From contig NZ_LIUT01000001.1 of the NCBI RefSeq assembly GCF_001277345.1, positions 405,338 through 469,337 of the forward strand: a stretch of 64,000 nucleotides of DNA, given 5' to 3'. This document shows, in pieces, positions 1 to 64,000 of the stretch. The stretch comes from Paenibacillus solani (GTDB lineage: Bacteria; Bacillota; Bacilli; Paenibacillales; Paenibacillaceae). Position 1 is the stretch's first letter; each line of letters starts with the position of its first letter. Under the pieces are notes generated by a model. It was not told where the DNA came from, did not search any database, and saw nothing but the letters and a program-made list of their open reading frames with translations. The position numbers and the translations under genes are program-made.

Positions 1-75
1 TTGGAACCGCCTAGTGCGGACCCGCATGCTAGGTGGTGTGAGAGGACGGGGGTTAGTCACCCCCTCCTACTCGAT
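1..75 (+). mobile_element. 3' end of a group II intron (domains V and VI)
   Basis: Two consecutive hairpins match the end of a bacterial group II intron. The first is domain V-like: positions 7-14 pair fully with 29-36, 15-18 pair with 23-26 and a GACC tetraloop closes it. The second is domain VI: 41-46 pair with 65-71 around an unpaired A at 69, and 48-52 pair with 60-64. The bulged A69 is the expected lariat branch point, and the CTCGAT that follows gives a 3' splice site at about 75. The rest of the intron, including any reverse transcriptase, lies to the left of the window. Confidence 0.75.
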
Positions 76-115
76 TAAAACGTGATGCTGTATCGGATAT
101 GGAACCAGGGGTTCG

Positions 116-874
116 CTATTTCCGGGCCACAATCATAAAGCGTGCGGAATTCGTCCGAATTCCCTGATCTGTTCGATAGTCACGGATGAACTGCTGCAGG
201 GTGCGGAAATCCGCTTCCTCGCGTCCGAATCCGGGAATGATGGGGGTATGCATGAGCAAGAACAGAAGATCCTCTTCACGCTCATAATATTCGACGGCAT
301 CATATTCGGCATACTCGATATCCTGGAATCCTGCATGCCGAAGTTCTTTCATATACTGGTCCAATAAAGCTCCGTCTTCACGGGTGGATTGACCTCTGCC
401 AAATGCCTGAGCCAGATTGGCTTTGTCACACTCGCGAACCTGCTGGGTCAGAAACACACCATCCTTCGTTAATACTCTTGCAACTTCCGAAACGCAAAAA
501 GGGGAGTGTTTACACGAAATTACATTGAAAAATGATTCCGGGAATTGAAGCTGCTGTGCGTCCATTTGCATAAAGCGAACATTGGAGGCCGCTGCCTTCT
601 GCATATTCTTCTGTGCCGTCTCTACCATAGCATGTGAAAGATCGATTCCGATCAATAAGGCTGGGCTTGTTGCTATGGATAATAAGTTCTCTCCGCCGCC
701 TGTTCCAATATCCAGCAGAATGTCGGAGGCCTTGCAATTTTTTATAACCTCATCGTAAAAATTCCACTTAACACCTTCCGAGGTGCATCTAACCTGGCTG
801 AAGTCCCAGCCGTTCAACAAACCAACGCGATCATAAAATTGCATGTATTCTTGTGAATTCATATACCTTGTCAC
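116..874 (-). CDS. class I SAM-dependent methyltransferase
   Basis: A 252-residue cytoplasmic protein with a Rossmann methyltransferase fold. Motif I is seen as LLDIGTGGGENLLSIA near residues 53-68, followed by the acidic motif II loop (LIGIDLSHAMVETA) and a motif near FMQMDAQQLQFPE. These bind S-adenosylmethionine. The acceptor substrate cannot be told; the family includes UbiE/ArsM-like small-molecule enzymes. The ATG is preceded by a GGAAGGTGACAAGG-like stretch. The gene stands alone, running towards the intron end 40 bp beyond its stop, and no terminator was obvious between them. Confidence 0.8.
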   Translation of the reverse strand: MTRYMNSQEYMQFYDRVGLLNGWDFSQVRCTSEGVKWNFYDEVIKNCKASDILLDIGTGGGENLLSIATSPALLIGIDLSHAMVETAQKNMQKAAASNVRFMQMDAQQLQFPESFFNVISCKHSPFCVSEVARVLTKDGVFLTQQVRECDKANLAQAFGRGQSTREDGALLDQYMKELRHAGFQDIEYAEYDAVEYYEREEDLLFLLMHTPIIPGFGREEADFRTLQQFIRDYRTDQGIRTNSARFMIVARK

Positions 875-1241
875 CTTCCATTAGAGATTAATAAGATGCT
901 GTAAAAGAGTGGATCCTTATTCATTCGTTCGATGCCGAAAGCCGGTAGCAGGTCACATCCCCTTGTTAGAACAAGTGAAAATGGCACAAAAAGGACAGAC
1001 TTCTCCCTTACCCGCCAGCATGCTATTTTTTACATACTAGAGGAAGTGAAATGCGGTATTTGGCTGTGACATCGATATTATTTACATGGCCCGGTCCAGA
1101 TTGAACACGAGCCTAGCTACTTCGAACGATTTGGATCAAGAACAGCACCCCATTCACCCCGCTTGAAAGATTATATCCATTGTAAGCTTAAGGCATATTC
1201 CTGTCCAAGGATTATTTCCTCAGCAGTATGAACCAGAATCT
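875..1241. other. intergenic region without recognisable gene
   Basis: No convincing coding frame, RNA or strong hairpin was seen here between the divergent methyltransferase and acyltransferase genes. Reading frames are short and broken on both strands. The promoter of the acyltransferase begins at its right end. Confidence 0.4.
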
Positions 1242-1296
1242 TTAAGTAATTGTTAAGAATTTGAATAGCATGGCGTTAAGAACTGTCTTCTATACT
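1242..1296 (+). promoter_or_regulatory. activator-type promoter with TTAAG direct repeats (acyltransferase)
   Basis: TTAAG occurs at 1242, 1253 and 1276, and a TATACT -10 box lies at 1291-1296. The first two repeats are 11 bp apart, one helical turn, as in sites for OmpR/PhoB-family response regulators. No good -35 box stands 17 bp upstream of the -10. The promoter at 4776-4830 has the same elements with the same offsets (0, +11, +34 as ATAAG, and -10 at +49). The likely binder is the response regulator at 2692-3384, by inference. Confidence 0.6.
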
Positions 1297-1357
1297 AATT
1301 GAATCCGTTTCGGCAAGGAAACGAGAATATTCGAATTAGAGATGAGAGGGTATTGCC

Positions 1358-2542
1358 ATGAACAACATGAACGTTTTGCCAAGGGAGCGTCTGCCTGAGC
1401 TGCAATTGATACGAGCATTTGCCATAATCGGTGTGCTGTCCGTTCACTCCACATCGTATGCTGTATCTGCAATGACAGACTCCAAGTACTTTTTTATCTA
1501 CAACTTTATGAATATCTTCATGAAGCACGGAACGCCGACATTCATATTTCTGAGCAGTTTCGTACTTTTCTATAATTACTATGACCGCCCCATGACAAAG
1601 AAACTGATTGGCGGCTTTTATAAAAAAAGGCTGTTGTACATTATCATTCCGTATACCTTATTCTCTGTATTCTACTTCACGCTGCTGCACTTTCTGTATT
1701 ATCAGGGCCGGCCTTTCGGGGACACGATCGAGAGTTTTGTCCAAAAGCTGTTGACGGGCAAAGCCTATACTCATCTTTATTTCGTGTTTATCAGCATTCA
1801 ATTCTATGTCTTGTTTCCGCTTGTGCTGTGGCTGTTCAAGAAAGTCCCCAAACTCGTACAATGGGCGATTCCGATTGGACTGGTGATCCAGTGGATGTTT
1901 ATACTGATGAATAAGTATTACTGGCAAGTACCGAATAAAGGAAGCTGGGCATTCTCTTATATTGCGTACTTTATGCTGGGAGCTTTTATCGGTATCTATT
2001 ATCCGAAACTAAAAGCCTGGCTTGTCATTAGCCGCGCAAATGCCCGATCTTACCGCGTCGTTGCTTGGTTGATGCTCTGGATTGCATGGGGGGCTGCGGG
2101 TTTCGCTCATGTGAGCATGTATTACAACAGCCGACTTTACGGAACTGTTTATAACTCAACGCTGTATGAGCTGATGTGGAATGCCCATACTTATTTAGGG
2201 ACGCTGGTTCTCCTCCAGTTTGCCATTCTATTTTACCGGGCAGGAGTGCGCAGTTGGACGTCGGCGTTTGAGAGAATGGGGGCCGTGTCTTTCGGGATTT
2301 ATCTCATTCATCCGTTCTTTCTGCTTCTCTACCGTCATTTCCCGCTAATCACAGGGAATTCCATACTGATCCATCTATGGTATGCAGGCGGTTTTGCGGC
2401 AGCCTTAGGCTGCTCATGGATTGTGGTGGAGCTGACGGTTCGATTCATACCGGGCTCTTGGGTGATATTTGGCAATATACCGAAGGCGAAGAAACCGGTT
2501 AAACAAGCTGATTCCCCAGCTTTGCCGCTTTCTGGTTCATAA
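1358..2542 (+). CDS. acyltransferase 3 family integral membrane protein
   Basis: A 394-residue polytopic membrane protein of the acyltransferase 3 family (OafA/OatA/IcaC type), which transfers acyl groups to extracytoplasmic sugars or cell-wall glycans. The N-terminal region (PELQLIRAFAIIGVLSVHS) carries the conserved histidine at about residue 30. About ten hydrophobic segments follow, including YFVFISIQFYVLFPL and FGIYLIHPFFLLLY, both typical of the family. There is no periplasmic SGNH domain, so it is a membrane-only member. Start: ATG 1358 after GAGAGGG. It lies directly before a VanRS-like two-component system and shares its promoter type with the lipoprotein at 4865, suggesting an envelope-modification response. 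The acyl acceptor is unknown. Confidence 0.8.
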   Translation: MNNMNVLPRERLPELQLIRAFAIIGVLSVHSTSYAVSAMTDSKYFFIYNFMNIFMKHGTPTFIFLSSFVLFYNYYDRPMTKKLIGGFYKKRLLYIIIPYTLFSVFYFTLLHFLYYQGRPFGDTIESFVQKLLTGKAYTHLYFVFISIQFYVLFPLVLWLFKKVPKLVQWAIPIGLVIQWMFILMNKYYWQVPNKGSWAFSYIAYFMLGAFIGIYYPKLKAWLVISRANARSYRVVAWLMLWIAWGAAGFAHVSMYYNSRLYGTVYNSTLYELMWNAHTYLGTLVLLQFAILFYRAGVRSWTSAFERMGAVSFGIYLIHPFFLLLYRHFPLITGNSILIHLWYAGGFAAALGCSWIVVELTVRFIPGSWVIFGNIPKAKKPVKQADSPALPLSGS

Positions 2543-2691
2543 GCCAGCATCACAGCCAGCCATTATTTATATAAAAAGCCGTAGGCGAGACTGGTATGTA
2601 GAAACCGGCAGTTGCGCAACTTCCGAATCCAGAAGAAAGATAAGGAAAGGCTGTTATGCTGACAGCAGCCATTTGATCAAGGAGGGGCCCA

Positions 2692-3384
2692 ATGTCTGGA
2701 GTTACAATATTAATGGTTGATGATGAAACGGAAATATTGAAGCTGATGGAGATTTACGTCAAAAATGAAGGCCATACGCTGCTTACTGCATCTCATGGGC
2801 TGGAGGCGCTGGACATTCTAAAAACCCGCAAGGTGGATTTGATCATCCTCGATGTCATGATGCCACATATGGACGGGATTGAAGCATGCATGAAGATTCG
2901 GGAGGAGAATAACACGCCGATCATTATGCTGTCTGCCAAGAGTCAGGAGATCGACAAAATCGCGGGGCTCAGCATCGGGGCGGATGATTACGTGACCAAA
3001 CCGTTCAGTCCGCTGGAATTGATCGCAAGAATCAAGTCGCAGCTTCGCCGGTATAAACAGTTGAATAGCCAATCGGCACGAAATGATAACGAAATCCAGA
3101 TCGATGAGCTCGTGCTAAACGTCGCTTCCCACAAGGTAACAGTGGCTGGCGCGGAGATTAAGCTGACGCCTCGCGAATTTGACCTTCTGCACACCTTGGC
3201 CATTAACCGTGGACTCGTCTTAAGCATGGACAAGATTTATACCGAGGTGTGGAATGAACCGTTCATGGAATCGAAAAACACGGTCATGGTTCATATTCGC
3301 AAACTGCGCGAGAAGATCGAGAAAGACCCGCAACAGCCGCAATATATTAAGACGGTTTGGGGAATCGGATACAAAATAGAGTAA
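2692..3384 (+). CDS. OmpR/VanR-family response regulator
   Basis: A 230-residue two-domain regulator. The receiver domain (about 1-120) has the acidic pair D10/D11, the phospho-acceptor D54 in LIILDVMMPHMDG and K103 in VTKPFSP. The C-terminal winged helix (about 130-230) has the LTPREFDLLHTLA and IRKLREKIE...TVWGIGYKIE signatures. Start ATG 2692 follows AGGAGGGG. The histidine kinase begins about 20 bp after its stop. It probably binds the TTAAG direct repeats before the neighbouring acyltransferase and lipoprotein genes (inference). Overall similarity is to VanR/YclJ-type regulators. Confidence 0.9.
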   Translation: MSGVTILMVDDETEILKLMEIYVKNEGHTLLTASHGLEALDILKTRKVDLIILDVMMPHMDGIEACMKIREENNTPIIMLSAKSQEIDKIAGLSIGADDYVTKPFSPLELIARIKSQLRRYKQLNSQSARNDNEIQIDELVLNVASHKVTVAGAEIKLTPREFDLLHTLAINRGLVLSMDKIYTEVWNEPFMESKNTVMVHIRKLREKIEKDPQQPQYIKTVWGIGYKIE

Positions 3385-3405
3385 ACCTTGGCAGAGGTGA
3401 TGAAC

Positions 3406-4623
3406 TTGAAAGGAATGAGGCTTCAAAGCATACGTCTGAAGATGCTGTTTATGCTGCTTACCAGCATCGGCATCTCAGCAGCCATGCTTATCATACTCTA
3501 TGCATTAAGTACGCTCATACTCGGCATTCCGGTAATTAACCAGCCCTTAGCGTGGCTCATTAATAACATTGGCTCTAAGCCGGTCTTGATGGTTACGGGC
3601 CCTATACTCTTTTTGGTTAGCTATTATATGAGCACAAAGTGGTTTGTCCTTGATCTGAAGAAGATTCAGATTGGTGTCGAGGATGTAGCAGCTGGACGAT
3701 TCAATACGAGAATCGAGCTTAAATCCCAAGACGAATTAGGCGACATCGCTTCCAGCATCAATCTCATGACCGAGCAGCTGAATGCCTATTTGGGAGAGAT
3801 CACCCAAGGGCTTCGCGGGATAGCCAAAGGAAATTTTGACACCGTAATTCCGGTTCATTCGGGCAGCCAGCTGGGCGAAGTGGCTGAGAGTATTAATCAG
3901 ATGAGCAGGCAGCTTCATCAGTCTATATTGGAGGAGCGTAACGCGGAGAAGACGAAAAATGACCTGATCACGGGAGTTTCACATGACTTGCGGACGCCCC
4001 TTACATCGATACTGGGGTTTCTTGAAGTGATTGAGGAAGACCGGTACCAAGATGAAGTGGAGCTGCGCTATTACGTGAATATCGCATATGAAAAAGCGCA
4101 AAATCTGAAGAAATTGATTGATGATCTGTTTGAATATACGAGAATCAACAACGGGCTTCCACTGGAGATCCAGGAGATTGATATGGCACAGTTCATCAGG
4201 CAGCTGATTGAGGAAACGGTTCCGGTTTTGGAGAAAACCGGGATAGTATGCCATCTTGCAGCTGAAGAAGGACTTGTCATTCAGGCCGATGGCGCTCAGC
4301 TTGTACGTGCTTATGAGAATCTAATATCCAATGCGATCCGTTATGGGGGAAGTGGCAAGAGAATCGACATCGCGGTTCGCAGCCATGGAGACCAGGTGAG
4401 CATTAGCTTTACCAACTATGGCGACCCTATTCCTGAGCGGGATTTGCCGTTCATCTTCGATCGCTTCTACCGGGTGGAGGGTTCCCGCTCGAAGCAGACA
4501 GGGGGGACTGGCTTGGGCTTGGCAATAACCAAAAGCATCGTAGAGGTGCAGGGAGGCGAGATCCGGGTACGAAGTGATCGTCAGAGGACGACCTTCGAGA
4601 CGCGGTTTCCTAGATATGTATAA
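3406..4623 (+). CDS. VanS-like sensor histidine kinase with two HAMP-like segments
   Basis: Membrane histidine kinase of about 405 residues partnering the upstream regulator. Two transmembrane helices (about 16-41 and 58-80) are separated by only about 17 residues, so there is no real extracellular sensor domain. Two consecutive HAMP-like segments follow (VEDVAAGRFNTRIE...SINLMTEQL and GIAKGNFDTVIP...SINQMSRQL), then a HisKA domain with H193 in GVSHDLRTPL and an ATPase domain with N (NLISNAIRYGG), FIFDRFYR and GGTGLGLAI boxes. TTG 3406 is chosen because GAGGTGA sits 5 bp upstream. TTG 3388 and ATG 3415 are alternatives. It presumably senses membrane or wall stress within the bilayer. Confidence 0.88.
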   Translation: MKGMRLQSIRLKMLFMLLTSIGISAAMLIILYALSTLILGIPVINQPLAWLINNIGSKPVLMVTGPILFLVSYYMSTKWFVLDLKKIQIGVEDVAAGRFNTRIELKSQDELGDIASSINLMTEQLNAYLGEITQGLRGIAKGNFDTVIPVHSGSQLGEVAESINQMSRQLHQSILEERNAEKTKNDLITGVSHDLRTPLTSILGFLEVIEEDRYQDEVELRYYVNIAYEKAQNLKKLIDDLFEYTRINNGLPLEIQEIDMAQFIRQLIEETVPVLEKTGIVCHLAAEEGLVIQADGAQLVRAYENLISNAIRYGGSGKRIDIAVRSHGDQVSISFTNYGDPIPERDLPFIFDRFYRVEGSRSKQTGGTGLGLAITKSIVEVQGGEIRVRSDRQRTTFETRFPRYV

Positions 4624-4690
4624 CCGAACGTTTCAACAATTACCTTAAGTCTGTTTATCTATCTTCATAGTTGATCAGGATTCAATCTAG

Positions 4691-4717
4691 AACGCTCCCT
4701 TAGTGGAGCGTTTCTTA
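4691..4717 (+). terminator. rho-independent terminator after the histidine kinase
   Basis: AACGCTCC (4691-4698) pairs with GGAGCGTT (4705-4712) around a 6-nt loop, followed by TCTT. It closes the two-component operon. Confidence 0.75.
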
Positions 4718-4775
4718 ATGAGCCAAGAAAGAAGACAAGTTACTTATGCAGTTGAATGTAAATGTTCAGTTATAT

Positions 4776-4830
4776 TTAAGTAATCGTTAAGAATTTGTCC
4801 TACTTAATGATAAGATTTATTTCCTATACT
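4776..4830 (+). promoter_or_regulatory. activator-type promoter with TTAAG direct repeats (lipoprotein)
   Basis: TTAAG at 4776 and 4787 (11 bp apart), ATAAG at 4810 and TATACT at 4825-4830 reproduce the offsets of the promoter at 1242-1296. The bases TTTAAGTAAT(C/T)GTTAAGAA are shared by both. A canonical -35 box is missing, so an activator is expected. Confidence 0.6.
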
Positions 4831-4864
4831 TTCTTGTGATACATACATAAGGAGGTATCCGGAA

Positions 4865-5143
4865 ATGCAATTATCACCTGATTCGAAAGGAAACTATAAG
4901 CTAGTGCATGGATGTCTGTCAGTCTTTATGATCGTTGGCATCATATTATTATCGGGATGCGTAGGAGAGCCGATGTCTCGAGACATATCGATTACCCATA
5001 CCTCCAATCTCGGGCAAATATGGGAAGATATAAGGAATGGGATGAACGACCGTATTAGTAAAACGACAGGCAGACCAACTGGAGGTATTCCTCACCCATC
5101 TGGTATGACAAATGGATATAGAGCTGTGAAAGGAGCTCCTTAA
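4865..5143 (+). CDS. small lipoprotein of unknown function
   Basis: A 92-residue protein with a hydrophobic N-terminal segment (about 14-35) ending in a lipobox, LLSGC, so the mature protein should be lipid-anchored outside the membrane with about 60 residues exposed. The remainder (DISITHTSNLGQIWEDIRNGMNDRISKTTGRP) matches no family I recognise. ATG 4865 follows AAGGAGG closely. It is monocistronic, with its own TTAAG-repeat promoter and a terminator overlapping its stop codon. The promoter type links it to the two-component system just upstream; it could be an accessory or feedback protein of that system (inference). Confidence 0.7.
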   Translation: MQLSPDSKGNYKLVHGCLSVFMIVGIILLSGCVGEPMSRDISITHTSNLGQIWEDIRNGMNDRISKTTGRPTGGIPHPSGMTNGYRAVKGAP

Positions 5144-5162
5144 ACAAAAGGAGCTTTTTTGT
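5134..5162 (+). terminator. terminator overlapping the lipoprotein stop codon
   Basis: AGCTCCTT (5134-5141) pairs with AAGGAGCT (5148-5155), followed by a T run. The 5' arm contains the last codon and part of the TAA stop. Confidence 0.8.
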
Positions 5163-5232
5163 TTTTGGAACATATTGTCTTATAATAGCGTTCACATAAA
5201 TATAAGAGCTTGTATGGGAGAGGGGGATATCT

Positions 5233-5743
5233 ATGGGTTCACGCATGTCGATCCGTAAGCGACTATTCATCAGAATAGCGGCTACTGTCTGTATTTCACT
5301 TGTTGGTCTTCCCGCTCTGCAAACGCAGGAGCATGCTCATACGGTATTCGCTGATACTGCCGGAGCAGGGAGTTTCACATCCGGTCAGCGCGTAACGATT
5401 CAGCATAAGACTGCCTTTTTCCCTAGTGTGCTTAGCAAGAACAGCAATCTGAAGAATCTCAAGGTGAGTTATTATGGGGCCAAGGGAGAATCATTAAGGT
5501 TTAGCTCTGTGAAGGGAGAAATGGCGTTTTTCCAAACCGATTTGACGGTGATTACGACACCGACAAAGTGCGTGAGCGCCGACAACAGAGTTGAACACGG
5601 CATTTTGATGGTGAATATGGTTGTTTGTAAAATCAAGTTATACATTTCCTGTAGCTGTATCTGCTGATCAAAATCGTCGGGACTTTCGGTCTTCGACAAT
5701 CGGCTTTCATGACCTAAATACTTACTCAACGAATGCAAGCTAG
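5233..5743 (+). pseudogene. secreted protein gene, probably frameshifted
   Basis: A start at 5233 (after GGGAGAGGGGG, with a TATAAT box at 5181-5186) encodes an N-terminal signal peptide (KRLFIRIAATVCISLVGLPAL) and a plausible secreted segment up to FSSVKGEMAFFQTD. The same frame then runs to 5667 as an unlikely cysteine-rich tail. Two other frames look more protein-like in turn: DGDYDTDKVRERRQQ from about 5541, and KSSYTFPVAVSADQNRRD, ending FHDLNTYSTNAS at a TAG at 5741-5743. I infer a decayed gene with at least two indels. It abuts, tail to tail, the kinase of the GC-rich block. No family was recognised, and a genuine 144-residue product remains possible. Confidence 0.45.
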
Positions 5744-7104
5744 AAATGGTTTGGAAATCGCAAAACAAACGCCGCACCGCCGCCCGGCTCGTTATGGGCC
5801 GAAATGCGGCCACGGCACCGCTCAACGATGGCGCGGGAAATCGCGAGACCCAGCCCCGTATCTCCGTTCTTTCCTTTCGAAAACCGCTCAAAAAGCTGGG
5901 ATATTAACGGTTCGGGAATTCCTTCGCCGTCGTCGGAGATTCCGATGTCGATTCCTTCAGCGTCGACGGAAGTTTGGATGCGAATCGTTTCCTTGGCATA
6001 TCGAGCTGCGTTGCCCAGAATATTGATGAGCGCTTGCAGTAATTTCTCGCGGTCGGCATAGATAGACCACTCCTGGTCGCTGTCGAATTCGTTCATCTCG
6101 ATCCGCAAGCCGTTCTTGAGCAGCAGTGGATTGATGCGCTCGAGCGTCTCCGTGATCAATTCCCGTACCGGGACGCGATCCATATGGAATATACCTTCTT
6201 CGCTTTCCAACTTGGCGAGAAGAATCATTTCCGTCACGATTTTTTTCAACCGCTCGCATTCCTTGATGATGACATTTAGACCTTTATTGGCATAATCCCC
6301 CGTAAAGATGCCGTCCTTGATGCCCTCGGCGTATCCCTGGATGGACATGAGCGGCGTTTTCAACTCGTGCGAGGTGTTTTGAAAAAAATGCTTCTGCGTG
6401 TGCTGGTATTTATCCAATTCGCCGGCGAGATCGTAAACGGCCTTCGCGACATCTCCGATCTCGCCTCCCGTTTCAATCAACCGGACTTCGGAGAATCGGC
6501 GTTTCTCCACCTTGTTCAATTCCTTCTTCAGATCTCCGAGCGGTTTGACGAGTCTCCTCGTGATGATCATACTCAGCAGGAAAGCGACGATCCCGCCGAC
6601 GGACAGGATGATCATCAACCGTTTAAACAAGGCGTGCTGCATCGTTTTGATCTTGCTTAGCGGCGTTGCCATCACCGCCGTAAACCCCTCGTCCGGTTCG
6701 ATGCCTAGCCTTATCGTGAGCGTTTCGACGATATATTGATCGTCTAATCCTTTCCAGATTCCCCCAGGCCCGAGGTCGCCTTGCTTTGATGATTCCATCA
6801 GTTCGGTCGTCGCATCTTTGGACAGGGAGCTGTAGACCGCTATCTCCCTGGGGGAGGTCAGCACCACGTCGAAGCTGGCCGAAGAATCCTTCCAGATGGT
6901 TATCGGCGCACCCTTTTGTGGCGCCGGCTTGGTCGGCATGAATGGATTGATATTCGTCAGCAAACTGGCCTGATCCCGCATCTCTTTCCGCTGGTTGTCC
7001 ACCAAAGTGTCGAGTAGCAGCGGATAAATAAGAACAGCAGTAATCGCCAGAATACATAACAGCAGCAATGCAAATGAAAGATGAAGCCGATAAATCATTC
7101 TCAT
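5740..7104 (-). CDS. sensor histidine kinase (partner of the regulator at 7106)
   Basis: About 454 residues. A transmembrane helix (about 10-32), an extracellular region of about 125 residues (33-160), a second helix (about 163-182) and a HAMP linker (ITRRLVKPLGDLKKEL) are followed by HisKA with H246 in NTSHELKTPL. The ATPase domain has NILGNAARYA, ISDDGEGIP, LFERFSKG and GDTGLGLAIS. The chosen start, ATG 7104, lies 1 bp after the stop of the response regulator, implying translational coupling. Its stop shares a CTAG with the end of the broken gene at 5743. The pair is divergent from the transporter operon at 7996 and probably controls it. Confidence 0.88.
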   Translation of the reverse strand: MRMIYRLHLSFALLLLCILAITAVLIYPLLLDTLVDNQRKEMRDQASLLTNINPFMPTKPAPQKGAPITIWKDSSASFDVVLTSPREIAVYSSLSKDATTELMESSKQGDLGPGGIWKGLDDQYIVETLTIRLGIEPDEGFTAVMATPLSKIKTMQHALFKRLMIILSVGGIVAFLLSMIITRRLVKPLGDLKKELNKVEKRRFSEVRLIETGGEIGDVAKAVYDLAGELDKYQHTQKHFFQNTSHELKTPLMSIQGYAEGIKDGIFTGDYANKGLNVIIKECERLKKIVTEMILLAKLESEEGIFHMDRVPVRELITETLERINPLLLKNGLRIEMNEFDSDQEWSIYADREKLLQALINILGNAARYAKETIRIQTSVDAEGIDIGISDDGEGIPEPLISQLFERFSKGKNGDTGLGLAISRAIVERCRGRISAHNEPGGGAAFVLRFPNHF

Positions 7105-7105
7105 C

Positions 7106-7819
7106 TTATTGTCCCGTCCTTTCCGTCCGTAGCCGATAGCCATGTCCCCATACCGTTTCGACCGGAAGCTCTTTTATTTTCCTTCGAAGCCGCTTCACCA
7201 GATCGTCGATCGCCCGGTCGTACCCATAATAATTGTCTCCCCAGATCAGCGTAAGCATCTCGTCCCGGGTGAACGCCCGATTCGGCTGCTCGGACAATGT
7301 CTGCAGCAGTTTAAATTCCTTCAGCGTCATTTCGACTTCTTCCCCACGCCAGAAGACGCGCCGTTCCTCCAGGACGAGCCGCAGCTCGCCAACTTCGACC
7401 GTCGAATGCCCATGCTGTGAAGGGACGGAATTCTCCAGGGCTTGACGAATCGAGCTGACCCGGTGGAACAAGCGGTTCACGCGCGCGACCAATTCCCGCG
7501 GGCTGAACGGCTTCGTCAAGTAATCGTCGCCGCCGAGCTCGATCCCGAGGATGCGATCGACTTCTTCATCGCGCGCCGAGATCATGATGATCGGAACTTC
7601 CGCCTCTTTGCGGATTTGCCGACACAACTCGAAGCCGTTCATCCCCGGAAGCATGATGTCGAGAATCCACATGTCGGGCGGATTGTCCTTCCACAGCTCC
7701 AACGCGGCTTCCGCCGTTGACAATGTAATCGTACAGTATCCCTCTTTATGCAAATAAGCCTCTACAATTTCCCGAATCTGGGCATCGTCGTCGACTACAG
7801 CGATTTGATAGGACTTCAT
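7106..7819 (-). CDS. OmpR-family response regulator
   Basis: A 237-residue regulator. The receiver domain has D10-D12, phospho-acceptor D54 (WILDIMLPGMNG) and K103 (LTKPFSPRE). The C-terminal winged helix has LTLKEFKLLQTL-type and VKRLRRKIKELP...WGHGYRLR signatures. ATG 7819 is chosen over upstream starts because TTAGGAGGGG lies 6 bp before it. First gene of the two-gene operon with the kinase, and divergent from the ABC permease at 7996. Three 11-bp direct repeats in the shared upstream region (7881-7911) are the probable binding site. Confidence 0.9.
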   Translation of the reverse strand: MKSYQIAVVDDDAQIREIVEAYLHKEGYCTITLSTAEAALELWKDNPPDMWILDIMLPGMNGFELCRQIRKEAEVPIIMISARDEEVDRILGIELGGDDYLTKPFSPRELVARVNRLFHRVSSIRQALENSVPSQHGHSTVEVGELRLVLEERRVFWRGEEVEMTLKEFKLLQTLSEQPNRAFTRDEMLTLIWGDNYYGYDRAIDDLVKRLRRKIKELPVETVWGHGYRLRTERTGQ

Positions 7820-7880
7820 GCGGCCCCTCCTAACGTTTATCGAGAACCATTTTATCATAAAAGATCCGAATGCAGCCCGA

Positions 7881-7911
7881 TTCCACACTTTTTCCACACT
7901 GTTTCCATACT
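7881..7911 (+). promoter_or_regulatory. triple 11-bp direct repeat operator in divergent promoter region
   Basis: TTCCACACT at 7881 and 7892 and TTCCATACT at 7903 repeat with exactly 11-bp spacing, the arrangement used by OmpR/PhoB-family regulators bound head to tail. A TACACT at 7931-7936 could be the -10 box towards the transporter genes. It lies between the response regulator (minus strand) and the permease (plus strand). Confidence 0.6.
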
Positions 7912-7995
7912 TATTACCCAAGCTTGTATGTACACTAATAGACGTGATGCCGTTTCGCATAGATCGTTTTCCGGCTCCCGATTGGAGGTTTCTTC

Positions 7996-8862
7996 ATGAA
8001 ATTGCACCGTATGGCCCGCAGGGAACTTTTGGCTACCCTCGGTTTTCTGACTCCGAGCCTGGCCGGGTTTTCCGTCTTCTATCTCATCCCGTTCGGCCAG
8101 AGCATCCTGATCTCGTTCCAAGATCGACTTGGAGGAAGCTTCACGTTATCCAACTACAAGGAACTGCTCCTCAGTTCCTCGTTTCAGCAAGCGGCGTCCA
8201 ACACATTCTGGTTCACCGCGATCAGCGTGCCGATCCTCGTCGCCGTATCGCTCTTGCTGGCACTACTTTTGAATCAGCGGGTATTCATCCGGAACTGGCT
8301 CCGTACCGCTTATGTACTGCCGCTAGTTGTACCGGTAGCTTCGATCGTGCTTGTCTGGCAAATCTTGTTCGATTGGAACGGCGCATTAAACGCCGTTTTG
8401 CAGCATTTCGGTTTTAGCCGCCAAGACTGGATGAAATCCGATTGGGCTGGTTTTGTAATGGTGCTCGTCTATGTATGGAAGAACATCGGATACAACGTCA
8501 TCCTGTTCCTGGCCGGCTTGCAGAACATTCCGGATCAATATTATGAAATTGCCAATCTGGAAGGGGCGGGTCCTGTTCGCAAGCTGTTCGGAATTACGCT
8601 CACGTATTTGACGCCGACGACGTTTTTGGTCGTGCTCATGTCCGTGCTGAATTCGTTCAAGGTGTTCCGCGAGACGTATCTCGTCGCTGGCGCTTACCCG
8701 CACGATCGCATCTATATGATGCAGCATTACATGAACAATATGTTTCTGTCCCTCGATATCCAGAAAGTTTCGTCCGCGGCGGTGTTGATGGCGCTTTGCA
8801 TAATGGCGCTCGTATTCATCCTGTTCCGCACGGAGCGGATTTTCCGTTCTTATATGGAGTAA
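7996..8862 (+). CDS. sugar-type (CUT1) ABC transporter permease
   Basis: A 288-residue inner-membrane permease of the MalF/UgpA type with six predicted helices (first at about 17-35, LTPSLAGFSVFYLIPFGQSI). The cytoplasmic EAA-like loop that contacts the ATPase reads YYEIANLEGAGPVRKLFGITLTYL, with the conserved glycine (EGAG). ATG 7996 follows TTGGAGG. First gene of an operon with a second permease, an HlyD-like adaptor and a solute-binding lipoprotein. No ATP-binding subunit is encoded nearby, as is usual for CUT1 systems that share an MsmX-type ATPase. Substrate unknown. Confidence 0.85.
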   Translation: MKLHRMARRELLATLGFLTPSLAGFSVFYLIPFGQSILISFQDRLGGSFTLSNYKELLLSSSFQQAASNTFWFTAISVPILVAVSLLLALLLNQRVFIRNWLRTAYVLPLVVPVASIVLVWQILFDWNGALNAVLQHFGFSRQDWMKSDWAGFVMVLVYVWKNIGYNVILFLAGLQNIPDQYYEIANLEGAGPVRKLFGITLTYLTPTTFLVVLMSVLNSFKVFRETYLVAGAYPHDRIYMMQHYMNNMFLSLDIQKVSSAAVLMALCIMALVFILFRTERIFRSYME

Positions 8863-8873
8863 GCGCCAGATAA

Positions 8874-8894
8874 CCCCACAAAAAGTGGGGCTTT
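8874..8894 (+). terminator. hairpin with short T run between the two permease genes
   Basis: CCCCAC (8874-8879) and GTGGGG (8885-8890) flank an AAAAA loop, followed by CTTTTG. The shape is that of a weak terminator or an mRNA processing or stability element inside the operon. A GGGGGCCCC sequence follows shortly after. Confidence 0.45.
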
Positions 8895-8952
8895 TGCTTC
8901 GAAGCGTATTCAGGTACTTTGCGGGGGCCCCGGAAAAAAAGAGGTGAATGAC

Positions 8953-9810
8953 TTGATAAAGTTATGGATCACACCGCTGTTGCGTTCATTGTTGCTGATC
9001 GCCATCGCCGTTCTGCTGCTGATGCCCGTCGTCTTGACTGTCGTCAGTTCCTTCATGACGGAACGTGAAATTGCGGCGAATTACGGCATGCTGGGCAAAA
9101 CCGACACGAGCGTATTCGTTAATCTCAAATGGATTCCCGACTGGGTGTCGTTCCAGCAATATTATAAAGTATTGATCGCAACGCCGAAGTTTCTGTACCT
9201 GTTCTGGAATTCCGTATCGATGGTGGTTCCCATCATCATCGGACAAGCGTTGGTGGCCACGCTCGCCGCGTTCGCGTTCGGAAAACTGAATTTTCCAGGC
9301 AGGGAAGGATTGTTCTTTATCTATTTGATGACGATGCTGATGCCGTTCCAGGTGACGCTCGTACCCAACTACTTGATGGTCGATCGGCTAGGCCTCCTGA
9401 AACATCCTGGCTCCATCATCTTGCCGGGCGTGTTCGGCGCCTTCGGCGTGTTTCTGCTGCGGCAATTCATGCTCCACATCCATTCGGCTTATATCGAAGC
9501 GGCCAAAATGGACGGGGCGGGATACTTGCGCATATTCGTATCGGTTGCGCTCCCGATGGTGAAACCGGGTATCGCCGCACTCGTCGTCCTCCTGTTCGTC
9601 GACTATTGGAACATGGTCGAGCAGCCGCTTATTTTTCTGCAGGACGCCGCGATGCAGCCGCTTTCTGTCTTTCTCTCCCGCATTCAGGAAGATGCGCTCG
9701 GCGTCTCGTTTGCTGCTTCGGTTTTGTATATGATGCCGATGGTGCTCCTGTTCTTAAGCGCAGAACGGTATTTTATCGAAGGAATCCAGCTTTCCGGTGT
9801 GAAAGGCTGA
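8953..9810 (+). CDS. sugar-type (CUT1) ABC transporter permease, MalG type
   Basis: About 285 residues with six predicted helices and a clear EAA loop, YIEAAKMDGAGYLRIFVSVALPMVKPG, near residues 185-211. This is the MalG-like half of the transporter formed with the preceding permease. TTG 8953 is preferred because GAGGTGA lies 5 bp upstream; GTG 8944 is in frame but overlaps that site. The loop between helices 1 and 2 (about 60 residues, EREIAANYGMLG...) is outside the membrane and resembles that of other MalG-type permeases. It is followed 19 bp later by the HlyD-like gene. Confidence 0.87.
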   Translation: MIKLWITPLLRSLLLIAIAVLLLMPVVLTVVSSFMTEREIAANYGMLGKTDTSVFVNLKWIPDWVSFQQYYKVLIATPKFLYLFWNSVSMVVPIIIGQALVATLAAFAFGKLNFPGREGLFFIYLMTMLMPFQVTLVPNYLMVDRLGLLKHPGSIILPGVFGAFGVFLLRQFMLHIHSAYIEAAKMDGAGYLRIFVSVALPMVKPGIAALVVLLFVDYWNMVEQPLIFLQDAAMQPLSVFLSRIQEDALGVSFAASVLYMMPMVLLFLSAERYFIEGIQLSGVKG

Positions 9811-9829
9811 GTGAAAGGAGGTTGGCAAG

Positions 9830-10975
9830 ATGGGATTGAAAAAACAACGAATAGCCGGAATTGCATTAATTGGTTTTCTCCTCATTTTGGCTGGGTTCAC
9901 GTTGTTCAGCCAAACCCTTCAAACTGCATTGCTGCCCAAAGTGACGACAGAGAAACCCGCGACAAAATCGTTGTCGCATCGCATCGAAGGCAGCGGTCTG
10001 ATCACGCCGCGCCGGCAAATCGAGTTAAACAGCGAGAGCGGTTGGAAGGTGGAGAAGGTGCATGTCCGCAATGATGAACAAGTAAAGAAGGGCCAGGTTC
10101 TCGTTACGTTCGACGGAACGGAAGCGCAGCAGCAGCTTCTCGATGCGGAAGACGAGCTGAAGAAACGGAATTTGAACCGGGAGCTGCTGAAAGAACAGTT
10201 CATGGCCGCCCAGCAATCAGGAGACGAGGAGGCGATTGGGAAAGCGAAACGCGACTTGGAATTGGATCAGCTGGATTGGGACATGGCGGTGCGGAAAATC
10301 GAAACGCTGCGCAAGGATCTGGCACGAAAACGCACGCTGACAGCGCCTGCAGACGGCAAAGTGTTGAATCTTCAAGCCGAGAAAGACATGAGCGTTCCCC
10401 AAGGGCAGCCGGTGCTGACGCTGGCGGAAACCGGCGAGGGGTTCCAATTCACTTTCACGGTGGATAAAGATTCCGCCGATTTGATGCAGAAGAATGAGAA
10501 AGTGTCTGTTAGCGTGAATGGGGATAAGCCCTGGCAGCTCGAAGGAACAGTCGCCGAAATCAAGGCCGCTTCCCAGGGAAGCGGCGGCGGAGGGTCTGAA
10601 AGCAATCCAGACGTTGATAACGGCAATCCTGACGGAGGAGTCAAGGCACAAAAAACGATCATCGTCTACGTGTCCGGCGACGGTCTCCAAGGAGGTGAAT
10701 TAGCCAGCGTTTACTTGGAAAAGCCGTTCCAAGAGCAGGGATATGTCATCAACAAAAAGTGGCTTAAAAAAGACGGAACCGGAAGCTACGTGTTCGTCGT
10801 TCGCGAGAAGCGAAGCTCACTCGGCAACACGTACACGGTTCAGAAAGCTTACGTGAAGACAGGCAAGGGGAACGACGAAGAGATCGTCGTGCTCGAAGGC
10901 GTTTATCCGGAAGAAGACATCGTGACGGAGTCGAGCGAACCGCTGCAGGAAGGCAATCGAATTCGATTAAATTGA
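9830..10975 (+). CDS. HlyD/MacA-like membrane fusion (adaptor) protein
   Basis: A 381-residue protein with one N-terminal transmembrane anchor (about 9-27) and an extracytoplasmic body. It has a lipoyl/biotinyl-like half-motif (GSGLITPRRQIELNSESGWKV...), a helical hairpin of charged heptads (about 95-170, QQQLLDAEDELKKRNLNREL and KRDLELDQLDWDMAVRKIE), the returning lipoyl half (LTAPADGKVLNLQ) and beta-barrel domains with a Gly/Ser-rich insert near 250. Such adaptors normally serve MacB/YknYZ or RND exporters. Here no exporter, ATPase or outer-membrane partner is adjacent; the gene sits between import-type permeases and a solute-binding protein. AAGGAGG lies well placed before ATG 9830. Confidence 0.8.
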   Translation: MGLKKQRIAGIALIGFLLILAGFTLFSQTLQTALLPKVTTEKPATKSLSHRIEGSGLITPRRQIELNSESGWKVEKVHVRNDEQVKKGQVLVTFDGTEAQQQLLDAEDELKKRNLNRELLKEQFMAAQQSGDEEAIGKAKRDLELDQLDWDMAVRKIETLRKDLARKRTLTAPADGKVLNLQAEKDMSVPQGQPVLTLAETGEGFQFTFTVDKDSADLMQKNEKVSVSVNGDKPWQLEGTVAEIKAASQGSGGGGSESNPDVDNGNPDGGVKAQKTIIVYVSGDGLQGGELASVYLEKPFQEQGYVINKKWLKKDGTGSYVFVVREKRSSLGNTYTVQKAYVKTGKGNDEEIVVLEGVYPEEDIVTESSEPLQEGNRIRLN

Positions 10976-10988
10976 GAGGATGATTCAT

Positions 10989-12296
10989 TTGAAAGAATTA
11001 GGGTTACTCTTAACGCTGTCCATCGTTCTGCTGATTTCCGCCTGTTCGGGCAACGGCGGAAGCGAGACGAAGGGCGGCAAGAAAACCGTCGTCTTGTCTG
11101 TCATGACGAAAGATCGTTTCTTGGAAACCGCTGTGCGGAAATTTGAGGAAAAGAATCAGGATGTTCATATCGAAATACAGGAATACAAGGCGTTGGAGGA
11201 AACCGGAGAAGGCGGCGCCATAGAGCCCACCTCGATGGCAGACGTGGAAAAGTACGTTCAATCGGTGACGACGCAGATGATTTCCGGCAAAGGAGCCGAT
11301 CTTATTCTCATGAACAACTTGCCCCAGGACAAATTCGTCGAAAAAAAAATGTTGGTCAACTTGTACGACCTAATGGTCAAAGACAGCTCGTTTGATCGAA
11401 ACGCGTTATACGCCAATATTTTGAAGGCATCTCAAGACGGGGACGGCCTGTACGTCATGCCGCTCGCCTTTTCGCTCGACCTGGTTCGGGGAAATACCGA
11501 GCTAGTGAAGAAGGCGAATATTTCAGTCGACAGGGATAAACCCTGGAGCTGGAGCCAATTTAAGGATGTCGCCAGGAAAATGAAACAACAAAACGAAGAA
11601 TACTACAACGTGCTTTTCACCCCGCTGCTCTTCGAATATATCGAGGAGAATTACGACCAGCTCGTCGGGCAGGGCAATCCGAACTTCGACTCGGATCTAT
11701 TCCGCAACATGATGAAGGAAATCAAGTCGATGTATGACGAAGGCCTGATCAGCGGAGGGATTAGTGATTCCGGCCAAGCGGTATTTCAAATGGTGGGTAT
11801 ACAGAACCCCACGGCAGCACTAACGATGCCCTCAGATATGGAATATTACCAGAAGCCAAGTGCGAGCGGAAAAAAGGAAGGCGTACCTTTCAAGTCCATT
11901 TACAGTTTGGGGCTGAACAGCAAATCCGATGTGCAACCGGAAGCGTGGGAATTTATCAAGTTTCTGCTTTCCGATGAAATGCAAGCTGAGCCTGATCTCT
12001 TTGGATTGCCGATGAATAAAGGAGTCACCGATAAGAAATTGAATGAAGTTATGCAAAAAATTGAGAACGGAACGCTGGATTTGCCGATAGACAAGCTGCT
12101 GGATGGCGAAACGACGAAAAAACGGATTGAAGAGGTAAAGAAGCTGATCTCGGAGGCGGGCGTCCAAAGATCCAGCGATATGAAAGTGTTAAATATCGCC
12201 TTGGAGGAGTTTGAAAGCTTCCAGAGCGGGCAGAAATCCGCAGAAGAAGTCAGCAAGCTGATCCAGAACCGGGTGAAGACGTATTTGAATGAGTAA
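10989..12296 (+). CDS. extracellular solute-binding lipoprotein (family 1)
   Basis: About 435 residues. A lipoprotein signal ends LLISACSG and a periplasmic-binding fold of the MalE/family 1 type follows (LSVMTKDRFLETAVRKFEEK, then FKDVARKMKQQNEEYYNVLF and AWEFIKFLLSDEMQ), typical of sugar-binding proteins anchored outside the membrane. TTG 10989 gives better spacing to AGAGGATG than the in-frame ATG 10980. It is the last gene of the operon, an unusual position, since the binding protein usually comes first in CUT1 operons. It may feed the two permeases upstream. Ligand unknown. Confidence 0.83.
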   Translation: MKELGLLLTLSIVLLISACSGNGGSETKGGKKTVVLSVMTKDRFLETAVRKFEEKNQDVHIEIQEYKALEETGEGGAIEPTSMADVEKYVQSVTTQMISGKGADLILMNNLPQDKFVEKKMLVNLYDLMVKDSSFDRNALYANILKASQDGDGLYVMPLAFSLDLVRGNTELVKKANISVDRDKPWSWSQFKDVARKMKQQNEEYYNVLFTPLLFEYIEENYDQLVGQGNPNFDSDLFRNMMKEIKSMYDEGLISGGISDSGQAVFQMVGIQNPTAALTMPSDMEYYQKPSASGKKEGVPFKSIYSLGLNSKSDVQPEAWEFIKFLLSDEMQAEPDLFGLPMNKGVTDKKLNEVMQKIENGTLDLPIDKLLDGETTKKRIEEVKKLISEAGVQRSSDMKVLNIALEEFESFQSGQKSAEEVSKLIQNRVKTYLNE

Positions 12297-12332
12297 CGGA
12301 AGAGAGCAGCAGAGTAAAGCAGCGTCGAATCG

Positions 12333-12460
12333 TTCCAACTTCTGTATTCCCGATATTTCAAGCAAGTATATTATTCCGCCTTCTCACCAAGGATCGTGAG
12401 CTGGCGCAGGACGCGGTTCTTGAGGCTTATTGTCACTTTGACTCGTTGAAGCAATTACGT
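12333..12460 (+). pseudogene. remnant of an ECF sigma factor gene (region 2)
   Basis: One frame reads LYSRYFKQVYYSAF (from 12342). After a shift near 12383 another frame reads LLTKDRELAQDAVLEAYCHF followed by DSLKQL. Together they resemble region 2.1-2.2 of an extracytoplasmic-function RNA polymerase sigma factor. No start, region 4 or remaining domain is present. The remnant lies between the solute-binding protein of the GC-rich block and the large secreted protein, marking a deletion or insertion scar. Confidence 0.6.
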
Positions 12461-12467
12461 AGGCGGC

Positions 12468-12491
12468 TTCCATCCCCCAAGGGGGATGGAA
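12468..12491. repeat. perfect 11-bp inverted repeat
   Basis: TTCCATCCCCC (12468-12478) and GGGGGATGGAA (12481-12491) are separated by AA. No T run follows, so it is not a normal terminator. It stands between the sigma-factor remnant and the next gene. Confidence 0.6.
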
Positions 12492-12538
12492 AGAACCTAA
12501 AAGTGCTTTCAAAAGATACTATACAAGGAGGGAAATCT

Positions 12539-15466
12539 ATGCACAAGCCCATAAAATACTATGCTGCAGTACTGCTCGGCACAGCGGTAATAAGTCAGTC
12601 TATTGCATACGGAGCATATGCAGCACCCTCAAGCGTTCCACCCACTCCCAAATCAGCAGCCGCAGCCGTGTTCACACTGGAGAGCCTTGGATCCGTAGCT
12701 TTGAAGAGTAATGTCAGCGTGAAGCTGACGGATATGGATATTCTTGCACAGCCAAGCGGTAACATCCTTATCTATACGTTAAGTTATAACAACGGTACCG
12801 GGGGCAACGTCTCTCTCAACGATTATTTTTCCAAGGTAACTACGCCGGGCGGTGCGGGCGTACAAGGTAAACCTGTCACGAGGGATGCCGCCATAAAAAC
12901 AGTGCCCGCCAAAAGCAGCCAAACTGTAACTTATTATGTAAATATCGGCAAGACCGCCAAAGTAAACGGAGTAAAGGTATCTATATTCGGCTTTGATTTC
13001 AGCAGCGCCAATTATCTGAAAAGGCTGGGCGTTTTTACCGTTCCAAACCATTATTCAACCAACGTTCCTGTAGGGCAGAGCAAGAAGATCACGCTGAATA
13101 ATCTTCCTGTTATGGCCAAGGCGGATACCTTGCAGAGGTATACCATCAATGGAAAAGTATATATACAATTGGGGCTCAGGCTCTCGAATAGAGGAACAAA
13201 GGTGCTTAGGGACCCCGGATATAAAGCATATCTGAGGTCGGCCGGCGGCTCGATATTTGAGCTTATTCCCGATTCAGCCAGCTCCGGCTACAAGCTTCAG
13301 CCTCAGGAGGGCAGAGTCATCTACTATTGGGCGGAGATCCCTTCCACGATAAAGACGAATGGCATGACACTGCAACTCGCCCAGGAAGACGAAGCATTGA
13401 AAATACCTCTTCCGGTGCAATCGTTCAAGCTTCCTGCGGCAGCCTCGGATATCGCCGTGGCTAAGGGCAAAAGCGCAAAGATTATCATGAAACAGCAGCC
13501 TGTTACGATCAAGGCGGAAAATATGCAGCGAATAAAGCATAATGCAAAAGTGTATATGAGAGTGGGGGTCAATTTTGCTAACGTAGGCAAGAAGGTACTG
13601 AGCGATCCTGGATATAAAGTACAACTGAAGTCGGCCGGCGGCTCGGTATTCGACCTTGTGCCTGAGGATGAAACAGGAAGCAGCTTCAAGATCCAGCCAG
13701 GACAGAAGCGAACGATTTATTATCTGGCCGAGGTTCCGTCCAATCTTAAAACAGACAATCTGACGATGCAATTCACGCAGGAAGATGAAGCTTTGAACAT
13801 GACGTTACCGGTAAAAACCTTCAAGCTACCCGCCGTTACCGCTGATGTGCCTGCGGCGGATTATGCCATCAAGAAAATATCGGTGAACCATCAAACGCTG
13901 GAGACGCAATTGAAAAATGCTTCCGTATACGCTGAGAACGATACCGGCAAATGGAACCTTCAATTCCGCGTTAAAAATCTTGGTGAACAATCATTGAAGC
14001 TGCCGGTTTATGAGCCTTCCATCCTCACGGATGAAGGCTACAACATACCGGTGAATACGAAGGCGTTCGACAAGGTTACGCTGAAGCCGCTAGAGGAGAA
14101 GCTCATCGATCTCACGGCAGATGTGCCATTACACATGAATCAGAATAAACTGCAGCTGCAATTGACGGAGCCTGCTTCAGAGGGTAAGATCCGTTTCCCA
14201 GCAGCCCGTTATAAAATTCCTTATGCTCAAGAAGGCAAAAGCCATCTGGGCTTAGAAAATATGATCGAGAACGATCATGGGACATTCGGCGTAAAGCTGA
14301 GCTCATATCAGCGACTGCCTTGGGGAGATGGGGATCAAATTGCAGCCCAAATCAGCATTCGTAATACCACATCGTCGACCGTACAACTGCCTGAGTTCAA
14401 AGCTGCAGTTAAGGCAGGAATGCGCGATCTCAGCAGTACGGCCCAAGTCGTAGTACCGAATGACCAAACGACCCTGGCACCGAATGAAACAGTGGAACTG
14501 TATGTACTTGCCAATGTACCGTATTCCTATCATTTCAATCAATTGCGAATCGATCTGCAGGAAACTTCAGGAGAGGACGTTAAGAAATTTCTGTCGCTGA
14601 ATACCAATTCGCTCAACAATGTGATGAAACAGGTGGCTGCTGGCGATTCTTATCTTATCCATACTCCGGGCAAGAAAGCGGAGGTCCGTGAACGCTTGAC
14701 TACCGTTTACCATGACAGCAGTTCCAATTTGATTTATACGGAATTGGAGATGGCCAGCCAGGAAACACGTCAATCCATGCAGGCACAGCTGGTTGCTTAC
14801 TATAAAACACCGGAAAACGAGTATTTTGAGGCAGAGGTAAGTCAATCGTCCGTCAGGACAAGCCCGAATGGAAAAAACTTGGTTACGGTCTGGAGCAAGC
14901 TTCCGCTGAATGTGAATACGTCTCAGCTTGCATTGTATGTCGGCGAAGGTGTAACCAGCAAAAAGCTGACAGATTTAGGGGAAGAATCAACGGGAGCTAT
15001 TGGATCTATCAATACCGTGCGATTAACACTTAGCCCTAGAGCTATACAACCAGCAACGAATCTGCGAAATGTGGAATTGTTTCCGTACAATCTCTCCATT
15101 ACGAGAGGAGAAGCTGCGCTTAGCGAAGGGAAAGATAGGATTGATACCGTTATTCATTATAATCTCTCCAGAAATGGCGATTACGAGATAGGCTCTTATG
15201 AACACAAGCTCATCATGGAGCTTATTGATCCAACCGGACAATCTACGGAGAAGGTTTTAACCTTCGGCACCGATTTGACCATCGGCAACAATAAATCATA
15301 CCCCATTACATTGAATGGGAACTTCAGCAAAAACGTAAGTGGAGGGGCGGTTCGCATTAATCTGTATGATGAGTTCCAGGGGCGGAGAATGCTGCTCGGA
15401 AGCGAATCGTATCCAGTAATTTATGAAGAGAACCCAACCAAAGGAACTGACAGCACAAGCGATTAA
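12539..15466 (+). CDS. large secreted protein with internal repeats, function unknown
   Basis: A 975-residue exported protein. The chosen ATG at 12539 follows AAGGAGGG and opens with a signal peptide (MHKPIKYYAAVLLGTAVISQ, then SIAYGAYAAPSS). Two copies of a repeat of about 120 residues lie near 190-310 and 315-435: both contain a DPGYK segment, SAGGS(I/V)F, a YY(W/L)AE(I/V)PS motif, QEDEAL and a final FKLP. The later part (about 440-970) looks like more beta-rich domains, with phrases such as YVLANVPY and WSKLPLNVN that may be diverged copies. There is no SLH, LPXTG or lipobox. No family recognised. A terminator follows. Confidence 0.75.
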   Translation: MHKPIKYYAAVLLGTAVISQSIAYGAYAAPSSVPPTPKSAAAAVFTLESLGSVALKSNVSVKLTDMDILAQPSGNILIYTLSYNNGTGGNVSLNDYFSKVTTPGGAGVQGKPVTRDAAIKTVPAKSSQTVTYYVNIGKTAKVNGVKVSIFGFDFSSANYLKRLGVFTVPNHYSTNVPVGQSKKITLNNLPVMAKADTLQRYTINGKVYIQLGLRLSNRGTKVLRDPGYKAYLRSAGGSIFELIPDSASSGYKLQPQEGRVIYYWAEIPSTIKTNGMTLQLAQEDEALKIPLPVQSFKLPAAASDIAVAKGKSAKIIMKQQPVTIKAENMQRIKHNAKVYMRVGVNFANVGKKVLSDPGYKVQLKSAGGSVFDLVPEDETGSSFKIQPGQKRTIYYLAEVPSNLKTDNLTMQFTQEDEALNMTLPVKTFKLPAVTADVPAADYAIKKISVNHQTLETQLKNASVYAENDTGKWNLQFRVKNLGEQSLKLPVYEPSILTDEGYNIPVNTKAFDKVTLKPLEEKLIDLTADVPLHMNQNKLQLQLTEPASEGKIRFPAARYKIPYAQEGKSHLGLENMIENDHGTFGVKLSSYQRLPWGDGDQIAAQISIRNTTSSTVQLPEFKAAVKAGMRDLSSTAQVVVPNDQTTLAPNETVELYVLANVPYSYHFNQLRIDLQETSGEDVKKFLSLNTNSLNNVMKQVAAGDSYLIHTPGKKAEVRERLTTVYHDSSSNLIYTELEMASQETRQSMQAQLVAYYKTPENEYFEAEVSQSSVRTSPNGKNLVTVWSKLPLNVNTSQLALYVGEGVTSKKLTDLGEESTGAIGSINTVRLTLSPRAIQPATNLRNVELFPYNLSITRGEAALSEGKDRIDTVIHYNLSRNGDYEIGSYEHKLIMELIDPTGQSTEKVLTFGTDLTIGNNKSYPITLNGNFSKNVSGGAVRINLYDEFQGRRMLLGSESYPVIYEENPTKGTDSTSD

Positions 15467-15497
15467 AGTATCAGCGACGCACATCGGTTAGAGGAGA

Positions 15498-15539
15498 ACA
15501 ACCCTGAAGATATGAATAATATTTTCAGGTTGTTTTTTT
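15498..15539 (+). terminator. terminator after the large secreted protein
   Basis: ACAACCCTGAA and TTCAGGTTGT arms with one bulge, separated by about 15 nt and followed by seven T. Confidence 0.75.
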
Positions 15540-15722
15540 ACATGGTAATTATTCTTCTGGATGCAGATAAAATATGATAAAAAAGTGGAAAGACCAGCGT
15601 TTCTGTGGTTTAGTGAAAGCTTCGGCACTCTCACTTTACCAAACGAAGCGTTGTTTTTCTATTTTGTCAAGACCTTTAGTTCAGTATGGCTAAACCTGTA
15701 CGAGTCAAAAGCTATGCAGATT

Positions 15723-15840
15723 TTGAGTCTGAGAAAGTTGAGTATATAATAATTATAAAATATTGAGTTGGAGGAATTATATGGATTTACCACAACATCG
15801 ATCATTGACCACAGTAAATAAAATAAACTGTCGCCAATAG
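15723..15840 (+). promoter_or_regulatory. orphan promoter, RBS and 19-codon leading ORF
   Basis: TTGAGT (15723-15728) and TATAAT (15745-15750) are separated by 16 bp. GGAGG (15770-15774) stands 6 bp before an ATG at 15781. The frame codes for only 19 residues (MDLPQHRSLTTVNKINCRQ) before TAG. The complete expression signals without a full gene suggest that a gene once started here and was cut off by the rearrangement carrying the SDR fragment. The rest of 15541-15850 holds nothing else recognisable. Confidence 0.45.
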
Positions 15841-15854
15841 AGTATCGACAACAG

Positions 15855-16240
15855 TTTAAGCCCAGCATTTTGACTACAAATAAAAGCTCCTGTCAAATTA
15901 ACATCCAAAACTGATTTATAATGTTCTAATGGTAAATCGTACGATGAACCAATAGCGTTAATACCCGCATTGTTTACTAATATATCTAAATGTCCAAAAT
16001 GCTCAAGTGCACTATTTATCAATTTTTTACTTTCTTCTTCAATTGAGATGTTTGCCACTACACTATGGATGTCAGTGAATCCTTTTTCCTTAATGCTTTT
16101 TCTGTTTTTTTCTAATTGATAGCTTCAATTGAATTTAGAACAATCTTTGCTCCTTCTTGCAAAAATTTCTCTGCTATAGCTTGGCATATACCTGCTCCTG
16201 AACCTGTTATAACTGCAACTTTGCTTATTAATTTCAGCTT
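15855..16240 (-). pseudogene. short-chain dehydrogenase/reductase pseudogene
   Basis: On the minus strand, KVAVITGSGAGICQAIAEKF (the Rossmann TGxxxGIG cofactor motif region) is followed after indels by SVVANISIEEESKKLINSAL, then the SDR signature HLDILVNNAGIN and LDVNLTGAFICSQ. The frames shift between 16110 and 16060, and the catalytic YxxxK region is missing, the similarity ending near 15855. A GGAGG remains at the expected upstream place but there is no good start codon. The segment is more AT-rich than its surroundings, consistent with acquired DNA. Confidence 0.75.
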
Positions 16241-16356
16241 TATTCCTCCAATCGACTAGAACCAACTGGTCACTCAATCCTGTTGCTTCAGCGGTCGTAA
16301 TGAGTTGAGAGACATACAAGGTAACTATGTTGTAAAATAAATTGGATTAACCCATT

Positions 16357-17238
16357 TTATGTTGATTTATTAGTTCTGCTATTTGCAAGCAGGGCTCCCA
16401 ACATCACTATAACACCACCCGCTAAAGCAATCCATGAGATCTGCTCTCCAAGTAAAACTACACCTAATAGTACAGTCCATATTGGTAACAGATTGATAAA
16501 GGGAGCCCCCTTTGCCGCTCCTATCAGTTTTACGCCTGCATTCCAAGATAAATAGGCAACTACTGATGCGAATGTACTCACGTAAAGAATACAGAGCCAT
16601 GCGATTGGTGTCATATCAATTTCCGCCGGATTAATTGTACCTATACAGCTAATCGCACTGAAAATACTTCCATAAACTGCCGCGCCTGCCGTTAATGTTA
16701 ATGAATCGATAGTATCACCAAACTTCTTACCTAGTACAGTATATAACCCCCAAACAACACACGACAGAAGAATAATGACATCTCCCATAAGTGAACCACT
16801 ACTCGATTCGGATGTTTTACTATCGAATAACAAAAAAACACCTACAATCGAAATCACTGATCCAATCCAAGCTCGTGGTGCAACTTTTTCTTTTAACACG
16901 AGCGGTGTACACAAAATAAAAATCGGAATCAGTGCCGTAATCATACCAGCCCTTGACGCCCCGGTTAATGTTAATCCCTCATACGTAAGCGTTGAGAAAA
17001 CGAAGACTCCGAGAAATCCAAGTAGTGATAGTTCCTTCCATCTAGAGAATAAAGGGAGTTTCTGTTTTCTTGCTCGTAACATCGCCCACAGAATTAGGGC
17101 TGAAATTCCCCAACGAACTGTATTCAACAATGTTGAAGGCAAAGCCGGGGCAAGATATCGTCCACAGATATAGTTCCCTGCCCAGAATAATGTTGCAATA
17201 ATTAATAGTATCAGACCTTTTTTGCTACTGTTGAGCAT
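16357..17238 (-). CDS. EamA/DMT-family transporter
   Basis: About 293 residues with ten predicted transmembrane helices arranged as two EamA repeats. The first begins GLILLIIATLFWAGNYICG, and the second contains DVIILLSCVVWGLYTVLGKK. The family exports or imports small metabolites (amino acids, nucleosides, drugs); the substrate cannot be told. The ATG near 17238 is chosen because a GAGG stands about 9 bp upstream; a longer reading frame to 17343 runs into the IS element and is unlikely to be used. Only about 20-30 bp separate it from the divergent IS remnant. Confidence 0.82.
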   Translation of the reverse strand: MLNSSKKGLILLIIATLFWAGNYICGRYLAPALPSTLLNTVRWGISALILWAMLRARKQKLPLFSRWKELSLLGFLGVFVFSTLTYEGLTLTGASRAGMITALIPIFILCTPLVLKEKVAPRAWIGSVISIVGVFLLFDSKTSESSSGSLMGDVIILLSCVVWGLYTVLGKKFGDTIDSLTLTAGAAVYGSIFSAISCIGTINPAEIDMTPIAWLCILYVSTFASVVAYLSWNAGVKLIGAAKGAPFINLLPIWTVLLGVVLLGEQISWIALAGGVIVMLGALLANSRTNKST

Positions 17239-17261
17239 TATCATCATCCTCACTAATGAAC

Positions 17262-17780
17262 TAGGGCGTGTATGCAAACTGTGACCCCATAATTTGGGTA
17301 AATAATAAGTATGATGAGACGATATGAAATACGTGACGACCAATGGGAAAAGATTAAGGACCTACTGCCGCCGGAACGAAAACCACAAGGAGGGAGACCC
17401 CCGAAAGATCATCGCTATATGCTGAATACCATGTTATGGATTGCACGAACTGGTGCACCTTGGCGGGATTTACCGAAGTACTACGGCTCTTGGTCCAGCG
17501 TTTACAGCCGATTTTGCCGTTGGAAAATCGCCGGCATTTGGGACAAAATCTTAGCGCATGTCTCCACAGAACCTGATTGGGAAAGCGTCATGATTGACGC
17601 GACGATCGTCCGTGTTCACCAACATGCAGCAGGAGCAAAAGGGGGAGCCTCAAGCAAGCAATAGGACGTTCCCGTGGCGGACTAACCCCCAAAATTCACG
17701 CCGTGGTTGATGCGCTAGGTAATCCTTTGCGCTTTAAGTTAACAGGAGATCAATGCCACGATTCGGTAACCGGCGGACTT
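17262..17780 (+). mobile_element. IS5-type insertion sequence, truncated at its 3' end
   Basis: An IS5-family (IS427-like) element. Its left terminal repeat probably lies at AGGGCGTGTATGCAAACTG (about 17264-17282). It carries orfA at 17311 and the beginning of orfB in another frame (GRSRGGLTPKIHAVVDALG up to LTGDQCHDSVTG). The orfB then passes, without the DDE C-terminal half, into a beta-propeller gene near 17780. The right terminal repeat is missing, so the element cannot move by itself. Confidence 0.75.
17311..17664 (+). CDS. IS5-family transposase, orfA
   Basis: A 117-residue N-terminal transposase half. It begins RYEIRDDQWEKIKDLLPPE and includes GGRPPKDHRYMLNTMLWIA, RTGAPWRDLPKYYGSWSSVY and VMIDATIVRVHQHAAGAKGG, all typical of the IS427 group. 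The D of IDATIVR is the first catalytic acid. The frame ends after AAAAGGGGGA, the kind of site where orfA-orfB programmed frameshifting occurs in this group. The fused transposase cannot be completed because orfB is cut off about 110 bp later. Confidence 0.85.
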   Translation: MMRRYEIRDDQWEKIKDLLPPERKPQGGRPPKDHRYMLNTMLWIARTGAPWRDLPKYYGSWSSVYSRFCRWKIAGIWDKILAHVSTEPDWESVMIDATIVRVHQHAAGAKGGASSKQ

Positions 17781-18066
17781 ATGGCTCCCGACCTGGTATC
17801 TTTCCAAGGAAGCGGCCAATGTGAAGGAAATCTCCCTGCTCTCGCTTCAATTGCGCAGCAGCGGCAATATCTATCTTGCTCCCGGAAGTGCATTGAGATG
17901 GCCGATATCCCAAACGGAAACATCCCTTATCGCTATAGCGCAGTGGAAGGACTGGTATGGCGTCATGATCAGTCGTTCTAAGTGGAAGGAAGATTACCAA
18001 ATATATCGTCCGGCAATATTGTGGGTGCAGGGTAAGGACGTAACAGCCAGGGAAATCAATGCCTGA
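17781..18066 (+). pseudogene. 5' fragment of a PQQ-like beta-propeller protein gene
   Basis: After the IS junction the sequence reads APDLVSFQGSGQ in the orfB frame. After a shift near 17820 it continues as VKEISLLSLQLRSSGNIYLA...DWYGVMISR...LWVQGKDVTAREINA, ending at TGA 18064-18066. This is the natural upstream part of the protein at 18059 (a further shift separates them). The signal peptide was lost on IS insertion. Confidence 0.6.
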
Positions 18067-19732
18067 CCAGCTTCTGGGTGGGGATTCAGAAGTGCCGACC
18101 GATGTAGTGCGCAACTTGACGGAAATTCTATTCAAGAAAGGGACCCCTTCTACTTATGTGAAAACACTTCTTGGGGAGCCGCAGGCAAGAGAGATATCAC
18201 GGAATCAGGAGCCCCGTTCAGGCAAACCGATGATATTTGGAGAGACCTGGAGATATGAGCAGCATGATAGCTATTACAGCGTGACCTTCTCCCCATCCGG
18301 AAAGCTGACAGCCAGTGAGTGGGCAATTCCTGCAGCCGGGCCATTCGAGCGGAGTTATAGTCCAGGCGATGATTACGAGTTTACCTACCTTTTTACAGTA
18401 ACACCGCCTCTAAAAACCATAGAAGCTGAGCCGAATTGGAGGAATCGGGGTAATTTGAATCATACCTTTCTGCTTGAGGCTAATGAGGATGTCCTGCTCC
18501 TCAAGGGGGATGATGGAGGGTTCAGCGGGATGCACGACAATTCTTCCTTGTACGCCATAGACCGCAGCACCGGCAAGAAGCTGTGGCAGGAGGATGCAGG
18601 ATTTGGAGCATACACGGCCGTTGTGGATCAAGATCGGAAGCATGTCACGATGTTTTCGGCCTATAACCCGGCGATTAAGGACTATGTGGCCAGAGTGCGA
18701 CATATCCGGTTATCGGATGGACAAGTGTTATGGGAGGTTAAACCCAAGAATGAGTTTGGCCTGAAGATGAAAGCTGCAGCTAACACAATTATTATAGATG
18801 AGCCGCTCAATCTGAATGAAACCAAAAGCGTGCTGAGTGTGCTGGATCAGGAAACCGGAAAGCTCCGCTGGAAAAAGACATTATCCGGTGAGCACCGTTT
18901 GCTGAATCAGGGCTCGGATGATCCGTATGTGCTGATCGAACAGAATGGACGGCTTTACGCGTATGATCACGATACAGGCAAAGCCGTGTGGAATTACAAA
19001 GTCGGGAACAAGTTTATGGATGATCCGACCCAAGATCCTTATTTCACAGGAGGATATCGGTATGATCCGTTATCTCCTGCGGACATCACAACAAGATGGA
19101 TGATGCTGGGCAAGGAATGGGTTCTGCTCAATACAAAAACCGGCGAGCGTGAAGGTGGATACCCAGCCCGTGAGATGGAACGGTTTGAGGTGCTGAATGA
19201 GCGGTATCTGTTGGTACAGCGGGCACTGAATGGACAATACTTCAGCGGGGCAACCGCGTATGAAAGTTTATTGTATGATAGTAACGAAGACAAGGTTGTT
19301 TGGACAGTGGAGGGGAAAGCAGCGCGGGCGGTCATAGAGGGAGAACGAGTGTATCTTACCCTAAATGGCATTCCGGCAGCCGTGGCAATAGAGGACGGCA
19401 CCGTCATATGGAAGATGGTGAATACGGCTGCAGCGAGCGATGATCTCTCCCATCTGGTTGGCAGCAGCTATGGAATTTTGGGACGCTATTTACTTTTGAG
19501 TTTGGAAAGCGATCTTGTGGTGCTGGACAAGGAGAGTGGCAAGAGTTTGGGAAGGTTGCATAACGTAATCACTGGGAATGTGGATTTGCTCGAACAGGAT
19601 GCCAGAAACGGCGCGCTGAGTGTAACGGATCATGAAGTGCTCATCGGTACGGTAAATGGCGCGTTCATTCGCTATGATGCGGAAGAATTGATGGAACGTT
19701 TGGATGTGCTGTATGCTCCGCTTTATCAGTAA
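18059..19732 (+). CDS. PQQ-like beta-propeller repeat protein, N-terminally truncated
   Basis: 557 residues remaining. Repeated blades of the pyrroloquinoline-quinone-binding-like type are visible as AIDRSTGKKLWQEDAG, LDQETGKLRWKKTLSG, YAYDHDTGKAVWNYKVG and VLDKESGKSLGRL. Such propellers are normally extracytoplasmic, but the signal peptide is absent here. An SmpA/OmlA-like segment (FKKGTPSTYVKTLLGEPQAREIS) is near the start. The ATG at 18059 overlaps the stop of the upstream fragment (ATGCCTGA), so it may be translated by coupling, but I read the locus as one gene broken by an IS element and two frameshifts. The lipoprotein at 19779 follows 46 bp later and may act with it. Confidence 0.65.
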   Translation: MPDQLLGGDSEVPTDVVRNLTEILFKKGTPSTYVKTLLGEPQAREISRNQEPRSGKPMIFGETWRYEQHDSYYSVTFSPSGKLTASEWAIPAAGPFERSYSPGDDYEFTYLFTVTPPLKTIEAEPNWRNRGNLNHTFLLEANEDVLLLKGDDGGFSGMHDNSSLYAIDRSTGKKLWQEDAGFGAYTAVVDQDRKHVTMFSAYNPAIKDYVARVRHIRLSDGQVLWEVKPKNEFGLKMKAAANTIIIDEPLNLNETKSVLSVLDQETGKLRWKKTLSGEHRLLNQGSDDPYVLIEQNGRLYAYDHDTGKAVWNYKVGNKFMDDPTQDPYFTGGYRYDPLSPADITTRWMMLGKEWVLLNTKTGEREGGYPAREMERFEVLNERYLLVQRALNGQYFSGATAYESLLYDSNEDKVVWTVEGKAARAVIEGERVYLTLNGIPAAVAIEDGTVIWKMVNTAAASDDLSHLVGSSYGILGRYLLLSLESDLVVLDKESGKSLGRLHNVITGNVDLLEQDARNGALSVTDHEVLIGTVNGAFIRYDAEELMERLDVLYAPLYQ

Positions 19733-19778
19733 ATAAGACATGATACGAACTGGACTATACTGCAAAGGAGGATGACCT

Positions 19779-20117
19779 ATGGGCAGAAAGCTACCGCTAG
19801 CAGGGATTATGGTTCTCAGCCTGTTGTTGATCCAATGCGTAGGGTGCAGCAAACAGTCAGCCAGTTACGCTTCACTGTTGAAGTATAATGATGATGAATA
19901 TATAGGAAAGGGTATAGAGCGCCCTGAGGCTTTTGCAGACACGGACCTGACCTTGGCGGGCACGGTTCAGAAGAAGGTAGAGCCGGACCAATATCCGGAT
20001 ACGAATTTTGCATCGAATGAGCTGCCGGAGGGTACGGAAATCTATATTGTGGATGATGACAGGTTGGTGGCATTACTGGAAAATCGGCGTTTTAAAGTGT
20101 TTGAACGAATGGAATAA
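19779..20117 (+). CDS. small lipoprotein, function unknown
   Basis: A 112-residue exported lipoprotein. The hydrophobic segment LAGIMVLSLLLIQCVGC ends in a lipobox-like LIQC/CVGC. The mature part (SYASLLKYNDDEYIGKGIERP...LPEGTEIYIVDDDRLVALLE) resembles small Bacillota lipoproteins that may bind to or protect other envelope factors, but no function can be assigned. AAGGAGG precedes ATG 19779 by 7 bp. Probably in one transcript with the propeller gene upstream, ending in the strong terminator at 20119. Confidence 0.7.
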   Translation: MGRKLPLAGIMVLSLLLIQCVGCSKQSASYASLLKYNDDEYIGKGIERPEAFADTDLTLAGTVQKKVEPDQYPDTNFASNELPEGTEIYIVDDDRLVALLENRRFKVFERME

Positions 20118-20118
20118 C

Positions 20119-20162
20119 AACCGCGCTTGAAGTCTGGATACGGGCTTCAAGCGCGGTTTTTT
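20119..20162 (+). terminator. strong rho-independent terminator
   Basis: AACCGCGCTTGAAG (20119-20132) pairs perfectly with CTTCAAGCGCGGTT (20145-20158), followed by a T run. Confidence 0.9.
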
Positions 20163-20203
20163 GTTGATTGAGGAGAAGAAGAGGAAATATTTTAAATTTA
20201 TCC

Positions 20204-20267
20204 TTGACTATGTTGGAGAAAAATGTAATTATAAATATATCGATTAGATATATCGAATAGATACATT
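20204..20267 (+). promoter_or_regulatory. PadR gene promoter with 13-bp direct repeats
   Basis: TTGACT (20204-20209) is a good -35 box, with an AT-rich -10 region about 17 bp on (20226-20232). Immediately downstream, ATATATCGATTAG (20235-20247) and ATATATCGAATAG (20248-20260) repeat in tandem, followed by the partial copy ATACATTA. The position suits an autorepressor operator for the PadR protein encoded next. Confidence 0.55.
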
Positions 20268-20287
20268 ATAAGAAATGTGGTGATGAA

Positions 20288-20833
20288 ATGCTGGAGTACA
20301 TCCTCCTCGGCATGCTGATGGAAGGAACTATGAGCGGTTATGACTTAAAGAAAACAATTGACAGTACTGTAGGCACATTCTACAAAGCGAGTTATGGAAG
20401 TCTATATCCTGCTCTCAAGAGACTTGCAGACAAAGACATGGTTTCATTAACAGAAACCGACAATAACAAGAACAAGAAGCTGTATACTCTGCAGCCTAGC
20501 GGCCAACAGGCTTTTCTCGAATGGTTGTCCGGACCGATACAGGCGGGGCGCAATGAGCAGCTAATCCGCATATTCTTCTTCGATTATTTGGATGAAGATA
20601 TTCGTCAAAAACGTCTGGCAGAATATACATTTAAGGTAGATGAAGAAATTCACATGCTTGAAGCGGTGAAGAGCATCGTGGCGGGAGAGTTGGCTGAGAT
20701 CGAACATCCGGAGAATTATTATTATCGGGTTTCGGTTCTGGCGTATGGACTGAACCATCTACAGATGGAACGGCAATGGCTGAAGGATATTATGGAGAGG
20801 AAGGATTTGAACCATGTCAAACCCGAAAACTAA
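20288..20833 (+). CDS. PadR-family transcriptional regulator
   Basis: A 181-residue winged-helix repressor. The N-terminal PadR domain begins MLEYILLGMLMEGTMSGYDLKK and includes FYKASYGSLYPALKRLADKDMVSLTE, typical of the family's DNA-binding and wing segments. The C-terminal half (about 85-180) is the Vir-like helical dimerisation domain with HMLEAVKSIVAGELAEIEH. PadR proteins repress their own operon until a ligand binds. The ATG at 20288 is preceded by GTGGTGA. It overlaps the following membrane protease gene by 20 bp, so both are made together. Confidence 0.88.
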   Translation: MLEYILLGMLMEGTMSGYDLKKTIDSTVGTFYKASYGSLYPALKRLADKDMVSLTETDNNKNKKLYTLQPSGQQAFLEWLSGPIQAGRNEQLIRIFFFDYLDEDIRQKRLAEYTFKVDEEIHMLEAVKSIVAGELAEIEHPENYYYRVSVLAYGLNHLQMERQWLKDIMERKDLNHVKPEN

Positions 20834-21575
20834 GGTTTCTTTATCACACAGAAGACCGGTTCTAACTGTTGTTATTATCGAGGTTCTATTGTTATTAGCC
20901 GTATTTGCTGCCGGAGCTTATGCTACCATTAATGAATTGAGTTATACTTCACCTGTTCTGATTTCATTTATCCCAATCGCTCTGGTGTTGATGGTGTACT
21001 TTACATGGAAAAAGAAGTGGAATGCGCTCGGATTCCGTAAGCTGAGTAGTATCCCCGCCGCCGGTTGGGTCTATTATTCGCCCTTACTCCTTATTCTGGT
21101 CGTCATTTCTCTTAAAGGGATGCGTGAGATCGGTGTTTCTGAGATCCTGTTCTTTATATTCTTCACTCTGCTTGTTGGGTTTGTCGAAGAGAGCATCTAT
21201 CGGGGCTTGATCCTGAAGACACTGCTGCCAAAAGGCGTTAAAACGGCCGTCATCACCTCCAGTATACTATTTGCAATCACGCATGTACTGAACGTTTTAT
21301 CCGGGCAGGATGCATTTCAAACGGTTTTACAGATTGTATATGCTCTGCTTATAGGCGCCGTCCTGGCTCTGTTAATGGTGAAAAACAACAATATCATTCC
21401 TCTCATTCTGTTCCACTTCATACATAACTTTATCCAGTTTGTCGGTAATGACAATAGTGATGCATTTATCGGATATGATCTAATCATTTTGCTGGTGCTT
21501 GTCCTTTACTGTATATGGCTGTCCTTCTCATTGAAAAAAACTCCGGTTTCTGCAGGAATAGATCATGCGATCTAG
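20814..21575 (+). CDS. CPBP-family intramembrane metalloprotease (Abi/CAAX-like)
   Basis: A 253-residue polytopic membrane protein of the CPBP/Rce1 type. Motif 1 is EESIYR (E125, E126, R130), motif 2 is FAITH (H157) and motif 3 is HFIHN (H201, N205). All the expected glutamate, histidine and asparagine residues are present, so an active intramembrane protease is likely. Members act in bacteriocin immunity, prenyl-protein processing or membrane signalling; the substrate is unknown. The start lies inside the PadR gene in another frame. Confidence 0.85.
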   Translation: MSNPKTKVSLSHRRPVLTVVIIEVLLLLAVFAAGAYATINELSYTSPVLISFIPIALVLMVYFTWKKKWNALGFRKLSSIPAAGWVYYSPLLLILVVISLKGMREIGVSEILFFIFFTLLVGFVEESIYRGLILKTLLPKGVKTAVITSSILFAITHVLNVLSGQDAFQTVLQIVYALLIGAVLALLMVKNNNIIPLILFHFIHNFIQFVGNDNSDAFIGYDLIILLVLVLYCIWLSFSLKKTPVSAGIDHAI

Positions 21576-21662
21576 TGTGTTCTAGCCGCATTACAGTATT
21601 AAGAACACAGTAGTACCGGGTCCGAGTGAAATTGAATTGTTTTAAAATAATTTCATAATTAA

Positions 21663-21691
21663 TTGGAAAATATACCAAACTGCCCTATATT
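21663..21691 (+). promoter_or_regulatory. sigma-A type promoter
   Basis: TTGGAA (21663-21668) and TATATT (21686-21691) with a 17-bp spacer, about 37 bp before the ATG at 21728. Confidence 0.5.
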
Positions 21692-21727
21692 AGAATGAGA
21701 TACGAACAAAGGGAGTGGTTTGGGACA

Positions 21728-22760
21728 ATGGTCAAGTTTCAGAGAAATAACATGAGTTATTTTATAGGTGCCTGTCTTTTGATTATTATGGCGGATCTGA
21801 TCCTTGTTAACTCTAACCTTGTTTAATAATCATGATACGTGGCTTACTTTGGGGATTACTTTGGATTTTGTGGTTGCGATCCCGGTGCTGCTGTATTTCC
21901 TCGTTTACCGTAAAAGCAACAAACGATTCCTGTCAGTTCTTCCGTTCGCGCTGCTGGGTTATATCGCTTTGGTGTTCATTATGCCGAATTCAGCACAAGG
22001 AACGCTTGACGTTGTGAAATATATTTTGATCCCTTTAGAAGCAGCATTCATTGGCTGTATGATTTATTCCGTTGTGCGCAATCTGCTCAGGATGAAAAGA
22101 CAGAGTATCGTGAATACTCATCCCTTTGAGACTCTCAGGTTAAGCCTTGATACTACGTTGGGTCACTCCAAAATGGTTCCTGTTCTCATGCATGAACTTT
22201 CCGTGCTGTTTTATGCCATGTTCTCTTGGAGGGCAAAGCCGTATGTGCGAACAGACTCCACCTCGTTCAGTTATCATCTCAATTCAGGATGGTTGATTAT
22301 CGTTTTGTTTGCATCCAAGATGCTGCTGCTAGAAGGCGCTTTGGTGCACATCATTATGGCGCAATGGTCTCACACGATTGCATGGATCATCTCTGCAGGA
22401 AATGTGTATTTAATTATGGTACTTATTGCCGAATTACGAGCGATGCGTTTAAATCCAATATTGATTTCCGAGAAGGGAATCGTGGTTCGGTATGGAAATC
22501 AGCTACTATCTACTATCGATAGGGAGCATATCGCGTCTGTGGACTTAATTAAGTATGAGAAGCTGACGAATGAACAACTAAAGACATCATTTATACCTCT
22601 AGTCACTGAGCCGAATGTGCTTATTCAGCTGAAGGAACCAATCATGGTAACGGGTCCATATGGAAAGCGTAGACAGGTGGATCAAATCTATCTGTTCCTG
22701 GATCAGCCTCACGACTTCCTACAGGAATGCGACCGTTTAATGGTGGAGGTTACGCAGTAA
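21728..22760 (+). pseudogene. polytopic membrane protein of unknown function, frameshifted near its start
   Basis: An ATG at 21728 with GGGAGTGG upstream starts a hydrophobic frame (SYFIGACLLIIMADLILVNS) that stops at 21824-21826. An overlapping frame beginning near 21804 continues as a 318-residue membrane protein (DTWLTLGITLDFVVAIPVLL, three to five further helices, then a soluble C-terminal domain with LNPILISEKGIVVRYGNQLL). The join is smooth if one base is lost or added near 21804, so I read one original gene of about 340 residues. If the frameshift is a reading error, the gene is intact. The C-terminal part resembles a PH-like domain, but no family is certain. Confidence 0.55.
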
Positions 22761-22925
22761 GGGTGCGGATATCGATGCAATGATTAAATTGAACGATTCA
22801 GTGAGCATCATGATGTTCAAGAAATCAAACACAGCGGAACAACAAGAATAGGGGCGGTCTCAATAGATCGGTATAGAGCCTTAAAGGTATTTCCTTCTTA
22901 ATGAAATGACTAAAGATGATATCAA

Positions 22926-22950
22926 GGGCCAGGGAATCCTGGCCCTGTTT
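22926..22950 (+). terminator. rho-independent terminator
   Basis: GGGCCAGG (22926-22933) pairs with CCTGGCCC (22938-22945) over a GAAT loop, followed by TGTTTGT. The remainder of the gap 22761-22998 shows no gene. Confidence 0.75.
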
Positions 22951-22998
22951 GTATAAGATCTCAGGCTAGAATATATCTTCGCGTGGGAGGAATCCGTT

Positions 22999-23535
22999 AT
23001 GAGGATTAGTAAATGGAAAAGCATAATCTCGATTTCATTAGGCTTAAATGTTGTTTTAATAGTATGTTTATTTTTCTTATATCGTGAAAATACGGATATG
23101 AAAAAAGGAGCGATCCTTCAATATGCCTTTCAGCAAAGTGAAGTGTTACTAGATTTAAAAACTGCACTTGGCCATCAAGAGGACAATGTTGATTATGTGA
23201 ATGCACTGGTCGGAGCATATGCCAACATTTATCATAACTTCAATCTGACCAAAAAATATAATTCTGTTGGTGAGTACGTAAATTTTCCTGATGATATAAA
23301 TATTTTTAATAGTCCTACGACATCATTACCCGTTGGTTACTCTTTAAGTAACCGTGTTGCTGGCGAATCAAATGATGAGATGAATCAAAAGCTGGAAGTA
23401 TACACCTCTTATGTATCTCAAATAGTAGAAACACTGGATCTGGAAAATAAAATTAAAGGCAGGAGTTTAAGAGAACAATATAAAACTTTGGAAGAAGTTA
23501 GTGAGTTGATTAAGACATTTGATTTGGAAAAATAA
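22999..23535 (+). CDS. hypothetical membrane-anchored protein
   Basis: A 178-residue protein with one N-terminal transmembrane segment (about 9-27, ISISLGLNVVLIVCLFFLY) and a charged, mostly helical extracytoplasmic region. GTGGGAGGA lies before ATG 22999. I recognise no family. It is more AT-rich than the surrounding transporter genes. It is followed by its own terminator, so it appears monocistronic. Confidence 0.65.
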   Translation: MRISKWKSIISISLGLNVVLIVCLFFLYRENTDMKKGAILQYAFQQSEVLLDLKTALGHQEDNVDYVNALVGAYANIYHNFNLTKKYNSVGEYVNFPDDINIFNSPTTSLPVGYSLSNRVAGESNDEMNQKLEVYTSYVSQIVETLDLENKIKGRSLREQYKTLEEVSELIKTFDLEK

Positions 23536-23586
23536 CAATTGGGATAAAAGGGTCTCAGTGCAAATTGAAAAGTTCAAAAATCAATG

Positions 23587-23626
23587 AAAACCTTGAACGG
23601 CTTGATGCCGTCCAAGGTTTCTTTTT
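23587..23626 (+). terminator. rho-independent terminator
   Basis: AAACCTTG-ACGGC and GCCGT-CAAGGTTT arms (23588-23620) with one mismatch position, followed by CTTTTT. Confidence 0.8.
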
Positions 23627-23757
23627 GGTTAGCACTGATTCTATTATAAGCTTTTGGCCCATGCACAGAAGATGTAGCGAATAATATAACATTCACCAAA
23701 ATATAGTAGACGTAAATACAAGATTATATTTGCAATTTCAATATAGGGGGAACATGC

Positions 23758-26073
23758 ATGAAGCCCAGAATACTGCCTAACCAATCTCCCGAGCCGGGGA
23801 ATGCCAACTCTCAGCAGCCGAGGAAAAACACCCTGTTTTGGAGGCTGTTCGCCAATTATTTTCTCCTCATTCTCATTCCTGTAATTGTTGCGTCTGTTCT
23901 TGCCCAGGTGCTGGTCGTTAGTATCATAGAGAAGGATGCCGAGCGTTTCAATCAAGTGATGATGAATCGATTCTCCGAGCAGACGGACAAGGAGCTTCAA
24001 GCCTTGAAGACAAGCATGATTAATATCCTCAGCACCTCCAGATTACGGAGCGTGCTTCTCACTCCCATGGCTTCTTCGCCGGATAGCCAGCTGCTTCCGG
24101 AACTGCTCCATTCCCTGCGGGAGCAGCTGCAGCAGCTGGAATCGGATGATCTCGTCGAGAAGGCTTATTACTATTTTGTACATCAGGATTTGATGATCGA
24201 TGCAGAGACCTATACGAATAAAGCATATTATTTTCAATCGCGATATCCGTTGGATTTAAACCGCCGCCATCAGCTGGAATCCGAATTGTCTGGCAAGAAA
24301 ATGATGGATTTCATGCAGTCATCAACCTCTTTAACAGCTTCGATAAGCTATCCGTTTAATACGGCTTCCCCTGAAGTCTATCTTCTGGTTGAGGTGAAAT
24401 CAGACAAGCTTGAGGAGCAGATCCATATGCCAGAGAGGTGGGTCACGGGCACCGCGATTATGGATGAGAGCGCCAATGTGATAGCCCAACATGGCTTGAA
24501 ACCGTACGATCAACTCGTATTGCAGCAGCGAATACGCACGGATGGTTTTTCTTCGGGATTTACGATATCGGACAAGACAGGGTTATCCTTTATGCCATCC
24601 GGCTTTAACGAGTCCTGGCATTATATCAGCATGATTGATGTAGGCACATTGATGAAGCCAGTCTATATGACTCGCTGGATCTGTTGGTTGTTCCTGCTGT
24701 TCTTCCTCGTTGTCGGCGCACTTACCTCGTACTATCTAAGCCGGCGCTTATACCTGCCGATCCGGGAGATAAAGGATGGACTGAAGTTGCATCATGTTCC
24801 GAAGGGTGAGGCCGGTCATGAAGGAAACGAGTTCGACCTCATCAAACGTTACTCTCAGTTCATTATGACGGAGAATAAAGAGCTGTTTCAGATGGTGAAT
24901 GGGATGCTGCCAGTCATGCAGGAGCAATTTTTAACGAAAATCCTGCTGGGGCAATACCGCGATGCTCTATCAATTGAATTCTATGCCAAGGAAATTGAAT
25001 TCGCTTACATCCATAAGGCCGCTAGAACTGTACTGTGTATCTCCTTCCACTATGACCGGTCGTTTTACGATGCGGCATCGGAATCCTCCAAGACTTTTTT
25101 GCTGACAGCGCTGAAGGACAAAATTCACCGGCTGGCACCCGGTATGGTCTGGATCTGCCAGACAAGGCCGGATCTGATGGCTTGCATTGTGGAGCACGGT
25201 CATATCACGGAGGTTAAAGGTTATCCGGAAAAATTAGCGGAGCAAATTCGGAACATTTTGCTGGAGTACAGTCCTTACTATAAAGCAACGATCGGTATCG
25301 GCAGAACCGTCCACGTGGTGGAAGAACTGCACTATTCCTATGACCATGCTTGTGCCATGCTGACATATCGCGGGCTGCTTTCACCCGTGGAGATATGTGG
25401 AAGTCAGCCTTCCCGGGAGCTTCAGCAGTGGGATTCTTTCCTCGCAGTGCAGGAGGTCCAGCGAATTGTCAATCAGTACAAAACACGTGAGTATGACAAG
25501 CTGCTTCAATCCGTTCTTGCTCTGCTGGAAGAGGGGAAAACCAAGGATGCATCAGCAGTTCAGATGAAGTATTTGCTTGCCGATGTGCTCAATACCTGGA
25601 TTCGCGCCGTGGAATCCGAGCGCAATGAACTGAATGTTCCGTATTACTCGAGTCTGTTCGAACGAATGAATCGCTGCATGACATGGGACGAGCTGACGCA
25701 ATGCTTCGAGGACATTCATGGCTTTCTGTTTCGGAAGCCGGCTTCGACCAGCCGGAGTCAACAATTCAGTGAGGTTGTGAAATACATTCATGAGCACTAT
25801 GATCAAGAGCTGTCGATCGAGCATTTTGCAGGTATGTTGAATATGTCGATTGGGCATTTCAGCAGGACCTTCAAGGAGGAGGTCGGCGAGAAGTACGTGG
25901 AATATATCGCAAAGTATCGGCTGATGAAGGCCAAGCACCTATTACTCGAAACGAATATGAAGATCGATGATGTTGCCGAGAAGGTGGGGTATTGGGGGAG
26001 GAACTCTTTGATTCGGGCTTTTCGCCGGTATGAAGGGATCACGCCTGCCAAATACAGGAACCTTCATCAATAG
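23758..26073 (+). CDS. membrane-bound AraC-family transcriptional regulator
   Basis: A 771-residue one-component regulator. A transmembrane helix (about 35-57, LFANYFLLILIPVIVASVL) is followed by an extracytoplasmic sensing region of about 240 residues, a second helix (about 302-322, WICWLFLLFFLVVGALTSYYL), a HAMP-like linker, a middle cytoplasmic domain and an AraC DNA-binding domain at the C-terminus (VVKYIHEHYDQELSIEHFAG, LNMSIGHFSRTFKEEVGEKY, VGYWGRNSLIRAFRRYEGI). In paenibacilli this type senses sugars or polysaccharide fragments and activates a neighbouring LplB-YtcP-lipoprotein operon, which here begins about 190 bp downstream. ATG 23758 follows AGGGGG. Confidence 0.87.
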   Translation: MKPRILPNQSPEPGNANSQQPRKNTLFWRLFANYFLLILIPVIVASVLAQVLVVSIIEKDAERFNQVMMNRFSEQTDKELQALKTSMINILSTSRLRSVLLTPMASSPDSQLLPELLHSLREQLQQLESDDLVEKAYYYFVHQDLMIDAETYTNKAYYFQSRYPLDLNRRHQLESELSGKKMMDFMQSSTSLTASISYPFNTASPEVYLLVEVKSDKLEEQIHMPERWVTGTAIMDESANVIAQHGLKPYDQLVLQQRIRTDGFSSGFTISDKTGLSFMPSGFNESWHYISMIDVGTLMKPVYMTRWICWLFLLFFLVVGALTSYYLSRRLYLPIREIKDGLKLHHVPKGEAGHEGNEFDLIKRYSQFIMTENKELFQMVNGMLPVMQEQFLTKILLGQYRDALSIEFYAKEIEFAYIHKAARTVLCISFHYDRSFYDAASESSKTFLLTALKDKIHRLAPGMVWICQTRPDLMACIVEHGHITEVKGYPEKLAEQIRNILLEYSPYYKATIGIGRTVHVVEELHYSYDHACAMLTYRGLLSPVEICGSQPSRELQQWDSFLAVQEVQRIVNQYKTREYDKLLQSVLALLEEGKTKDASAVQMKYLLADVLNTWIRAVESERNELNVPYYSSLFERMNRCMTWDELTQCFEDIHGFLFRKPASTSRSQQFSEVVKYIHEHYDQELSIEHFAGMLNMSIGHFSRTFKEEVGEKYVEYIAKYRLMKAKHLLLETNMKIDDVAEKVGYWGRNSLIRAFRRYEGITPAKYRNLHQ

Positions 26074-26076
26074 GGA

Positions 26077-26115
26077 AAAAAAGAGACTGCATTTTTTTCT
26101 GAAGTCTCTTTTTTT
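26077..26115 (+). terminator. terminator after the AraC regulator
   Basis: AAAAAGAGACT and AGTCTCTTTTT arms flank a loop of about 14 nt, followed by more T. The A-rich 5' arm could also work on the opposite strand. Confidence 0.8.
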
Positions 26116-26187
26116 GCATAGGACTAGGGCGTAAAGCCTTGCACCGCCTGCGCTGCAAAAGGAGAGTCTTAAGGAAAAGATGTTAGC

Positions 26188-26248
26188 TTTACGGGGAGGG
26201 AACACGGCTCGTATAGTGGGGACAACAACCGAAATGTAAATGCTTTCA
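26188..26248 (+). promoter_or_regulatory. promoter and CcpA (cre) site of the ABC-amidohydrolase operon
   Basis: TTTACG (26188-26193) and TATAGT (26212-26217) are 18 bp apart. Downstream, TGTAAATGCTTTCA (26235-26248) matches the cre consensus TGWAANCGNTNWCA except for T instead of C at position 7. Placed between promoter and RBS, CcpA there would block transcription when preferred sugars are present (known mechanism; binding here is inferred). Confidence 0.6.
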
Positions 26249-26265
26249 AGCGGAGGTGGGGATTA

Positions 26266-27186
26266 TTGGCGCAGCTATCACGGACCATCTATATTCTAAG
26301 AAAACATAAAGCGTTGTACTTGCTGATGCTGCCCGGCATTTTGTACTACGTGATATTCAAGTACGCGCCGATGTACGGCATTATTATCGCCTTTCAGGAC
26401 TATTCGATCGGCCGGGGCATTTTGGGAAGCAAGTTTGTCGGTCTCAAGCATTTAATTGAATTCTTCTATGTCACCCCCGATGCATGGAAGCTGATTCGCA
26501 ACACGATCATGCTGAATGTATACGATCTTTTGTTTCATTTTCCGGCGCCGATCATCCTGGCGATTCTATTCCATGAACTGAAGAGCAAATGGTTCAAACG
26601 GTTTGTGCAAAACATCAGCTACATGCCGCATTTCCTGTCTACCGTCGTGATCGCTGGCATTCTTGTCACCTTCCTGTCTCCGACCACGGGTGTGGTGAAT
26701 CATCTCCTCGTCAAGCTGTTCGGTATGGAGCCGATTATGTTTCTGGGCATACCGGAGTGGTTCAGGACGGTGTATGTGGGCTCTGAAATCTGGCAGAAGG
26801 TAGGATGGGGCACCATTCTCTATCTGGCTGCGATTGCCGGCATTGATCCGACGCTGTATGAAGCGGCCAAGATGGACGGAGCGAATCGGTGGCAGCAGGT
26901 TCGGCATATTACGTTCATCGGCATGGTGCCGGTCATGATCATTCTGTTCGTGCTGTCGCTAGGCAATTTCATGGAGGCCAGCTTTGAGAAAATCCTCTTG
27001 ATCTACAACACGATGAATTATGAAACCTCGGATGTCATTAACACCTTTGTGTATCGGCGGGGTATCCTGGACGCCGATTTCAGCTTCGCAACCGCGGTGG
27101 GCCTGTTCCAATCGGCGATTGGCTTCATTCTGGTCGTTGCAGCCAACCGGATCGTACGCAAATATTCGGAGACCAGCTTGTGGTAA
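26266..27186 (+). CDS. ABC transporter permease, LplB type
   Basis: A 306-residue inner-membrane permease of the LplB/polysaccharide type with six predicted helices. LLMLPGILYYVIFKYAPMYG is the typical first helix, and the ATPase-contacting loop reads YEAAKMDGANRWQQVRHITF. TTG 26266 is the start, with GGAGGTG 8 bp upstream. First gene of a five-gene operon; pairs with the permease at 27199 and the lipoprotein at 28119. It carries oligosaccharides or related glycosides inward, powered by a shared MsmX-like ATPase not encoded here. Confidence 0.9.
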   Translation: MAQLSRTIYILRKHKALYLLMLPGILYYVIFKYAPMYGIIIAFQDYSIGRGILGSKFVGLKHLIEFFYVTPDAWKLIRNTIMLNVYDLLFHFPAPIILAILFHELKSKWFKRFVQNISYMPHFLSTVVIAGILVTFLSPTTGVVNHLLVKLFGMEPIMFLGIPEWFRTVYVGSEIWQKVGWGTILYLAAIAGIDPTLYEAAKMDGANRWQQVRHITFIGMVPVMIILFVLSLGNFMEASFEKILLIYNTMNYETSDVINTFVYRRGILDADFSFATAVGLFQSAIGFILVVAANRIVRKYSETSLW

Positions 27187-27198
27187 GGGAGGTGCGCG

Positions 27199-28059
27199 AT
27201 GAAAAAGCAGGAAAGCTTGGCCTCGAAGCTGTTTGACGTACTCAATGTATTGTTCATGATTGTGCTGATCATTGTGATGGCCTACCCCATGGTGTACGTG
27301 TTCTCGGCTTCCATCAGCAACAATGCCATGGTTGCGAGCGGTTCGGTCTTGCTATGGCCGAAAAAGATTACGCTGATCGCTTACGAGCAGCTCATCTATA
27401 ACCCCGATCTCTGGGTCAGTTATTGGAATACAATTCGCTACACATTCCTTCATACTTTGCTGACGTTAATTGCGACATCGGCGATGGCTTACCCGCTGGC
27501 GAAGCGGTGGCTGCCTGGACGAAGAGTGATCCTGCTGATGGCGGCGTTCACGCTTCTCTTCAGCGGGGGGATGATTCCGACCTTCCTGATCGTTCAGAAG
27601 CTGGGAATGCTGGACACGATCTGGGCGATTGTCCTCCCGTCTCTGATCAGCACATGGTACTTGTTCATCATGCGGACATTCTTTGAAGCATTGCCGGAGG
27701 AGCTTGAAGATGCGGCCGCCATCGATGGGTGTGGGTCCATGCAGATTCTGGTGCGAATTGTGCTGCCGTTATCTGTGCCTGTCATGGTAACGATCGGCCT
27801 GTTCACCGCCGTGAATCAATGGAATTCTTTCTTCAGCGCTTTGATCTACCTGAATAACCGGGAAATGTATCCACTGCAGATCATGATGCGCAACATTCTG
27901 ATCGCAGGCACGAATGTGCAGGGCGAGGGAGATCTGACGCATCTGGAGACATTGAAATACGCCATGATCATAATCGGTACGCTGCCGATCCTGTGCGTCT
28001 ATCCGTTTATTCAGAAATATTTTGTACAAGGCACGATGATTGGCGGCATTAAGGGGTAG
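27199..28059 (+). CDS. ABC transporter permease, YtcP type
   Basis: A 286-residue MalG-like partner of the preceding permease. The family-typical opening helix is IVLIIVMAYPMVYVFSASIS, followed by FTLLFSGGMIPTFLIVQKLG, and the EAA-like loop reads LEDAAAIDGCGSMQILVRIVLPL. The final residues GTMIGGIKG are characteristic. The gene starts 12 bp after its neighbour's stop with GGGAGGTG upstream. Confidence 0.9.
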   Translation: MKKQESLASKLFDVLNVLFMIVLIIVMAYPMVYVFSASISNNAMVASGSVLLWPKKITLIAYEQLIYNPDLWVSYWNTIRYTFLHTLLTLIATSAMAYPLAKRWLPGRRVILLMAAFTLLFSGGMIPTFLIVQKLGMLDTIWAIVLPSLISTWYLFIMRTFFEALPEELEDAAAIDGCGSMQILVRIVLPLSVPVMVTIGLFTAVNQWNSFFSALIYLNNREMYPLQIMMRNILIAGTNVQGEGDLTHLETLKYAMIIIGTLPILCVYPFIQKYFVQGTMIGGIKG

Positions 28060-28118
28060 TTATGGATTTCGAGCAAATCCATTTCTATACGTTGTGGAGA
28101 TAAAAAGGAGGTTTGGGA

Positions 28119-29669
28119 ATGAGGCGAAAGGGGTTCAGAACAGCACTTGCCATAATCCTGCTCTGCGCGATGCTGGTTACGGGATGCACGGGCGGCAGCA
28201 AGGGGGATTCGGGGACGTTAAGCCCTGACAAACCGGTTACTTTTTCATGGCTGGTATACGACCGGGTCGAGGGCAAGGTTCGGGATGATTGGGAGATCTT
28301 CAAAGAGATCGAGGCCAAGACGGGTGTTAAAGTGAAGTTCCAGATCGTCAGCCAGGAAGGGCTTGAGGAGAAAAGACAGATCATGATTGCTACGAATACC
28401 GCCACGGATTTTATCCAGGTGCCGACGCAGGACGGCAGGGAGCATGGGCCGGAGAAGGTGTTCCTGAATCTCAACGATTATTTGGATCGAGCGCCGAATC
28501 TGAAAGCCTTTTACGAGAAATATCCTGAAGCCAAGGCACTGGCAACGGGTACGGACGGAGGCTTGTACACCGTACCTGTACTGGAGGGAGATGCGGAAGG
28601 CAAGGGCTTCAACTTTATCTGGTATGCTCGCAAGGACATTATGGACCAACACGGGATACAAGCACCGAGCACGGTGGATGAATTTTATCAGTATCTGAAA
28701 ATGTTGAAGGAAAAGGTTCCGGGTTCCTATCCGCTCATCTCAAACGCGATTGTGGGCGATACGGGGCTGTATACAACCTTTGGGCGTATCTTCACAGGCA
28801 TCAGCGGCTTCTACAATCTGGATCCGACTACGGATCAATATGCTTTCGCACCTTACCATGAGAATTATCAAGATATGCTGGTGTACCTGAATAAGCTGTA
28901 TGCGGAAAAATTGCTGGACCCGGAATTTTCACTGCTGACGCAGGCGCAATGGGAGGAACGGATTCTTACCGGTAAATCCTTGGTGACCTTCTTCTGGAAG
29001 GCTGATCTGGAGTCGCTTGTCGCGAAAGCGCGGGGGGCAGGGACGGCGGAATATGAACTGGATGCGATTCCTTCCTTTGCCGCCGAAGGGATCAAGAACT
29101 ATCAGTTTTCCCGTCCGGTCGTTGGCACCGTTGGTCGAGCCATCTCGGCCAAGGTGAAGGATAAGGAGCGCGCAGTCCAGTTCCTCGATTATTTGGTCAG
29201 CGAAGAGGGAACGAATTATTTATCCCTGGGCATCGAAGGTAAAACTTATACGATGGAGGACAGCAAAGCCGTTTATAACAAGGACTTCGGCGAGTCTCCG
29301 TTTAATGCGCTGCGCAAGGATTGGGGCGTATGGTATGACTTGATTACACTGAATAATGCCAAATCCCGTGAAGTATGGGAGCGCGGATTGAGCGAGAAGA
29401 GCAAGGATATCAATGCAAGGTATGAGCAGTACATTATTCCCGCACCGAAACAGATCGTAAAGACAGAAGAAGAGCTGGAGCTTGAGAAATCGAAGCTGAA
29501 CAATCTGAACAAATTCCTTGAGCAGAAGGTGACGGAGTTTGTTACCGGCAAAACGCCGATTAACGATACCACCTATGGGCAATTTATTGACCAGGCCAAA
29601 AAACTCGGATCCGATGAACTCCTTGCCATGTATAACACCGCCTATACTCGCACATATGGCGGCAAATAA
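28119..29669 (+). CDS. extracellular solute-binding lipoprotein (LipO type)
   Basis: A 516-residue lipoprotein with signal ALAIILLCAMLVTGC ending in a lipobox, then the large binding fold typical of LplA/LipO proteins (about 500 residues, with the GTDGGLYTVPVLEGDAEG and WYARKDIMDQHGI segments). Start ATG 28119 lies 7 bp after AAGGAGG. It delivers substrate to the two permeases upstream. The pairing with an amidohydrolase and a Rieske protein suggests the ligand may not be a simple oligosaccharide. Confidence 0.88.
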   Translation: MRRKGFRTALAIILLCAMLVTGCTGGSKGDSGTLSPDKPVTFSWLVYDRVEGKVRDDWEIFKEIEAKTGVKVKFQIVSQEGLEEKRQIMIATNTATDFIQVPTQDGREHGPEKVFLNLNDYLDRAPNLKAFYEKYPEAKALATGTDGGLYTVPVLEGDAEGKGFNFIWYARKDIMDQHGIQAPSTVDEFYQYLKMLKEKVPGSYPLISNAIVGDTGLYTTFGRIFTGISGFYNLDPTTDQYAFAPYHENYQDMLVYLNKLYAEKLLDPEFSLLTQAQWEERILTGKSLVTFFWKADLESLVAKARGAGTAEYELDAIPSFAAEGIKNYQFSRPVVGTVGRAISAKVKDKERAVQFLDYLVSEEGTNYLSLGIEGKTYTMEDSKAVYNKDFGESPFNALRKDWGVWYDLITLNNAKSREVWERGLSEKSKDINARYEQYIIPAPKQIVKTEEELELEKSKLNNLNKFLEQKVTEFVTGKTPINDTTYGQFIDQAKKLGSDELLAMYNTAYTRTYGGK

Positions 29670-29698
29670 TCCACAAGCGGAGATGGAGGAATCAGGCA

Positions 29699-30754
29699 AT
29701 GGACGATATGAAAATTATCGATGTCGACGTTCATAACGAGCAGGACGACAGGGCGCTGCTTCCATATCTGCAGGAGCCCTGGCGCTCCCGGGTTGCTGCA
29801 TCCGGCATCGGTTATGCAGGCTCAGGTTATTACTCGCCGATCGGCGTGATGAAAAAAGACTCGATCCCTCCGGGGGGAGGCAAAGCTGGCTCGGATCCCG
29901 ATTATATGATCAAGCAGTTAATCGAAGGCTACAATCTGGACTATGCCGTGTTGACGGGAGTCGTCTACAACATTTCGTCTACCCATGATCCAGATTATGC
30001 TGCAGCGATATGCTCAGCTTATAACGATTATCTGATTGCCGAGTGGCTTGGCAAGCATAAAGCGTTCAAGGGAGCCATGGTGGTGGCCACCCAGGACCCA
30101 CTGCTGGCGGCACGCGAGATCGATAGGATCGGCGGCCATCCGGATATCGTGGAGGTTATGATCTCCAGCGCGGCGCGTTCGCCGCTGGGACAGCGTTACT
30201 ATCATCCGATCTACGAAGCGACGGAGCGTAAAGGTCTTCCGGTCGCGATCCACCCGGGAGCAGAAGGCGGCGGGAGCTCAACGGCTCCCACCGCAGCCGG
30301 TTACCCGACCCGCTACATCGAGTGGCACACCTGTCTCTCCCAGATGTTCATGGCGCATCTGGTGAGCATGGTCTGCGAGGGCGTGTTTGTGAAGTATCCG
30401 AGCCTCAAGGTCGTTCTGGTTGAAGGCGGAGTGGCCTGGCTGCCGGCCCTGATGTGGCGACTGGACAAAAACTATAAGGCGCTGCGTTCAACCGTGCCCT
30501 GGCTGACCAGAATGCCAAGCGAATACATCCGGGATCACTGCTACTTATCGACGCAGCCGATCGAGGAGCCGGACAATCCGCAGCATCTCATCGATCTCTT
30601 CAATATGATCGATGCCGAGAACATGCTGCTTTATTCCAGCGACTACCCACATTGGGACTTCGACTCGCCTAGCCATATTCTGCGGGGCCTGAAGCCGGAA
30701 GCGCGGCGGAAGATCTTTTATGAGAATGCGAAGCAGCTGTATCGGCTGGATTGA
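29699..30754 (+). CDS. amidohydrolase 2 family metal-dependent hydrolase
   Basis: A 351-residue TIM-barrel enzyme of the amidohydrolase-2 family (decarboxylases and hydrolases of aromatic or lactone compounds). The metal motif begins IIDVDVHNEQ (D8, D10, H12), with LPVAIHPGAEGG and the family end motif LLYSSDYPHWDFDSP carrying the conserved Asp. It starts 29 bp after the binding-protein gene, with GGAGGAATC upstream, and precedes a Rieske ferredoxin. Likely cytoplasmic. The substrate cannot be told; family members act on 2-pyrone-4,6-dicarboxylate, carboxymuconate-type compounds and related acids. Confidence 0.85.
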   Translation: MDDMKIIDVDVHNEQDDRALLPYLQEPWRSRVAASGIGYAGSGYYSPIGVMKKDSIPPGGGKAGSDPDYMIKQLIEGYNLDYAVLTGVVYNISSTHDPDYAAAICSAYNDYLIAEWLGKHKAFKGAMVVATQDPLLAAREIDRIGGHPDIVEVMISSAARSPLGQRYYHPIYEATERKGLPVAIHPGAEGGGSSTAPTAAGYPTRYIEWHTCLSQMFMAHLVSMVCEGVFVKYPSLKVVLVEGGVAWLPALMWRLDKNYKALRSTVPWLTRMPSEYIRDHCYLSTQPIEEPDNPQHLIDLFNMIDAENMLLYSSDYPHWDFDSPSHILRGLKPEARRKIFYENAKQLYRLD

Positions 30755-30806
30755 GGGAGTAGATGATGTTGATAAACCCCGTGGTTGATGGCAAGGAGGT
30801 GCTGGC

Positions 30807-31166
30807 ATGGGAGTATATTACGTACTTTCGGAGGAGGACATTCCGGAGGGCGGCCACGCGGTCGTAAACATTGAGGGACGCGAAATTGGCATCTATCGAA
30901 TAAATGGCGAGTATCATGCCATTCTCAACTACTGCCCGCATCAGGGAGCGCCGATCTGCGCGGGACTGGTCTCCGGCACGACGCTTCCTTCGGAAGTATA
31001 TGATTACGAATACGGCAGGGCAGGCGAGATCGTGCGCTGTCCCTGGCATGGCTGGGAGTTTGACCTGCAAACCGGCAAGTCGCTGTTCAGTGACCGGATC
31101 CGGGTGAAGAAGTATAAGGTGGAGGTCCATGAGGGCAAGGTGGGGGTGGTGATGGGGAGGGGGTAG
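30807..31166 (+). CDS. Rieske [2Fe-2S] ferredoxin
   Basis: A 119-residue small Rieske protein. The cluster ligands are seen as CPH (C43, H45) and CPWH (C78, H81), in NYCPHQGAPIC and VRCPWHGWEFD. It carries electrons to a partner oxygenase or reductase, but no oxygenase subunit is in this window. AAGGAGGTG lies before ATG 30807. Last gene of the operon starting at 26266; terminator at 31195. Confidence 0.87.
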   Translation: MGVYYVLSEEDIPEGGHAVVNIEGREIGIYRINGEYHAILNYCPHQGAPICAGLVSGTTLPSEVYDYEYGRAGEIVRCPWHGWEFDLQTGKSLFSDRIRVKKYKVEVHEGKVGVVMGRG

Positions 31167-31194
31167 GCCCTGTATTCCCCGGGGAATTATGAAA

Positions 31195-31241
31195 AAAGAG
31201 CGAGTATATGATGGATATATGCCCATCAAACTCGCTCTTTT
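31195..31241. terminator. probable bidirectional terminator
   Basis: AAAGAGCGAG (31195-31204) and CTCGCTCTTT (31231-31240) form a 10-bp stem; A-rich on one side and T-rich on the other. It serves the Rieske gene and could also serve the convergent gene at 31307. Confidence 0.75.
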
Positions 31242-31306
31242 GGCCTTGTTTTTATACTGGATAGGTAAAAAATGTAGCTTTCTAGGAATTCACTTGATGA
31301 AATAAA

Positions 31307-31855
31307 CTAGGATTCAAAGGGCTTCATTGATTGAGCGACTTCAATCATCTGCTCCCTTGTCAATACGACGCTGCTCATTTCAATGTAAGTATTACCTTGA
31401 ATCCATTTCAGAAAGCCACCATTCTGTTCTTTATTCATCCAAGGTTCAAATCGTGCTTCAATATCTCCCCATGTGACCAGTTCTCCTCTTGAATTGAATG
31501 TAAATGTACGCTCTTCTTGTTTGGTTAAACTGGTGTTATTCTGTAAATCGATGCTAGTAATTGAGTGGGTTGCCTTGTAATCGTATGCTTTATGCTGTTC
31601 GACTCCAAGTAAATAAATAGCTCCAGACATATCAAAGTAACTAAATCTGGTATAGGTAATTTTTTTCTCGCCAGGTTTGTACGGATAAGGAACAGGGATT
31701 TCCAGTTTCCAATCCATTTTTGACTGTTGAGGCACATAGATAATGAAATCTGTGTCCTTTCTGAGCTGCCGTAAAGCTTCATGATCTGCAAATGCCCCTT
31801 GTGGTAATCCTAATAAAAGTAGGACACATATAAGGGTTAGTGTTATCTTTTTCAT
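31307..31855 (-). CDS. secreted protein with DUF4367-like end
   Basis: A 182-residue exported protein. The signal peptide is KKITLTLICVLLLLGLPQGA, followed by FADHEALRQL. The C-terminal part (YIEMSSVVLTREQMIEVAQS) resembles the DUF4367/outer-membrane-lipoprotein-sorting-like domain common in Bacillota secreted proteins of unknown role; there is no lipobox cysteine. AGGAGGAAATGAAATAG precedes the ATG. It is monocistronic, between two bidirectional terminators. Confidence 0.7.
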   Translation of the reverse strand: MKKITLTLICVLLLLGLPQGAFADHEALRQLRKDTDFIIYVPQQSKMDWKLEIPVPYPYKPGEKKITYTRFSYFDMSGAIYLLGVEQHKAYDYKATHSITSIDLQNNTSLTKQEERTFTFNSRGELVTWGDIEARFEPWMNKEQNGGFLKWIQGNTYIEMSSVVLTREQMIEVAQSMKPFES

Positions 31856-31949
31856 CTATTTCATTTCCTCCTGGATGAGAATTAACCTAGTTTTCGCAAC
31901 AACCTGACCGATTTATTCTTTCAGAATGTAACTTCATTGAAATAGAAAA

Positions 31950-31977
31950 AAAGGACTACGGTGATCCGTAGTCCTTT
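31950..31977. terminator. bidirectional terminator
   Basis: AAAGGACTACGG (31950-31961) and CCGTAGTCCTTT (31966-31977) form a 12-bp perfect stem with a TGAT loop. On the minus strand, preceded by the chromate transporter gene at 32023, it ends in TTTTT. Confidence 0.8.
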
Positions 31978-32022
31978 CGCTAAAACTTATACTTAATGCT
32001 AAGCGAATCTATCGAGAAAAAC

Positions 32023-32565
32023 TCACACCACCTGCGACAACACCAGTCCTCCATAAGCAAAAGCCGCCAAAATCACCAGCGCCGGATGGATTTTGCGGAT
32101 ATTCATGGCCCAGAAGGCGACGGCCGCAATTCCAAGGGATTGCAGGAGGCCGATGGAGATGACGGAGTTTTTGCCGATCTGCCACGTCAGCGTTAGCATC
32201 ATAATGGCGATGACGGGCTGAACCAACAGTGTCATACCCTTAACGACCGGCGAATTGCGATGTTTCTGCAGCAGGTTCAACAGCCAGACGAGGGCTACAG
32301 CGGAAGGTATGACTGTCGCTGCAAGGGCAAGGGTCATGCCCATCCAGCCGGATACACCGTATCCGACAAATGCGGCGATCTTCGTCGCGATCGGTCCGGG
32401 CAGCGCGTTGGCCAGGGCAAGCATGTTGGAGAACTCCGTATCGGAGAGCCAGCCGTGATTCGTGACGATCTCTTTATACATGAGCGGAATCGAAGCGGGA
32501 CCGCCGCCGTATCCGAGGACATTGGAGACAAAAAAGCTGATCAGCAGCTGAAGCCATTCTTCCAT
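32023..32565 (-). CDS. chromate transporter, short-chain CHR family (second subunit)
   Basis: A 180-residue membrane protein of the chromate ion transporter family, half-length (single CHR domain) type. The family signature GYGGGPASIPLMYKEIV is near the N-terminus, followed by NALPGPIATKIAAFVGYGVSG. It works as a heterodimer with the neighbouring half-size protein, exporting chromate or taking up a related oxyanion. Stop and start with the upstream gene overlap as TAATG (translational coupling). Order Lrp-CHR-CHR matches the ywrC-ywrB-ywrA set of Bacillus subtilis. Confidence 0.87.
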   Translation of the reverse strand: MEEWLQLLISFFVSNVLGYGGGPASIPLMYKEIVTNHGWLSDTEFSNMLALANALPGPIATKIAAFVGYGVSGWMGMTLALAATVIPSAVALVWLLNLLQKHRNSPVVKGMTLLVQPVIAIMMLTLTWQIGKNSVISIGLLQSLGIAAVAFWAMNIRKIHPALVILAAFAYGGLVLSQVV

Positions 32566-33188
32566 TAAGCGGAGCCCTCCTTATCCCGTCTTTGTTTTTT
32601 TAACTTCGCTACGAATTTGAAATGCACGGTGCCGTAAGCAAGGAACAGTAAAATAACGATGGCTGGGTGAATTTGAATGCTCTCCAGCAGAAGGAACGAC
32701 AGGACGAAAAATCCGATGCCGACATAGATGCCGAGACCTTTGACTGCCTTCTCGCCAAACTCGTAAGCCATCGTTCCCAGCATGACCGCAATGACCGGTG
32801 TAACGCCAGCGATCATGCCGGCAACGATCTTGGAACTGCTGAGAAAAGTCACCGCTGACAAGAGTGCAATCATTGCGATGCTCGTTGGAAAAATATGCGC
32901 GAGAACGGCCACTACAGCGCCGAGCACCCCTTTTTTCTGATAACCGAGATAGGCTGCCATCTTCGTGGCGATGGGACCCGGAAGGGCATTGGCCAAGGCG
33001 AGTACTTCACCGAATTCATCGTCACTGAGCCATTTATAACGAATGACCGCTTCATGATAAATCAAAGGAATAACGGAAGGACCGCCGCCATAACCGAGTA
33101 TTCCGGTTCGAAACATACCGAGTATTAATTCTACATATGGATTGCTGGTTTTATCATTCAAGGCAGGATTCCTTTCTGTCGAAGTCAT
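32565..33188 (-). CDS. chromate transporter, short-chain CHR family (first subunit)
   Basis: A 207-residue (or 198 if started at TTG 33161) half-size CHR protein with GYGGGPSVIPLIYHEAVIRY and NALPGPIATKMAAYLGYQKKG, paired with the protein at 32023. ATG 33188 has no clear RBS, while TTG 33161 is preceded by AGAAAGGA with suitable spacing, so that may be the real start. About six hydrophobic segments. It follows the frameshifted Lrp-type gene by 6 bp. Confidence 0.87.
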   Translation of the reverse strand: MTSTERNPALNDKTSNPYVELILGMFRTGILGYGGGPSVIPLIYHEAVIRYKWLSDDEFGEVLALANALPGPIATKMAAYLGYQKKGVLGAVVAVLAHIFPTSIAMIALLSAVTFLSSSKIVAGMIAGVTPVIAVMLGTMAYEFGEKAVKGLGIYVGIGFFVLSFLLLESIQIHPAIVILLFLAYGTVHFKFVAKLKKQRRDKEGSA

Positions 33189-33194
33189 TTAGAG

Positions 33195-33681
33195 TTAGAG
33201 TCTGATACCCATCCGGCTTTTATAGCGTTTGATTAAGATTTGTGTATCTACGCTTGTAATGCCCGGGAGCAGATAGAGCTTTTCGTGTAAAAACAATTCC
33301 ATTTCATGATGATCAGTAAACAGCCCGTGCATATGCAATTTGCTTGGACCGGTCATATGATAGAGGCTTGTGACTTGCGGTTCGTGCTCGAGCGTATCCG
33401 CCACTTGTTGCAAATATTTGGGCTCAACCTCCACATTAAAAAAAAGCGGACACCGAAATCCCGACTTTCTCCGGATTAATAACCGCCGCGAATCGTTCAA
33501 TGACGCCCTCATCGATCAGGGCATTGACTCTGACCTGTACGGCAACCCGGGATAATCCGATTTCCTTGCCCAAATCCGTATAGGATATTCGTCCATTCTT
33601 ACCAAGAATGGCAATGATCTTGCGGTCCGTTTCATCCATGATGGCTGATTTCCCTCCAATAGAGTGAATATCCGTATCCAT
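33195..33681 (-). pseudogene. Lrp/AsnC-family regulator, frameshifted at a run of eight A
   Basis: The first part (81 residues; ATG 33681 after AAGGAG) contains the AsnC helix-turn-helix ([20 protein letters not shown], then [21 protein letters not shown]) and breaks off at SVSAFF. The missing half resumes in another frame as [16 protein letters not shown] and [17 protein letters not shown], the RAM ligand-binding domain, to 33195. The A-run at 33438-33445 is one base too long for the reading frame: seven would restore FFNVEVEP. This may be a sequencing or assembly slip, a mutation, or a phase-variable tract. It would control the two CHR genes as ywrC does ywrBA. Confidence 0.75.
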
Positions 33682-33989
33682 GAATTGCAGCTCCTTTTAC
33701 TTATATGTAACCATTACACTGTTTATTTGCTGCAAAACGTAATCTCATCGCTTCTATTAATGACGATAAGTTTAAATATATAAGGGTTTGATGATGTTTT
33801 CAATATAACACCAAAAAGATGAAACTTTTTGCCCCCGATTTAAGTCTATGACTATGAACAAATAGGGAGGGAATAATCCTCTTCGTTCGATTTATGGTTC
33901 CCTCTATGCAATTACCCTTTTATATCCATTTGTGATAGGATGTTTGAGGGAAATACTAGTTTCATAGGAGATATGAGTGGAAAGGCGGT
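33682..33989. promoter_or_regulatory. divergent intergenic region (Lrp-CHR genes versus CapA gene)
   Basis: An AT-rich stretch of 308 bp with no coding frame. It must hold the promoters for both directions. Possible boxes are TTGTGA near 33930 with TACTAG near 33954 for the plus strand, but the match is weak. Confidence 0.35.
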
Positions 33990-35039
33990 ATGCGTATGAA
34001 GAGATTAATAGGATTTATTCTGGTGATTGCCATGATTTTACCGATGAGTATCGTTTCAGCGGCAGGCACCGAGGGAAAGAAGACTGCAGATGACAAACCG
34101 ATCCAGCTGGTTTTTGCTGGTGATATATTATTGGACGGATTTGTCGGCAGCCAGATTGATAGATTCGGAAATGAATTCCCGTTTAAAAAGGTAGCCCCTA
34201 TCTTGAAAAAGGCGGACATGGCTTTTGCCAATCTGGAAACCCCAGTGTCCATTCGAGGCAAGGCAGCGGAGAAAACCTTTGCTTTCCGTTCGAAGCCGGA
34301 TACCCTCAAATGCTTGGTCTATGCGGGGATCGATGGTGTTACACTTGCTAATAACCACATTCTGGACTACGGGCAGCAGGCTATGCTGGATACGATTACA
34401 CATCTGAATCGCCAGAAGATCGGGTATACAGGTGCAGGGCGTACGATTGACGAGGCTTTCAAGCCTTATGTGCAGAAAATAAACGGCAAAAAAGTAGCAG
34501 TACTGGGCGTCAGCCGGGTGCTCTCGGATAATTCCTGGATTGCCGGCAAGAACCATCCCGGCGCAGCTTCTGCCTACACGATGGAGCCGATGCTGAGTCA
34601 TATTAAACAGTCGGCGAAAATGAATGATTATACGATCGTGTACATACACTGGAACCAGGAATTTGCGGATTATCCCGAAGATTATGCGCGTACGATGGCG
34701 AAGAAAATGATTGATGCCGGTGCGGACATCATTATCGGCTCCCATAGCCATACCTTGATGGGCATTGAATACTACAAAGGTAAACCTATTTATTACTCAC
34801 TCGGTAATTTCGTATTTAACCGTTCGACCCGGGGCGGAGATAAAACGCTGCAATCCATGATGGTGCATGTGGATATCCAAGGTTCCAAGATCACAAGCCG
34901 GGTAACACCAGTGAAAATTATTAGCGGTCAACCGAACTTGATGGATAAAAAGTATAATAAAGAAATTATCGCGAAATTGAACAAGCTTTCATATAATGCG
35001 AAGATTGATGCAAGTGGCAACGTCACTCCAAAAAAATAA
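33990..35039 (+). CDS. CapA/PgsA-type secreted metallophosphatase-fold protein
   Basis: A 349-residue protein with an N-terminal signal (KRLIGFILVIAMILPMSIVSA) and a CapA fold as found in poly-gamma-glutamate synthesis proteins: FAGDILLDG, MAFANLETPVS, GVTLANNHILDYG, VYIHWNQEFADYPE and IIGSHSHTLMGIEYYKGKPI are the metal-binding motifs in order. It stands alone with a terminator after it, so is not part of a capsule operon here. Extracellular hydrolase or glycan/polyglutamate-associated role (inference). Two ATGs (33990, 33996) fit AGTGGAAAGG. Confidence 0.85.
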   Translation: MRMKRLIGFILVIAMILPMSIVSAAGTEGKKTADDKPIQLVFAGDILLDGFVGSQIDRFGNEFPFKKVAPILKKADMAFANLETPVSIRGKAAEKTFAFRSKPDTLKCLVYAGIDGVTLANNHILDYGQQAMLDTITHLNRQKIGYTGAGRTIDEAFKPYVQKINGKKVAVLGVSRVLSDNSWIAGKNHPGAASAYTMEPMLSHIKQSAKMNDYTIVYIHWNQEFADYPEDYARTMAKKMIDAGADIIIGSHSHTLMGIEYYKGKPIYYSLGNFVFNRSTRGGDKTLQSMMVHVDIQGSKITSRVTPVKIISGQPNLMDKKYNKEIIAKLNKLSYNAKIDASGNVTPKK

Positions 35040-35052
35040 CAAATTACTTGAA

Positions 35053-35082
35053 AAACTGCAGCTAAGGGCTGCAGTTTTTTTT
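35053..35082 (+). terminator. rho-independent terminator
   Basis: AAACTGCAGC (35053-35062) pairs with GCTGCAGTTT (35068-35077), then T. Confidence 0.85.
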
Positions 35083-35222
35083 GGTGTTTGTGAAGATAGT
35101 GTATTTACCGTTTTCAGCGTGAATATATGTTAGGCATGTTCAGAAAAGGAGAGGGAGGGCCAGCTTACGGCATCCAAGAGAAAATTCCTGCCCAAAATTA
35201 AAATAATATTTTATAAAATATA

Positions 35223-35303
35223 TTGAATTTCGAAATAAAATTTCAATATGATAGAGAGAGTAAATTAACTTCTTGTTAATACAGATTGGAGGTGGAATTA
35301 ACA
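35223..35303 (+). promoter_or_regulatory. palindrome-containing promoter and leader of the 2045-residue surface protein
   Basis: TTGAAT (35223-35228) and TATGAT (35247-35252) are 18 bp apart. The spacer holds GAAATAAAATTTC (35232-35244), an inverted repeat with 5-bp arms. The promoter at 47529 has the same -10, spacing and palindrome. In the leader, TTAAC-TTCTT-GTTAA (35265-35279) is a further inverted repeat, and GGAGGTGG (35288-35295) looks like a ribosome binding site with no start after it. The remaining leader to 35393 holds no gene. Confidence 0.6.
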
Positions 35304-35393
35304 AGTAAGCTCTATACTCCCGAGTAGGTCTCTCATTTTTTGAAAGACGCAGTAGGGAGAAATCAGATCCCCAGCTTAGAGAAGGAGGAATTC

Positions 35394-38300
35394 ATGTACA
35401 TGTTTCGGAACAAAAAGAAAATATCATCGTTGCTTAGCGGAGTGATGTTTCTATCGCTTCTGTTTCCTACCGGATTATCTGCTTCATCTGCTAATCCTGC
35501 TGCCTCGCCGTCGGTTATTGATATGCGCCAAACGGAGATTGGGCCAGGGGCTACATACACATGGGCAAATATGAAGAAGGGCAGTGGTGAGCAGAAGATC
35601 CACATGGTAGAATTTCATTCCTCGCAAGGGAATCTCGAGCTTCAGCCCGGACTCACGGACGGCAAGGTATACGGCATGCAAGGGGTCAGCAGCATGGCAT
35701 CCGCGGCGGACAAGGAAGGCAACCGTGTCATTGCCGCAGTAAACGGGGATTTTTATGATATGTCCACCGGGATTCCGCTCGGATTGTTTATGGGAGATGG
35801 GGAGTTTCTGACTGATCCGCCTAATGGACGGCTGGCATTCGGAATCAAGAAGGATGGAACTACTTTGTTCGGAAGTCCGAAATTGACGAAAAACGTGTCG
35901 ATAGGCGGAACCCTAAGCAGTCTATCATCCATCAACCGTCTTCGGGGGACGGACGCCCTTGTTCTTTATACTGAAAAATTTCAAGCAACAACGATGACGA
36001 ATAATCTTGGCGACGAGGTTATCCTGGATATCGTAAGCGGCAGAGCCGCCAGTGGGGAAACCATGACAATGAGAGTGGCCTCCATTCTTAAGGATCAGGG
36101 GAACTCTTCTATCGGAAAAAATCAAGTGGTGCTGTCAGCTTCAGGATCGCAGCGAAACAAGCTTGCAGGTCTAAATCCAGGTGACGAAGTGACCGCGACC
36201 TTTGCGTTTGAAGAAGCTTGGAAGGACGTCACGATGGCGATCGGCGGTAATGTGATGCTGGTGCAGGATGGCGCTGTTCAGCAGCATACCGATCCAGCCA
36301 TACATCCAAGAACGGTGGTTGGCACCAAAGCGGACGGATCGGTTGTGTTGTTTGAAGTTGATGGCCGTCAGCCCGGCTTCAGTGAAGGGCTTAGCTACAT
36401 GGAGCTTGGCGAAATGCTGAAAGAGCTGGGTGTGGTTAACGCGCTGAATTTGGACGGTGGCGGTTCGGCTACATTTGTCGCGCGTCTGCCTGGAGAATCG
36501 ATGGTCAAGGTACTCAACTCGCCATCAGATGGCGGTGAACGCAAGACGGCCAACGGTATTTTACTGGTGAACAAGGCTCTTGAAGGAGCAGCGAATAAAC
36601 TGGTCGTGGCTCCCACAATGGAGAGAGTATTAACGGGTTCCTCTGCAACTTTTAAGGCGGCAGCGGTGGATGAGAATCTGCATCCGGCCAGGATGACTGA
36701 GTCATTGATGTGGAGTATCGACCCAGTTTATGGAACCATTGACTCTAGCGGCACTCTCAAGACCGGGGAACTTGCCGGGCTAACGGAGATTGCGGTGCAA
36801 TCCGGCAATCTGACCGGAACAGCTAAAGTTGAGGTGGTGGACGAGCTAACAGAGCTCAGATTTCCCGACGTCGTAAAAACCCTCTCTTCGGGTTCTAAAG
36901 AGACGCTCAAGGTCATTGCGCTCCGCAATGGACAAGTGGTGCAAGCAGACAATAACCGCTTGGAGTGGCGAACGGAAGGAGAGATCGGTACGATTGACGG
37001 GAACGGCGTGATCACCGCAACGGATAAACAGGATGTCAGCGGTAAAATCTTCGTGAAGTACGGTCAAGTGGAGGCCTCCATGGATGTGAACGTGGGAATT
37101 CCACCCGTCATGCTGGAGGACTTCGAGAATGGGCTTGACCGTTATCTACCAAGCGCAGGAGCCCAGTATAAGTCAACCAAAGTATCCATTGAGACCGACG
37201 AGACCTACATTCGATCAGGAAATGGAGCATTAAAGCTGGAATATGATTTTACCGGAACGACAGGCACTTCTGGCGCCTATCTGCAGGCGAAGGAGGCCGG
37301 AGATCATATCGAAATTCCGGGTTATCCAGAGAAGATTAGTATGTGGGTTTACGGAGATGGTAACGGGCATTGGCTCCGCGCCCAGATCTATGACAGCAAG
37401 GGCAATATACCGCTCGATTTTACAGATCAGAGCATCGGTGTTGATTTCAAAGGATGGAAGTATCTTGAAGCTTCCGTGCCCAAGGGAAGAACCCTTCCTC
37501 TGAAGATGGACATGCCCGTTCGTTATATGGAGCCTCAGGCCGCGAAGAAGGATGCCGGGGTTATCTACGTAGATGAGATACGTGCATTATATGGTCCGGC
37601 AGATGACGATATCGATCCGCCGGTGTTGAAGAAATTTTCGCCTGCGGACGGTGAAGAGATCAAGGTGAATACGCCGACCATTACCGTTTACGCGGAGGAT
37701 GCAGGCTATGATCCTGAGGTACACCCCGGAACGACGCTGATCGATCCGGACAGAATCCGATTCTACCTGGACGGCAGTTTGGTACAGCATACCCTGTATC
37801 CGCCGGAAGGGAAGATCTATTACACCCCGAGTGTTCCGCTTGCCGATGGTGTGCATCAGGCGAAAGTAACCGTCCGTGACCTCTCCGGCAACCAAACGAC
37901 CGAGGAATGGCATTTCACGGTAAACACGGATGCTGCCAAGGTAGTGTATGGCACACCGGATACGGTCTACGCAGGCGGCAGCTATACGGTGGACATTAGC
38001 GGGGTAAAAACATCTTTAATACACAGCGGACATCTGGAATTTCAATTTGATCTAACCAAGGTGGAGAATCTGCAGCTTATACCAGGGGACAAGCTGAGTC
38101 CATCCCAGATTAGCGTAAGCATTGACCCTACTACAGGAAAGGTCAGAGTGACCTGGAAGGATATTCATGCCGCTTCTCTGCAGGATACGGATTGGATTGG
38201 ACAAATCCGATATGACGTGAAGAAGAACGCAACCGGAAGCAGCATCATTTCCCTTACATCCGGTGGAGTGTCCTTTGCTGATACGGGTAATACCGAATTT

Positions 38301-41300
38301 TCATTCTACGGTCTTCCGCTGAACTCGCAGATTGCTACGCATTATGCGCTTAGCTGGAGTGAGGAGGGTGCGGTGCAGGGGTACGAAACCGAGTTCTCCG
38401 TAACCGATGCACAGGGTCAGCCTGTCGAAGGCGCTATGATTATGGCTGATGGAGCAGCGGTTGGGACGACAGATGCAGCAGGCATTTTAAAGACGGGAAC
38501 GCTGACATCTCAGGTAAAGACGTACGAAGTACAGGCCGTGAAGAATAATCAATATAGCCCGGCCTTGGAGTTCAAGGTTTCCCCGCTGGCGGGAAGCCCG
38601 ATCCCAACTAATATCAGCGTAGGCATGGGCGAAGATCCTACCACGTCACGGATGCTGAACTGGCATACAGATCCTGCTACGGAACATACTGTTGTGGAAT
38701 TGGCCAAGCAATCGGAATTTACGGATTTCGCTGCGGGGAATATCCAAAAATTCGTTGGTACCAGCGAGTTGTACCATACGCTGGATTTGGGCACTGTCCG
38801 TGTCCATAAGGCAACGGCAGCCGGTCTTGAGCCAGACACGGAATATGTGTATCGTGTCGGTGATGGACAAGGTCATTACAGCACGCAAGGCTCTTTTAGA
38901 ACAACAGAGGTAACGGGAGATACGACAAAATTTCTATATTTTGCTGATTCACAGGCATCCTCTGCTAAAGAGTTCGAGCTGTGGGGGAAGACGATCGATA
39001 AGGCGGCAGCCGAGCACCCGGATGCTGAGTTTATGGTGCATGCCGGCGATATGGTGGATAAGGGGTTTTTGGAGGCACAGTGGAACTACTGGTTTGAAGA
39101 AGCCCAGAAACATTTCCTCCATACGACGCTTGTATCTGCCATCGGCAACCATGAAGTGATGGGAACGAAGGAGAACGGGGATTTCCTTGCTCACTTCAAC
39201 CAGCCGGGCAATGGTCTGGAGAGTCTGAAGGGAACCAATTTCTCTTTTGACTACAAGAATATTCATTTCATTATGCTGAACAGCGAGTATCAGCTGGAAG
39301 ATCAGAAAAAATGGCTCCAGCAGGACCTGGCCAGCAATGACAAGGATTGGACCATTGCGATGTTCCACCGCGGGCCATATGGAAGCATCTATGATTCCGC
39401 AGAGGTACGGAGCTTGTGGGCGCCAGTGCTTGAGGAATTCGGTGTGGATCTCGTATTGAACGGTCATGATCATATCTATATTCGTACCTTCCCAATGATG
39501 AATAACCAAATTGCAGCCGATGGAATAGGCTCAACCTACGTCGTCGCAGGTTCGTCGGGGCCTAAATTCTATTCCCATACGGAGCGGGGCTGGCATGAGG
39601 TGGTCGATGATGAACCGGCGCAGATGTATGCCTCCGTGGAAGTGAAGGGAGACGAGCTTCACTTTGTAACCAAAACGATTGGCGGCCGAGTCGTGGATGA
39701 ATTTACACTGACGAGATCGGTAATGAAGCCCAAGCCGGAGCGGTTGATCATAAATCCTGATCAGCTGAGTCTTGCCGTCAGCGAGAGCCATCCTTTAAGC
39801 GTCCAAGTGAAGCCAAGCGGGGCTGAGCGGACGGTGGTGTGGTCTGTATACCAATCCGAACCTGCGGAGGATGTCGTCAGTGTTTCCGTAGACGGAATCG
39901 TGTCGGCACAAAATATCGGCAGCGCGGTTGTAAGAGCGACCAGCACGGCAGCCCCGGAGGTCTATGCAGATGTGTTAATTACGGTGGACCGTGTGCCAGA
40001 GGGAAGCGTTGAATCGATTACCCTGAACGGCAGAACAGAGCTGAAGGTGGGGGATACGGATCAGACTGTTACAGAGGCGGTATATTCCGATGGCAGCCGG
40101 ATCCGTTTGATTGATGGTATTACTTACGAGAGTAGCAAGCCGGAGGTCGCTTCCATTGATGAACAGGGCTTAGTCCTTGCATTGGCAGAAGGAGCGACCG
40201 TGATTTCGGCGACCTACGAAGGATTTAAGTCGGTATATGATTTGAAAGTAAGAATGGTTGATGGTAGTAATCCTGGTCCGGAGCCTCCGGTAACGCCACC
40301 GGTGAATCCACCGGTTCAGCCACCGGTAAACCCACCGGTCCAACCGCCGGTAACACCACCCGTAATACCACCGGTGACGCCACCAATAGCACCGCCCGTA
40401 TCACCGCCATCAGGCAGCATTGCCTTATCCGCGAGCGAACTGGCAGCCAAGCTGTCAAATGGACAGGCAATTTTAATGCTAAACGGAAACTTTACGGATA
40501 TCACGCTGCCAGGAAATGCAGCTGACATTCTCAAGAAGAATGGCTCCCTTCGTATAGAAGCGAGTAACATGGCTATTACAATTCCGGCTGAAGTGCTTCG
40601 TCAGGTGGGTGGCCTTGCAGAGGCTGATCAGCTTGAGAAGGGCACGATAAAACTGAGCGCCGCCACACTATCGAATGCGGAGCTGAAGCAGCGGATCACA
40701 CAAGCTGCCCGCGTCTCCAGCGCTAAACTGACGGCTGCGGGAGATGTATTGGAGTTCCAGCTGCAAAGGATCACCGCGGATGGCCAAGCATTTAGCTTAA
40801 CTGAATTTGCACAACCCATCATGCTTGAATTACCGCTGCCAACAGATGCTGGTGGCAAGAGAATCTCCATGTACTATATTTCAGACAACGGTGCGTTGGA
40901 GTATATTGACGGCATGAACAAAGATGGCCGCATAATCGGGAAGATCAGGCATTTCAGTGCATACGGCTTGCTCAACTATGAGAAAATATTTGCCGATGTG
41001 AAAGCCTCGTTCTGGGCTGCGGATGTGATTAGTGAGTTAGCCGCGAAGCAGCTTATTGAAGGGGTCAGCATGGAACGCTTTGCTCCAGCTCGGCAGGTGA
41101 CCCGGGCTGAATTTGCAGCAATGCTGGTTCGTCTGCTTGATCTCCGGGCAGAGAGCTCTGCGCCGTTTGACGATGTATCTTCTGGCAAATGGTACGCAAA
41201 GGCGGTGGTAGCAGCCGCCCAGTCAGGCATCGTGAACGGAACCAGCACAAAGCATTTTGATCCCGAAACTCCAATTAAGCGTCAGGAAATGGCGGCTATG

Positions 41301-41531
41301 TTAGTTCGGGCATATGCCCACGCGAAGAACCAACCGCAGGGGGACAGCAGGTCAGGCAGCGAATTTGCTGATCTCGCTTCATCCCCGGAATGGGCTCGGG
41401 AAGCGGTAGAAACCGCGCATGTCCTAGGTTTAGTTGAGGGACACACTCCGAACCGTTTTGAACCGGAAGGCTTGACGACACGTGCGGAAAGCGCGCAGGT
41501 CATCTATAATCTGTTGCACAAACTGAAGTAA
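35394..41531 (+). CDS. giant SLH-anchored surface protein: phosphodiester glycosidase plus purple-acid-phosphatase-like domains
   Basis: 2045 residues; ATG 35394 follows GAAGGAGG. Rough order: signal peptide (1-30); NAGPA-type phosphodiester glycosidase (about 100-395, AAVNGDFYDMSTG, NALNLDGGGSATF); Ig-like segments; carbohydrate-binding-like module (about 572-735, SMWVYGDGNGHWLRAQIYDS); cohesin-like domain (about 850-975); FN3-like plus metallophosphoesterase of the purple acid phosphatase type (about 1065-1435, HAGDMVDKG, IGNHEVM, FHRGPYGS, NGHDHIY); Big-like domain; PPV-rich linker (about 1628-1672); a beta domain; three SLH repeats (about 1862-2045) binding wall polymer. It could release sugar-1-phosphates from phosphodiesters and then remove the phosphate (inference). 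A terminator follows. Confidence 0.88.
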   Translation: MYMFRNKKKISSLLSGVMFLSLLFPTGLSASSANPAASPSVIDMRQTEIGPGATYTWANMKKGSGEQKIHMVEFHSSQGNLELQPGLTDGKVYGMQGVSSMASAADKEGNRVIAAVNGDFYDMSTGIPLGLFMGDGEFLTDPPNGRLAFGIKKDGTTLFGSPKLTKNVSIGGTLSSLSSINRLRGTDALVLYTEKFQATTMTNNLGDEVILDIVSGRAASGETMTMRVASILKDQGNSSIGKNQVVLSASGSQRNKLAGLNPGDEVTATFAFEEAWKDVTMAIGGNVMLVQDGAVQQHTDPAIHPRTVVGTKADGSVVLFEVDGRQPGFSEGLSYMELGEMLKELGVVNALNLDGGGSATFVARLPGESMVKVLNSPSDGGERKTANGILLVNKALEGAANKLVVAPTMERVLTGSSATFKAAAVDENLHPARMTESLMWSIDPVYGTIDSSGTLKTGELAGLTEIAVQSGNLTGTAKVEVVDELTELRFPDVVKTLSSGSKETLKVIALRNGQVVQADNNRLEWRTEGEIGTIDGNGVITATDKQDVSGKIFVKYGQVEASMDVNVGIPPVMLEDFENGLDRYLPSAGAQYKSTKVSIETDETYIRSGNGALKLEYDFTGTTGTSGAYLQAKEAGDHIEIPGYPEKISMWVYGDGNGHWLRAQIYDSKGNIPLDFTDQSIGVDFKGWKYLEASVPKGRTLPLKMDMPVRYMEPQAAKKDAGVIYVDEIRALYGPADDDIDPPVLKKFSPADGEEIKVNTPTITVYAEDAGYDPEVHPGTTLIDPDRIRFYLDGSLVQHTLYPPEGKIYYTPSVPLADGVHQAKVTVRDLSGNQTTEEWHFTVNTDAAKVVYGTPDTVYAGGSYTVDISGVKTSLIHSGHLEFQFDLTKVENLQLIPGDKLSPSQISVSIDPTTGKVRVTWKDIHAASLQDTDWIGQIRYDVKKNATGSSIISLTSGGVSFADTGNTEFSFYGLPLNSQIATHYALSWSEEGAVQGYETEFSVTDAQGQPVEGAMIMADGAAVGTTDAAGILKTGTLTSQVKTYEVQAVKNNQYSPALEFKVSPLAGSPIPTNISVGMGEDPTTSRMLNWHTDPATEHTVVELAKQSEFTDFAAGNIQKFVGTSELYHTLDLGTVRVHKATAAGLEPDTEYVYRVGDGQGHYSTQGSFRTTEVTGDTTKFLYFADSQASSAKEFELWGKTIDKAAAEHPDAEFMVHAGDMVDKGFLEAQWNYWFEEAQKHFLHTTLVSAIGNHEVMGTKENGDFLAHFNQPGNGLESLKGTNFSFDYKNIHFIMLNSEYQLEDQKKWLQQDLASNDKDWTIAMFHRGPYGSIYDSAEVRSLWAPVLEEFGVDLVLNGHDHIYIRTFPMMNNQIAADGIGSTYVVAGSSGPKFYSHTERGWHEVVDDEPAQMYASVEVKGDELHFVTKTIGGRVVDEFTLTRSVMKPKPERLIINPDQLSLAVSESHPLSVQVKPSGAERTVVWSVYQSEPAEDVVSVSVDGIVSAQNIGSAVVRATSTAAPEVYADVLITVDRVPEGSVESITLNGRTELKVGDTDQTVTEAVYSDGSRIRLIDGITYESSKPEVASIDEQGLVLALAEGATVISATYEGFKSVYDLKVRMVDGSNPGPEPPVTPPVNPPVQPPVNPPVQPPVTPPVIPPVTPPIAPPVSPPSGSIALSASELAAKLSNGQAILMLNGNFTDITLPGNAADILKKNGSLRIEASNMAITIPAEVLRQVGGLAEADQLEKGTIKLSAATLSNAELKQRITQAARVSSAKLTAAGDVLEFQLQRITADGQAFSLTEFAQPIMLELPLPTDAGGKRISMYYISDNGALEYIDGMNKDGRIIGKIRHFSAYGLLNYEKIFADVKASFWAADVISELAAKQLIEGVSMERFAPARQVTRAEFAAMLVRLLDLRAESSAPFDDVSSGKWYAKAVVAAAQSGIVNGTSTKHFDPETPIKRQEMAAMLVRAYAHAKNQPQGDSRSGSEFADLASSPEWAREAVETAHVLGLVEGHTPNRFEPEGLTTRAESAQVIYNLLHKLK
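40277..40410 (+). repeat. 12-bp period repeat coding for a PPV(T/N/Q) linker
   Basis: About ten units of CCACCGGT(A/G)A-type sequence encode PPVTPPVNPPVQPP and similar. The unit is also used at 50600-50775, giving long stretches of near-identical DNA about 10 kb apart. Confidence 0.85.
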
Positions 41532-41548
41532 AGAATGGAAAGCCAGAG

Positions 41549-41603
41549 AACCGCTTTTTTTCTCCTGTAAAGTATCACAGAAGAAGGAGGCGGTTTTCTT
41601 TTT
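41549..41603 (+). terminator. terminator after the 2045-residue surface protein
   Basis: AACCGC (41549-41554) pairs with GCGGTT (41590-41595), with CTCCT/AGGAG inside, followed by TTCTTTTT. Confidence 0.65.
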
Positions 41604-41722
41604 AAGTCCTTCTTTTGCAGGTTAAGAAATAACGGAAGTTCCGATATAATGATATACATAGTTCAAATACGAACGTAAGCAGAAGTAATGGTTAATCTGG
41701 TAACCGGAAAGAAGGCGAAAGA

Positions 41723-42049
41723 ATGACGGAATACGCGAATACGCCGAAACCGCCTTATTATGCCTGCATTTTTGTGTCCAAGCGCACAGCAGGGGATCAG
41801 GGTTACAGCGTGATGTCGGACAAAATGGCAGAGCTCGCAGCGCAGCAGCCCGGCTATTTGGGTGTGGAGTCTGCCCGGGACGAAGGCTTGGGAATTACGG
41901 TATCCTATTGGGATTCCCTGGAGGCCATTCGTTTATGGAAGGAGAATGCCGCTCATCAGGTAGCGCAGGAGCGGGGCAGGAACGAGTGGTATGAAAGCTT
42001 TGGCTTGCGAATTTGCAGGGTGGAGAGGGACAGCTTCTACAACCTTTAG
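41723..42049 (+). CDS. antibiotic biosynthesis monooxygenase (ABM) domain protein
   Basis: A 108-residue dimeric ferredoxin-like-fold protein. YYACIFVSKRTAGDQGYSVM at the start and QQPGYLGVESARDEGLGITV in the middle, with SLEAIRLWKENAAHQVAQER, are typical of the ABM/heme-degrading-like small family. Such proteins may be monooxygenases or have no known catalysis. AAAGAAGGCGAAAG lies before ATG 41723. It precedes a Gfo/Idh/MocA oxidoreductase by 39 bp, so the two probably form a transcript. Confidence 0.83.
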   Translation: MTEYANTPKPPYYACIFVSKRTAGDQGYSVMSDKMAELAAQQPGYLGVESARDEGLGITVSYWDSLEAIRLWKENAAHQVAQERGRNEWYESFGLRICRVERDSFYNL

Positions 42050-42088
42050 GTAGCGCTATATCATGGAGAGGAAGAGAGGAGAAGATTT

Positions 42089-43084
42089 ATGGAGCAGAAT
42101 CGGGGCAAGATTAGATGGGGCATCATGGGGACGGGCTGGATTGCAGAGCAGTTTGCAGCCGATCTGGCGTATGTGGAGAATGCCCAGTTTCTGGCCGTGG
42201 GCTCTCGCACGGCAAGTCATGCAGGCGAGTTTGCTTCGAAATATGACATACCGCGGGCTTATGGCAGTTACGAGGAACTCGTGAGGGATCCTGATGTCGA
42301 CGTCGTGTACATAGCAACTCCGCATCCGCTGCATCGGGATCATGCTTTGATGTGTCTCCAGGCCGGTAAATCCGTGCTGTGTGAGAAACCGTTCACGATC
42401 AATGAGGATGAACTCGAGGAATTGGTGGCGGCTGCACGGGAGCAGAAGCTGTTTCTGATGGAGGCCATGTGGACGCGTTTCCTTCCACCGATCCGGCAAG
42501 TGTGCGAATGGCTGAATAATGGGCTTATCGGTGACGTTCGGCTGCTGAAGGCTGACTTTGGGTTTCGGAGCGGCTGGAATCCGCAAGGCCGTTTGCTGAA
42601 TTTGGAACTAGGTGGCGGGGCACTTCTGGATGCAGGTATTTACCCGGTGTCATTTGCCTCTATGGTTTTTGGAGCAGATCCAGATAAGATATGGAGTACC
42701 GCGCATATTGGCGAGACGGGGGTGGATGAGCAGTTCTCCGTTATTCTATCCTATGAGTCAGGCAAAACTGCATCGTTAAACGGGGCAATCCGGCTTGGAT
42801 TGACAAATGAAGCTTACATTTATGGTACGGGCGGGCATATTCACATTCCATCCTTTCTGAATGCGACATCCGCATCGCTTCATGTAGATGGCAAGGAACC
42901 GGTGATCATTACGGATGACCGTCAGGAGAAGGGATATAGCTTCGAGGCTTACGAAGTGGGGCGATGCCTGCTGGAAGGAAGGCTTGAGAGCGACGTGATG
43001 TCGCTGGATGAGTCGCTTGCCATTATGAGACTGCTGGATCAAATCCGGGGGCAGTGGGGGCTGAAATACCCGTCGGAAGGTTAA
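42089..43084 (+). CDS. Gfo/Idh/MocA family oxidoreductase
   Basis: A 331-residue NAD(P)-dependent dehydrogenase. The Rossmann motif is GIMGTGWIAEQFA (G11, G14, G16), and the family EKP motif appears as CEKPF (E99-K100-P101). The C-terminal domain is the usual substrate-binding beta sheet (FGFRSGWNPQGRLLNLELGG, GGALLDAGIYPVSF). It acts on sugars, inositols or trans-dihydrodiols in the cytoplasm; the substrate is unknown. AGAGGAG lies upstream of ATG 42089. A terminator follows at 43105. Confidence 0.88.
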   Translation: MEQNRGKIRWGIMGTGWIAEQFAADLAYVENAQFLAVGSRTASHAGEFASKYDIPRAYGSYEELVRDPDVDVVYIATPHPLHRDHALMCLQAGKSVLCEKPFTINEDELEELVAAAREQKLFLMEAMWTRFLPPIRQVCEWLNNGLIGDVRLLKADFGFRSGWNPQGRLLNLELGGGALLDAGIYPVSFASMVFGADPDKIWSTAHIGETGVDEQFSVILSYESGKTASLNGAIRLGLTNEAYIYGTGGHIHIPSFLNATSASLHVDGKEPVIITDDRQEKGYSFEAYEVGRCLLEGRLESDVMSLDESLAIMRLLDQIRGQWGLKYPSEG

Positions 43085-43104
43085 GCCAAATAGAAGTTTA
43101 AGGA

Positions 43105-43140
43105 AGCAGCGTGAGAGAGTGTTCTCGCACTGCTTTTTTT
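43105..43140 (+). terminator. rho-independent terminator
   Basis: GCAG-CGTGAGA and TCTCGCA-CTGC arms with small mismatches, followed by seven T. Confidence 0.75.
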
Positions 43141-43295
43141 AGTTGGGATGAATAAGGGGCAGTATTTAGGTTCTCATGTCTTTATTTACATACGTTTTAC
43201 GCTGGGATAACAACCCATTAATCCCCCTTTGTTATGCTGGAGCTGTTTGAGAGTTCTTGATACAGACCCACCTACATAACAAAAGGAGAGAATAA

Positions 43296-46200
43296 ATGAT
43301 TAATCACATGTACAAGAAGCTATTATCCATGCTGTTATCTACGGCACTTGTGTTAGGGTTTTTTACAGGTATTGGGGGTCCTACAGCAGTAGAAGCCGCT
43401 ACACAGGATCAACCAGATATTTTGCTGCATCGGAATGCCGAGTGGAAGTATTTTGATCAGGGCCAAGATTTAACAACCGTATGGCGCGCCACTTATGATG
43501 ATTCCTCTTGGGAATCCGGACTGGCTCCTTTCGGGTATAAAGATAACGGTAGTGGGGTATCTACTGCTGAATTTGGGTCGCTAAATACCGAAGTTTCCTA
43601 TGGTCCGGACAAGAAGCTCAAACACCGCACAACTTATTTCCGTACGAATCTTCATGTCAACAAGGATCAAATTGACGGTTACGGCCAGATTCTCGGCACG
43701 TTTGGTGTTGATGATGGCGCCGTCGTTTATGTCAATGGTCATGAAATCAGACGTATGGGTTTACCTGAGGGTGAGATTACTTATGATACAAAGGCGACCT
43801 CGAACAAGGACCTCCCTGTTGTGTATAAGGATGTCGATCTGACGGAGCCGCTGAAAGCATATTTACAGGATGGCAACAACGAAATCGCGGTCGAGGTTCA
43901 TCAGCAGAGTGATAGCAGCTCAGATCTGTATTTTGATATGGAACTTGCCGCGTTAGCACAGGCGCCGCTGCTTGATATTTCAAAGGTTACCGTAACCTTC
44001 TATGGAGATGCGACAAGCACGAAGGGGTTTACATGGTATACTCCGCTGGTCTCTTCGCAAAGTGATGTACAGGTTGTGGAGAATCGCGGCACTGCGCCGG
44101 ACTTTAGCCAGGCCCTGGAATTTAGCGGGCGAACCTCCGTTTCCTCGAATTCTCCAGGTGAGCATGTACATAAAGCGGAAGCGACAGGCTTATCGGCAGA
44201 TACCTCCTATTATTTCAGGGTCGGGGACCAAAGTCTGAATTTATGGAGTGAGATAGGAACCTTCCAAACAGCACCTATCAGCGGTCCCTTCACATTTATT
44301 GATCTGACGGATACACAGGCGAAGGAAGAGGACGAGGCCAGTCTGTCGGCAGCCACCTTGTCCAAAGCGCTTGCCACAATCCCGAATGCCAAATTCGTGA
44401 TGCATAACGGAGATGTGGTCGAGAACGGCACCTCAGAGCAGGAATGGAACTGGCTGCTGGGCCATTCGCAATCCAGTCTTTTGAACACAACCATCGTGCC
44501 GGCAGCGGGCAACCATGAGGATAAGAACTATGCCTTCTATGAGCATTTTAATGTGAAGCAACCGGATAACGCTGCGACAATTACTGGCGCGTACTACTCT
44601 TACGATTACAGCAATGCGCATTTCATCGTGCTTAACTCCAATGAGAATTCATCCGAGTACGCGAACTTCTCAACAGAGCAAGTAGCGTGGATGAAACAGG
44701 ATGTGGAGCAGGCGAAGGCTGCTGGAGCAAAGTGGATTATCGTCAATATCCATAAAGGGCCTTATACAACATCGAATCATGCAACTGACAAAGACATAAT
44801 TGGCGCTAATGGAGTAAGAAACCAAATTGCTCCCCTGATGAACGAGCTTGGGATTGATATGGTGCTGCAGGGACATGACCACATCTATGCGCGTACGAAG
44901 CCAATCAAGCGTGATGGAACTGCAGAGGATGTCACCAAAATTACCGAGACGCTAAATGGGCAGAGCATCGAGTACGCAGTTAAACCGGATGGAACCATCT
45001 ATATGATTCCTGCTACCGCAGGGGCCAAGGTTTATTTCAAGAACCAAAAGCCGGAGCTGGGAGACGCGTATTTCAATTTGTTTGAGCGGGCAGAAGAGAA
45101 TCATGCCCGTAAATACGGGGATTCAACCAGCCTTGCCAGAGGTCAAGTTCAGAACTTTGTCGGTTTTACGATCGACGGGGGCAAGCTGACGGCCGTAACA
45201 TATGAAATCGATCAGAATCAGAACAGCGGGCAGCCGTTTATCGTGGATCAGTTCGGTATCATGAAGGAGACAAAACCGGATCCTGTTCAAGAAAAAGTGA
45301 GTAAAGTAACGGTTACATTCCATGGTGATGCCAAAACGTCCAAGGGTTTTACCTGGTATACTTCTCAGCAGGTGACAAACAGTGATCTTCAAGTTGTGGA
45401 GAAGTCTGCGGCTGCGGCTGACTTTACGAATGGGATCTCGTTCCAAGGACGTTCGGCTGCTTCTACTAATTCTGAGGCAGAACTTGTGCACAAAGCAGAA
45501 GCAACAAAGCTCAAGCCTAACACATCCTACTATTTCCGCGTAGGGGATGCAGCGCTTGGGGTTTGGAGCGAGACGGGAACCTTCCAGACTGCGCCGGAGA
45601 AAGGTGCATTCACGTTTATTGATTTGGCCGATACGCAGGCGAAGGAAGAAGAGGAGGCCTTGCTCTCATCCGAGACACTGGCCAAAGCTCTGGCTACTGT
45701 GCCGGAAGCACAATTCGTCATCCATAACGGCGATATTGTAGACAAGGGCGTCAAGGAAGAACAGTGGAACTGGTTGTTAGGGTATTCGCAGCAAAGCTTG
45801 CTCCATACAACGCTGGTGCCATCTGCGGGCAACCATGAGGATGAGAACTACGCTTTTATCGAGCATTTCAATGTGCAGCAGCCGGACAACTCGGCAACAG
45901 AGACTGGAGCGTATTACTCGTACGATTACAGCAACGCGCATTTCGTTGTTTTGAATTCCAATGAGGATTCGGACACGTACGATAATTTCTCGGTCGAACA
46001 GGTGGAATGGCTTAAACAAGATGTGCAAAAGGCTAAAAAAGCCGGCGCACAGTGGGTGATCGTTAATATTCATAAGGGTCCGTACACCACTTCGAATCAT
46101 GCGACGGACTCCGATATTATGGGAGCCAATGGCGTTAGATCCAAGATTGCTCCGTTAATGGCAGAGCTCGGCATTGATTTGGTATTACAGGGTCATGATC

Positions 46201-47408
46201 ATATTTATGCCCGCACCAAACCGATCAAAGCTGACGGAAAAGCGGCAGAGGTAGAGAAAATTACGGAAATGCTAAATGGTGAGAAGCTGGAATATTCGGT
46301 CAATCCGGAAGGTGCAATCTATTTGATTCCAGCCACCGCGGGACCTAAGGTCTATTATAAGAATCCGAGTGAAAAGCTTGGAGATGCATACTACGGACTG
46401 TTCGAACGTGCGGAAGAAAACCACGCGGCTAAATATGGCCCCGATCCAAACGATAATCGGCGACCGAAACGCAGCCAGGTACAGAATTTCGTCGGTATTA
46501 CGATAGATGGCGGCAAGCTGACTGCGGTCACGTATGAAATTGACCAAAATCTTAAAGGAGCACAGCCGTTTATCGTTGATCAATTCGGTATTGTGAAGAA
46601 GGATGCTGTTGTGCCGAAACCTGATCCGGGTACTCCAAATCCTGGGACACCGAATCCTGGGACACCAAATCCGGACTCCGGCATTTCCAATCCAGGACCG
46701 GGAAGCAGTTCTAGTTCGGGCAGCAATCCTGGTTCCGGTTCTGGGAATGGAACAAGCTCAGTCCCTGCAAACGGTTCAGGTACGGGGAATGGGACGAAGC
46801 CGGATAATGGATCGGGTACAGATTCCCAGCATGGAAGCAATCAAGATACGGATTCAGACAAAGGTAATCCGCCAGCGCTGAAGGATACTGCGGGGCACTG
46901 GGCCAAATCAGCCATCGATAAGGCTGTGGCAGCTGGTTTCATTAACGGCTATGGAGATGGAACTTTCAGGCCTAATCAACAGGTTACACGGGCAGAGTTC
47001 ATCACGATGCTGGTACGCGCGCTGCATCTTGATGAAGGCGGTGTTCAGCTCTCATTCCGTGACGCAGCCCAAATTCCTGCTTGGGCGAAGGATGCTGTAG
47101 CACAAGCAGTGGAAGCTGGTATTATCAGCGGTTACAAGGATGGCTCCTTCGGCCCTCATAAGCCGCTAAATCGGACGGAGCTGGTAGCGATGATCGTTCG
47201 CGCCAGCGGAATCAGCCCGGATTCGTCAGCGAAGCTGACTTTTAAAGATGCGAAGGAGATACAAGCGTGGGCTCGTCCCTATGTAGCGGCTGCAGTGGAA
47301 GTAGGATTGGTTGGCGGTGTAGGTAACAACCGCTTTGCACCACAGCAATTCGCAACACGTGCGGAAGCCGTGACGCTGATCATCGAACTTCTTGAATACG
47401 TGAACTGA
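43296..47408 (+). CDS. SLH-anchored surface protein with two tandem purple-acid-phosphatase-like modules
   Basis: 1370 residues; ATG 43296 after AAGGAGAG. Order: signal peptide (about 1-36, ending VEAAT); galactose-binding-like domain (about 42-222); phosphatase module A (about 227-665; MHNGDVVENG, AGNHEDKN, VNIHKGPYTTSNHA, LQGHDHIYARTKPI); phosphatase module B (about 667-1104; IHNGDIVDKG, AGNHEDEN, the same histidine motifs); a Pro/Gly/Ser/Asn-rich linker (about 1105-1192); three SLH repeats (about 1195-1370, WAKSAIDKAVAAGFINGYGD and two more). Both modules keep the metal-binding Asp/Asn/His residues, so both should be active outside the cell on phosphate esters. It uses its own promoter and terminator. 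Confidence 0.88.
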   Translation: MINHMYKKLLSMLLSTALVLGFFTGIGGPTAVEAATQDQPDILLHRNAEWKYFDQGQDLTTVWRATYDDSSWESGLAPFGYKDNGSGVSTAEFGSLNTEVSYGPDKKLKHRTTYFRTNLHVNKDQIDGYGQILGTFGVDDGAVVYVNGHEIRRMGLPEGEITYDTKATSNKDLPVVYKDVDLTEPLKAYLQDGNNEIAVEVHQQSDSSSDLYFDMELAALAQAPLLDISKVTVTFYGDATSTKGFTWYTPLVSSQSDVQVVENRGTAPDFSQALEFSGRTSVSSNSPGEHVHKAEATGLSADTSYYFRVGDQSLNLWSEIGTFQTAPISGPFTFIDLTDTQAKEEDEASLSAATLSKALATIPNAKFVMHNGDVVENGTSEQEWNWLLGHSQSSLLNTTIVPAAGNHEDKNYAFYEHFNVKQPDNAATITGAYYSYDYSNAHFIVLNSNENSSEYANFSTEQVAWMKQDVEQAKAAGAKWIIVNIHKGPYTTSNHATDKDIIGANGVRNQIAPLMNELGIDMVLQGHDHIYARTKPIKRDGTAEDVTKITETLNGQSIEYAVKPDGTIYMIPATAGAKVYFKNQKPELGDAYFNLFERAEENHARKYGDSTSLARGQVQNFVGFTIDGGKLTAVTYEIDQNQNSGQPFIVDQFGIMKETKPDPVQEKVSKVTVTFHGDAKTSKGFTWYTSQQVTNSDLQVVEKSAAAADFTNGISFQGRSAASTNSEAELVHKAEATKLKPNTSYYFRVGDAALGVWSETGTFQTAPEKGAFTFIDLADTQAKEEEEALLSSETLAKALATVPEAQFVIHNGDIVDKGVKEEQWNWLLGYSQQSLLHTTLVPSAGNHEDENYAFIEHFNVQQPDNSATETGAYYSYDYSNAHFVVLNSNEDSDTYDNFSVEQVEWLKQDVQKAKKAGAQWVIVNIHKGPYTTSNHATDSDIMGANGVRSKIAPLMAELGIDLVLQGHDHIYARTKPIKADGKAAEVEKITEMLNGEKLEYSVNPEGAIYLIPATAGPKVYYKNPSEKLGDAYYGLFERAEENHAAKYGPDPNDNRRPKRSQVQNFVGITIDGGKLTAVTYEIDQNLKGAQPFIVDQFGIVKKDAVVPKPDPGTPNPGTPNPGTPNPDSGISNPGPGSSSSSGSNPGSGSGNGTSSVPANGSGTGNGTKPDNGSGTDSQHGSNQDTDSDKGNPPALKDTAGHWAKSAIDKAVAAGFINGYGDGTFRPNQQVTRAEFITMLVRALHLDEGGVQLSFRDAAQIPAWAKDAVAQAVEAGIISGYKDGSFGPHKPLNRTELVAMIVRASGISPDSSAKLTFKDAKEIQAWARPYVAAAVEVGLVGGVGNNRFAPQQFATRAEAVTLIIELLEYVN
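43975..46605 (+). repeat. tandem duplication of a phosphatase module of about 1.3 kb
   Basis: Segments 43975-45290 and 45295-46605 encode clearly related modules with the same motifs in the same order. Long stretches match at protein level (for example the NFSTEQVAWMKQDVEQAKAA versus NFSVEQVEWLKQDVQKAKKA parts). The two copies have since diverged. Confidence 0.85.
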
Positions 47409-47423
47409 ATAAATTTTGAAGCT

Positions 47424-47465
47424 GAAGCCAAGGGGAGAGAACTCTCGTTTGGCTTCTTTTTTTGG
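47424..47465 (+). terminator. rho-independent terminator
   Basis: GAAGCCAA (from 47427) pairs with TTGGCTTC (to 47457) with an inner GAGA/TCTC stem, followed by T. The gap to 47708 holds the next promoter. Confidence 0.8.
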
Positions 47466-47528
47466 TCTCATACGTCGTGAGATAGAAAATTCCTGCCTAA
47501 TTTATAAAATTATATTTTATAAAAACTA

Positions 47529-47630
47529 TTGAAAATTGAAATAAAATTTCATTATGATAGAGGAGAGATGAATTTGGATGTTTTTTTGTTCCATAAGGAT
47601 CATCTAATTTGACTATTTGATTGGAGGTGG
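47529..47630 (+). promoter_or_regulatory. palindrome-containing promoter and leader of the GHL10 surface protein
   Basis: TTGAAA (47529-47534) and TATGAT (47553-47558) with an 18-bp spacer containing GAAATAAAATTTC (47538-47550). The arrangement copies the promoter at 35223. The leader also has a TTGGAGGTGG (47621-47630) placed about 80 bp before the real start, as in the first gene. Confidence 0.6.
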
Positions 47631-47708
47631 GAACTGCCGATTTCGATCAGACTTCGGTTTTCATGAATCGTAAGCGCATACATTTTCTAATGAGGAGTGA
47701 ATTAGTGA

Positions 47709-50700
47709 ATGAGAATTAAGAGGCGTATCAAGCGAAGCAGCAGAATCATTTTGCCCATGGTTTTAGCTTTTACAGTAATGTTCAGCTCGGCAGTTTCCGC
47801 AGCGGAAAATTTCTTTGATATGTCTGCAACTTCTGAAGGTTCTGAGCATGTCGTCCTGGAGAATTTTGAATCCGTAACGAATTTGCTCGCTTCTTCGGCC
47901 CGGGGAAAGGCCCAGCTGGATTTAGTGGGGAGGCCTGAGCCGATCTATTATGGTCATCATGCTGCAGCTTTAAGTTATGATTTTGTAGATGGTGAATCCG
48001 GCACTTCGGCGGCGTATCTCAACTTCAGAGACCCGGACGGGTCAATGGGCAGAAGCGTACCAGGCTCACCGACTGCTCTAGGGTTATGGGTTTACGGCGA
48101 TGGCGGGGATCACTGGCTTCGAGCTCAGCTTCTGGATTCATCCGGTGGCACGCATACCGTGGACTTAACCTCGACGAGCGGCTTTAGCTGGAAAGGCTGG
48201 AGGTACGTCAAATTTAACGTTCCGTCTGCTATCAAGTATCCCCTTAAAGTGAACCAAATCTATATCGCGGAATTAAAAGACACGAATAAGAACAGGGGGA
48301 CCGTGTACTTCGACAGGTTGTCCGCATTCTATTCGAATTCCCAAGTGTATGGGCTCGATATAGGTGGACTGACTCCCCTGAGTGTTGGAGAAACGGTGAA
48401 GCCTCAAGTATATGCTACATACGAAGGACAAACCGAGCCTGTATTGGTTACTGACGGTGTGAAGCTGACCAGCAGTGACGACAATATTGCCACAGTGACA
48501 GGAGTGACCTACGACACGATCGAGGCATTGGCACCGGGAACGGTCACGATAACAGCTCAATACGGTGACGCGCCGAAATCTCAGTATGAGCTTCATATTA
48601 CGGCGGATACGCCACACCCTGGTGAATTACTGTTATCCGGGCCGCTTCATATGGAGACAAGCGTTACCGGCAAGATGAGAACCAGTGTGGTTTATTCCGT
48701 TTACGGTACCCCGACGGACCCTGTGTGGCTGACAGAAGATATCAGTTATGCCAGCGACCAGCCGGGCGTTGTATCGGTAGACCAAGCCGGCCAATTGACT
48801 GCTATTTCCGCTGGAACGGCAGCCATCACCGCTTCGTACCACGGCATGTCCGCGAAGCATGATATTACGGTAACGGACCCGGTTCCTGTACTGCAGAGCA
48901 TCGAGCTTCAAGGCCTTACAGCGGTTACGGTCAGTGACTCATTCGAGACCGTAGTATCGGCAACCTACTCCTGGATGGAGGAGCCGGTGATTATTACGGA
49001 AGGTGTTACGTTTACGAGCAGTAATCCGAATGTAGCTACTATCGATCCTAAAGGAGTGGTATCCGGCTTGATGACAGGTTCCACGAGAATAACAGCTGAT
49101 TTTCAAGGAAAGAGCAGCTCGCTCTATGTTACGGTAAATGAAGCTTCCGGGCATCCGAAGACCGAGATGAGAGCTGCTTGGATTGCGACCGTGGACAACA
49201 TTGACTGGCCTGCCAAAGGCGTCACCGATCCGGAGCAGCAGAAGTTACAGTTTATCACTCTGCTGGATCAGCTCGAGGATGCAGGGATGAATGCCGTAAT
49301 TATGCAGATCAAACCAACGGCAGATGCCTTCTATCCCTCCCAATATGGCCCTTGGTCCGAATGGTTGACGGGTATCCAGGGCAAAGATCCGGGTTACGAT
49401 CCGCTGGCTTTCCTTCTTGAAGAGGTCCATAAGCGGAACATGGAGTTTCACGCTTGGTTTAATCCGTACCGCATCAGTCTGCAAGGGGATGTCAACAAAC
49501 TTGTAGAGGACCATCCAGCGAAGCAGCATCCGGAATGGGTTGAAGAATATGGCGGCAAGCTGTATTTTAATCCAGGGATCCCGGAGGCACAGCAGTTTAT
49601 TATCGATGGCATTATGGAGGTCGTGCGGAACTACGATATTGATGCTGTGCATTTTGACGACTATTTCTATCCGTACCCTGTAACCGGTGTGGATTTCCCG
49701 GATACGGACACGTTTAATCAATACAAGGGTACCTTTACAAATAAGAGTGTCTGGCGAAGAAATAATGTCAACGAATTCATACAGAACGTGAATGCTGCCA
49801 TTAAGGCGGAGAAGAGCTATGTGAAATTCGGTATTAGCCCGTTTGGCATCTGGAAAAATAAATCCAGTGATCCGGCAGGTTCTGAAACTAACGGTTTGGA
49901 AAGTTATAATGCCATTTATGCTGATTCAAAAAAATGGGTGGATGAAGAATGGATCGACTATATAACGCCGCAGATTTATTGGAACATCGGGTATTCCGCG
50001 GCTGCTTATGATAAGCTGATCGATTGGTGGAGCGAGGTAGTCTCAGGCAAAAGGGTTCATTTGTACAGCGGACAAGCTCTGTATAAAATCGGTTCGAACA
50101 CCGATTGGTCAAACCCCGAGGAATTGCCGAACCAGATCAAATACAACCGCAACTATGAAGAAGTCCAGGGCAGTATGTTTTTCAGCTCCAAATGGTTTCG
50201 GGATAACGCGCTTGGCTTCACAGACAGGCTGAAAAATGACCTATACCGATATCCGGCGTTAATCCCGGCGATGCCTTGGATCGATTCGACAGCGCCGTCA
50301 TCTCCGCAGGGTCTGAAGGCTGAGTTTATACAGGAAGGGGTAAAGCTTAGCTGGTCATCAGCAGGTGATGAAGCGTATTATGCCGTATATCGCTTTGAAG
50401 GCGAAGAGGCAGGCAATATCCAGGATCCATCACATTTGATAGGGACATTCCGAAAGTCCGCGGATACGGTGCAATCGCTGGTGGATCGTAGCGTATTGAA
50501 GGATCAGGAGTATACTTACGTGGTGACTTCGGTTAATCGGCTTCATAACGAAAGTGACTCGAATTCATCGGTGACGGTCAAAACAGGTGACAATGGTCAT
50601 CCGCCGGTGACACCACCGGTGGATCCGCCAGTGACGCCTCCAGTCACACCACCGGTGAATCCACCCGTGACGCCACCGGTCACACCGCCGGTGACGCCTC

Positions 50701-51335
50701 CAGTCACACCACCGGTGACACCGCCAGTGAATCCACCCGTGACACCACCGGTGAATCCTCCCGTAAAGCCGCCGACAACGCCGAAGACACGGGAATTCAG
50801 CGATATAGAGAAGGTGGGCTGGGCGAAGTCGGCTATTGAGAAATTGGCTGCGCTGGGCATTGTGGAAGGAATGGGACAGGACTCGTTCGAGCCGCTAAAG
50901 CCGGTAACTCGAGCCGAATTCTTGGCGATGCTGGTTCGTGCTTTCCAGCTGGAAGGATCGATAGATCTTCAATTTACGGATGTGAAACCAACCGACTGGC
51001 ACTACGCGCTGATCGCCTCTGCGGTAGATGCTGGGTTAGTTCAAGGCGTGGGCGGGGGTAAATTTGAGCCGAATCGTCCGATTACCCGTCAGGAGATGGC
51101 TATTATGAGTGCTAATGCCTTGTCCTTATTCGCCGATATGAAGGCTGACGACGAGGGCGGAGCCTTGGCGAAATTTAAGGATAACAGCAGCATTGCGGGG
51201 TATGCGCGAAGTGCTGTCGCCCTCTTGGCCGAGAAAGGCGTGATTCAAGGGACTGGTCATGACCGATTTACACCAAAAGGCATCGCCAATCGTGCTCAAG
51301 CAGCAGTTATTATTTATAACTTGTTGAATCTTTAA
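47709..51335 (+). CDS. SLH-anchored GHL10-family glycoside hydrolase with Ig-like and binding modules
   Basis: 1208 residues; ATG 47709 after GAGGAGTG. Order: signal peptide (about 1-32); carbohydrate-binding-like module (about 46-209, ALGLWVYGDGGDHWLRAQLL) closely similar to the module in the 2045-residue protein; three Big/Ig-like domains (about 214-476); GHL10 (YngK-like) TIM-barrel hydrolase (about 485-857, AAWIATVDNIDWPAKGVTDP, MQIKPTADAFYPSQYGPWSE, FHAWFNPYRIS, VHFDDYFYPY, DYITPQIYWNIGYS); FN3 domain (about 859-959); PPVT linker (961-1026); three SLH repeats (1028-1208). GHL10 enzymes act on wall or exopolysaccharide glycans. Shares its promoter type with the phosphodiester-glycosidase gene. 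Confidence 0.9.
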   Translation: MRIKRRIKRSSRIILPMVLAFTVMFSSAVSAAENFFDMSATSEGSEHVVLENFESVTNLLASSARGKAQLDLVGRPEPIYYGHHAAALSYDFVDGESGTSAAYLNFRDPDGSMGRSVPGSPTALGLWVYGDGGDHWLRAQLLDSSGGTHTVDLTSTSGFSWKGWRYVKFNVPSAIKYPLKVNQIYIAELKDTNKNRGTVYFDRLSAFYSNSQVYGLDIGGLTPLSVGETVKPQVYATYEGQTEPVLVTDGVKLTSSDDNIATVTGVTYDTIEALAPGTVTITAQYGDAPKSQYELHITADTPHPGELLLSGPLHMETSVTGKMRTSVVYSVYGTPTDPVWLTEDISYASDQPGVVSVDQAGQLTAISAGTAAITASYHGMSAKHDITVTDPVPVLQSIELQGLTAVTVSDSFETVVSATYSWMEEPVIITEGVTFTSSNPNVATIDPKGVVSGLMTGSTRITADFQGKSSSLYVTVNEASGHPKTEMRAAWIATVDNIDWPAKGVTDPEQQKLQFITLLDQLEDAGMNAVIMQIKPTADAFYPSQYGPWSEWLTGIQGKDPGYDPLAFLLEEVHKRNMEFHAWFNPYRISLQGDVNKLVEDHPAKQHPEWVEEYGGKLYFNPGIPEAQQFIIDGIMEVVRNYDIDAVHFDDYFYPYPVTGVDFPDTDTFNQYKGTFTNKSVWRRNNVNEFIQNVNAAIKAEKSYVKFGISPFGIWKNKSSDPAGSETNGLESYNAIYADSKKWVDEEWIDYITPQIYWNIGYSAAAYDKLIDWWSEVVSGKRVHLYSGQALYKIGSNTDWSNPEELPNQIKYNRNYEEVQGSMFFSSKWFRDNALGFTDRLKNDLYRYPALIPAMPWIDSTAPSSPQGLKAEFIQEGVKLSWSSAGDEAYYAVYRFEGEEAGNIQDPSHLIGTFRKSADTVQSLVDRSVLKDQEYTYVVTSVNRLHNESDSNSSVTVKTGDNGHPPVTPPVDPPVTPPVTPPVNPPVTPPVTPPVTPPVTPPVTPPVNPPVTPPVNPPVKPPTTPKTREFSDIEKVGWAKSAIEKLAALGIVEGMGQDSFEPLKPVTRAEFLAMLVRAFQLEGSIDLQFTDVKPTDWHYALIASAVDAGLVQGVGGGKFEPNRPITRQEMAIMSANALSLFADMKADDEGGALAKFKDNSSIAGYARSAVALLAEKGVIQGTGHDRFTPKGIANRAQAAVIIYNLLNL
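50600..50775 (+). repeat. 12-bp period repeat coding for a PPVT linker
   Basis: About fourteen PPV(T/N/D/K) units encoded by CCACCGGTGACA-type DNA. Compare 40277-40410. Confidence 0.85.
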
Positions 51336-51350
51336 AGATATAAACAGAGA

Positions 51351-51384
51351 AGGGGCATCCCTGTAACGAGGGGATGTCCCTATT
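51351..51384 (+). terminator. rho-independent terminator
   Basis: AGGGGCATCCC (51351-51361) pairs with GGGATGTCCCT (51371-51381) with one G-U, then ATTTCT. Confidence 0.7.
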
Positions 51385-51447
51385 TCTGCTTGTCCGCCTT
51401 TCTATGCTCCGTGATACAATAGGTGCATTACGGCATGGAGCGTGATT

Positions 51448-52101
51448 ATGTTTAAGAAGATAGGAATGGCGTTGGTATACGCTGCGATAGGCGGCTTGGT
51501 TTACCATTATGGAGATGCCATATTAACCTGGATACGATCGACTGACGAGATAATGCTGATCATACTTATGGCTGTCATCATGGCCTTGTTTCCCGTGATC
51601 CCATACCCGGTGGTAGGAGGCGTAATCGGTGCTGCCTTAGGACCACTCATCGGCGGGATCGTCACTTGGGTCGGCTCTATTGCTGCTTCTATTCTGATGT
51701 TTATATTCATCCGCTACGGATTTCAGCAATGGGGCGGACGGGTGCTTTATCGTTATAACAGGCTGGGAAAAGTGACCACGATGTTCGAGAGGAATGCTTT
51801 TTTGGCCATACTCTTCTCCCGTTTGATCCCGTTTATCCCTTCTGTTGTGGTCAATGTGTATGCGGCGATCAGCAAAGTGACGTTTATCTCATACGGCATG
51901 GCGTCCGCTCTGGGAAAAATCCCTGCTATGCTTCTGTTCGCTTTAGTTGGAGACCGTCTTATGACCGATCCTTCACATATACTCATAACTATCGGTGTGT
52001 ACGGTGTATTTCTCGTGGCAACATTCCTGGTTTACCGGTTATCTGGCTTTGGCACTTCGGGAAGAGCGAAGGCCAAACAGTCAGAGTTGATCAATCGATG
52101 A
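51448..52101 (+). CDS. TVP38/TMEM64 (VTT domain) membrane protein
   Basis: About 217 residues with five to six predicted transmembrane helices. The VTT signature is recognisable in GGVIGAALGPLIGGIVTWVG with FSRLIPFIPSVVVNVYAAIS (DedA/TVP38-type re-entrant motif R-x(4)-P). Function of this group: probable lipid or small-solute handling in the membrane, not established here. ATG 51448 fits the GGAG at 51436-51439 better than GTG 51442. It is convergent with the bPH pair at 52118. Confidence 0.83.
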   Translation: MFKKIGMALVYAAIGGLVYHYGDAILTWIRSTDEIMLIILMAVIMALFPVIPYPVVGGVIGAALGPLIGGIVTWVGSIAASILMFIFIRYGFQQWGGRVLYRYNRLGKVTTMFERNAFLAILFSRLIPFIPSVVVNVYAAISKVTFISYGMASALGKIPAMLLFALVGDRLMTDPSHILITIGVYGVFLVATFLVYRLSGFGTSGRAKAKQSELINR

Positions 52102-52103
52102 GG

Positions 52104-52144
52104 AGAGACCACTCCGCTTAGCAGGCGGAGGTCTCGCCCTTTTT
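52104..52144 (+). terminator. terminator between convergent genes
   Basis: GAGACC-CTCCGC and GCGGAG-GTCTC arms with one bulged A, followed by GCCCTTTTTCTTTT. It overlaps the 3' end of the minus-strand gene. Confidence 0.75.
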
Positions 52145-53749
52145 CTTTTGGAACCATGCCCGAACAGCCTCGATCTCTCGCTGATCCATTCCGCGTAAAC
52201 CTTCGTTGATCTCGCTAAATATCATCTTCACTTGAAGTGACAGAAGCCCTCTTCTTCGCTGTCTACGTGTACCGCTAACCTCCATGGCAATGATCTGCGG
52301 GCGGCGTATATATCTGGTGGAGACTGCAATGAAACGGCTGCGAATCGTGAGCTGTTTGTCCGTTAGATTGAGTCCGGAATCCCGGTGAGAAAGGAGTCCC
52401 CAAGCTAACGAGAGCGGGAGCAGCAGAAGTGATAACAAACCGAGACTTTGAAAATACCAAATGCACACAGCACAAATGATAGCGGCAAAAGCCAGCTTCC
52501 ACCGCAGGTACATCCATTTTGCGCGGGGCGGCGGGGAAGCGGTAATGGCCTGAGCGCTGAATTGAGGCGTAACCCGATTCAGCAGTGCTGGAATATCTCC
52601 GATCTTCAGTAAAGGATGAAGCATGAAATGCTTATCGGACTCGGACGTCAGCACATGGACCTTCACCTCAGCGTAACCGAACCAGCGTCGGAATACGCCT
52701 TCTTTGACAGTAATGGCCAGCACCCGTTCGGGAGAGAAGAGCAGCCTCTTTCGCTCCAGTAGTCCACAGCTGACCGAGATTTGTTTCCCAATGCGCTCAA
52801 CAGTGAAGCCCGCATATTTGATCGTATAGAGCACGGCCGAGAGCAGCCAGGATGCGATGAGCGCCAAAGCGGCGATGCCGATCCAACTGCCGGGCAGCAG
52901 CTTCCCTGCCGATTGAAACAGCAATTGGTACATCCGATCCGGGAGCAGGTCGTCCGCAAAAGATAGAATACCACCCACAAAGGCTAAAGCCAGTGACAGG
53001 TTGGGCGAGGAGAGAGCGGCTATGAGCAGGCGTCCTGAGGATAGCTGCAGCAGCGTGCTGCGTTCATCTTCTACCGTTCCTGGATTGCCCGCGGAGTGTC
53101 TCCCGGCGGTGTTGGAATCGGGATTCGCCAAACGATTGCTTTCAAATCCCTGGTTATGGTTCGGCGGGTGAATGAATTCCTGATTCTCCCGGGTTTCCGA
53201 CGGTTGAACAGATGGCCTCTCACTCTCCGCGGAAAGGCAGTGGTCGGATGGGTCGGAGCTTTCATGTTGGTGTATTTCACGTTCCGTCTGCTTGGTTCTC
53301 GTTTGCTCGCGCAGCCAGCGTTGAAGCCTTTCGCCTTCGCTGTTGGTGACCGCAGGAAGTATGCCTCCGCCTTCGGTTTTGCCCGGTGTTTCTATTCGGA
53401 CCTGGGTAAGTCCCAAAATACGCTGCAGCAAAGGCTGCTCCATATTCATGGAATGAATGCGACCTGTATAGATGGACAATTCCTCACGGAACAGAACACC
53501 GCGGCGGATGAGGATTTTGTCTTCTTCCAACGTATAGACAAAGCGCTTCCACTTCAGATATCCGTACAGAAGCAGAAGCGTAACCAGGATGATGATGACA
53601 GCCGACAGCCAGTACCAGGGGATGTCACGCAGCGACTTTCCGTTGAGGAATTTGAGGGATACTAGAGCTGCGATCGGAATGAGCGATTTTACGCTACCTA
53701 CGAGCGGGAACAGGATGAACAGCCGGTGAAGTCTTGTTGGTTCATTCAT
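52118..53749 (-). CDS. ydbT: bacterial PH-domain membrane protein, YdbT-like
   Basis: 543 residues with several hydrophobic segments and repeated bPH2 domains (about 60-130 near RRGVLFREELSIYTGRIHSM, about 320-390 near ISVSCGLLERKRLLFSPERV, about 430-520 near LTIRSRFIAVSTRYIRRPQI). YdbT-type proteins work with YdbS in the membrane; the role is unknown, with bPH proteins proposed to act in lipid or peptide resistance. ATG 53749 overlaps by 8 bp the stop of the YdbS-like gene upstream on the same strand, so they are co-translated. Contains an insert of low complexity (about 155-220) not usual for short relatives. Confidence 0.83.
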   Translation of the reverse strand: MNEPTRLHRLFILFPLVGSVKSLIPIAALVSLKFLNGKSLRDIPWYWLSAVIIILVTLLLLYGYLKWKRFVYTLEEDKILIRRGVLFREELSIYTGRIHSMNMEQPLLQRILGLTQVRIETPGKTEGGGILPAVTNSEGERLQRWLREQTRTKQTEREIHQHESSDPSDHCLSAESERPSVQPSETRENQEFIHPPNHNQGFESNRLANPDSNTAGRHSAGNPGTVEDERSTLLQLSSGRLLIAALSSPNLSLALAFVGGILSFADDLLPDRMYQLLFQSAGKLLPGSWIGIAALALIASWLLSAVLYTIKYAGFTVERIGKQISVSCGLLERKRLLFSPERVLAITVKEGVFRRWFGYAEVKVHVLTSESDKHFMLHPLLKIGDIPALLNRVTPQFSAQAITASPPPRAKWMYLRWKLAFAAIICAVCIWYFQSLGLLSLLLLPLSLAWGLLSHRDSGLNLTDKQLTIRSRFIAVSTRYIRRPQIIAMEVSGTRRQRRRGLLSLQVKMIFSEINEGLRGMDQREIEAVRAWFQKKKGETSAC

Positions 53750-54224
53750 CGTGATCCACCACTTTTGCCAGCTCGCCGATTTGTTTCTTCAGTTCCTCTG
53801 CTTCCTCCAGCTTAAGCGCCTGAATGACATGAGTCGTCGCGGCGGTAACAACCTTTACCTTAGCTAAGCCGTATTTACGGAGGAGCGGTCCCCGCTCCAG
53901 CTCGACATGCTGTACCCGCGTCATGGGGACCAGGGTATCGCTGAGCCAGATCCAGCCGGATCGTAGCTCCAATTCTTCCTCACTTACCCGGAAGCCGAAT
54001 TGTTTGTAGGTGAAGGAGGGCACAGCCCAAGTAAACCAGATTCCGAGAACCAGCAATCCGATGGTGATCCAGCCTGGTATTAGGGTCCACCCGAATATAG
54101 CGGCGATAATCAGATATGCTACAGCTGCGAGCAGGATAACCCCATCCGTAATGATGCCCGTTATGCGGGAGATCGTTACGGAGTCCGGGTGACATCTGCG
54201 CATGGCGTCAAGCCGATTATCCAT
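53742..54224 (-). CDS. ydbS: bacterial PH-domain membrane protein, YdbS-like
   Basis: 160 residues with two transmembrane helices (about 25-65) followed by one bPH2 domain (about 75-150; FGFRVSEEELELRSGWIWLS, LVPMTRVQHVELERGPLLRK, KVVTAATTHVIQALKLEEAE). First gene of the pair with the YdbT-like gene. AAGGAGGAA precedes ATG 54224. Intergenic region to 54499 holds the divergent promoter. Confidence 0.85.
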   Translation of the reverse strand: MDNRLDAMRRCHPDSVTISRITGIITDGVILLAAVAYLIIAAIFGWTLIPGWITIGLLVLGIWFTWAVPSFTYKQFGFRVSEEELELRSGWIWLSDTLVPMTRVQHVELERGPLLRKYGLAKVKVVTAATTHVIQALKLEEAEELKKQIGELAKVVDHDE

Positions 54225-54499
54225 ATGTATGTTCCTCCTTGATGTTAAAGATTCGAGCAGTCTTTGTATTTATATGTATGTCTACGTTACTCGGGAAAGA
54301 TTCGTTTCTTCAAGGCCCCCGACTTGCTTGCTGTGCTTATCATTGTAGCATAACAGGTTGACGAGCAATTGAACCTAACCTAACGGTTGGGTGAACACAT
54401 GCCGAATCTGTTAAGCTTGAGTTAAGGAATTTGGCGAACTGGATCGAGGTTTCACAACTTTCCTATATAATAAATGACTGAGAATTAAGGGGTAGCGTA

Positions 54500-55456
54500 A
54501 TGAAAATTGACCGGCTGTTAGCCATAACCGTCCTGCTGCTCAACCGCGGGAGACTGAGCGCCAAGGAGCTGGCTGAGCGATTTGAAGTATCAAGCAAAAC
54601 GATATATCGCGATATGGATACTTTGTCTCAAGCCGGGATTCCCATTGTTGCCCATCAGGGGATATCTGGCGGATTTGAAATTATGGAGCATTACATGATC
54701 GACAAATACTGGCTGTCCGCTAAGGAGATGAGTACGCTGGTTGCGGCCGTCAAAGGAATGAGCAGCGCCTTGGCCGATCAGCAGATGGATACCCTGCTTG
54801 AGAAAGTAAAGGCACTGCTTCATAGAGTGGAGCAGAGTTTTGGTGGTGAATACCGCAGGGAGTCTGTTGTGATGGACTTTCAGCCCTGGGGGCAGCGCCA
54901 AGGTTTAAAGACCAGTGTAAGCATACTCAAACAAGCGATTCAAGAAAGCCGCAGGGTTATCATAGAATATATTAGTTCGGAGGGAGCTTCTGAGCAAAGA
55001 ATCATTGAACCAGTATCCCTGATTTTGAAGGGTAATGTATGGTATGTACAAGCTTATTGTCTGGTGCGGGAGGATGAGCGAATCTTCCGGCTGTCGCGGA
55101 TGCAGCAGATTGAGATGCTGAGTGAGCAATATGAGTCAAGACCATTTTCCGGTAAGGAATCTTTGGAATGGAAAACGTCGTGGTCGCATGAACAGGAACA
55201 GGAGCAGGAGACGGTGCTGTTATTTGAGGCAAGCGCACGTCAGCGAGTGGCGGATATTTTTCCGCCTGAACAAGTAACTGTTACCCCGGACGGGGCTATT
55301 CGTGTTCAAACGAGATATAAGTTGGATGAGTGGTTTTATGGCATGATTCTGAGCTTTGGGGCTCAAGTGCTGGTTGAGCAACCGCCTGAGGCAGCGGAGG
55401 AATTAAAGCGAAGGGCACAAAGGATTATTAGTCGGTACGGTAACCAGGACAGATAG
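54500..55456 (+). CDS. YafY-type HTH and WYL-domain regulator
   Basis: 318 residues. The winged helix-turn-helix is at the N-terminus (ELAERFEVSSKTIYRDMDTL) and the WYL domain lies at about 135-215 (ESRRVIIEYISSEGASEQRI, IEPVSLILKGNVWYVQAYCL), with a WCX-like end (RVADIFPPEQVTV). These regulators respond to ligands or DNA-related signals. ATG 54500 after GGGGTAG. A GyrI-like binding protein follows 57 bp later and probably belongs to the same transcript. Confidence 0.87.
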   Translation: MKIDRLLAITVLLLNRGRLSAKELAERFEVSSKTIYRDMDTLSQAGIPIVAHQGISGGFEIMEHYMIDKYWLSAKEMSTLVAAVKGMSSALADQQMDTLLEKVKALLHRVEQSFGGEYRRESVVMDFQPWGQRQGLKTSVSILKQAIQESRRVIIEYISSEGASEQRIIEPVSLILKGNVWYVQAYCLVREDERIFRLSRMQQIEMLSEQYESRPFSGKESLEWKTSWSHEQEQEQETVLLFEASARQRVADIFPPEQVTVTPDGAIRVQTRYKLDEWFYGMILSFGAQVLVEQPPEAAEELKRRAQRIISRYGNQDR

Positions 55457-55513
55457 GTGTCCACATTACCTCCTTAGAATAGAATTATATTCATTTCAAG
55501 GAGGCAACAATTC

Positions 55514-56044
55514 ATGAGCAATCATCAGCAGAATCAAAGTGAACGATGGATCGAGACCAGGCCGGCCATGTCTATTCAAGGTATTGGAGTTCGAACGACA
55601 AATAAAGAAGAAGCAGGGCCGCAAGGCAAGATACCAAGATTATGGGACAGCTACTTCCAAAGCGGTATGCAAGCACAGATATCCGATAACGATCAATCCA
55701 TCTATGCCTTGTATACCGAATACGAGAGCGATGCATCCGGGGCTTACACCGTGATCATCGGCAGTTCGATGGATGAGGGAGCCGCAGCTGCAGCGGACAC
55801 CAATTCCGGGATACAGCGACAAGCATTCGTGCCGGAATCCAGGTACTTGGTATTTCGGACTAGACGAGGTCCCGTCATGGAAGTTGTCCCTCAGGTATGG
55901 CGTGAAATTTGGAGTTACTTTGAGCATGCAGCGGAGAGAAGGACGTATACGGGCGATTATGAACGCTATGATGTCCACGCATTTGATCCAGCGAATACCG
56001 TAGTGGATGTTTACATAGCCATTGAATCACAGAATCAAGATTAA
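55514..56044 (+). CDS. GyrI-like small-molecule binding protein (AraC effector-binding fold)
   Basis: 176 residues with the SOUL/GyrI-like two-fold structure: IETRPAMSIQGIGVRTTNKE at the start, RLWDSYFQSGMQAQI in the middle and YERYDVHAFDPANTVVDVYI at the end. The fold binds amphipathic drugs or other small molecules. Not fused to an AraC DNA-binding domain here. AAGGAGGCAAC precedes ATG 55514. Its last 4 bp overlap the convergent acetyltransferase gene. Confidence 0.83.
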   Translation: MSNHQQNQSERWIETRPAMSIQGIGVRTTNKEEAGPQGKIPRLWDSYFQSGMQAQISDNDQSIYALYTEYESDASGAYTVIIGSSMDEGAAAAADTNSGIQRQAFVPESRYLVFRTRRGPVMEVVPQVWREIWSYFEHAAERRTYTGDYERYDVHAFDPANTVVDVYIAIESQNQD

Positions 56045-56514
56045 GTTTGGACCATCGTTATAAACGTGGTGCCACGGTTATCAAATGAAGTAACTTTTGT
56101 GAAACCGAGTCCGGTGTATAAACGAATCGCACGTTGGTTAAATGCAGCCACGGTCAGCCGCAGTGGCTTGTGATCGTGAAGCTCAGCAATGGATGCCAGC
56201 ACGAAGGGGAGGAACTCTTTTCCCAGTCCCTTTCCGGTAAATTCAGGTTTCATCCCAAGACCGAAATCCAGCAGATCCTCTTCATAGGCACCTAGCGGGA
56301 TTCCAGCCGGAACTTGGGCAGAGGGACCTGTACAGCAAAAGCCGTAAAGCTGATCTTCCTCGTCCAGGATTGCGTAATATGAATTTTCCAAGAGCTCTCT
56401 TAAAGACTCCTCATCTTGGTCGCTATTATAGAAGTCATAAGGCGGTTCGTAGCTCCATAACAAAATTTGATCAGCATAGGCAGCGGTCATGGTTGTCATA
56501 CGAAAAAGCATCAT
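56041..56514 (-). CDS. GNAT-family N-acetyltransferase
   Basis: About 157 residues. The acetyl-CoA binding motif is GLGMKPEFTGKGLGKEFLPF (R/Q-x-x-G-x-G/A type), followed by RLTVAAFNQRAIRLYTGLGF, the usual last part of the GNAT fold. AAAAGGATGAGAATG upstream allows several closely spaced start codons (56520, 56514, 56511). Substrate unknown. Converges with the GyrI-like gene with a 4-bp overlap of stop codons. Confidence 0.85.
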   Translation of the reverse strand: MMLFRMTTMTAAYADQILLWSYEPPYDFYNSDQDEESLRELLENSYYAILDEEDQLYGFCCTGPSAQVPAGIPLGAYEEDLLDFGLGMKPEFTGKGLGKEFLPFVLASIAELHDHKPLRLTVAAFNQRAIRLYTGLGFTKVTSFDNRGTTFITMVQT

Positions 56515-56579
56515 TCTCATCCTTTTGGTTTTTTGTTGATACAGATTCTGTATATTTTATATTTCGATTTGGAAGCAAA

Positions 56580-56642
56580 AAAACCTTCTCTTCCGCGTAC
56601 AAGCCGGGCTAGGTCCGGTCACGCTATGTAAGAGAAGGTTTT
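56580..56642. terminator. bidirectional terminator
   Basis: AAAACCTTCTCTT (56580-56592) and AAGAGAAGGTTTT (56630-56642) form a 13-bp stem around a loop of about 37 nt. It is placed after the minus-strand AraC gene; the acetyltransferase gene starts just to the left. Confidence 0.75.
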
Positions 56643-56662
56643 CTATGTGTTAACCGCGAGAC

Positions 56663-58930
56663 TCATGAACTGCTTGCATGCGTCTGCACGACATGCTGCC
56701 GGCGGTAAGCTCCGGGCGTCATGCCAGCAGCCTTCTTGAATGTCCGGTTGAAGGAGGTAATGTTAAGATAACCGACACGCTGACTAATCTCATTTACGGT
56801 CAAGTCCGTGCACGCCAGCAATTCCTTGGCTTTGTTCATACGAATCCCAAGCAGATGATCACTGAAGTTGAGGCCGGTCTTCTCCTTGATATAAACAGAA
56901 AGGTAGGCGCTTGATAAGTTCAGCTTCGCTGATAAATAATCGAGAGACAGATCTTCTGCATACTGGTTATGAATAATCTTCATAAACATGGCGATCAGCG
57001 GCTCTTCTCCGGTATCCTTCTTCTTGCGAATGAGCGCACATGAAGCCTCAATGAGCTGACGGAATACCCCTTGGTAATCGGATAAGCAGTGACATTCTGC
57101 TATTCGAGTGCTCCACTGCTTCAAGGAATGAAGGGCGTTCTTGTCGATCTGGGCCATTTCTAAATAACCCATAATTTTGGCAGCGACTGAATCGGCGAAG
57201 AAACGAAATTGTGCGATACCTGCCTCTTTCCGCTGCATGGCTTCCAGTGCCTGATCGATAATTTGCAAACAGCGATCCTCGCTGCCGGCTTGGAGCGCAT
57301 CCAACAGTCCTTTTTCCTGTGACGGGCTCAGGTTGACGGTGGTTGGCAGCACCCGCTGCTTGGTCACGATTTGCGATTCCTCGAGAAGCTGAGCTTGGGC
57401 AGTCAATCCCTTGACCTGATGGTAGGCTTGGTTAAACTCAGACGAATCGCTTACCTGGGAACTGATCGCAATCGTGACAAGGAACAACTCTTTCTCTTCG
57501 TTCAGCACATCCCTGATCTCTTGCAGCAGCTCCTCTAAATGAGTGGCCTCCTCCCGTTTGAAGATGGAAACAATCTCATTCTTCTCGATCTGGAATGTAT
57601 GAGATCCTGGATAGCGTTCGGCCGTGATCAAATGAATATGCTCCAGCATATGGCGGACAGCCTGATCGGTATGGAGTGGAAGCTCGTAGACCGGATTCAT
57701 CCGAAAACGGATGTGATACAGAACGACGATAAAGCTTCCGTCATCCGACAAGAAATCTTCCCACTCGCTGATGTCCATATTGATGCTCTTCAGCTGGCTG
57801 ATATAAGAGTAACTTGTCAGAACGGACTTATGCTTGTTCATACGGTCCCGAATTTCTTCTTTCTCCCGGAACAGCTCCTGGATGCGGTTCTGAATCAGAT
57901 CATACTCCGTAATGCTTCCCGTATCCGGTACTGGTGAGTTGCTGGCTCTGTTCAGTACAGTTGTAAGAATCTGCTTCACCGGCTTGTGCAATCGGCGGCT
58001 GAAGAAATAGGATGCGGCAAGGGCCACGCCTAAAGACAAACAGAAGATGAGCAGCAAACCGCCGGTTAACCGATTGAGCTGGGAAGAAACATGACTGTAC
58101 GGCACAGCCGAAACGTAGGTCAGCCCCTCCGCTCCAGTCTCCATTAAATAGTAGGTTCCGTCTTTTAGCACCGCTTTTTGCCCTGCTTCAAATGAAGGCA
58201 GCTCCTCTTGGTTAAGCGAACCTAAAGCATACAGCACTTTGCCTTTGGCATTCAGGATGGCGAAGGCACGATCATCCGATTCGCCGAAGAACGACTGGGC
58301 GGCTTTATCGATATCGATGAGCCCAATGACCTCATATGGACTGTCCGGCTGTCTATAGACGTAGGGCATTAGCTTCTTCTCAGTCAGTTCATTGCTGATT
58401 TGATAGGTGTCAGCTGGGAGGAGCGTGAAGGATTCCTGCTCGCCCTCGTAGCTGTTCCAGAATGAATATGGATACATAGGACTTGTATAGGAACGATTGA
58501 ACATATATGAAGCATCGCTGCTTCCCGATTTGCTAAGTACAAAATTATGCTCCCTGAAATATATCAGGGTGTCTTCCAGGAAGAAGAGCGGATTGTAGAT
58601 ATCGCTTCGCATCTGAATCATTACTTCGCGGGCCTTCAAGTAATTCACATTGTATCCGGCTTGGTGGCGAAGCTGATTGTTGAACCCGATTAAATTCGAT
58701 TGATTATATATGTCAAACATCAATACCTGAAGCCTGCTGAATTGGTTGGTGAACCGTTCCGTGGTATCGTGTATCGCCCGCTGGTTGGTATCAATGATTT
58801 CTTTTTGAAAGCTGTTCTTGAAAAGCTGGAAGATAACCATATAGAACAATCCGAATAACAAAATGATGGCCAGAAAGCTCAGAAATATTTTAAAGAATAC
58901 ACTGCGGCTTTTATGTCTGATCCAATTCAC
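56663..58930 (-). CDS. membrane-bound AraC-family transcriptional regulator
   Basis: 755 residues. Transmembrane helix (about 13-33, FKIFLSFLAIILLFGLFYMV), extracytoplasmic sensing region (about 40-280, FYMVIFQLF onward), second helix (about 288-307, LLIFCLSLGVALAASYFFSR), HAMP-like part, central cytoplasmic domain, and a C-terminal AraC domain (YLSAKLNLSSAYLSVYIKEK, VGYLNITSFNRTFKKAAGMT). Same design as the protein at 23758. Divergent from the LplB-YtcP-lipoprotein operon beginning near 59216, which it probably activates on sensing an extracellular glycan. Confidence 0.87.
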   Translation of the reverse strand: MNWIRHKSRSVFFKIFLSFLAIILLFGLFYMVIFQLFKNSFQKEIIDTNQRAIHDTTERFTNQFSRLQVLMFDIYNQSNLIGFNNQLRHQAGYNVNYLKAREVMIQMRSDIYNPLFFLEDTLIYFREHNFVLSKSGSSDASYMFNRSYTSPMYPYSFWNSYEGEQESFTLLPADTYQISNELTEKKLMPYVYRQPDSPYEVIGLIDIDKAAQSFFGESDDRAFAILNAKGKVLYALGSLNQEELPSFEAGQKAVLKDGTYYLMETGAEGLTYVSAVPYSHVSSQLNRLTGGLLLIFCLSLGVALAASYFFSRRLHKPVKQILTTVLNRASNSPVPDTGSITEYDLIQNRIQELFREKEEIRDRMNKHKSVLTSYSYISQLKSINMDISEWEDFLSDDGSFIVVLYHIRFRMNPVYELPLHTDQAVRHMLEHIHLITAERYPGSHTFQIEKNEIVSIFKREEATHLEELLQEIRDVLNEEKELFLVTIAISSQVSDSSEFNQAYHQVKGLTAQAQLLEESQIVTKQRVLPTTVNLSPSQEKGLLDALQAGSEDRCLQIIDQALEAMQRKEAGIAQFRFFADSVAAKIMGYLEMAQIDKNALHSLKQWSTRIAECHCLSDYQGVFRQLIEASCALIRKKKDTGEEPLIAMFMKIIHNQYAEDLSLDYLSAKLNLSSAYLSVYIKEKTGLNFSDHLLGIRMNKAKELLACTDLTVNEISQRVGYLNITSFNRTFKKAAGMTPGAYRRQHVVQTHASSS

Positions 58931-59215
58931 AGCCTTCCCCCCTTTTGTGTATGTTCTGATGTTCTAGGCTTCCCAACATTATATAGGACAAGTTATAAGG
59001 AATGTACCTGATTTGTGTTAAACAAACGTAAAAATGGGATAGTCAAATTTTTAGATTATAGGCATTGCTTTAGGAAAATGGCTTATTTACCCGTCTATCC
59101 AATGAAAAGCGAGACATCAATAAAATGGTCAATATCCCTTATGCACTCGGGTCGTTTATGATTCAGACGTGGACCTTGGGTCACACGAAACGCATAAACG
59201 AAAGAGAGGGGATAA

Positions 59216-60184
59216 CTGATTTTACAACGTCATCTTAACAACTTGGAAGCGCATTCAAACATTGGCAAGAAAAGTGCCTGGCGAAGATGGATGATGCAGG
59301 TACGCAAAAACTGGCAGCTATACGTTCTATTTGCTCCGGTTCTGATTTACTTCATTGTATTTCATTACGTGCCGATGTATGGCGTCCAGATTGCATTCAA
59401 GGATTTTATGGCTAACAAAGGGATTATGGGTAGTCCGTGGGCCGGTTTCAAGCATTTCGAACGTTTTTTTGACAGCTTTTATTTCTGGCGCATTATCAAA
59501 AATACAATGGGTATCGGTTTATATGAGCTGGCAGTCGGATTTCCGATTCCGATCATTCTGGCATTGATGATCAATGAAGCCAGGTCGGGCCGGTTCCGCC
59601 GATTTGTACAAACTGTAACTTATGCACCCCATTTCTTATCTACGGTCGTTGTGGTTGGTATGATCATGATGTTTCTGTCGCCGGTCAGCGGCCTTGTCAA
59701 TTTCATCATCACCTCCTTCGGTGGAGAACCTATAGCTTTCATGACGGAACCTTCGTGGTTCAAGAGCATCTATGTATGGTCCGGTGTATGGCAGGGCATG
59801 GGCTGGAGCTCTATTATCTATTTGGCAGCGCTCGCCGGAATTGATCCACAGCTGCATGAAGCGGCCAAGGTGGATGGTGCAGGCTGGCTGCGGCGAATCT
59901 GGCATATTAATCTGCCGGGGATCGCGCCCACAATGACGATCCTGCTCATTCTGAACATCGGTTCTGTTCTCGGCGTCGGCTTTGAGAAGATCTTCCTGAT
60001 GCAAAACCCGCTGAACATGGAAGCGTCTGACGTCATCGCCACCAATGTATACCGAAGCGGTATACTGGGTGCGCAGTACAGCTTCTCGGCTGCGGTGGGC
60101 CTGTTCAATTCCATCGTTAACTTCATCATGCTGATTACTGTAAACCGGATCGCCCGGAAAGTCAGCGAGAACAGCTTATGGTAA
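59216..60184 (+). CDS. ABC transporter permease, LplB type
   Basis: About 313-322 residues with six predicted helices (LYVLFAPVLIYFIVFHYVPM and five more); EAA-like loop HEAAKVDGAGWLRRIWHINL. The exact start is uncertain: TTG 59243 has no RBS, whereas CTG 59216 or ATT 59219 lies just behind AGAGAGGGG. Both are rare starts. First gene of a three-gene sugar-uptake operon with the permease at 60201 and the lipoprotein at 61115; no ATPase gene. Confidence 0.87.
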   Translation: MILQRHLNNLEAHSNIGKKSAWRRWMMQVRKNWQLYVLFAPVLIYFIVFHYVPMYGVQIAFKDFMANKGIMGSPWAGFKHFERFFDSFYFWRIIKNTMGIGLYELAVGFPIPIILALMINEARSGRFRRFVQTVTYAPHFLSTVVVVGMIMMFLSPVSGLVNFIITSFGGEPIAFMTEPSWFKSIYVWSGVWQGMGWSSIIYLAALAGIDPQLHEAAKVDGAGWLRRIWHINLPGIAPTMTILLILNIGSVLGVGFEKIFLMQNPLNMEASDVIATNVYRSGILGAQYSFSAAVGLFNSIVNFIMLITVNRIARKVSENSLW

Positions 60185-60200
60185 GGAGGAATGATGGCAT

Positions 60201-61082
60201 ATGCCGCAAAGCCGCAGTGAACGAATAGCTGGAGTATTTATTTACATTATACTATCTTTTATCACGCTTCTTGTACTATATCCTTTATATTTTGTTCTGA
60301 TTGCTTCCATAAGTGCTCCGGAAACGGTGATGCGGGGGGACGTGTGGATCTGGCCGAGGGAATTGTCATTTGTCGGTTACGAACGGTTATTTGCTAATTC
60401 GGAGCTAATGCGGGGATTCCTGAACACACTGCTCTATACGACTACCGGAACAGCCTTGAATGTCATGATGACAATCGCTGCCGCTTATCCGTTATCGAGA
60501 GCCGATTTTAACGGCCGGGGTATTTTCACCGCGATTATCGTATTTACCATGTTCTTTAGCGGCGGGATGATTCCGAATTATCTGCTGGTTAAAGAGCTGG
60601 GGATGCTGGATACGATCTGGGCGATGATTATTCCTTCGGCGGTATCCGTGTGGAACATCATCATTATGCGAACCTTCTTCCAGAATTCGATCCCGAAGGA
60701 GATGCAGGAGGCGGCGTTTATTGATGGAGCTTCCAATATGCGGGTGCTCTGGCGCATTGTTCTGCCGTTATCCGGACCGATTCTGGCTGTTATGGTGCTG
60801 TTCTATGCCGTCGGTCACTGGAATTCGTACTTCAGCGCGTTGATCTATCTGTCGGATCGTTCGAACTATCCATTGCAGCTGTTCCTGCGAGAAATTCTGG
60901 TTCAGGGGCAAATGCAGGAGATGGTGGATATCAGTGATGACTCGCTGGCACGCAGCCTGATGGATGCAGAAGCGATCAAGTATGCAGCGGTAATTGTGAC
61001 GAATCTGCCGATGCTGTTATTGTATCCTTTTTTGCAAAAGTACTTTGTAAAGGGCGTTATGATTGGCGCCATTAAAGGTTGA
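60201..61082 (+). CDS. ABC transporter permease, YtcP type
   Basis: A 293-residue MalG-like permease: FITLLVLYPLYFVLIASISA first helix, FSGGMIPNYLLVKELGMLDT, EAA-like loop MQEAAFIDGASNMRVLWRIV and end GVMIGAIKG. Starts 16 bp after its neighbour's stop with AAGGAGG upstream. Similar to the YtcP-type protein at 27199, so the two transporter sets are paralogous. Confidence 0.9.
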   Translation: MPQSRSERIAGVFIYIILSFITLLVLYPLYFVLIASISAPETVMRGDVWIWPRELSFVGYERLFANSELMRGFLNTLLYTTTGTALNVMMTIAAAYPLSRADFNGRGIFTAIIVFTMFFSGGMIPNYLLVKELGMLDTIWAMIIPSAVSVWNIIIMRTFFQNSIPKEMQEAAFIDGASNMRVLWRIVLPLSGPILAVMVLFYAVGHWNSYFSALIYLSDRSNYPLQLFLREILVQGQMQEMVDISDDSLARSLMDAEAIKYAAVIVTNLPMLLLYPFLQKYFVKGVMIGAIKG

Positions 61083-61114
61083 TTACGGACAAATGATGAG
61101 GGGGATATGAATTT

Positions 61115-62737
61115 ATGGTTATGAAAAAATGGACTTCGATCACATTGGCTGCCGTACTGGCTGCGGGATTACTGGCTGGCTGTGGAAGCAAGGGCGGAGA
61201 AGGGGCTGCTGGGGATAAAGGAGCATCACCTGCGGCCAACGTTAATGAAACTGGCATGCCGATCGTAAACGAGCCTTTGAACCTCACGTTCTTTACCGGT
61301 AAATCGCCGACGAACGGAAGCAAATTCGAGGAGACACTCGTATGGAAAACCTATCGCGAAATGTCTAACATCAACGTGACCTGGAACCTCATTCCGTTTG
61401 AGACCCTGACCGAGAAGCGGAATCTCGCTTTGGCAGGAGGAGACTACCCGGATGTATTCTATTCAGCAAGGGTGAGTTCAGCAGAATTGACGCGTTATGG
61501 TGAGCAGGGAGTGTTCATTCCGCTGAATGATTTGATTGACAAGTACGCTCCGAATATCAAAAAGCTGATGGAGGAATATCCGGATATTCGCAAGGGATTG
61601 ACGATGCCGGATGGCAACATCTATTCTCTGCCTTCCTTCTACGATCCGGCCCTGCTGTCCATGCTGATTGGCACGCCGCTCTGGATTAATCAGGATTGGC
61701 TGGATCAGCTGGGGATGAAGGAGCCGGAGACGACCGAAGAATTCTACGCTTATTTGAAGGCGGTCAAAGAAACTGACCTGAACGGTAATGGGCAACATGA
61801 TGAGGTTCCCTTCGCTGCTACAGGTATTACGGGCATCATTGATCATCTGAAAGGTTCTTGGGGACTGGGAACGAGCGGACTAGGTCATAAATTCGTGGAC
61901 GTTGATCCGGATACGGGCAAGCTCCGTTTTACCAAAGCACAGCCGGAATACAAGGAAATGCTGGAGTTCTTGAACAAGCTTTATAAAGAAGGATTGCTGG
62001 ATAAAGAGATTTTCACCATTGAAGGCGGTGCGTTGAATGCCAAGGGGCAGGAAGGCTTGCTCGGCTCAACCATTGTTCCGAATCCAGAGACGGTAATGGG
62101 ACGCAAGGAATACATTGGACTTGGAGCACTGAAGGGACCTAACGGAGACCAGCTCTATTCCCATGTAAAGGTGCCAATGGTGCATGTGGGGGCTTTTGCC
62201 ATAACAGATAAGAACCCGAACCCGGAAGCAACGATTCGTTGGATGGATTATTTCTACGGTGATGAAGGGGCTCAGTTCTATTTCATGGGCAAGGAAGGCG
62301 AGACCTACACGGTGAGTGCGGATGGACAGCTGGAGTACGTTAAAGATATTACCGAGAATGCCAATGGATTGACACAGGATCAGGCGCTTGCCAAAAACTT
62401 CACATGGCTAGGCGGCAGCTATCCTGGACTCGTTCGTGAAAAATGGTTTAAAGGTTCGGAGACATTGCCAACTGCCCTGGCTGCTGCCGAGAAAGCAGAA
62501 CCATATGCTGTGAAGGATATCCTGTACAACTTTAACTTTACGCTAGAGGAGACTGATTTGATGTCTTCGGTGGGTAAAGACATTCAGGATTACGTAACAG
62601 AGATGGAAGCGAAATTCGTGAACGGATCGGCTTCGTTCAGCCAATGGGAGGAGTACGTAAATACGCTTAACAAGATGGGACTGGATCGGTATATGGAAGT
62701 ATATCAGGCGGCATATGACCGCTATCAGGGAAAATAA
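61115..62737 (+). CDS. extracellular solute-binding lipoprotein (LipO type)
   Basis: 540 residues with lipoprotein signal (TLAAVLAAGLLAGCGSKGG) and the LipO/LplA binding fold (LALAGGDYPDVFYSARVSSA, WINQDWLDQLGMKEPETTEE). Delivers its ligand to the permeases upstream. Two close ATGs (61115, 61121) follow a GAGGGGG. Typical for paenibacilli; ligand unknown, probably an oligosaccharide given the AraC regulator. Confidence 0.9.
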   Translation: MVMKKWTSITLAAVLAAGLLAGCGSKGGEGAAGDKGASPAANVNETGMPIVNEPLNLTFFTGKSPTNGSKFEETLVWKTYREMSNINVTWNLIPFETLTEKRNLALAGGDYPDVFYSARVSSAELTRYGEQGVFIPLNDLIDKYAPNIKKLMEEYPDIRKGLTMPDGNIYSLPSFYDPALLSMLIGTPLWINQDWLDQLGMKEPETTEEFYAYLKAVKETDLNGNGQHDEVPFAATGITGIIDHLKGSWGLGTSGLGHKFVDVDPDTGKLRFTKAQPEYKEMLEFLNKLYKEGLLDKEIFTIEGGALNAKGQEGLLGSTIVPNPETVMGRKEYIGLGALKGPNGDQLYSHVKVPMVHVGAFAITDKNPNPEATIRWMDYFYGDEGAQFYFMGKEGETYTVSADGQLEYVKDITENANGLTQDQALAKNFTWLGGSYPGLVREKWFKGSETLPTALAAAEKAEPYAVKDILYNFNFTLEETDLMSSVGKDIQDYVTEMEAKFVNGSASFSQWEEYVNTLNKMGLDRYMEVYQAAYDRYQGK

Positions 62738-62758
62738 AACGATTTGTTCATTTCAAGG

Positions 62759-62796
62759 GCGCGGTGCGGCTAGGTTGTTGCATCGCGCTTTTTGGT
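62759..62796 (+). terminator. terminator of the second ABC operon
   Basis: GCGCGGTGC (62759-62767) pairs with GCATCGCGC (62780-62788) with one G-U, then TTTTT. Confidence 0.8.
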
Positions 62797-62946
62797 ATTC
62801 AGTTGAAGCATCCAGAAAGCTGGTATTATTCTAAACAGAGGGCGCGATTTGATGTCAATCTGGGGAATAGTGGATTCACACGATTGAGGTGGCTCTCCGA
62901 TATATGGTTTAGGATGAAAAGAACAATGGAATGAGGATGTGAGATC

Positions 62947-63327
62947 ATGCATATTGCGTCTGAATATACTTATGGAAGATCGGTTAGACAGAAACAAGCT
63001 AAACCTGCCCAAGAAGGGTTTGAACTTTTGCTTCAGAAGAGCCACAAGGAAGAAGAGGGTAAAGGAAAGATGGTGACAGTAAAAGAAGGTGGTTATTTAC
63101 GTCAGTACATTGTTCGCCCTGATGGCAGCAAAATATTATTAAGTGAAATGAAACAGCACGATGACGGAACTGACACCAGTTCAGCCCAGCGAGTGTCACC
63201 ATTGCCGCAAACGGAGGGAACGAACACTAATACGAAGGAGGCTCTCGAATTGCTGAGCCTTCAAGCGGGAGCCGCTGGCATTTCATCCGGTACGTATTGG
63301 AACATGAAATTGAAGTCAGAGATTTGA
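62947..63327 (+). CDS. hypothetical protein
   Basis: 126 residues, soluble, charged, with a low-complexity middle (DDGTDTSSAQRVSPLPQTEG). Starts at ATG 62947 after GAGGATGTGAG. The text VKEGGYLRQYIVRPDGSKIL and LLSLQAGAAGISSGTYWNMK resembles no family I can name. Stands alone before a 528-bp gap holding the FMN riboswitch. Confidence 0.5.
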   Translation: MHIASEYTYGRSVRQKQAKPAQEGFELLLQKSHKEEEGKGKMVTVKEGGYLRQYIVRPDGSKILLSEMKQHDDGTDTSSAQRVSPLPQTEGTNTNTKEALELLSLQAGAAGISSGTYWNMKLKSEI

Positions 63328-63552
63328 AATGGAAATAAAACATGATGGTAACGAAATTATACTTGCTGTATAATTCTCAGTATTATATATAAAAGTGATG
63401 TTCTTCATTGTAATCCTGCCTAATTTCATTTATTGTGAAAATAGATGTATTTACATGAAAGAATTCATGGTATAATTTCAACAAGGCAACTAAAGTAATA
63501 GGAATTGTCGGTTAATTGTATGGAATGGTTACAAAAATAAAACATGAATATG
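63328..63552. other. AT-rich non-coding stretch before the riboswitch
   Basis: No gene seen. It should contain the promoter of the riboswitch-controlled gene; TATAAT at 63472-63477 is a candidate -10 box. Confidence 0.45.
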
Positions 63553-63713
63553 GATCTTCGGGGTAAGGTGAAATTCCTAACCGGCGGTGATGGTTCGTAC
63601 CTCCTTGGACGAAACTCAGCCCGCGACTCGCTGCGTTCTGGTACTTATATGAATGCAGCGACTGACTTGGTGCAATTCCAAGGCCGACGGTAAAGTCCGG
63701 ATGGGAGAAGATC
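63553..63713 (+). ncRNA. FMN riboswitch (RFN element)
   Basis: The conserved RFN pieces are all present in order: ATCTTCGGGGTAAGGTGAAA at the 5' end, CCTAACCGGCGGTGATGG, AGCCCGCGA, GACTTGGTGCAATTCCAAG, GCCGACGGTAAAGTCCGGAT and GGGAGAAGAT closing the P1 stem with the first ATCTTC. It binds flavin mononucleotide; FMN would promote the downstream terminator and so shut off the transporter gene. Confidence 0.95.
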
Positions 63714-63772
63714 AATGATGAGTTTGCTATCGGAACGGGATTTTTCTGTTCTTGAGGCAGGCTTGTTTGATC

Positions 63773-63815
63773 AGCCCCCGTATATATCGACTTGTGTCGA
63801 TTGCGGGGGCTTTCT
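63773..63815 (+). terminator. expression-platform terminator of the FMN riboswitch
   Basis: GCCCCCG (63774-63780) pairs with CGGGGGC (63804-63810), extended inward by ATCGAC/GTCGAT, followed by TTTCT. It lies between the aptamer and the RBS at about 63842, as expected for FMN-induced termination. Confidence 0.8.
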
Positions 63816-63855
63816 GCTAGTAAGACCTCCGTATTCAAGACAGGAGAGGGCAAGA

Positions 63856-64000
63856 ATGAGCAATATTAATACGGGAGTCAAGGTTAAACCCTATGACTCC
63901 AACACAAAGGCAAGCGGACGGTTTAAAGGAGGGTTCTGGCTGGTCGTTCTGGGCGCAGCTCTCTGGGGTGTGGATCCTTTATTTCGGGTTATTCTGCTTA
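63856..64000 (+). CDS. EamA-family transporter, riboflavin-type (5' part only)
   Basis: The first 48 codons of a membrane protein that continues beyond the window. FWLVVLGAALWGVDPLFRVI is the first EamA helix. ATG 63856 follows GGAGAGGG. An EamA protein under an FMN riboswitch is best explained as a riboflavin importer of the RibN/ImpX kind; this rests on context and 48 residues. Confidence 0.75.
   Translation, partial: MSNINTGVKVKPYDSNTKASGRFKGGFWLVVLGAALWGVDPLFRVILL

Follow-up and report, generated by a model that had tools for sequence, protein, structure and literature searches.

To our knowledge, the physiological substrates of bacterial proteins of the NAGPA family are largely open. 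The PhoD and GlpQ enzymes of Bacillus subtilis, which offer one comparison, are not known to have a glycosidase domain or an SLH domain and differ in this from the fusion protein considered here. Both are PhoPR-dependent phosphodiesterases that recover phosphate from wall teichoic acid (WTA) (PMC6232261; this and all other papers are cited for the portions available), and PhoD, as a further similarity, has an N-terminal FN3 domain (PMC11188070). The radiation of calcineurin-like phosphoesterases around B. subtilis ShfP comprises secreted, multi-Ig proteins with a calcineurin-like domain, as does the fusion protein (PMC11488536), but ShfP differs by its lamin-tail domain, by a putative sigma-G site and by the lack of any NAGPA or SLH domain in the description given in the available part of the preprint PMC11188070. 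As PMC11488536 (Sci Adv 2024) names SLH and NAGPA among the surface fusions of this radiation, the pairing was already on record, contrary to the initial annotation of this DNA; the portion concerned gives no regulation, fixed spacing or two-step reaction, and among the passages covered by a literature search for both domains on one chain, only those of PMC11188070 and PMC11488536 name the pairing. In mammals, NAGPA uncovers GlcNAc-P-mannose by taking off the sugar (PMC12024695), and ACP2 and ACP5 strip the exposed phosphate (PMC12645810). The fusion protein may follow the same order, but the mammalian enzymes are separate proteins in different compartments and serve protein sorting, not phosphate supply. 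Finally, BACOVA_00430 (3ohg, DUF2233) provides a bacterial NAGPA structure of one-domain size, but the chain that was solved has 285 residues in one domain and contains neither a phosphoesterase nor SLH.

In the window, i.e. the whole stretch of 64,000 nucleotides from Paenibacillus solani that was analysed, positions 35394-41531 form one open frame of 2045 aa with an ATG at 35394 and a good ribosome-binding site (aaggaggaattc), as compared to the TTG at 35340 that starts the mechanical ORF. Its domain order is NAGPA, two Big_2-like modules, a carbohydrate-binding-module (CBM)-like domain, cohesin, a purple-acid-phosphatase (PAP)-type N domain, a metallophosphoesterase (MPE) and three SLH repeats:

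35394..41531, + strand: fusion gene, encoding 2045 aa (start codon ATG 35394; ribosome-binding site aaggagg)
35394..35486, + strand: aa 1-31, probable signal peptide (assigned by inspecting the sequence alone)
35499..36578, + strand: NAGPA phosphodiester-glycosidase domain, aa 36-395 (Pfam profile, alignments, fold match)
36582..37097, + strand: two Big_2/S-layer-type Ig modules, aa 397-568 (structure matches to SbsC, Big_2-CBM56, LigA)
37095..37601, + strand: CBM-like domain, aa 568-736 (CBM_11 below cut-off; fold match)
37938..38345, + strand: cohesin-like domain, aa 849-984 (Pfam profile, fold match)
38604..38903, + strand: purple-acid-phosphatase N-terminal (FN3-type) domain, aa 1071-1170 (Pfam profile)
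38931..39479, + strand: calcineurin-like MPE, aa 1180-1362 (Pfam profile, alignments)
39714..40223, + strand: Big_2 region, aa 1441-1610 (Pfam; copy number differs among homologues)
40989..41522, + strand: three SLH repeats, aa 1866-2043 (Pfam profile)

We consider it moderately probable that this gene encodes a PhoP-controlled, S-layer-anchored enzyme that scavenges phosphate from sugar-1-phosphodiesters, with NAGPA acting before the MPE. That both catalytic domains share an SLH-anchored chain with CBM-like and cohesin-like modules, as initially annotated, is borne out by Pfam, by the predicted folds of the NAGPA, CBM-like and cohesin-like parts and by the recurrence of the order NAGPA-CBM-cohesin-PAPN-MPE in 64 loci, and because of this recurrence the fusion is not an effect of assembly or chance. 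The SLH profile reaches 95.5 bits over three stretches of the C-terminal part.

In the domain search both catalytic domains lie above their Pfam cut-offs. The NAGPA domain (PF09992) scores 130.1 bits against a curated cut-off of 25, and its predicted fold matches BACOVA_00430 (Z 20.2, 247 aa, 3.2 Å, 28% identity) and guinea-pig NAGPA (6pku_A; Z 18.0, 219 aa, 3.0 Å), fold Z scores here and below being derived from comparisons of predicted models with solved structures. The motif residues are N117, D119, R306, D323, G324, R325, D354-GGG-S358, D379, E382, R383 and N387; the motifs NGD/NGG, RT, VDG and NLDGGGS are shared with 3ohg, 6u11 and 6pki in the alignment, and N117, D119, R306, D323, G324, D354, GGG and S358 are found in 57/57 homologues. 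By profile, fold and motifs the domain belongs to the phosphodiester-glycosidase family, with hydrolysis of sugar-1-phosphodiesters as its predicted activity.

The second catalytic domain (Metallophos, PF00149; 66.4 bits, cut-off 21.5) is preceded by Pur_ac_phosph_N (PF16656; 61.3 bits, cut-off 30). Its motif residues are D1185, Q1187, D1219, N1252, H1253, H1325, H1358 and H1360, and the metal-ligand motifs D / GD / GNH / H / GHxH are present, with D1185, D1219, N1252, H1253, H1325, H1358 and H1360 in 57/57 homologues. Motif I of metallophosphoesterases usually reads DxH, but the position of this His is occupied by Gln, again in 57/57. The tyrosine of motif II (GDxxY), which is the source of the purple colour in purple acid phosphatases such as ACP5, is absent: GDMVD aligns with GDLSY of 1xzw, and the position is Asp in 48 and Glu in 9 of the 57 homologues. 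Because of this replacement a true purple acid phosphatase is not supported, and the sequence identifies the MPE as a phosphoesterase of the calcineurin-like kind that follows a PAP-type N domain. The missing tyrosine also separates the MPE from the mammalian phosphatase step and from wheat purple acid phytase (6giz/6git), although the latter ranks near the top when the PAP-N plus MPE part is compared by sequence and comes first in the Foldseek comparison of the second model. This structural match has an E of 2.1e-14 to 6giz_A, but a TM of 0.15/0.21 and an rmsd of 25 Å, and since the model has low confidence over most of the MPE (pLDDT means of 24-76 in 10-residue blocks), the identity of the domain rests on sequence. 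Lacking both the PAP tyrosine and the motif-I His, which is replaced by Gln, the MPE is an uncertain candidate for a monoesterase.

The CBM_11 profile stays under its cut-off (23.2 against 27 bits), and the model of aa 568-736 is a CBM-like beta-sandwich with a Z of 10.8 to the CBM11 6r31_A (143 aa, 2.8 Å) and of 16.4 to FlaA1 9cyn_B. The cohesin profile is narrowly above its cut-off (25.9 against 24.1 bits), with a fold Z of 11.9 to 4uyp_A (132 aa, 2.8 Å); the P. solani genome has two dockerin_1 matches. In appearance, the cohesin and Big_2 modules are spacer-like.

While NAGPA-family proteins occur in 100/100 genomes of the genus, NAGPA matches at E<=1e-100 were obtained in 37/100 genus and 45/245 family genomes, with the architecture verified in the fetched loci. 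The counts of 57 refer to the 64 full fusion loci minus seven (L037-L041, L045, L046), five of which are repeats of genomes already included; L037 and L039 are not repeats and were placed in the 13-row alignments. The initial annotation had asked whether key catalytic residues are missing; the motif residues of both domains, which would supply them, are invariant in the 57 homologues counted and also in these 13-row alignments, L037 and L039 included. The gap between NAGPA and MPE is nearly fixed (779-803 aa, SD 7.6), in contrast to the variable gap between MPE and SLH (97-699 aa, SD 110, in the 53 homologues with SLH), and the distances of the two catalytic domains correlate with r=0.79 over 1653 pairs, a correlation that shared phylogeny alone could produce. 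A second NAGPA-MPE class of about 30% identity comprises eight loci (L160-L167), and in 7/8 the VDGR motif of NAGPA has changed, with K for G324 and P for R325. That this class might be free of a phosphoesterase was rejected, as Pfam finds a divergent Metallophos domain above cut-off in 4/4 loci scanned; the motifs are visible in the rest, and L160 is without GHxH. The pairing is also present in 4/12 stretches fetched outside the family.

An alternative hypothesis assumes two independent enzymes that merely share an anchor, each with its own substrate and without a relay. The spacer-like modules would fit such an arrangement, as would NAGPA proteins of smaller size, with open frames of some 320-460 aa, that are common in the genus and the neighbouring SLH protein with two phosphoesterase units and no NAGPA (see below). 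However, given that the pairing recurs in the second class and outside the family, and that the distance between the catalytic domains is nearly constant while that to the anchor is not, this hypothesis appears quite unlikely.

With respect to regulation, the following features were found upstream and downstream of the fusion gene:

35265..35318, + strand: Pho-type promoter TTAACT-n5-TTAATA-n5-(G-rich)-n5-TTAACA-n9-TATACT, with the -10 at 35313-35318 (upstream alignment, pattern search)
43185..43238, + strand: weaker Pho-type box with 3 mismatches, ahead of the gene of the double-phosphoesterase SLH protein (orthologues at 2 mismatches)
43296..47408, + strand: neighbouring gene of a 1370-aa SLH protein with two PAP-N/Metallophos units (Pfam)

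As at pst operons, direct repeats with an 11-bp period precede a -10, the third repeat being degenerate (G-rich, not TTHACA). A pattern derived from this promoter (<=2 mismatches) has five matches in the 6.2-Mb genome, against none for the reversed control, namely at the fusion gene, at each of two PstS operons and at two further transporter operons, one ugp-like and one phn-like, whose profile matches are under the NCBIfam equivalog cut-offs. In nine other carriers there are 61 matches against one reversed, with the fusion gene matched in 8/9 (G007 is missed); one of the carriers scanned, G061, has 10% contamination and duplicate matches. Promoters of fusion genes were the source of the pattern, so that matches in close relatives are partly circular, and only those at other genes are independent. 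Among these 53, 25 precede pstS, pstB, ugpA, phnT, PstS-like, stalk/PstS or double-phosphoesterase genes, and Pfam on 10 further matched genes added two phosphonate-binding proteins and one alkaline phosphatase; 22/53 precede ORFs that are without a phosphate tie, unscanned or only distantly UgpB-like, and three more have no ORF. Matches without a phosphate tie include an IMP dehydrogenase-like ORF (by eye; L268) and two chemotaxis receptors. More than three mismatches are seen in 40/66 fusion upstream regions (57 homologues, eight second-class loci and the window), many distant carriers being without a clear box. Of all 73 upstreams, p<=0.05 was reached by 23 with three repeats and by 40 with four; the 664 control upstreams of the mismatch count are those of mechanical ORFs and include the seven left-out loci, so that one genome is represented twice among their five double-phosphoesterase matches, and the promoter alignment displays 28/73 hand-chosen upstreams. 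A search for a structured RNA leader near the fusion gene gave no Rfam match above threshold.

This pattern suggests that the fusion gene is under PhoP control and lends favour to the earlier idea of expression under phosphate limitation. The Pho-type promoter is the new element of the finding; the portion of PMC11488536 on the fusion mentions no Pho control. In P. sonchi, pstS and glpQ are induced at low phosphate (PMC7793946); the terms metallophosphoesterase and glycosidase were not found in the available part of that expression study, one table of which lists at -4.02 an S-layer protein not matched to a named protein.

The domains, the invariant motif residues, the near-fixed spacing and the promoter pattern, all supported by computation, form the basis of the scavenging model. 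Upon phosphate depletion, PhoP~P would bind and activate the fusion gene alongside the PstS operons and organophosphate transporters, and the CBM-like module might hold a glycan at the cell surface. NAGPA would then remove the sugar from a sugar-1-phosphodiester, leaving a phosphomonoester on the other partner, which the calcineurin-like domain of the same chain, acting as a monoesterase and not as a diesterase, would hydrolyse to Pi for import via PstSCAB. Candidate substrates are phosphoglycan from the environment or from the own wall, phosphomannan of fungi, nucleotide sugars and the GlcNAc-1-P-MurNAc link of wall polymers. The Pho-type promoter would thereby give one bacterial NAGPA class a concrete role in phosphate scavenging, and, if this holds, a soil phosphorus pool of phosphoglycans, phosphomannans and nucleotide sugars would gain a dedicated surface enzyme in Paenibacillaceae. 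More tentatively, and with some doubt, a single-chain 'uncover, then dephosphorylate' enzyme might be a Pho-regulon enzyme, the first of its kind, that is devoted to obtaining phosphorus from sugar-1-phosphodiesters, and a one-protein bacterial counterpart of mammalian NAGPA-then-ACP5 whose two steps are kept a constant distance apart on an arm anchored in the S-layer; in the most daring version of this reading, the enzyme would cut the GlcNAc-1-P-MurNAc root of wall polymers and clear the phosphate scar.

Teichoic-acid-like polymers had been named initially as a possible substrate. Strong TagB/F-family matches (PF04464, E<1e-30) occur in 4/37 carriers and 10/63 non-carriers among 100 genus genomes (Fisher p 0.56); with the threshold relaxed to E<=0.001, the counts are 8/37 and 28/63, respectively. 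Because of this lack of a positive association, with strong matches in four carriers only, the own glycerol-phosphate WTA was rejected as the shared substrate; in P. solani itself, which is one of these four carriers and has two strong matches, teichoic acid may still be a substrate. The same counts bear on the hypothesis that the protein degrades main chains of own or foreign teichoic acids in the manner of PhoD and GlpQ, the MPE being a phosphodiesterase and NAGPA trimming sugar-1-P branches or backbones. They argue against own glycerol-phosphate WTA as the shared substrate and leave foreign polymers unaffected, while the two P. solani matches, the SLH anchoring and the Pho-type promoter are compatible with it, as are the degradation of WTA by the calcineurin-like PhoD (PMC11488536) and the PhoPR dependence of PhoD and GlpQ (PMC6232261); overall we regard main-chain degradation as unlikely.

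It has also to be considered that NAGPA might cut the GlcNAc-1-P-MurNAc bond which ties secondary wall polymers to peptidoglycan, the MPE clearing the MurNAc phosphate, so that in starvation polymer is shed and phosphate recovered. The uncovering enzyme acts on a bond of this type, and wall polymer is where the SLH anchor attaches; however, the known uncovering enzyme removes terminal, not substituted, GlcNAc. WecG/TagA-family genes are found in 100/100 genus genomes, yet strong fusion matches in only 37/100, and one phosphate per chain would be a poor yield. While GlcNAc-1-phosphate is attached to MurNAc for WTA and a streptococcal polysaccharide has GlcN-1-phosphate on MurNAc C6 (PMC8807736), a limited, non-exhaustive literature search found no such linkage-cutting enzyme. 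Overall, this last hypothesis is distinctly improbable as compared to the scavenging of phosphate from sugar-1-phosphodiesters.

A conserved neighbourhood was set aside as a functional clue, as the stretches extend to only some 6 kb upstream and 8 kb downstream of the gene and many of them have none of the following neighbours. PGA_cap adjoins the fusion in 13 loci, which belong to 10 closely related genomes; in addition, L124 has a GHL10-type gene on the upstream side of the fusion, and L127 a phosphoesterase gene on the downstream side.

The fusion gene and the other features of the window considered here are as follows:

35394-41531, forward strand: fusion gene encoding 2045 aa, with an ATG start and a strong ribosome-binding site
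43296-47408: SLH protein carrying two PAP-N/Metallophos units in succession
47709-51335: GHL10 glycosidase-like SLH protein
63550-63716: FMN riboswitch (RF00050, 108.7 bits)

With respect to its domain make-up, the fusion protein exceeds the curated Pfam cut-offs for NAGPA, Cohesin (narrowly), Pur_ac_phosph_N, Metallophos, Big_2 and SLH (three stretches), while CBM_11, Big_13 and CarboxypepD_reg are found below them. In the AlphaFold partial model of aa 36-743 (mean pLDDT 76), a NAGPA fold (VIA Z 29.3 to 6ozd_A, 20.2 to 3ohg and 18.0 to 6pku_A) is accompanied by Ig modules of the S-layer/Big_2 type and by a CBM-like sandwich; that of aa 736-1440 (mean pLDDT 63) shows a cohesin (Z 11.9) and an FN3-type domain. 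The phosphoesterase part of the latter is poorly modelled, and this domain is therefore identified from its sequence, which scores 66.4 bits against PF00149 and matches chain 6git, a wheat purple acid phytase, at phmmer E 3.9e-17. The CBM-like module is also carried by orthologues of the GHL10-like protein, and in both window proteins it shows a weak FlaA1-like match.

The NAGPA motifs align with those of 3ohg and vertebrate NAGPA, and N117, D119, P305, R306, D323, G324, R325, D354, GGG, S358, N375, S378, D379, G380, E382, R383, T385 and N387 are invariant in all 57 homologues. The same holds for D1185, S1186, Q1187, G1218, D1219, G1251, N1252, H1253, E1254, H1325, G1327, G1357, H1358, H1360 and Y1362 of the phosphoesterase, whose motif I reads D-S-Q; the usual motif I of the superfamily is D-x-H. 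A tyrosine marks purple acid phosphatases, and since its position is occupied by Asp or Glu in 57/57 homologues, the label 'purple' of the initial annotation was dropped.

Strong NAGPA-part matches (E<=1e-100) were found in 37 of 100 genus genomes and in 45 of 245 genomes of the family draw, 36 of the latter being among the 213 outside the genus. In 64 of 72 loci examined (60 fetched as stretches of up to 20 kb, plus the 12 named fusion loci present in a scan of 18) the order is NAGPA-CBM-cohesin-PAPN-MPE, the other eight forming a second class. Amongst the 57 counted homologues the NAGPA-CBM gap is 174-176 aa and the NAGPA-MPE gap 779-803 aa, while the MPE-SLH gap spans 97-699 aa in the 53 having SLH. 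Outside the family, 189 of 398 genomes of the phylum draw match the NAGPA query at E<=1e-15; four of 12 stretches from 10 such genomes (L209, L211, L213 and L214) encode NAGPA plus Metallophos. One of the four also has cohesin and PAP-N, arranged as in the fusion, and an SLH match is absent from all four. In the second class (L160-L167), SLH is present in 6/8 and the altered NAGPA motif VDKP replaces VDGR in 7/8. The fusion ORF of one relative (L150) ends, by eye, in a dockerin-like repeat where others have SLH, hinting at anchoring through a cohesin. As SLH and NAGPA fusions are already amongst the surface calcineurin-like phosphoesterases listed in PMC11488536, the architecture is a variant of the radiation described there. 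A literature search, in which most matches were judged by their listing, found nothing on regulation, conserved spacing or the two-step reaction of the fusion.

As for regulation, an alignment of 28 upstreams shows, for the nearer relatives among them, the repeats TTAACN / TTAACA / G-rich / TTAACA at 11-bp steps, with TATACT 9 bp on. When 73 upstreams, which include repeats of genomes, were scanned for four repeats of the PhoP consensus, 40 scored better than their dinucleotide shuffles (p<=0.05). With up to two mismatches, the promoter-derived pattern has five matches in the P. solani genome, as opposed to none when reversed, followed downstream by:

a pst operon (PstS scanned; its two permeases and ATPase recognised by eye)
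a stalk-type protein, then a PstS-family protein
a ugpA/E/B-like operon
a phnT/U/S2-like operon
the fusion gene (35394-41531)

Both PstS matches exceed the NCBIfam cut-off; for the ugp and phn operon proteins these families are the best matches, yet under equivalog cut-offs. In nine other carriers there are 61 matches versus 1 reversed, and the fusion gene is matched in eight. Downstream DNA was fetched for the 53 matches not at the fusion gene. The first ORF resembles a protein of the P. solani set in 28 (pstS 7, ugpA 5, phnT 5, pstB 4, PstS-like 2, stalk/PstS 1, double phosphoesterase 1, and distant UgpB-like 3 with 24-30% identity), and three loci yielded no ORF. Ten of the remaining 22 ORFs were scanned, giving two phosphonate-binding proteins, two chemotaxis receptors, an alkaline phosphatase, a PAP2, a metallo-beta-lactamase, a solute-binding protein, a weak lamin-tail match and, in one case, nothing.

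At the fetched loci, the pattern is matched with up to three mismatches by 26 of the 66 upstreams (those of 57 fusions, of eight second-class genes and of the window) versus 7 of 664 other ORFs, a comparison that is partly circular because the pattern came from fusion upstreams; five of these seven are orthologues of the neighbouring double-phosphoesterase gene. The other 40 upstreams do not fit, which is why the case for putative Pho control of the fusion gene is confined to P. solani and its nearer relatives and does not extend to the family as a whole. The double-phosphoesterase gene itself, split into two ORFs in L115, has a Pho-type box with three mismatches in the window and two in orthologues; none precedes the GHL10-like gene (six mismatches). 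In L272 and L279, patterns lie before chemotaxis-receptor genes, 1.3-1.5 kb before pst matches, and phosphate taxis under Pho control is possible there. In L280, from a relative, a long ORF (111-3200) follows a pattern with two mismatches and has a lamin-tail match under cut-off; ShfP likewise has a lamin-tail domain.

Concerning the substrate, the initial annotation had named teichoic-acid-like or phosphoglycan polymers. Of the 100 genus genomes, 14 have TagB/F-family matches at E<1e-30, four of these being among the 37 carriers (Fisher p 0.56), and 36 have them at E<=0.001, eight of these being carriers; the organism's own glycerol-phosphate WTA was therefore rejected as shared substrate. 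P. solani is one of the four, with two strong matches of its own, and may make such a WTA. As WecG/TagA-family genes occur in 100/100 genus genomes, each of these organisms probably has a GlcNAc-1-P wall link at its disposal, but unlike these genes the fusion is not universal. Because the gene is patchy, its product surface-anchored and its promoter Pho-type, we infer that environmental sugar-1-phosphodiesters would be the simplest fit.

Elsewhere in the P. solani genome, two long ORFs at C8:3287372 (L305) and C8:3291427 (L304) have dockerin_1 above cut-off, L305 by eye combining dockerin, cohesin-like modules and SLH; they are possibly a small non-cellulosomal cohesin-dockerin set.
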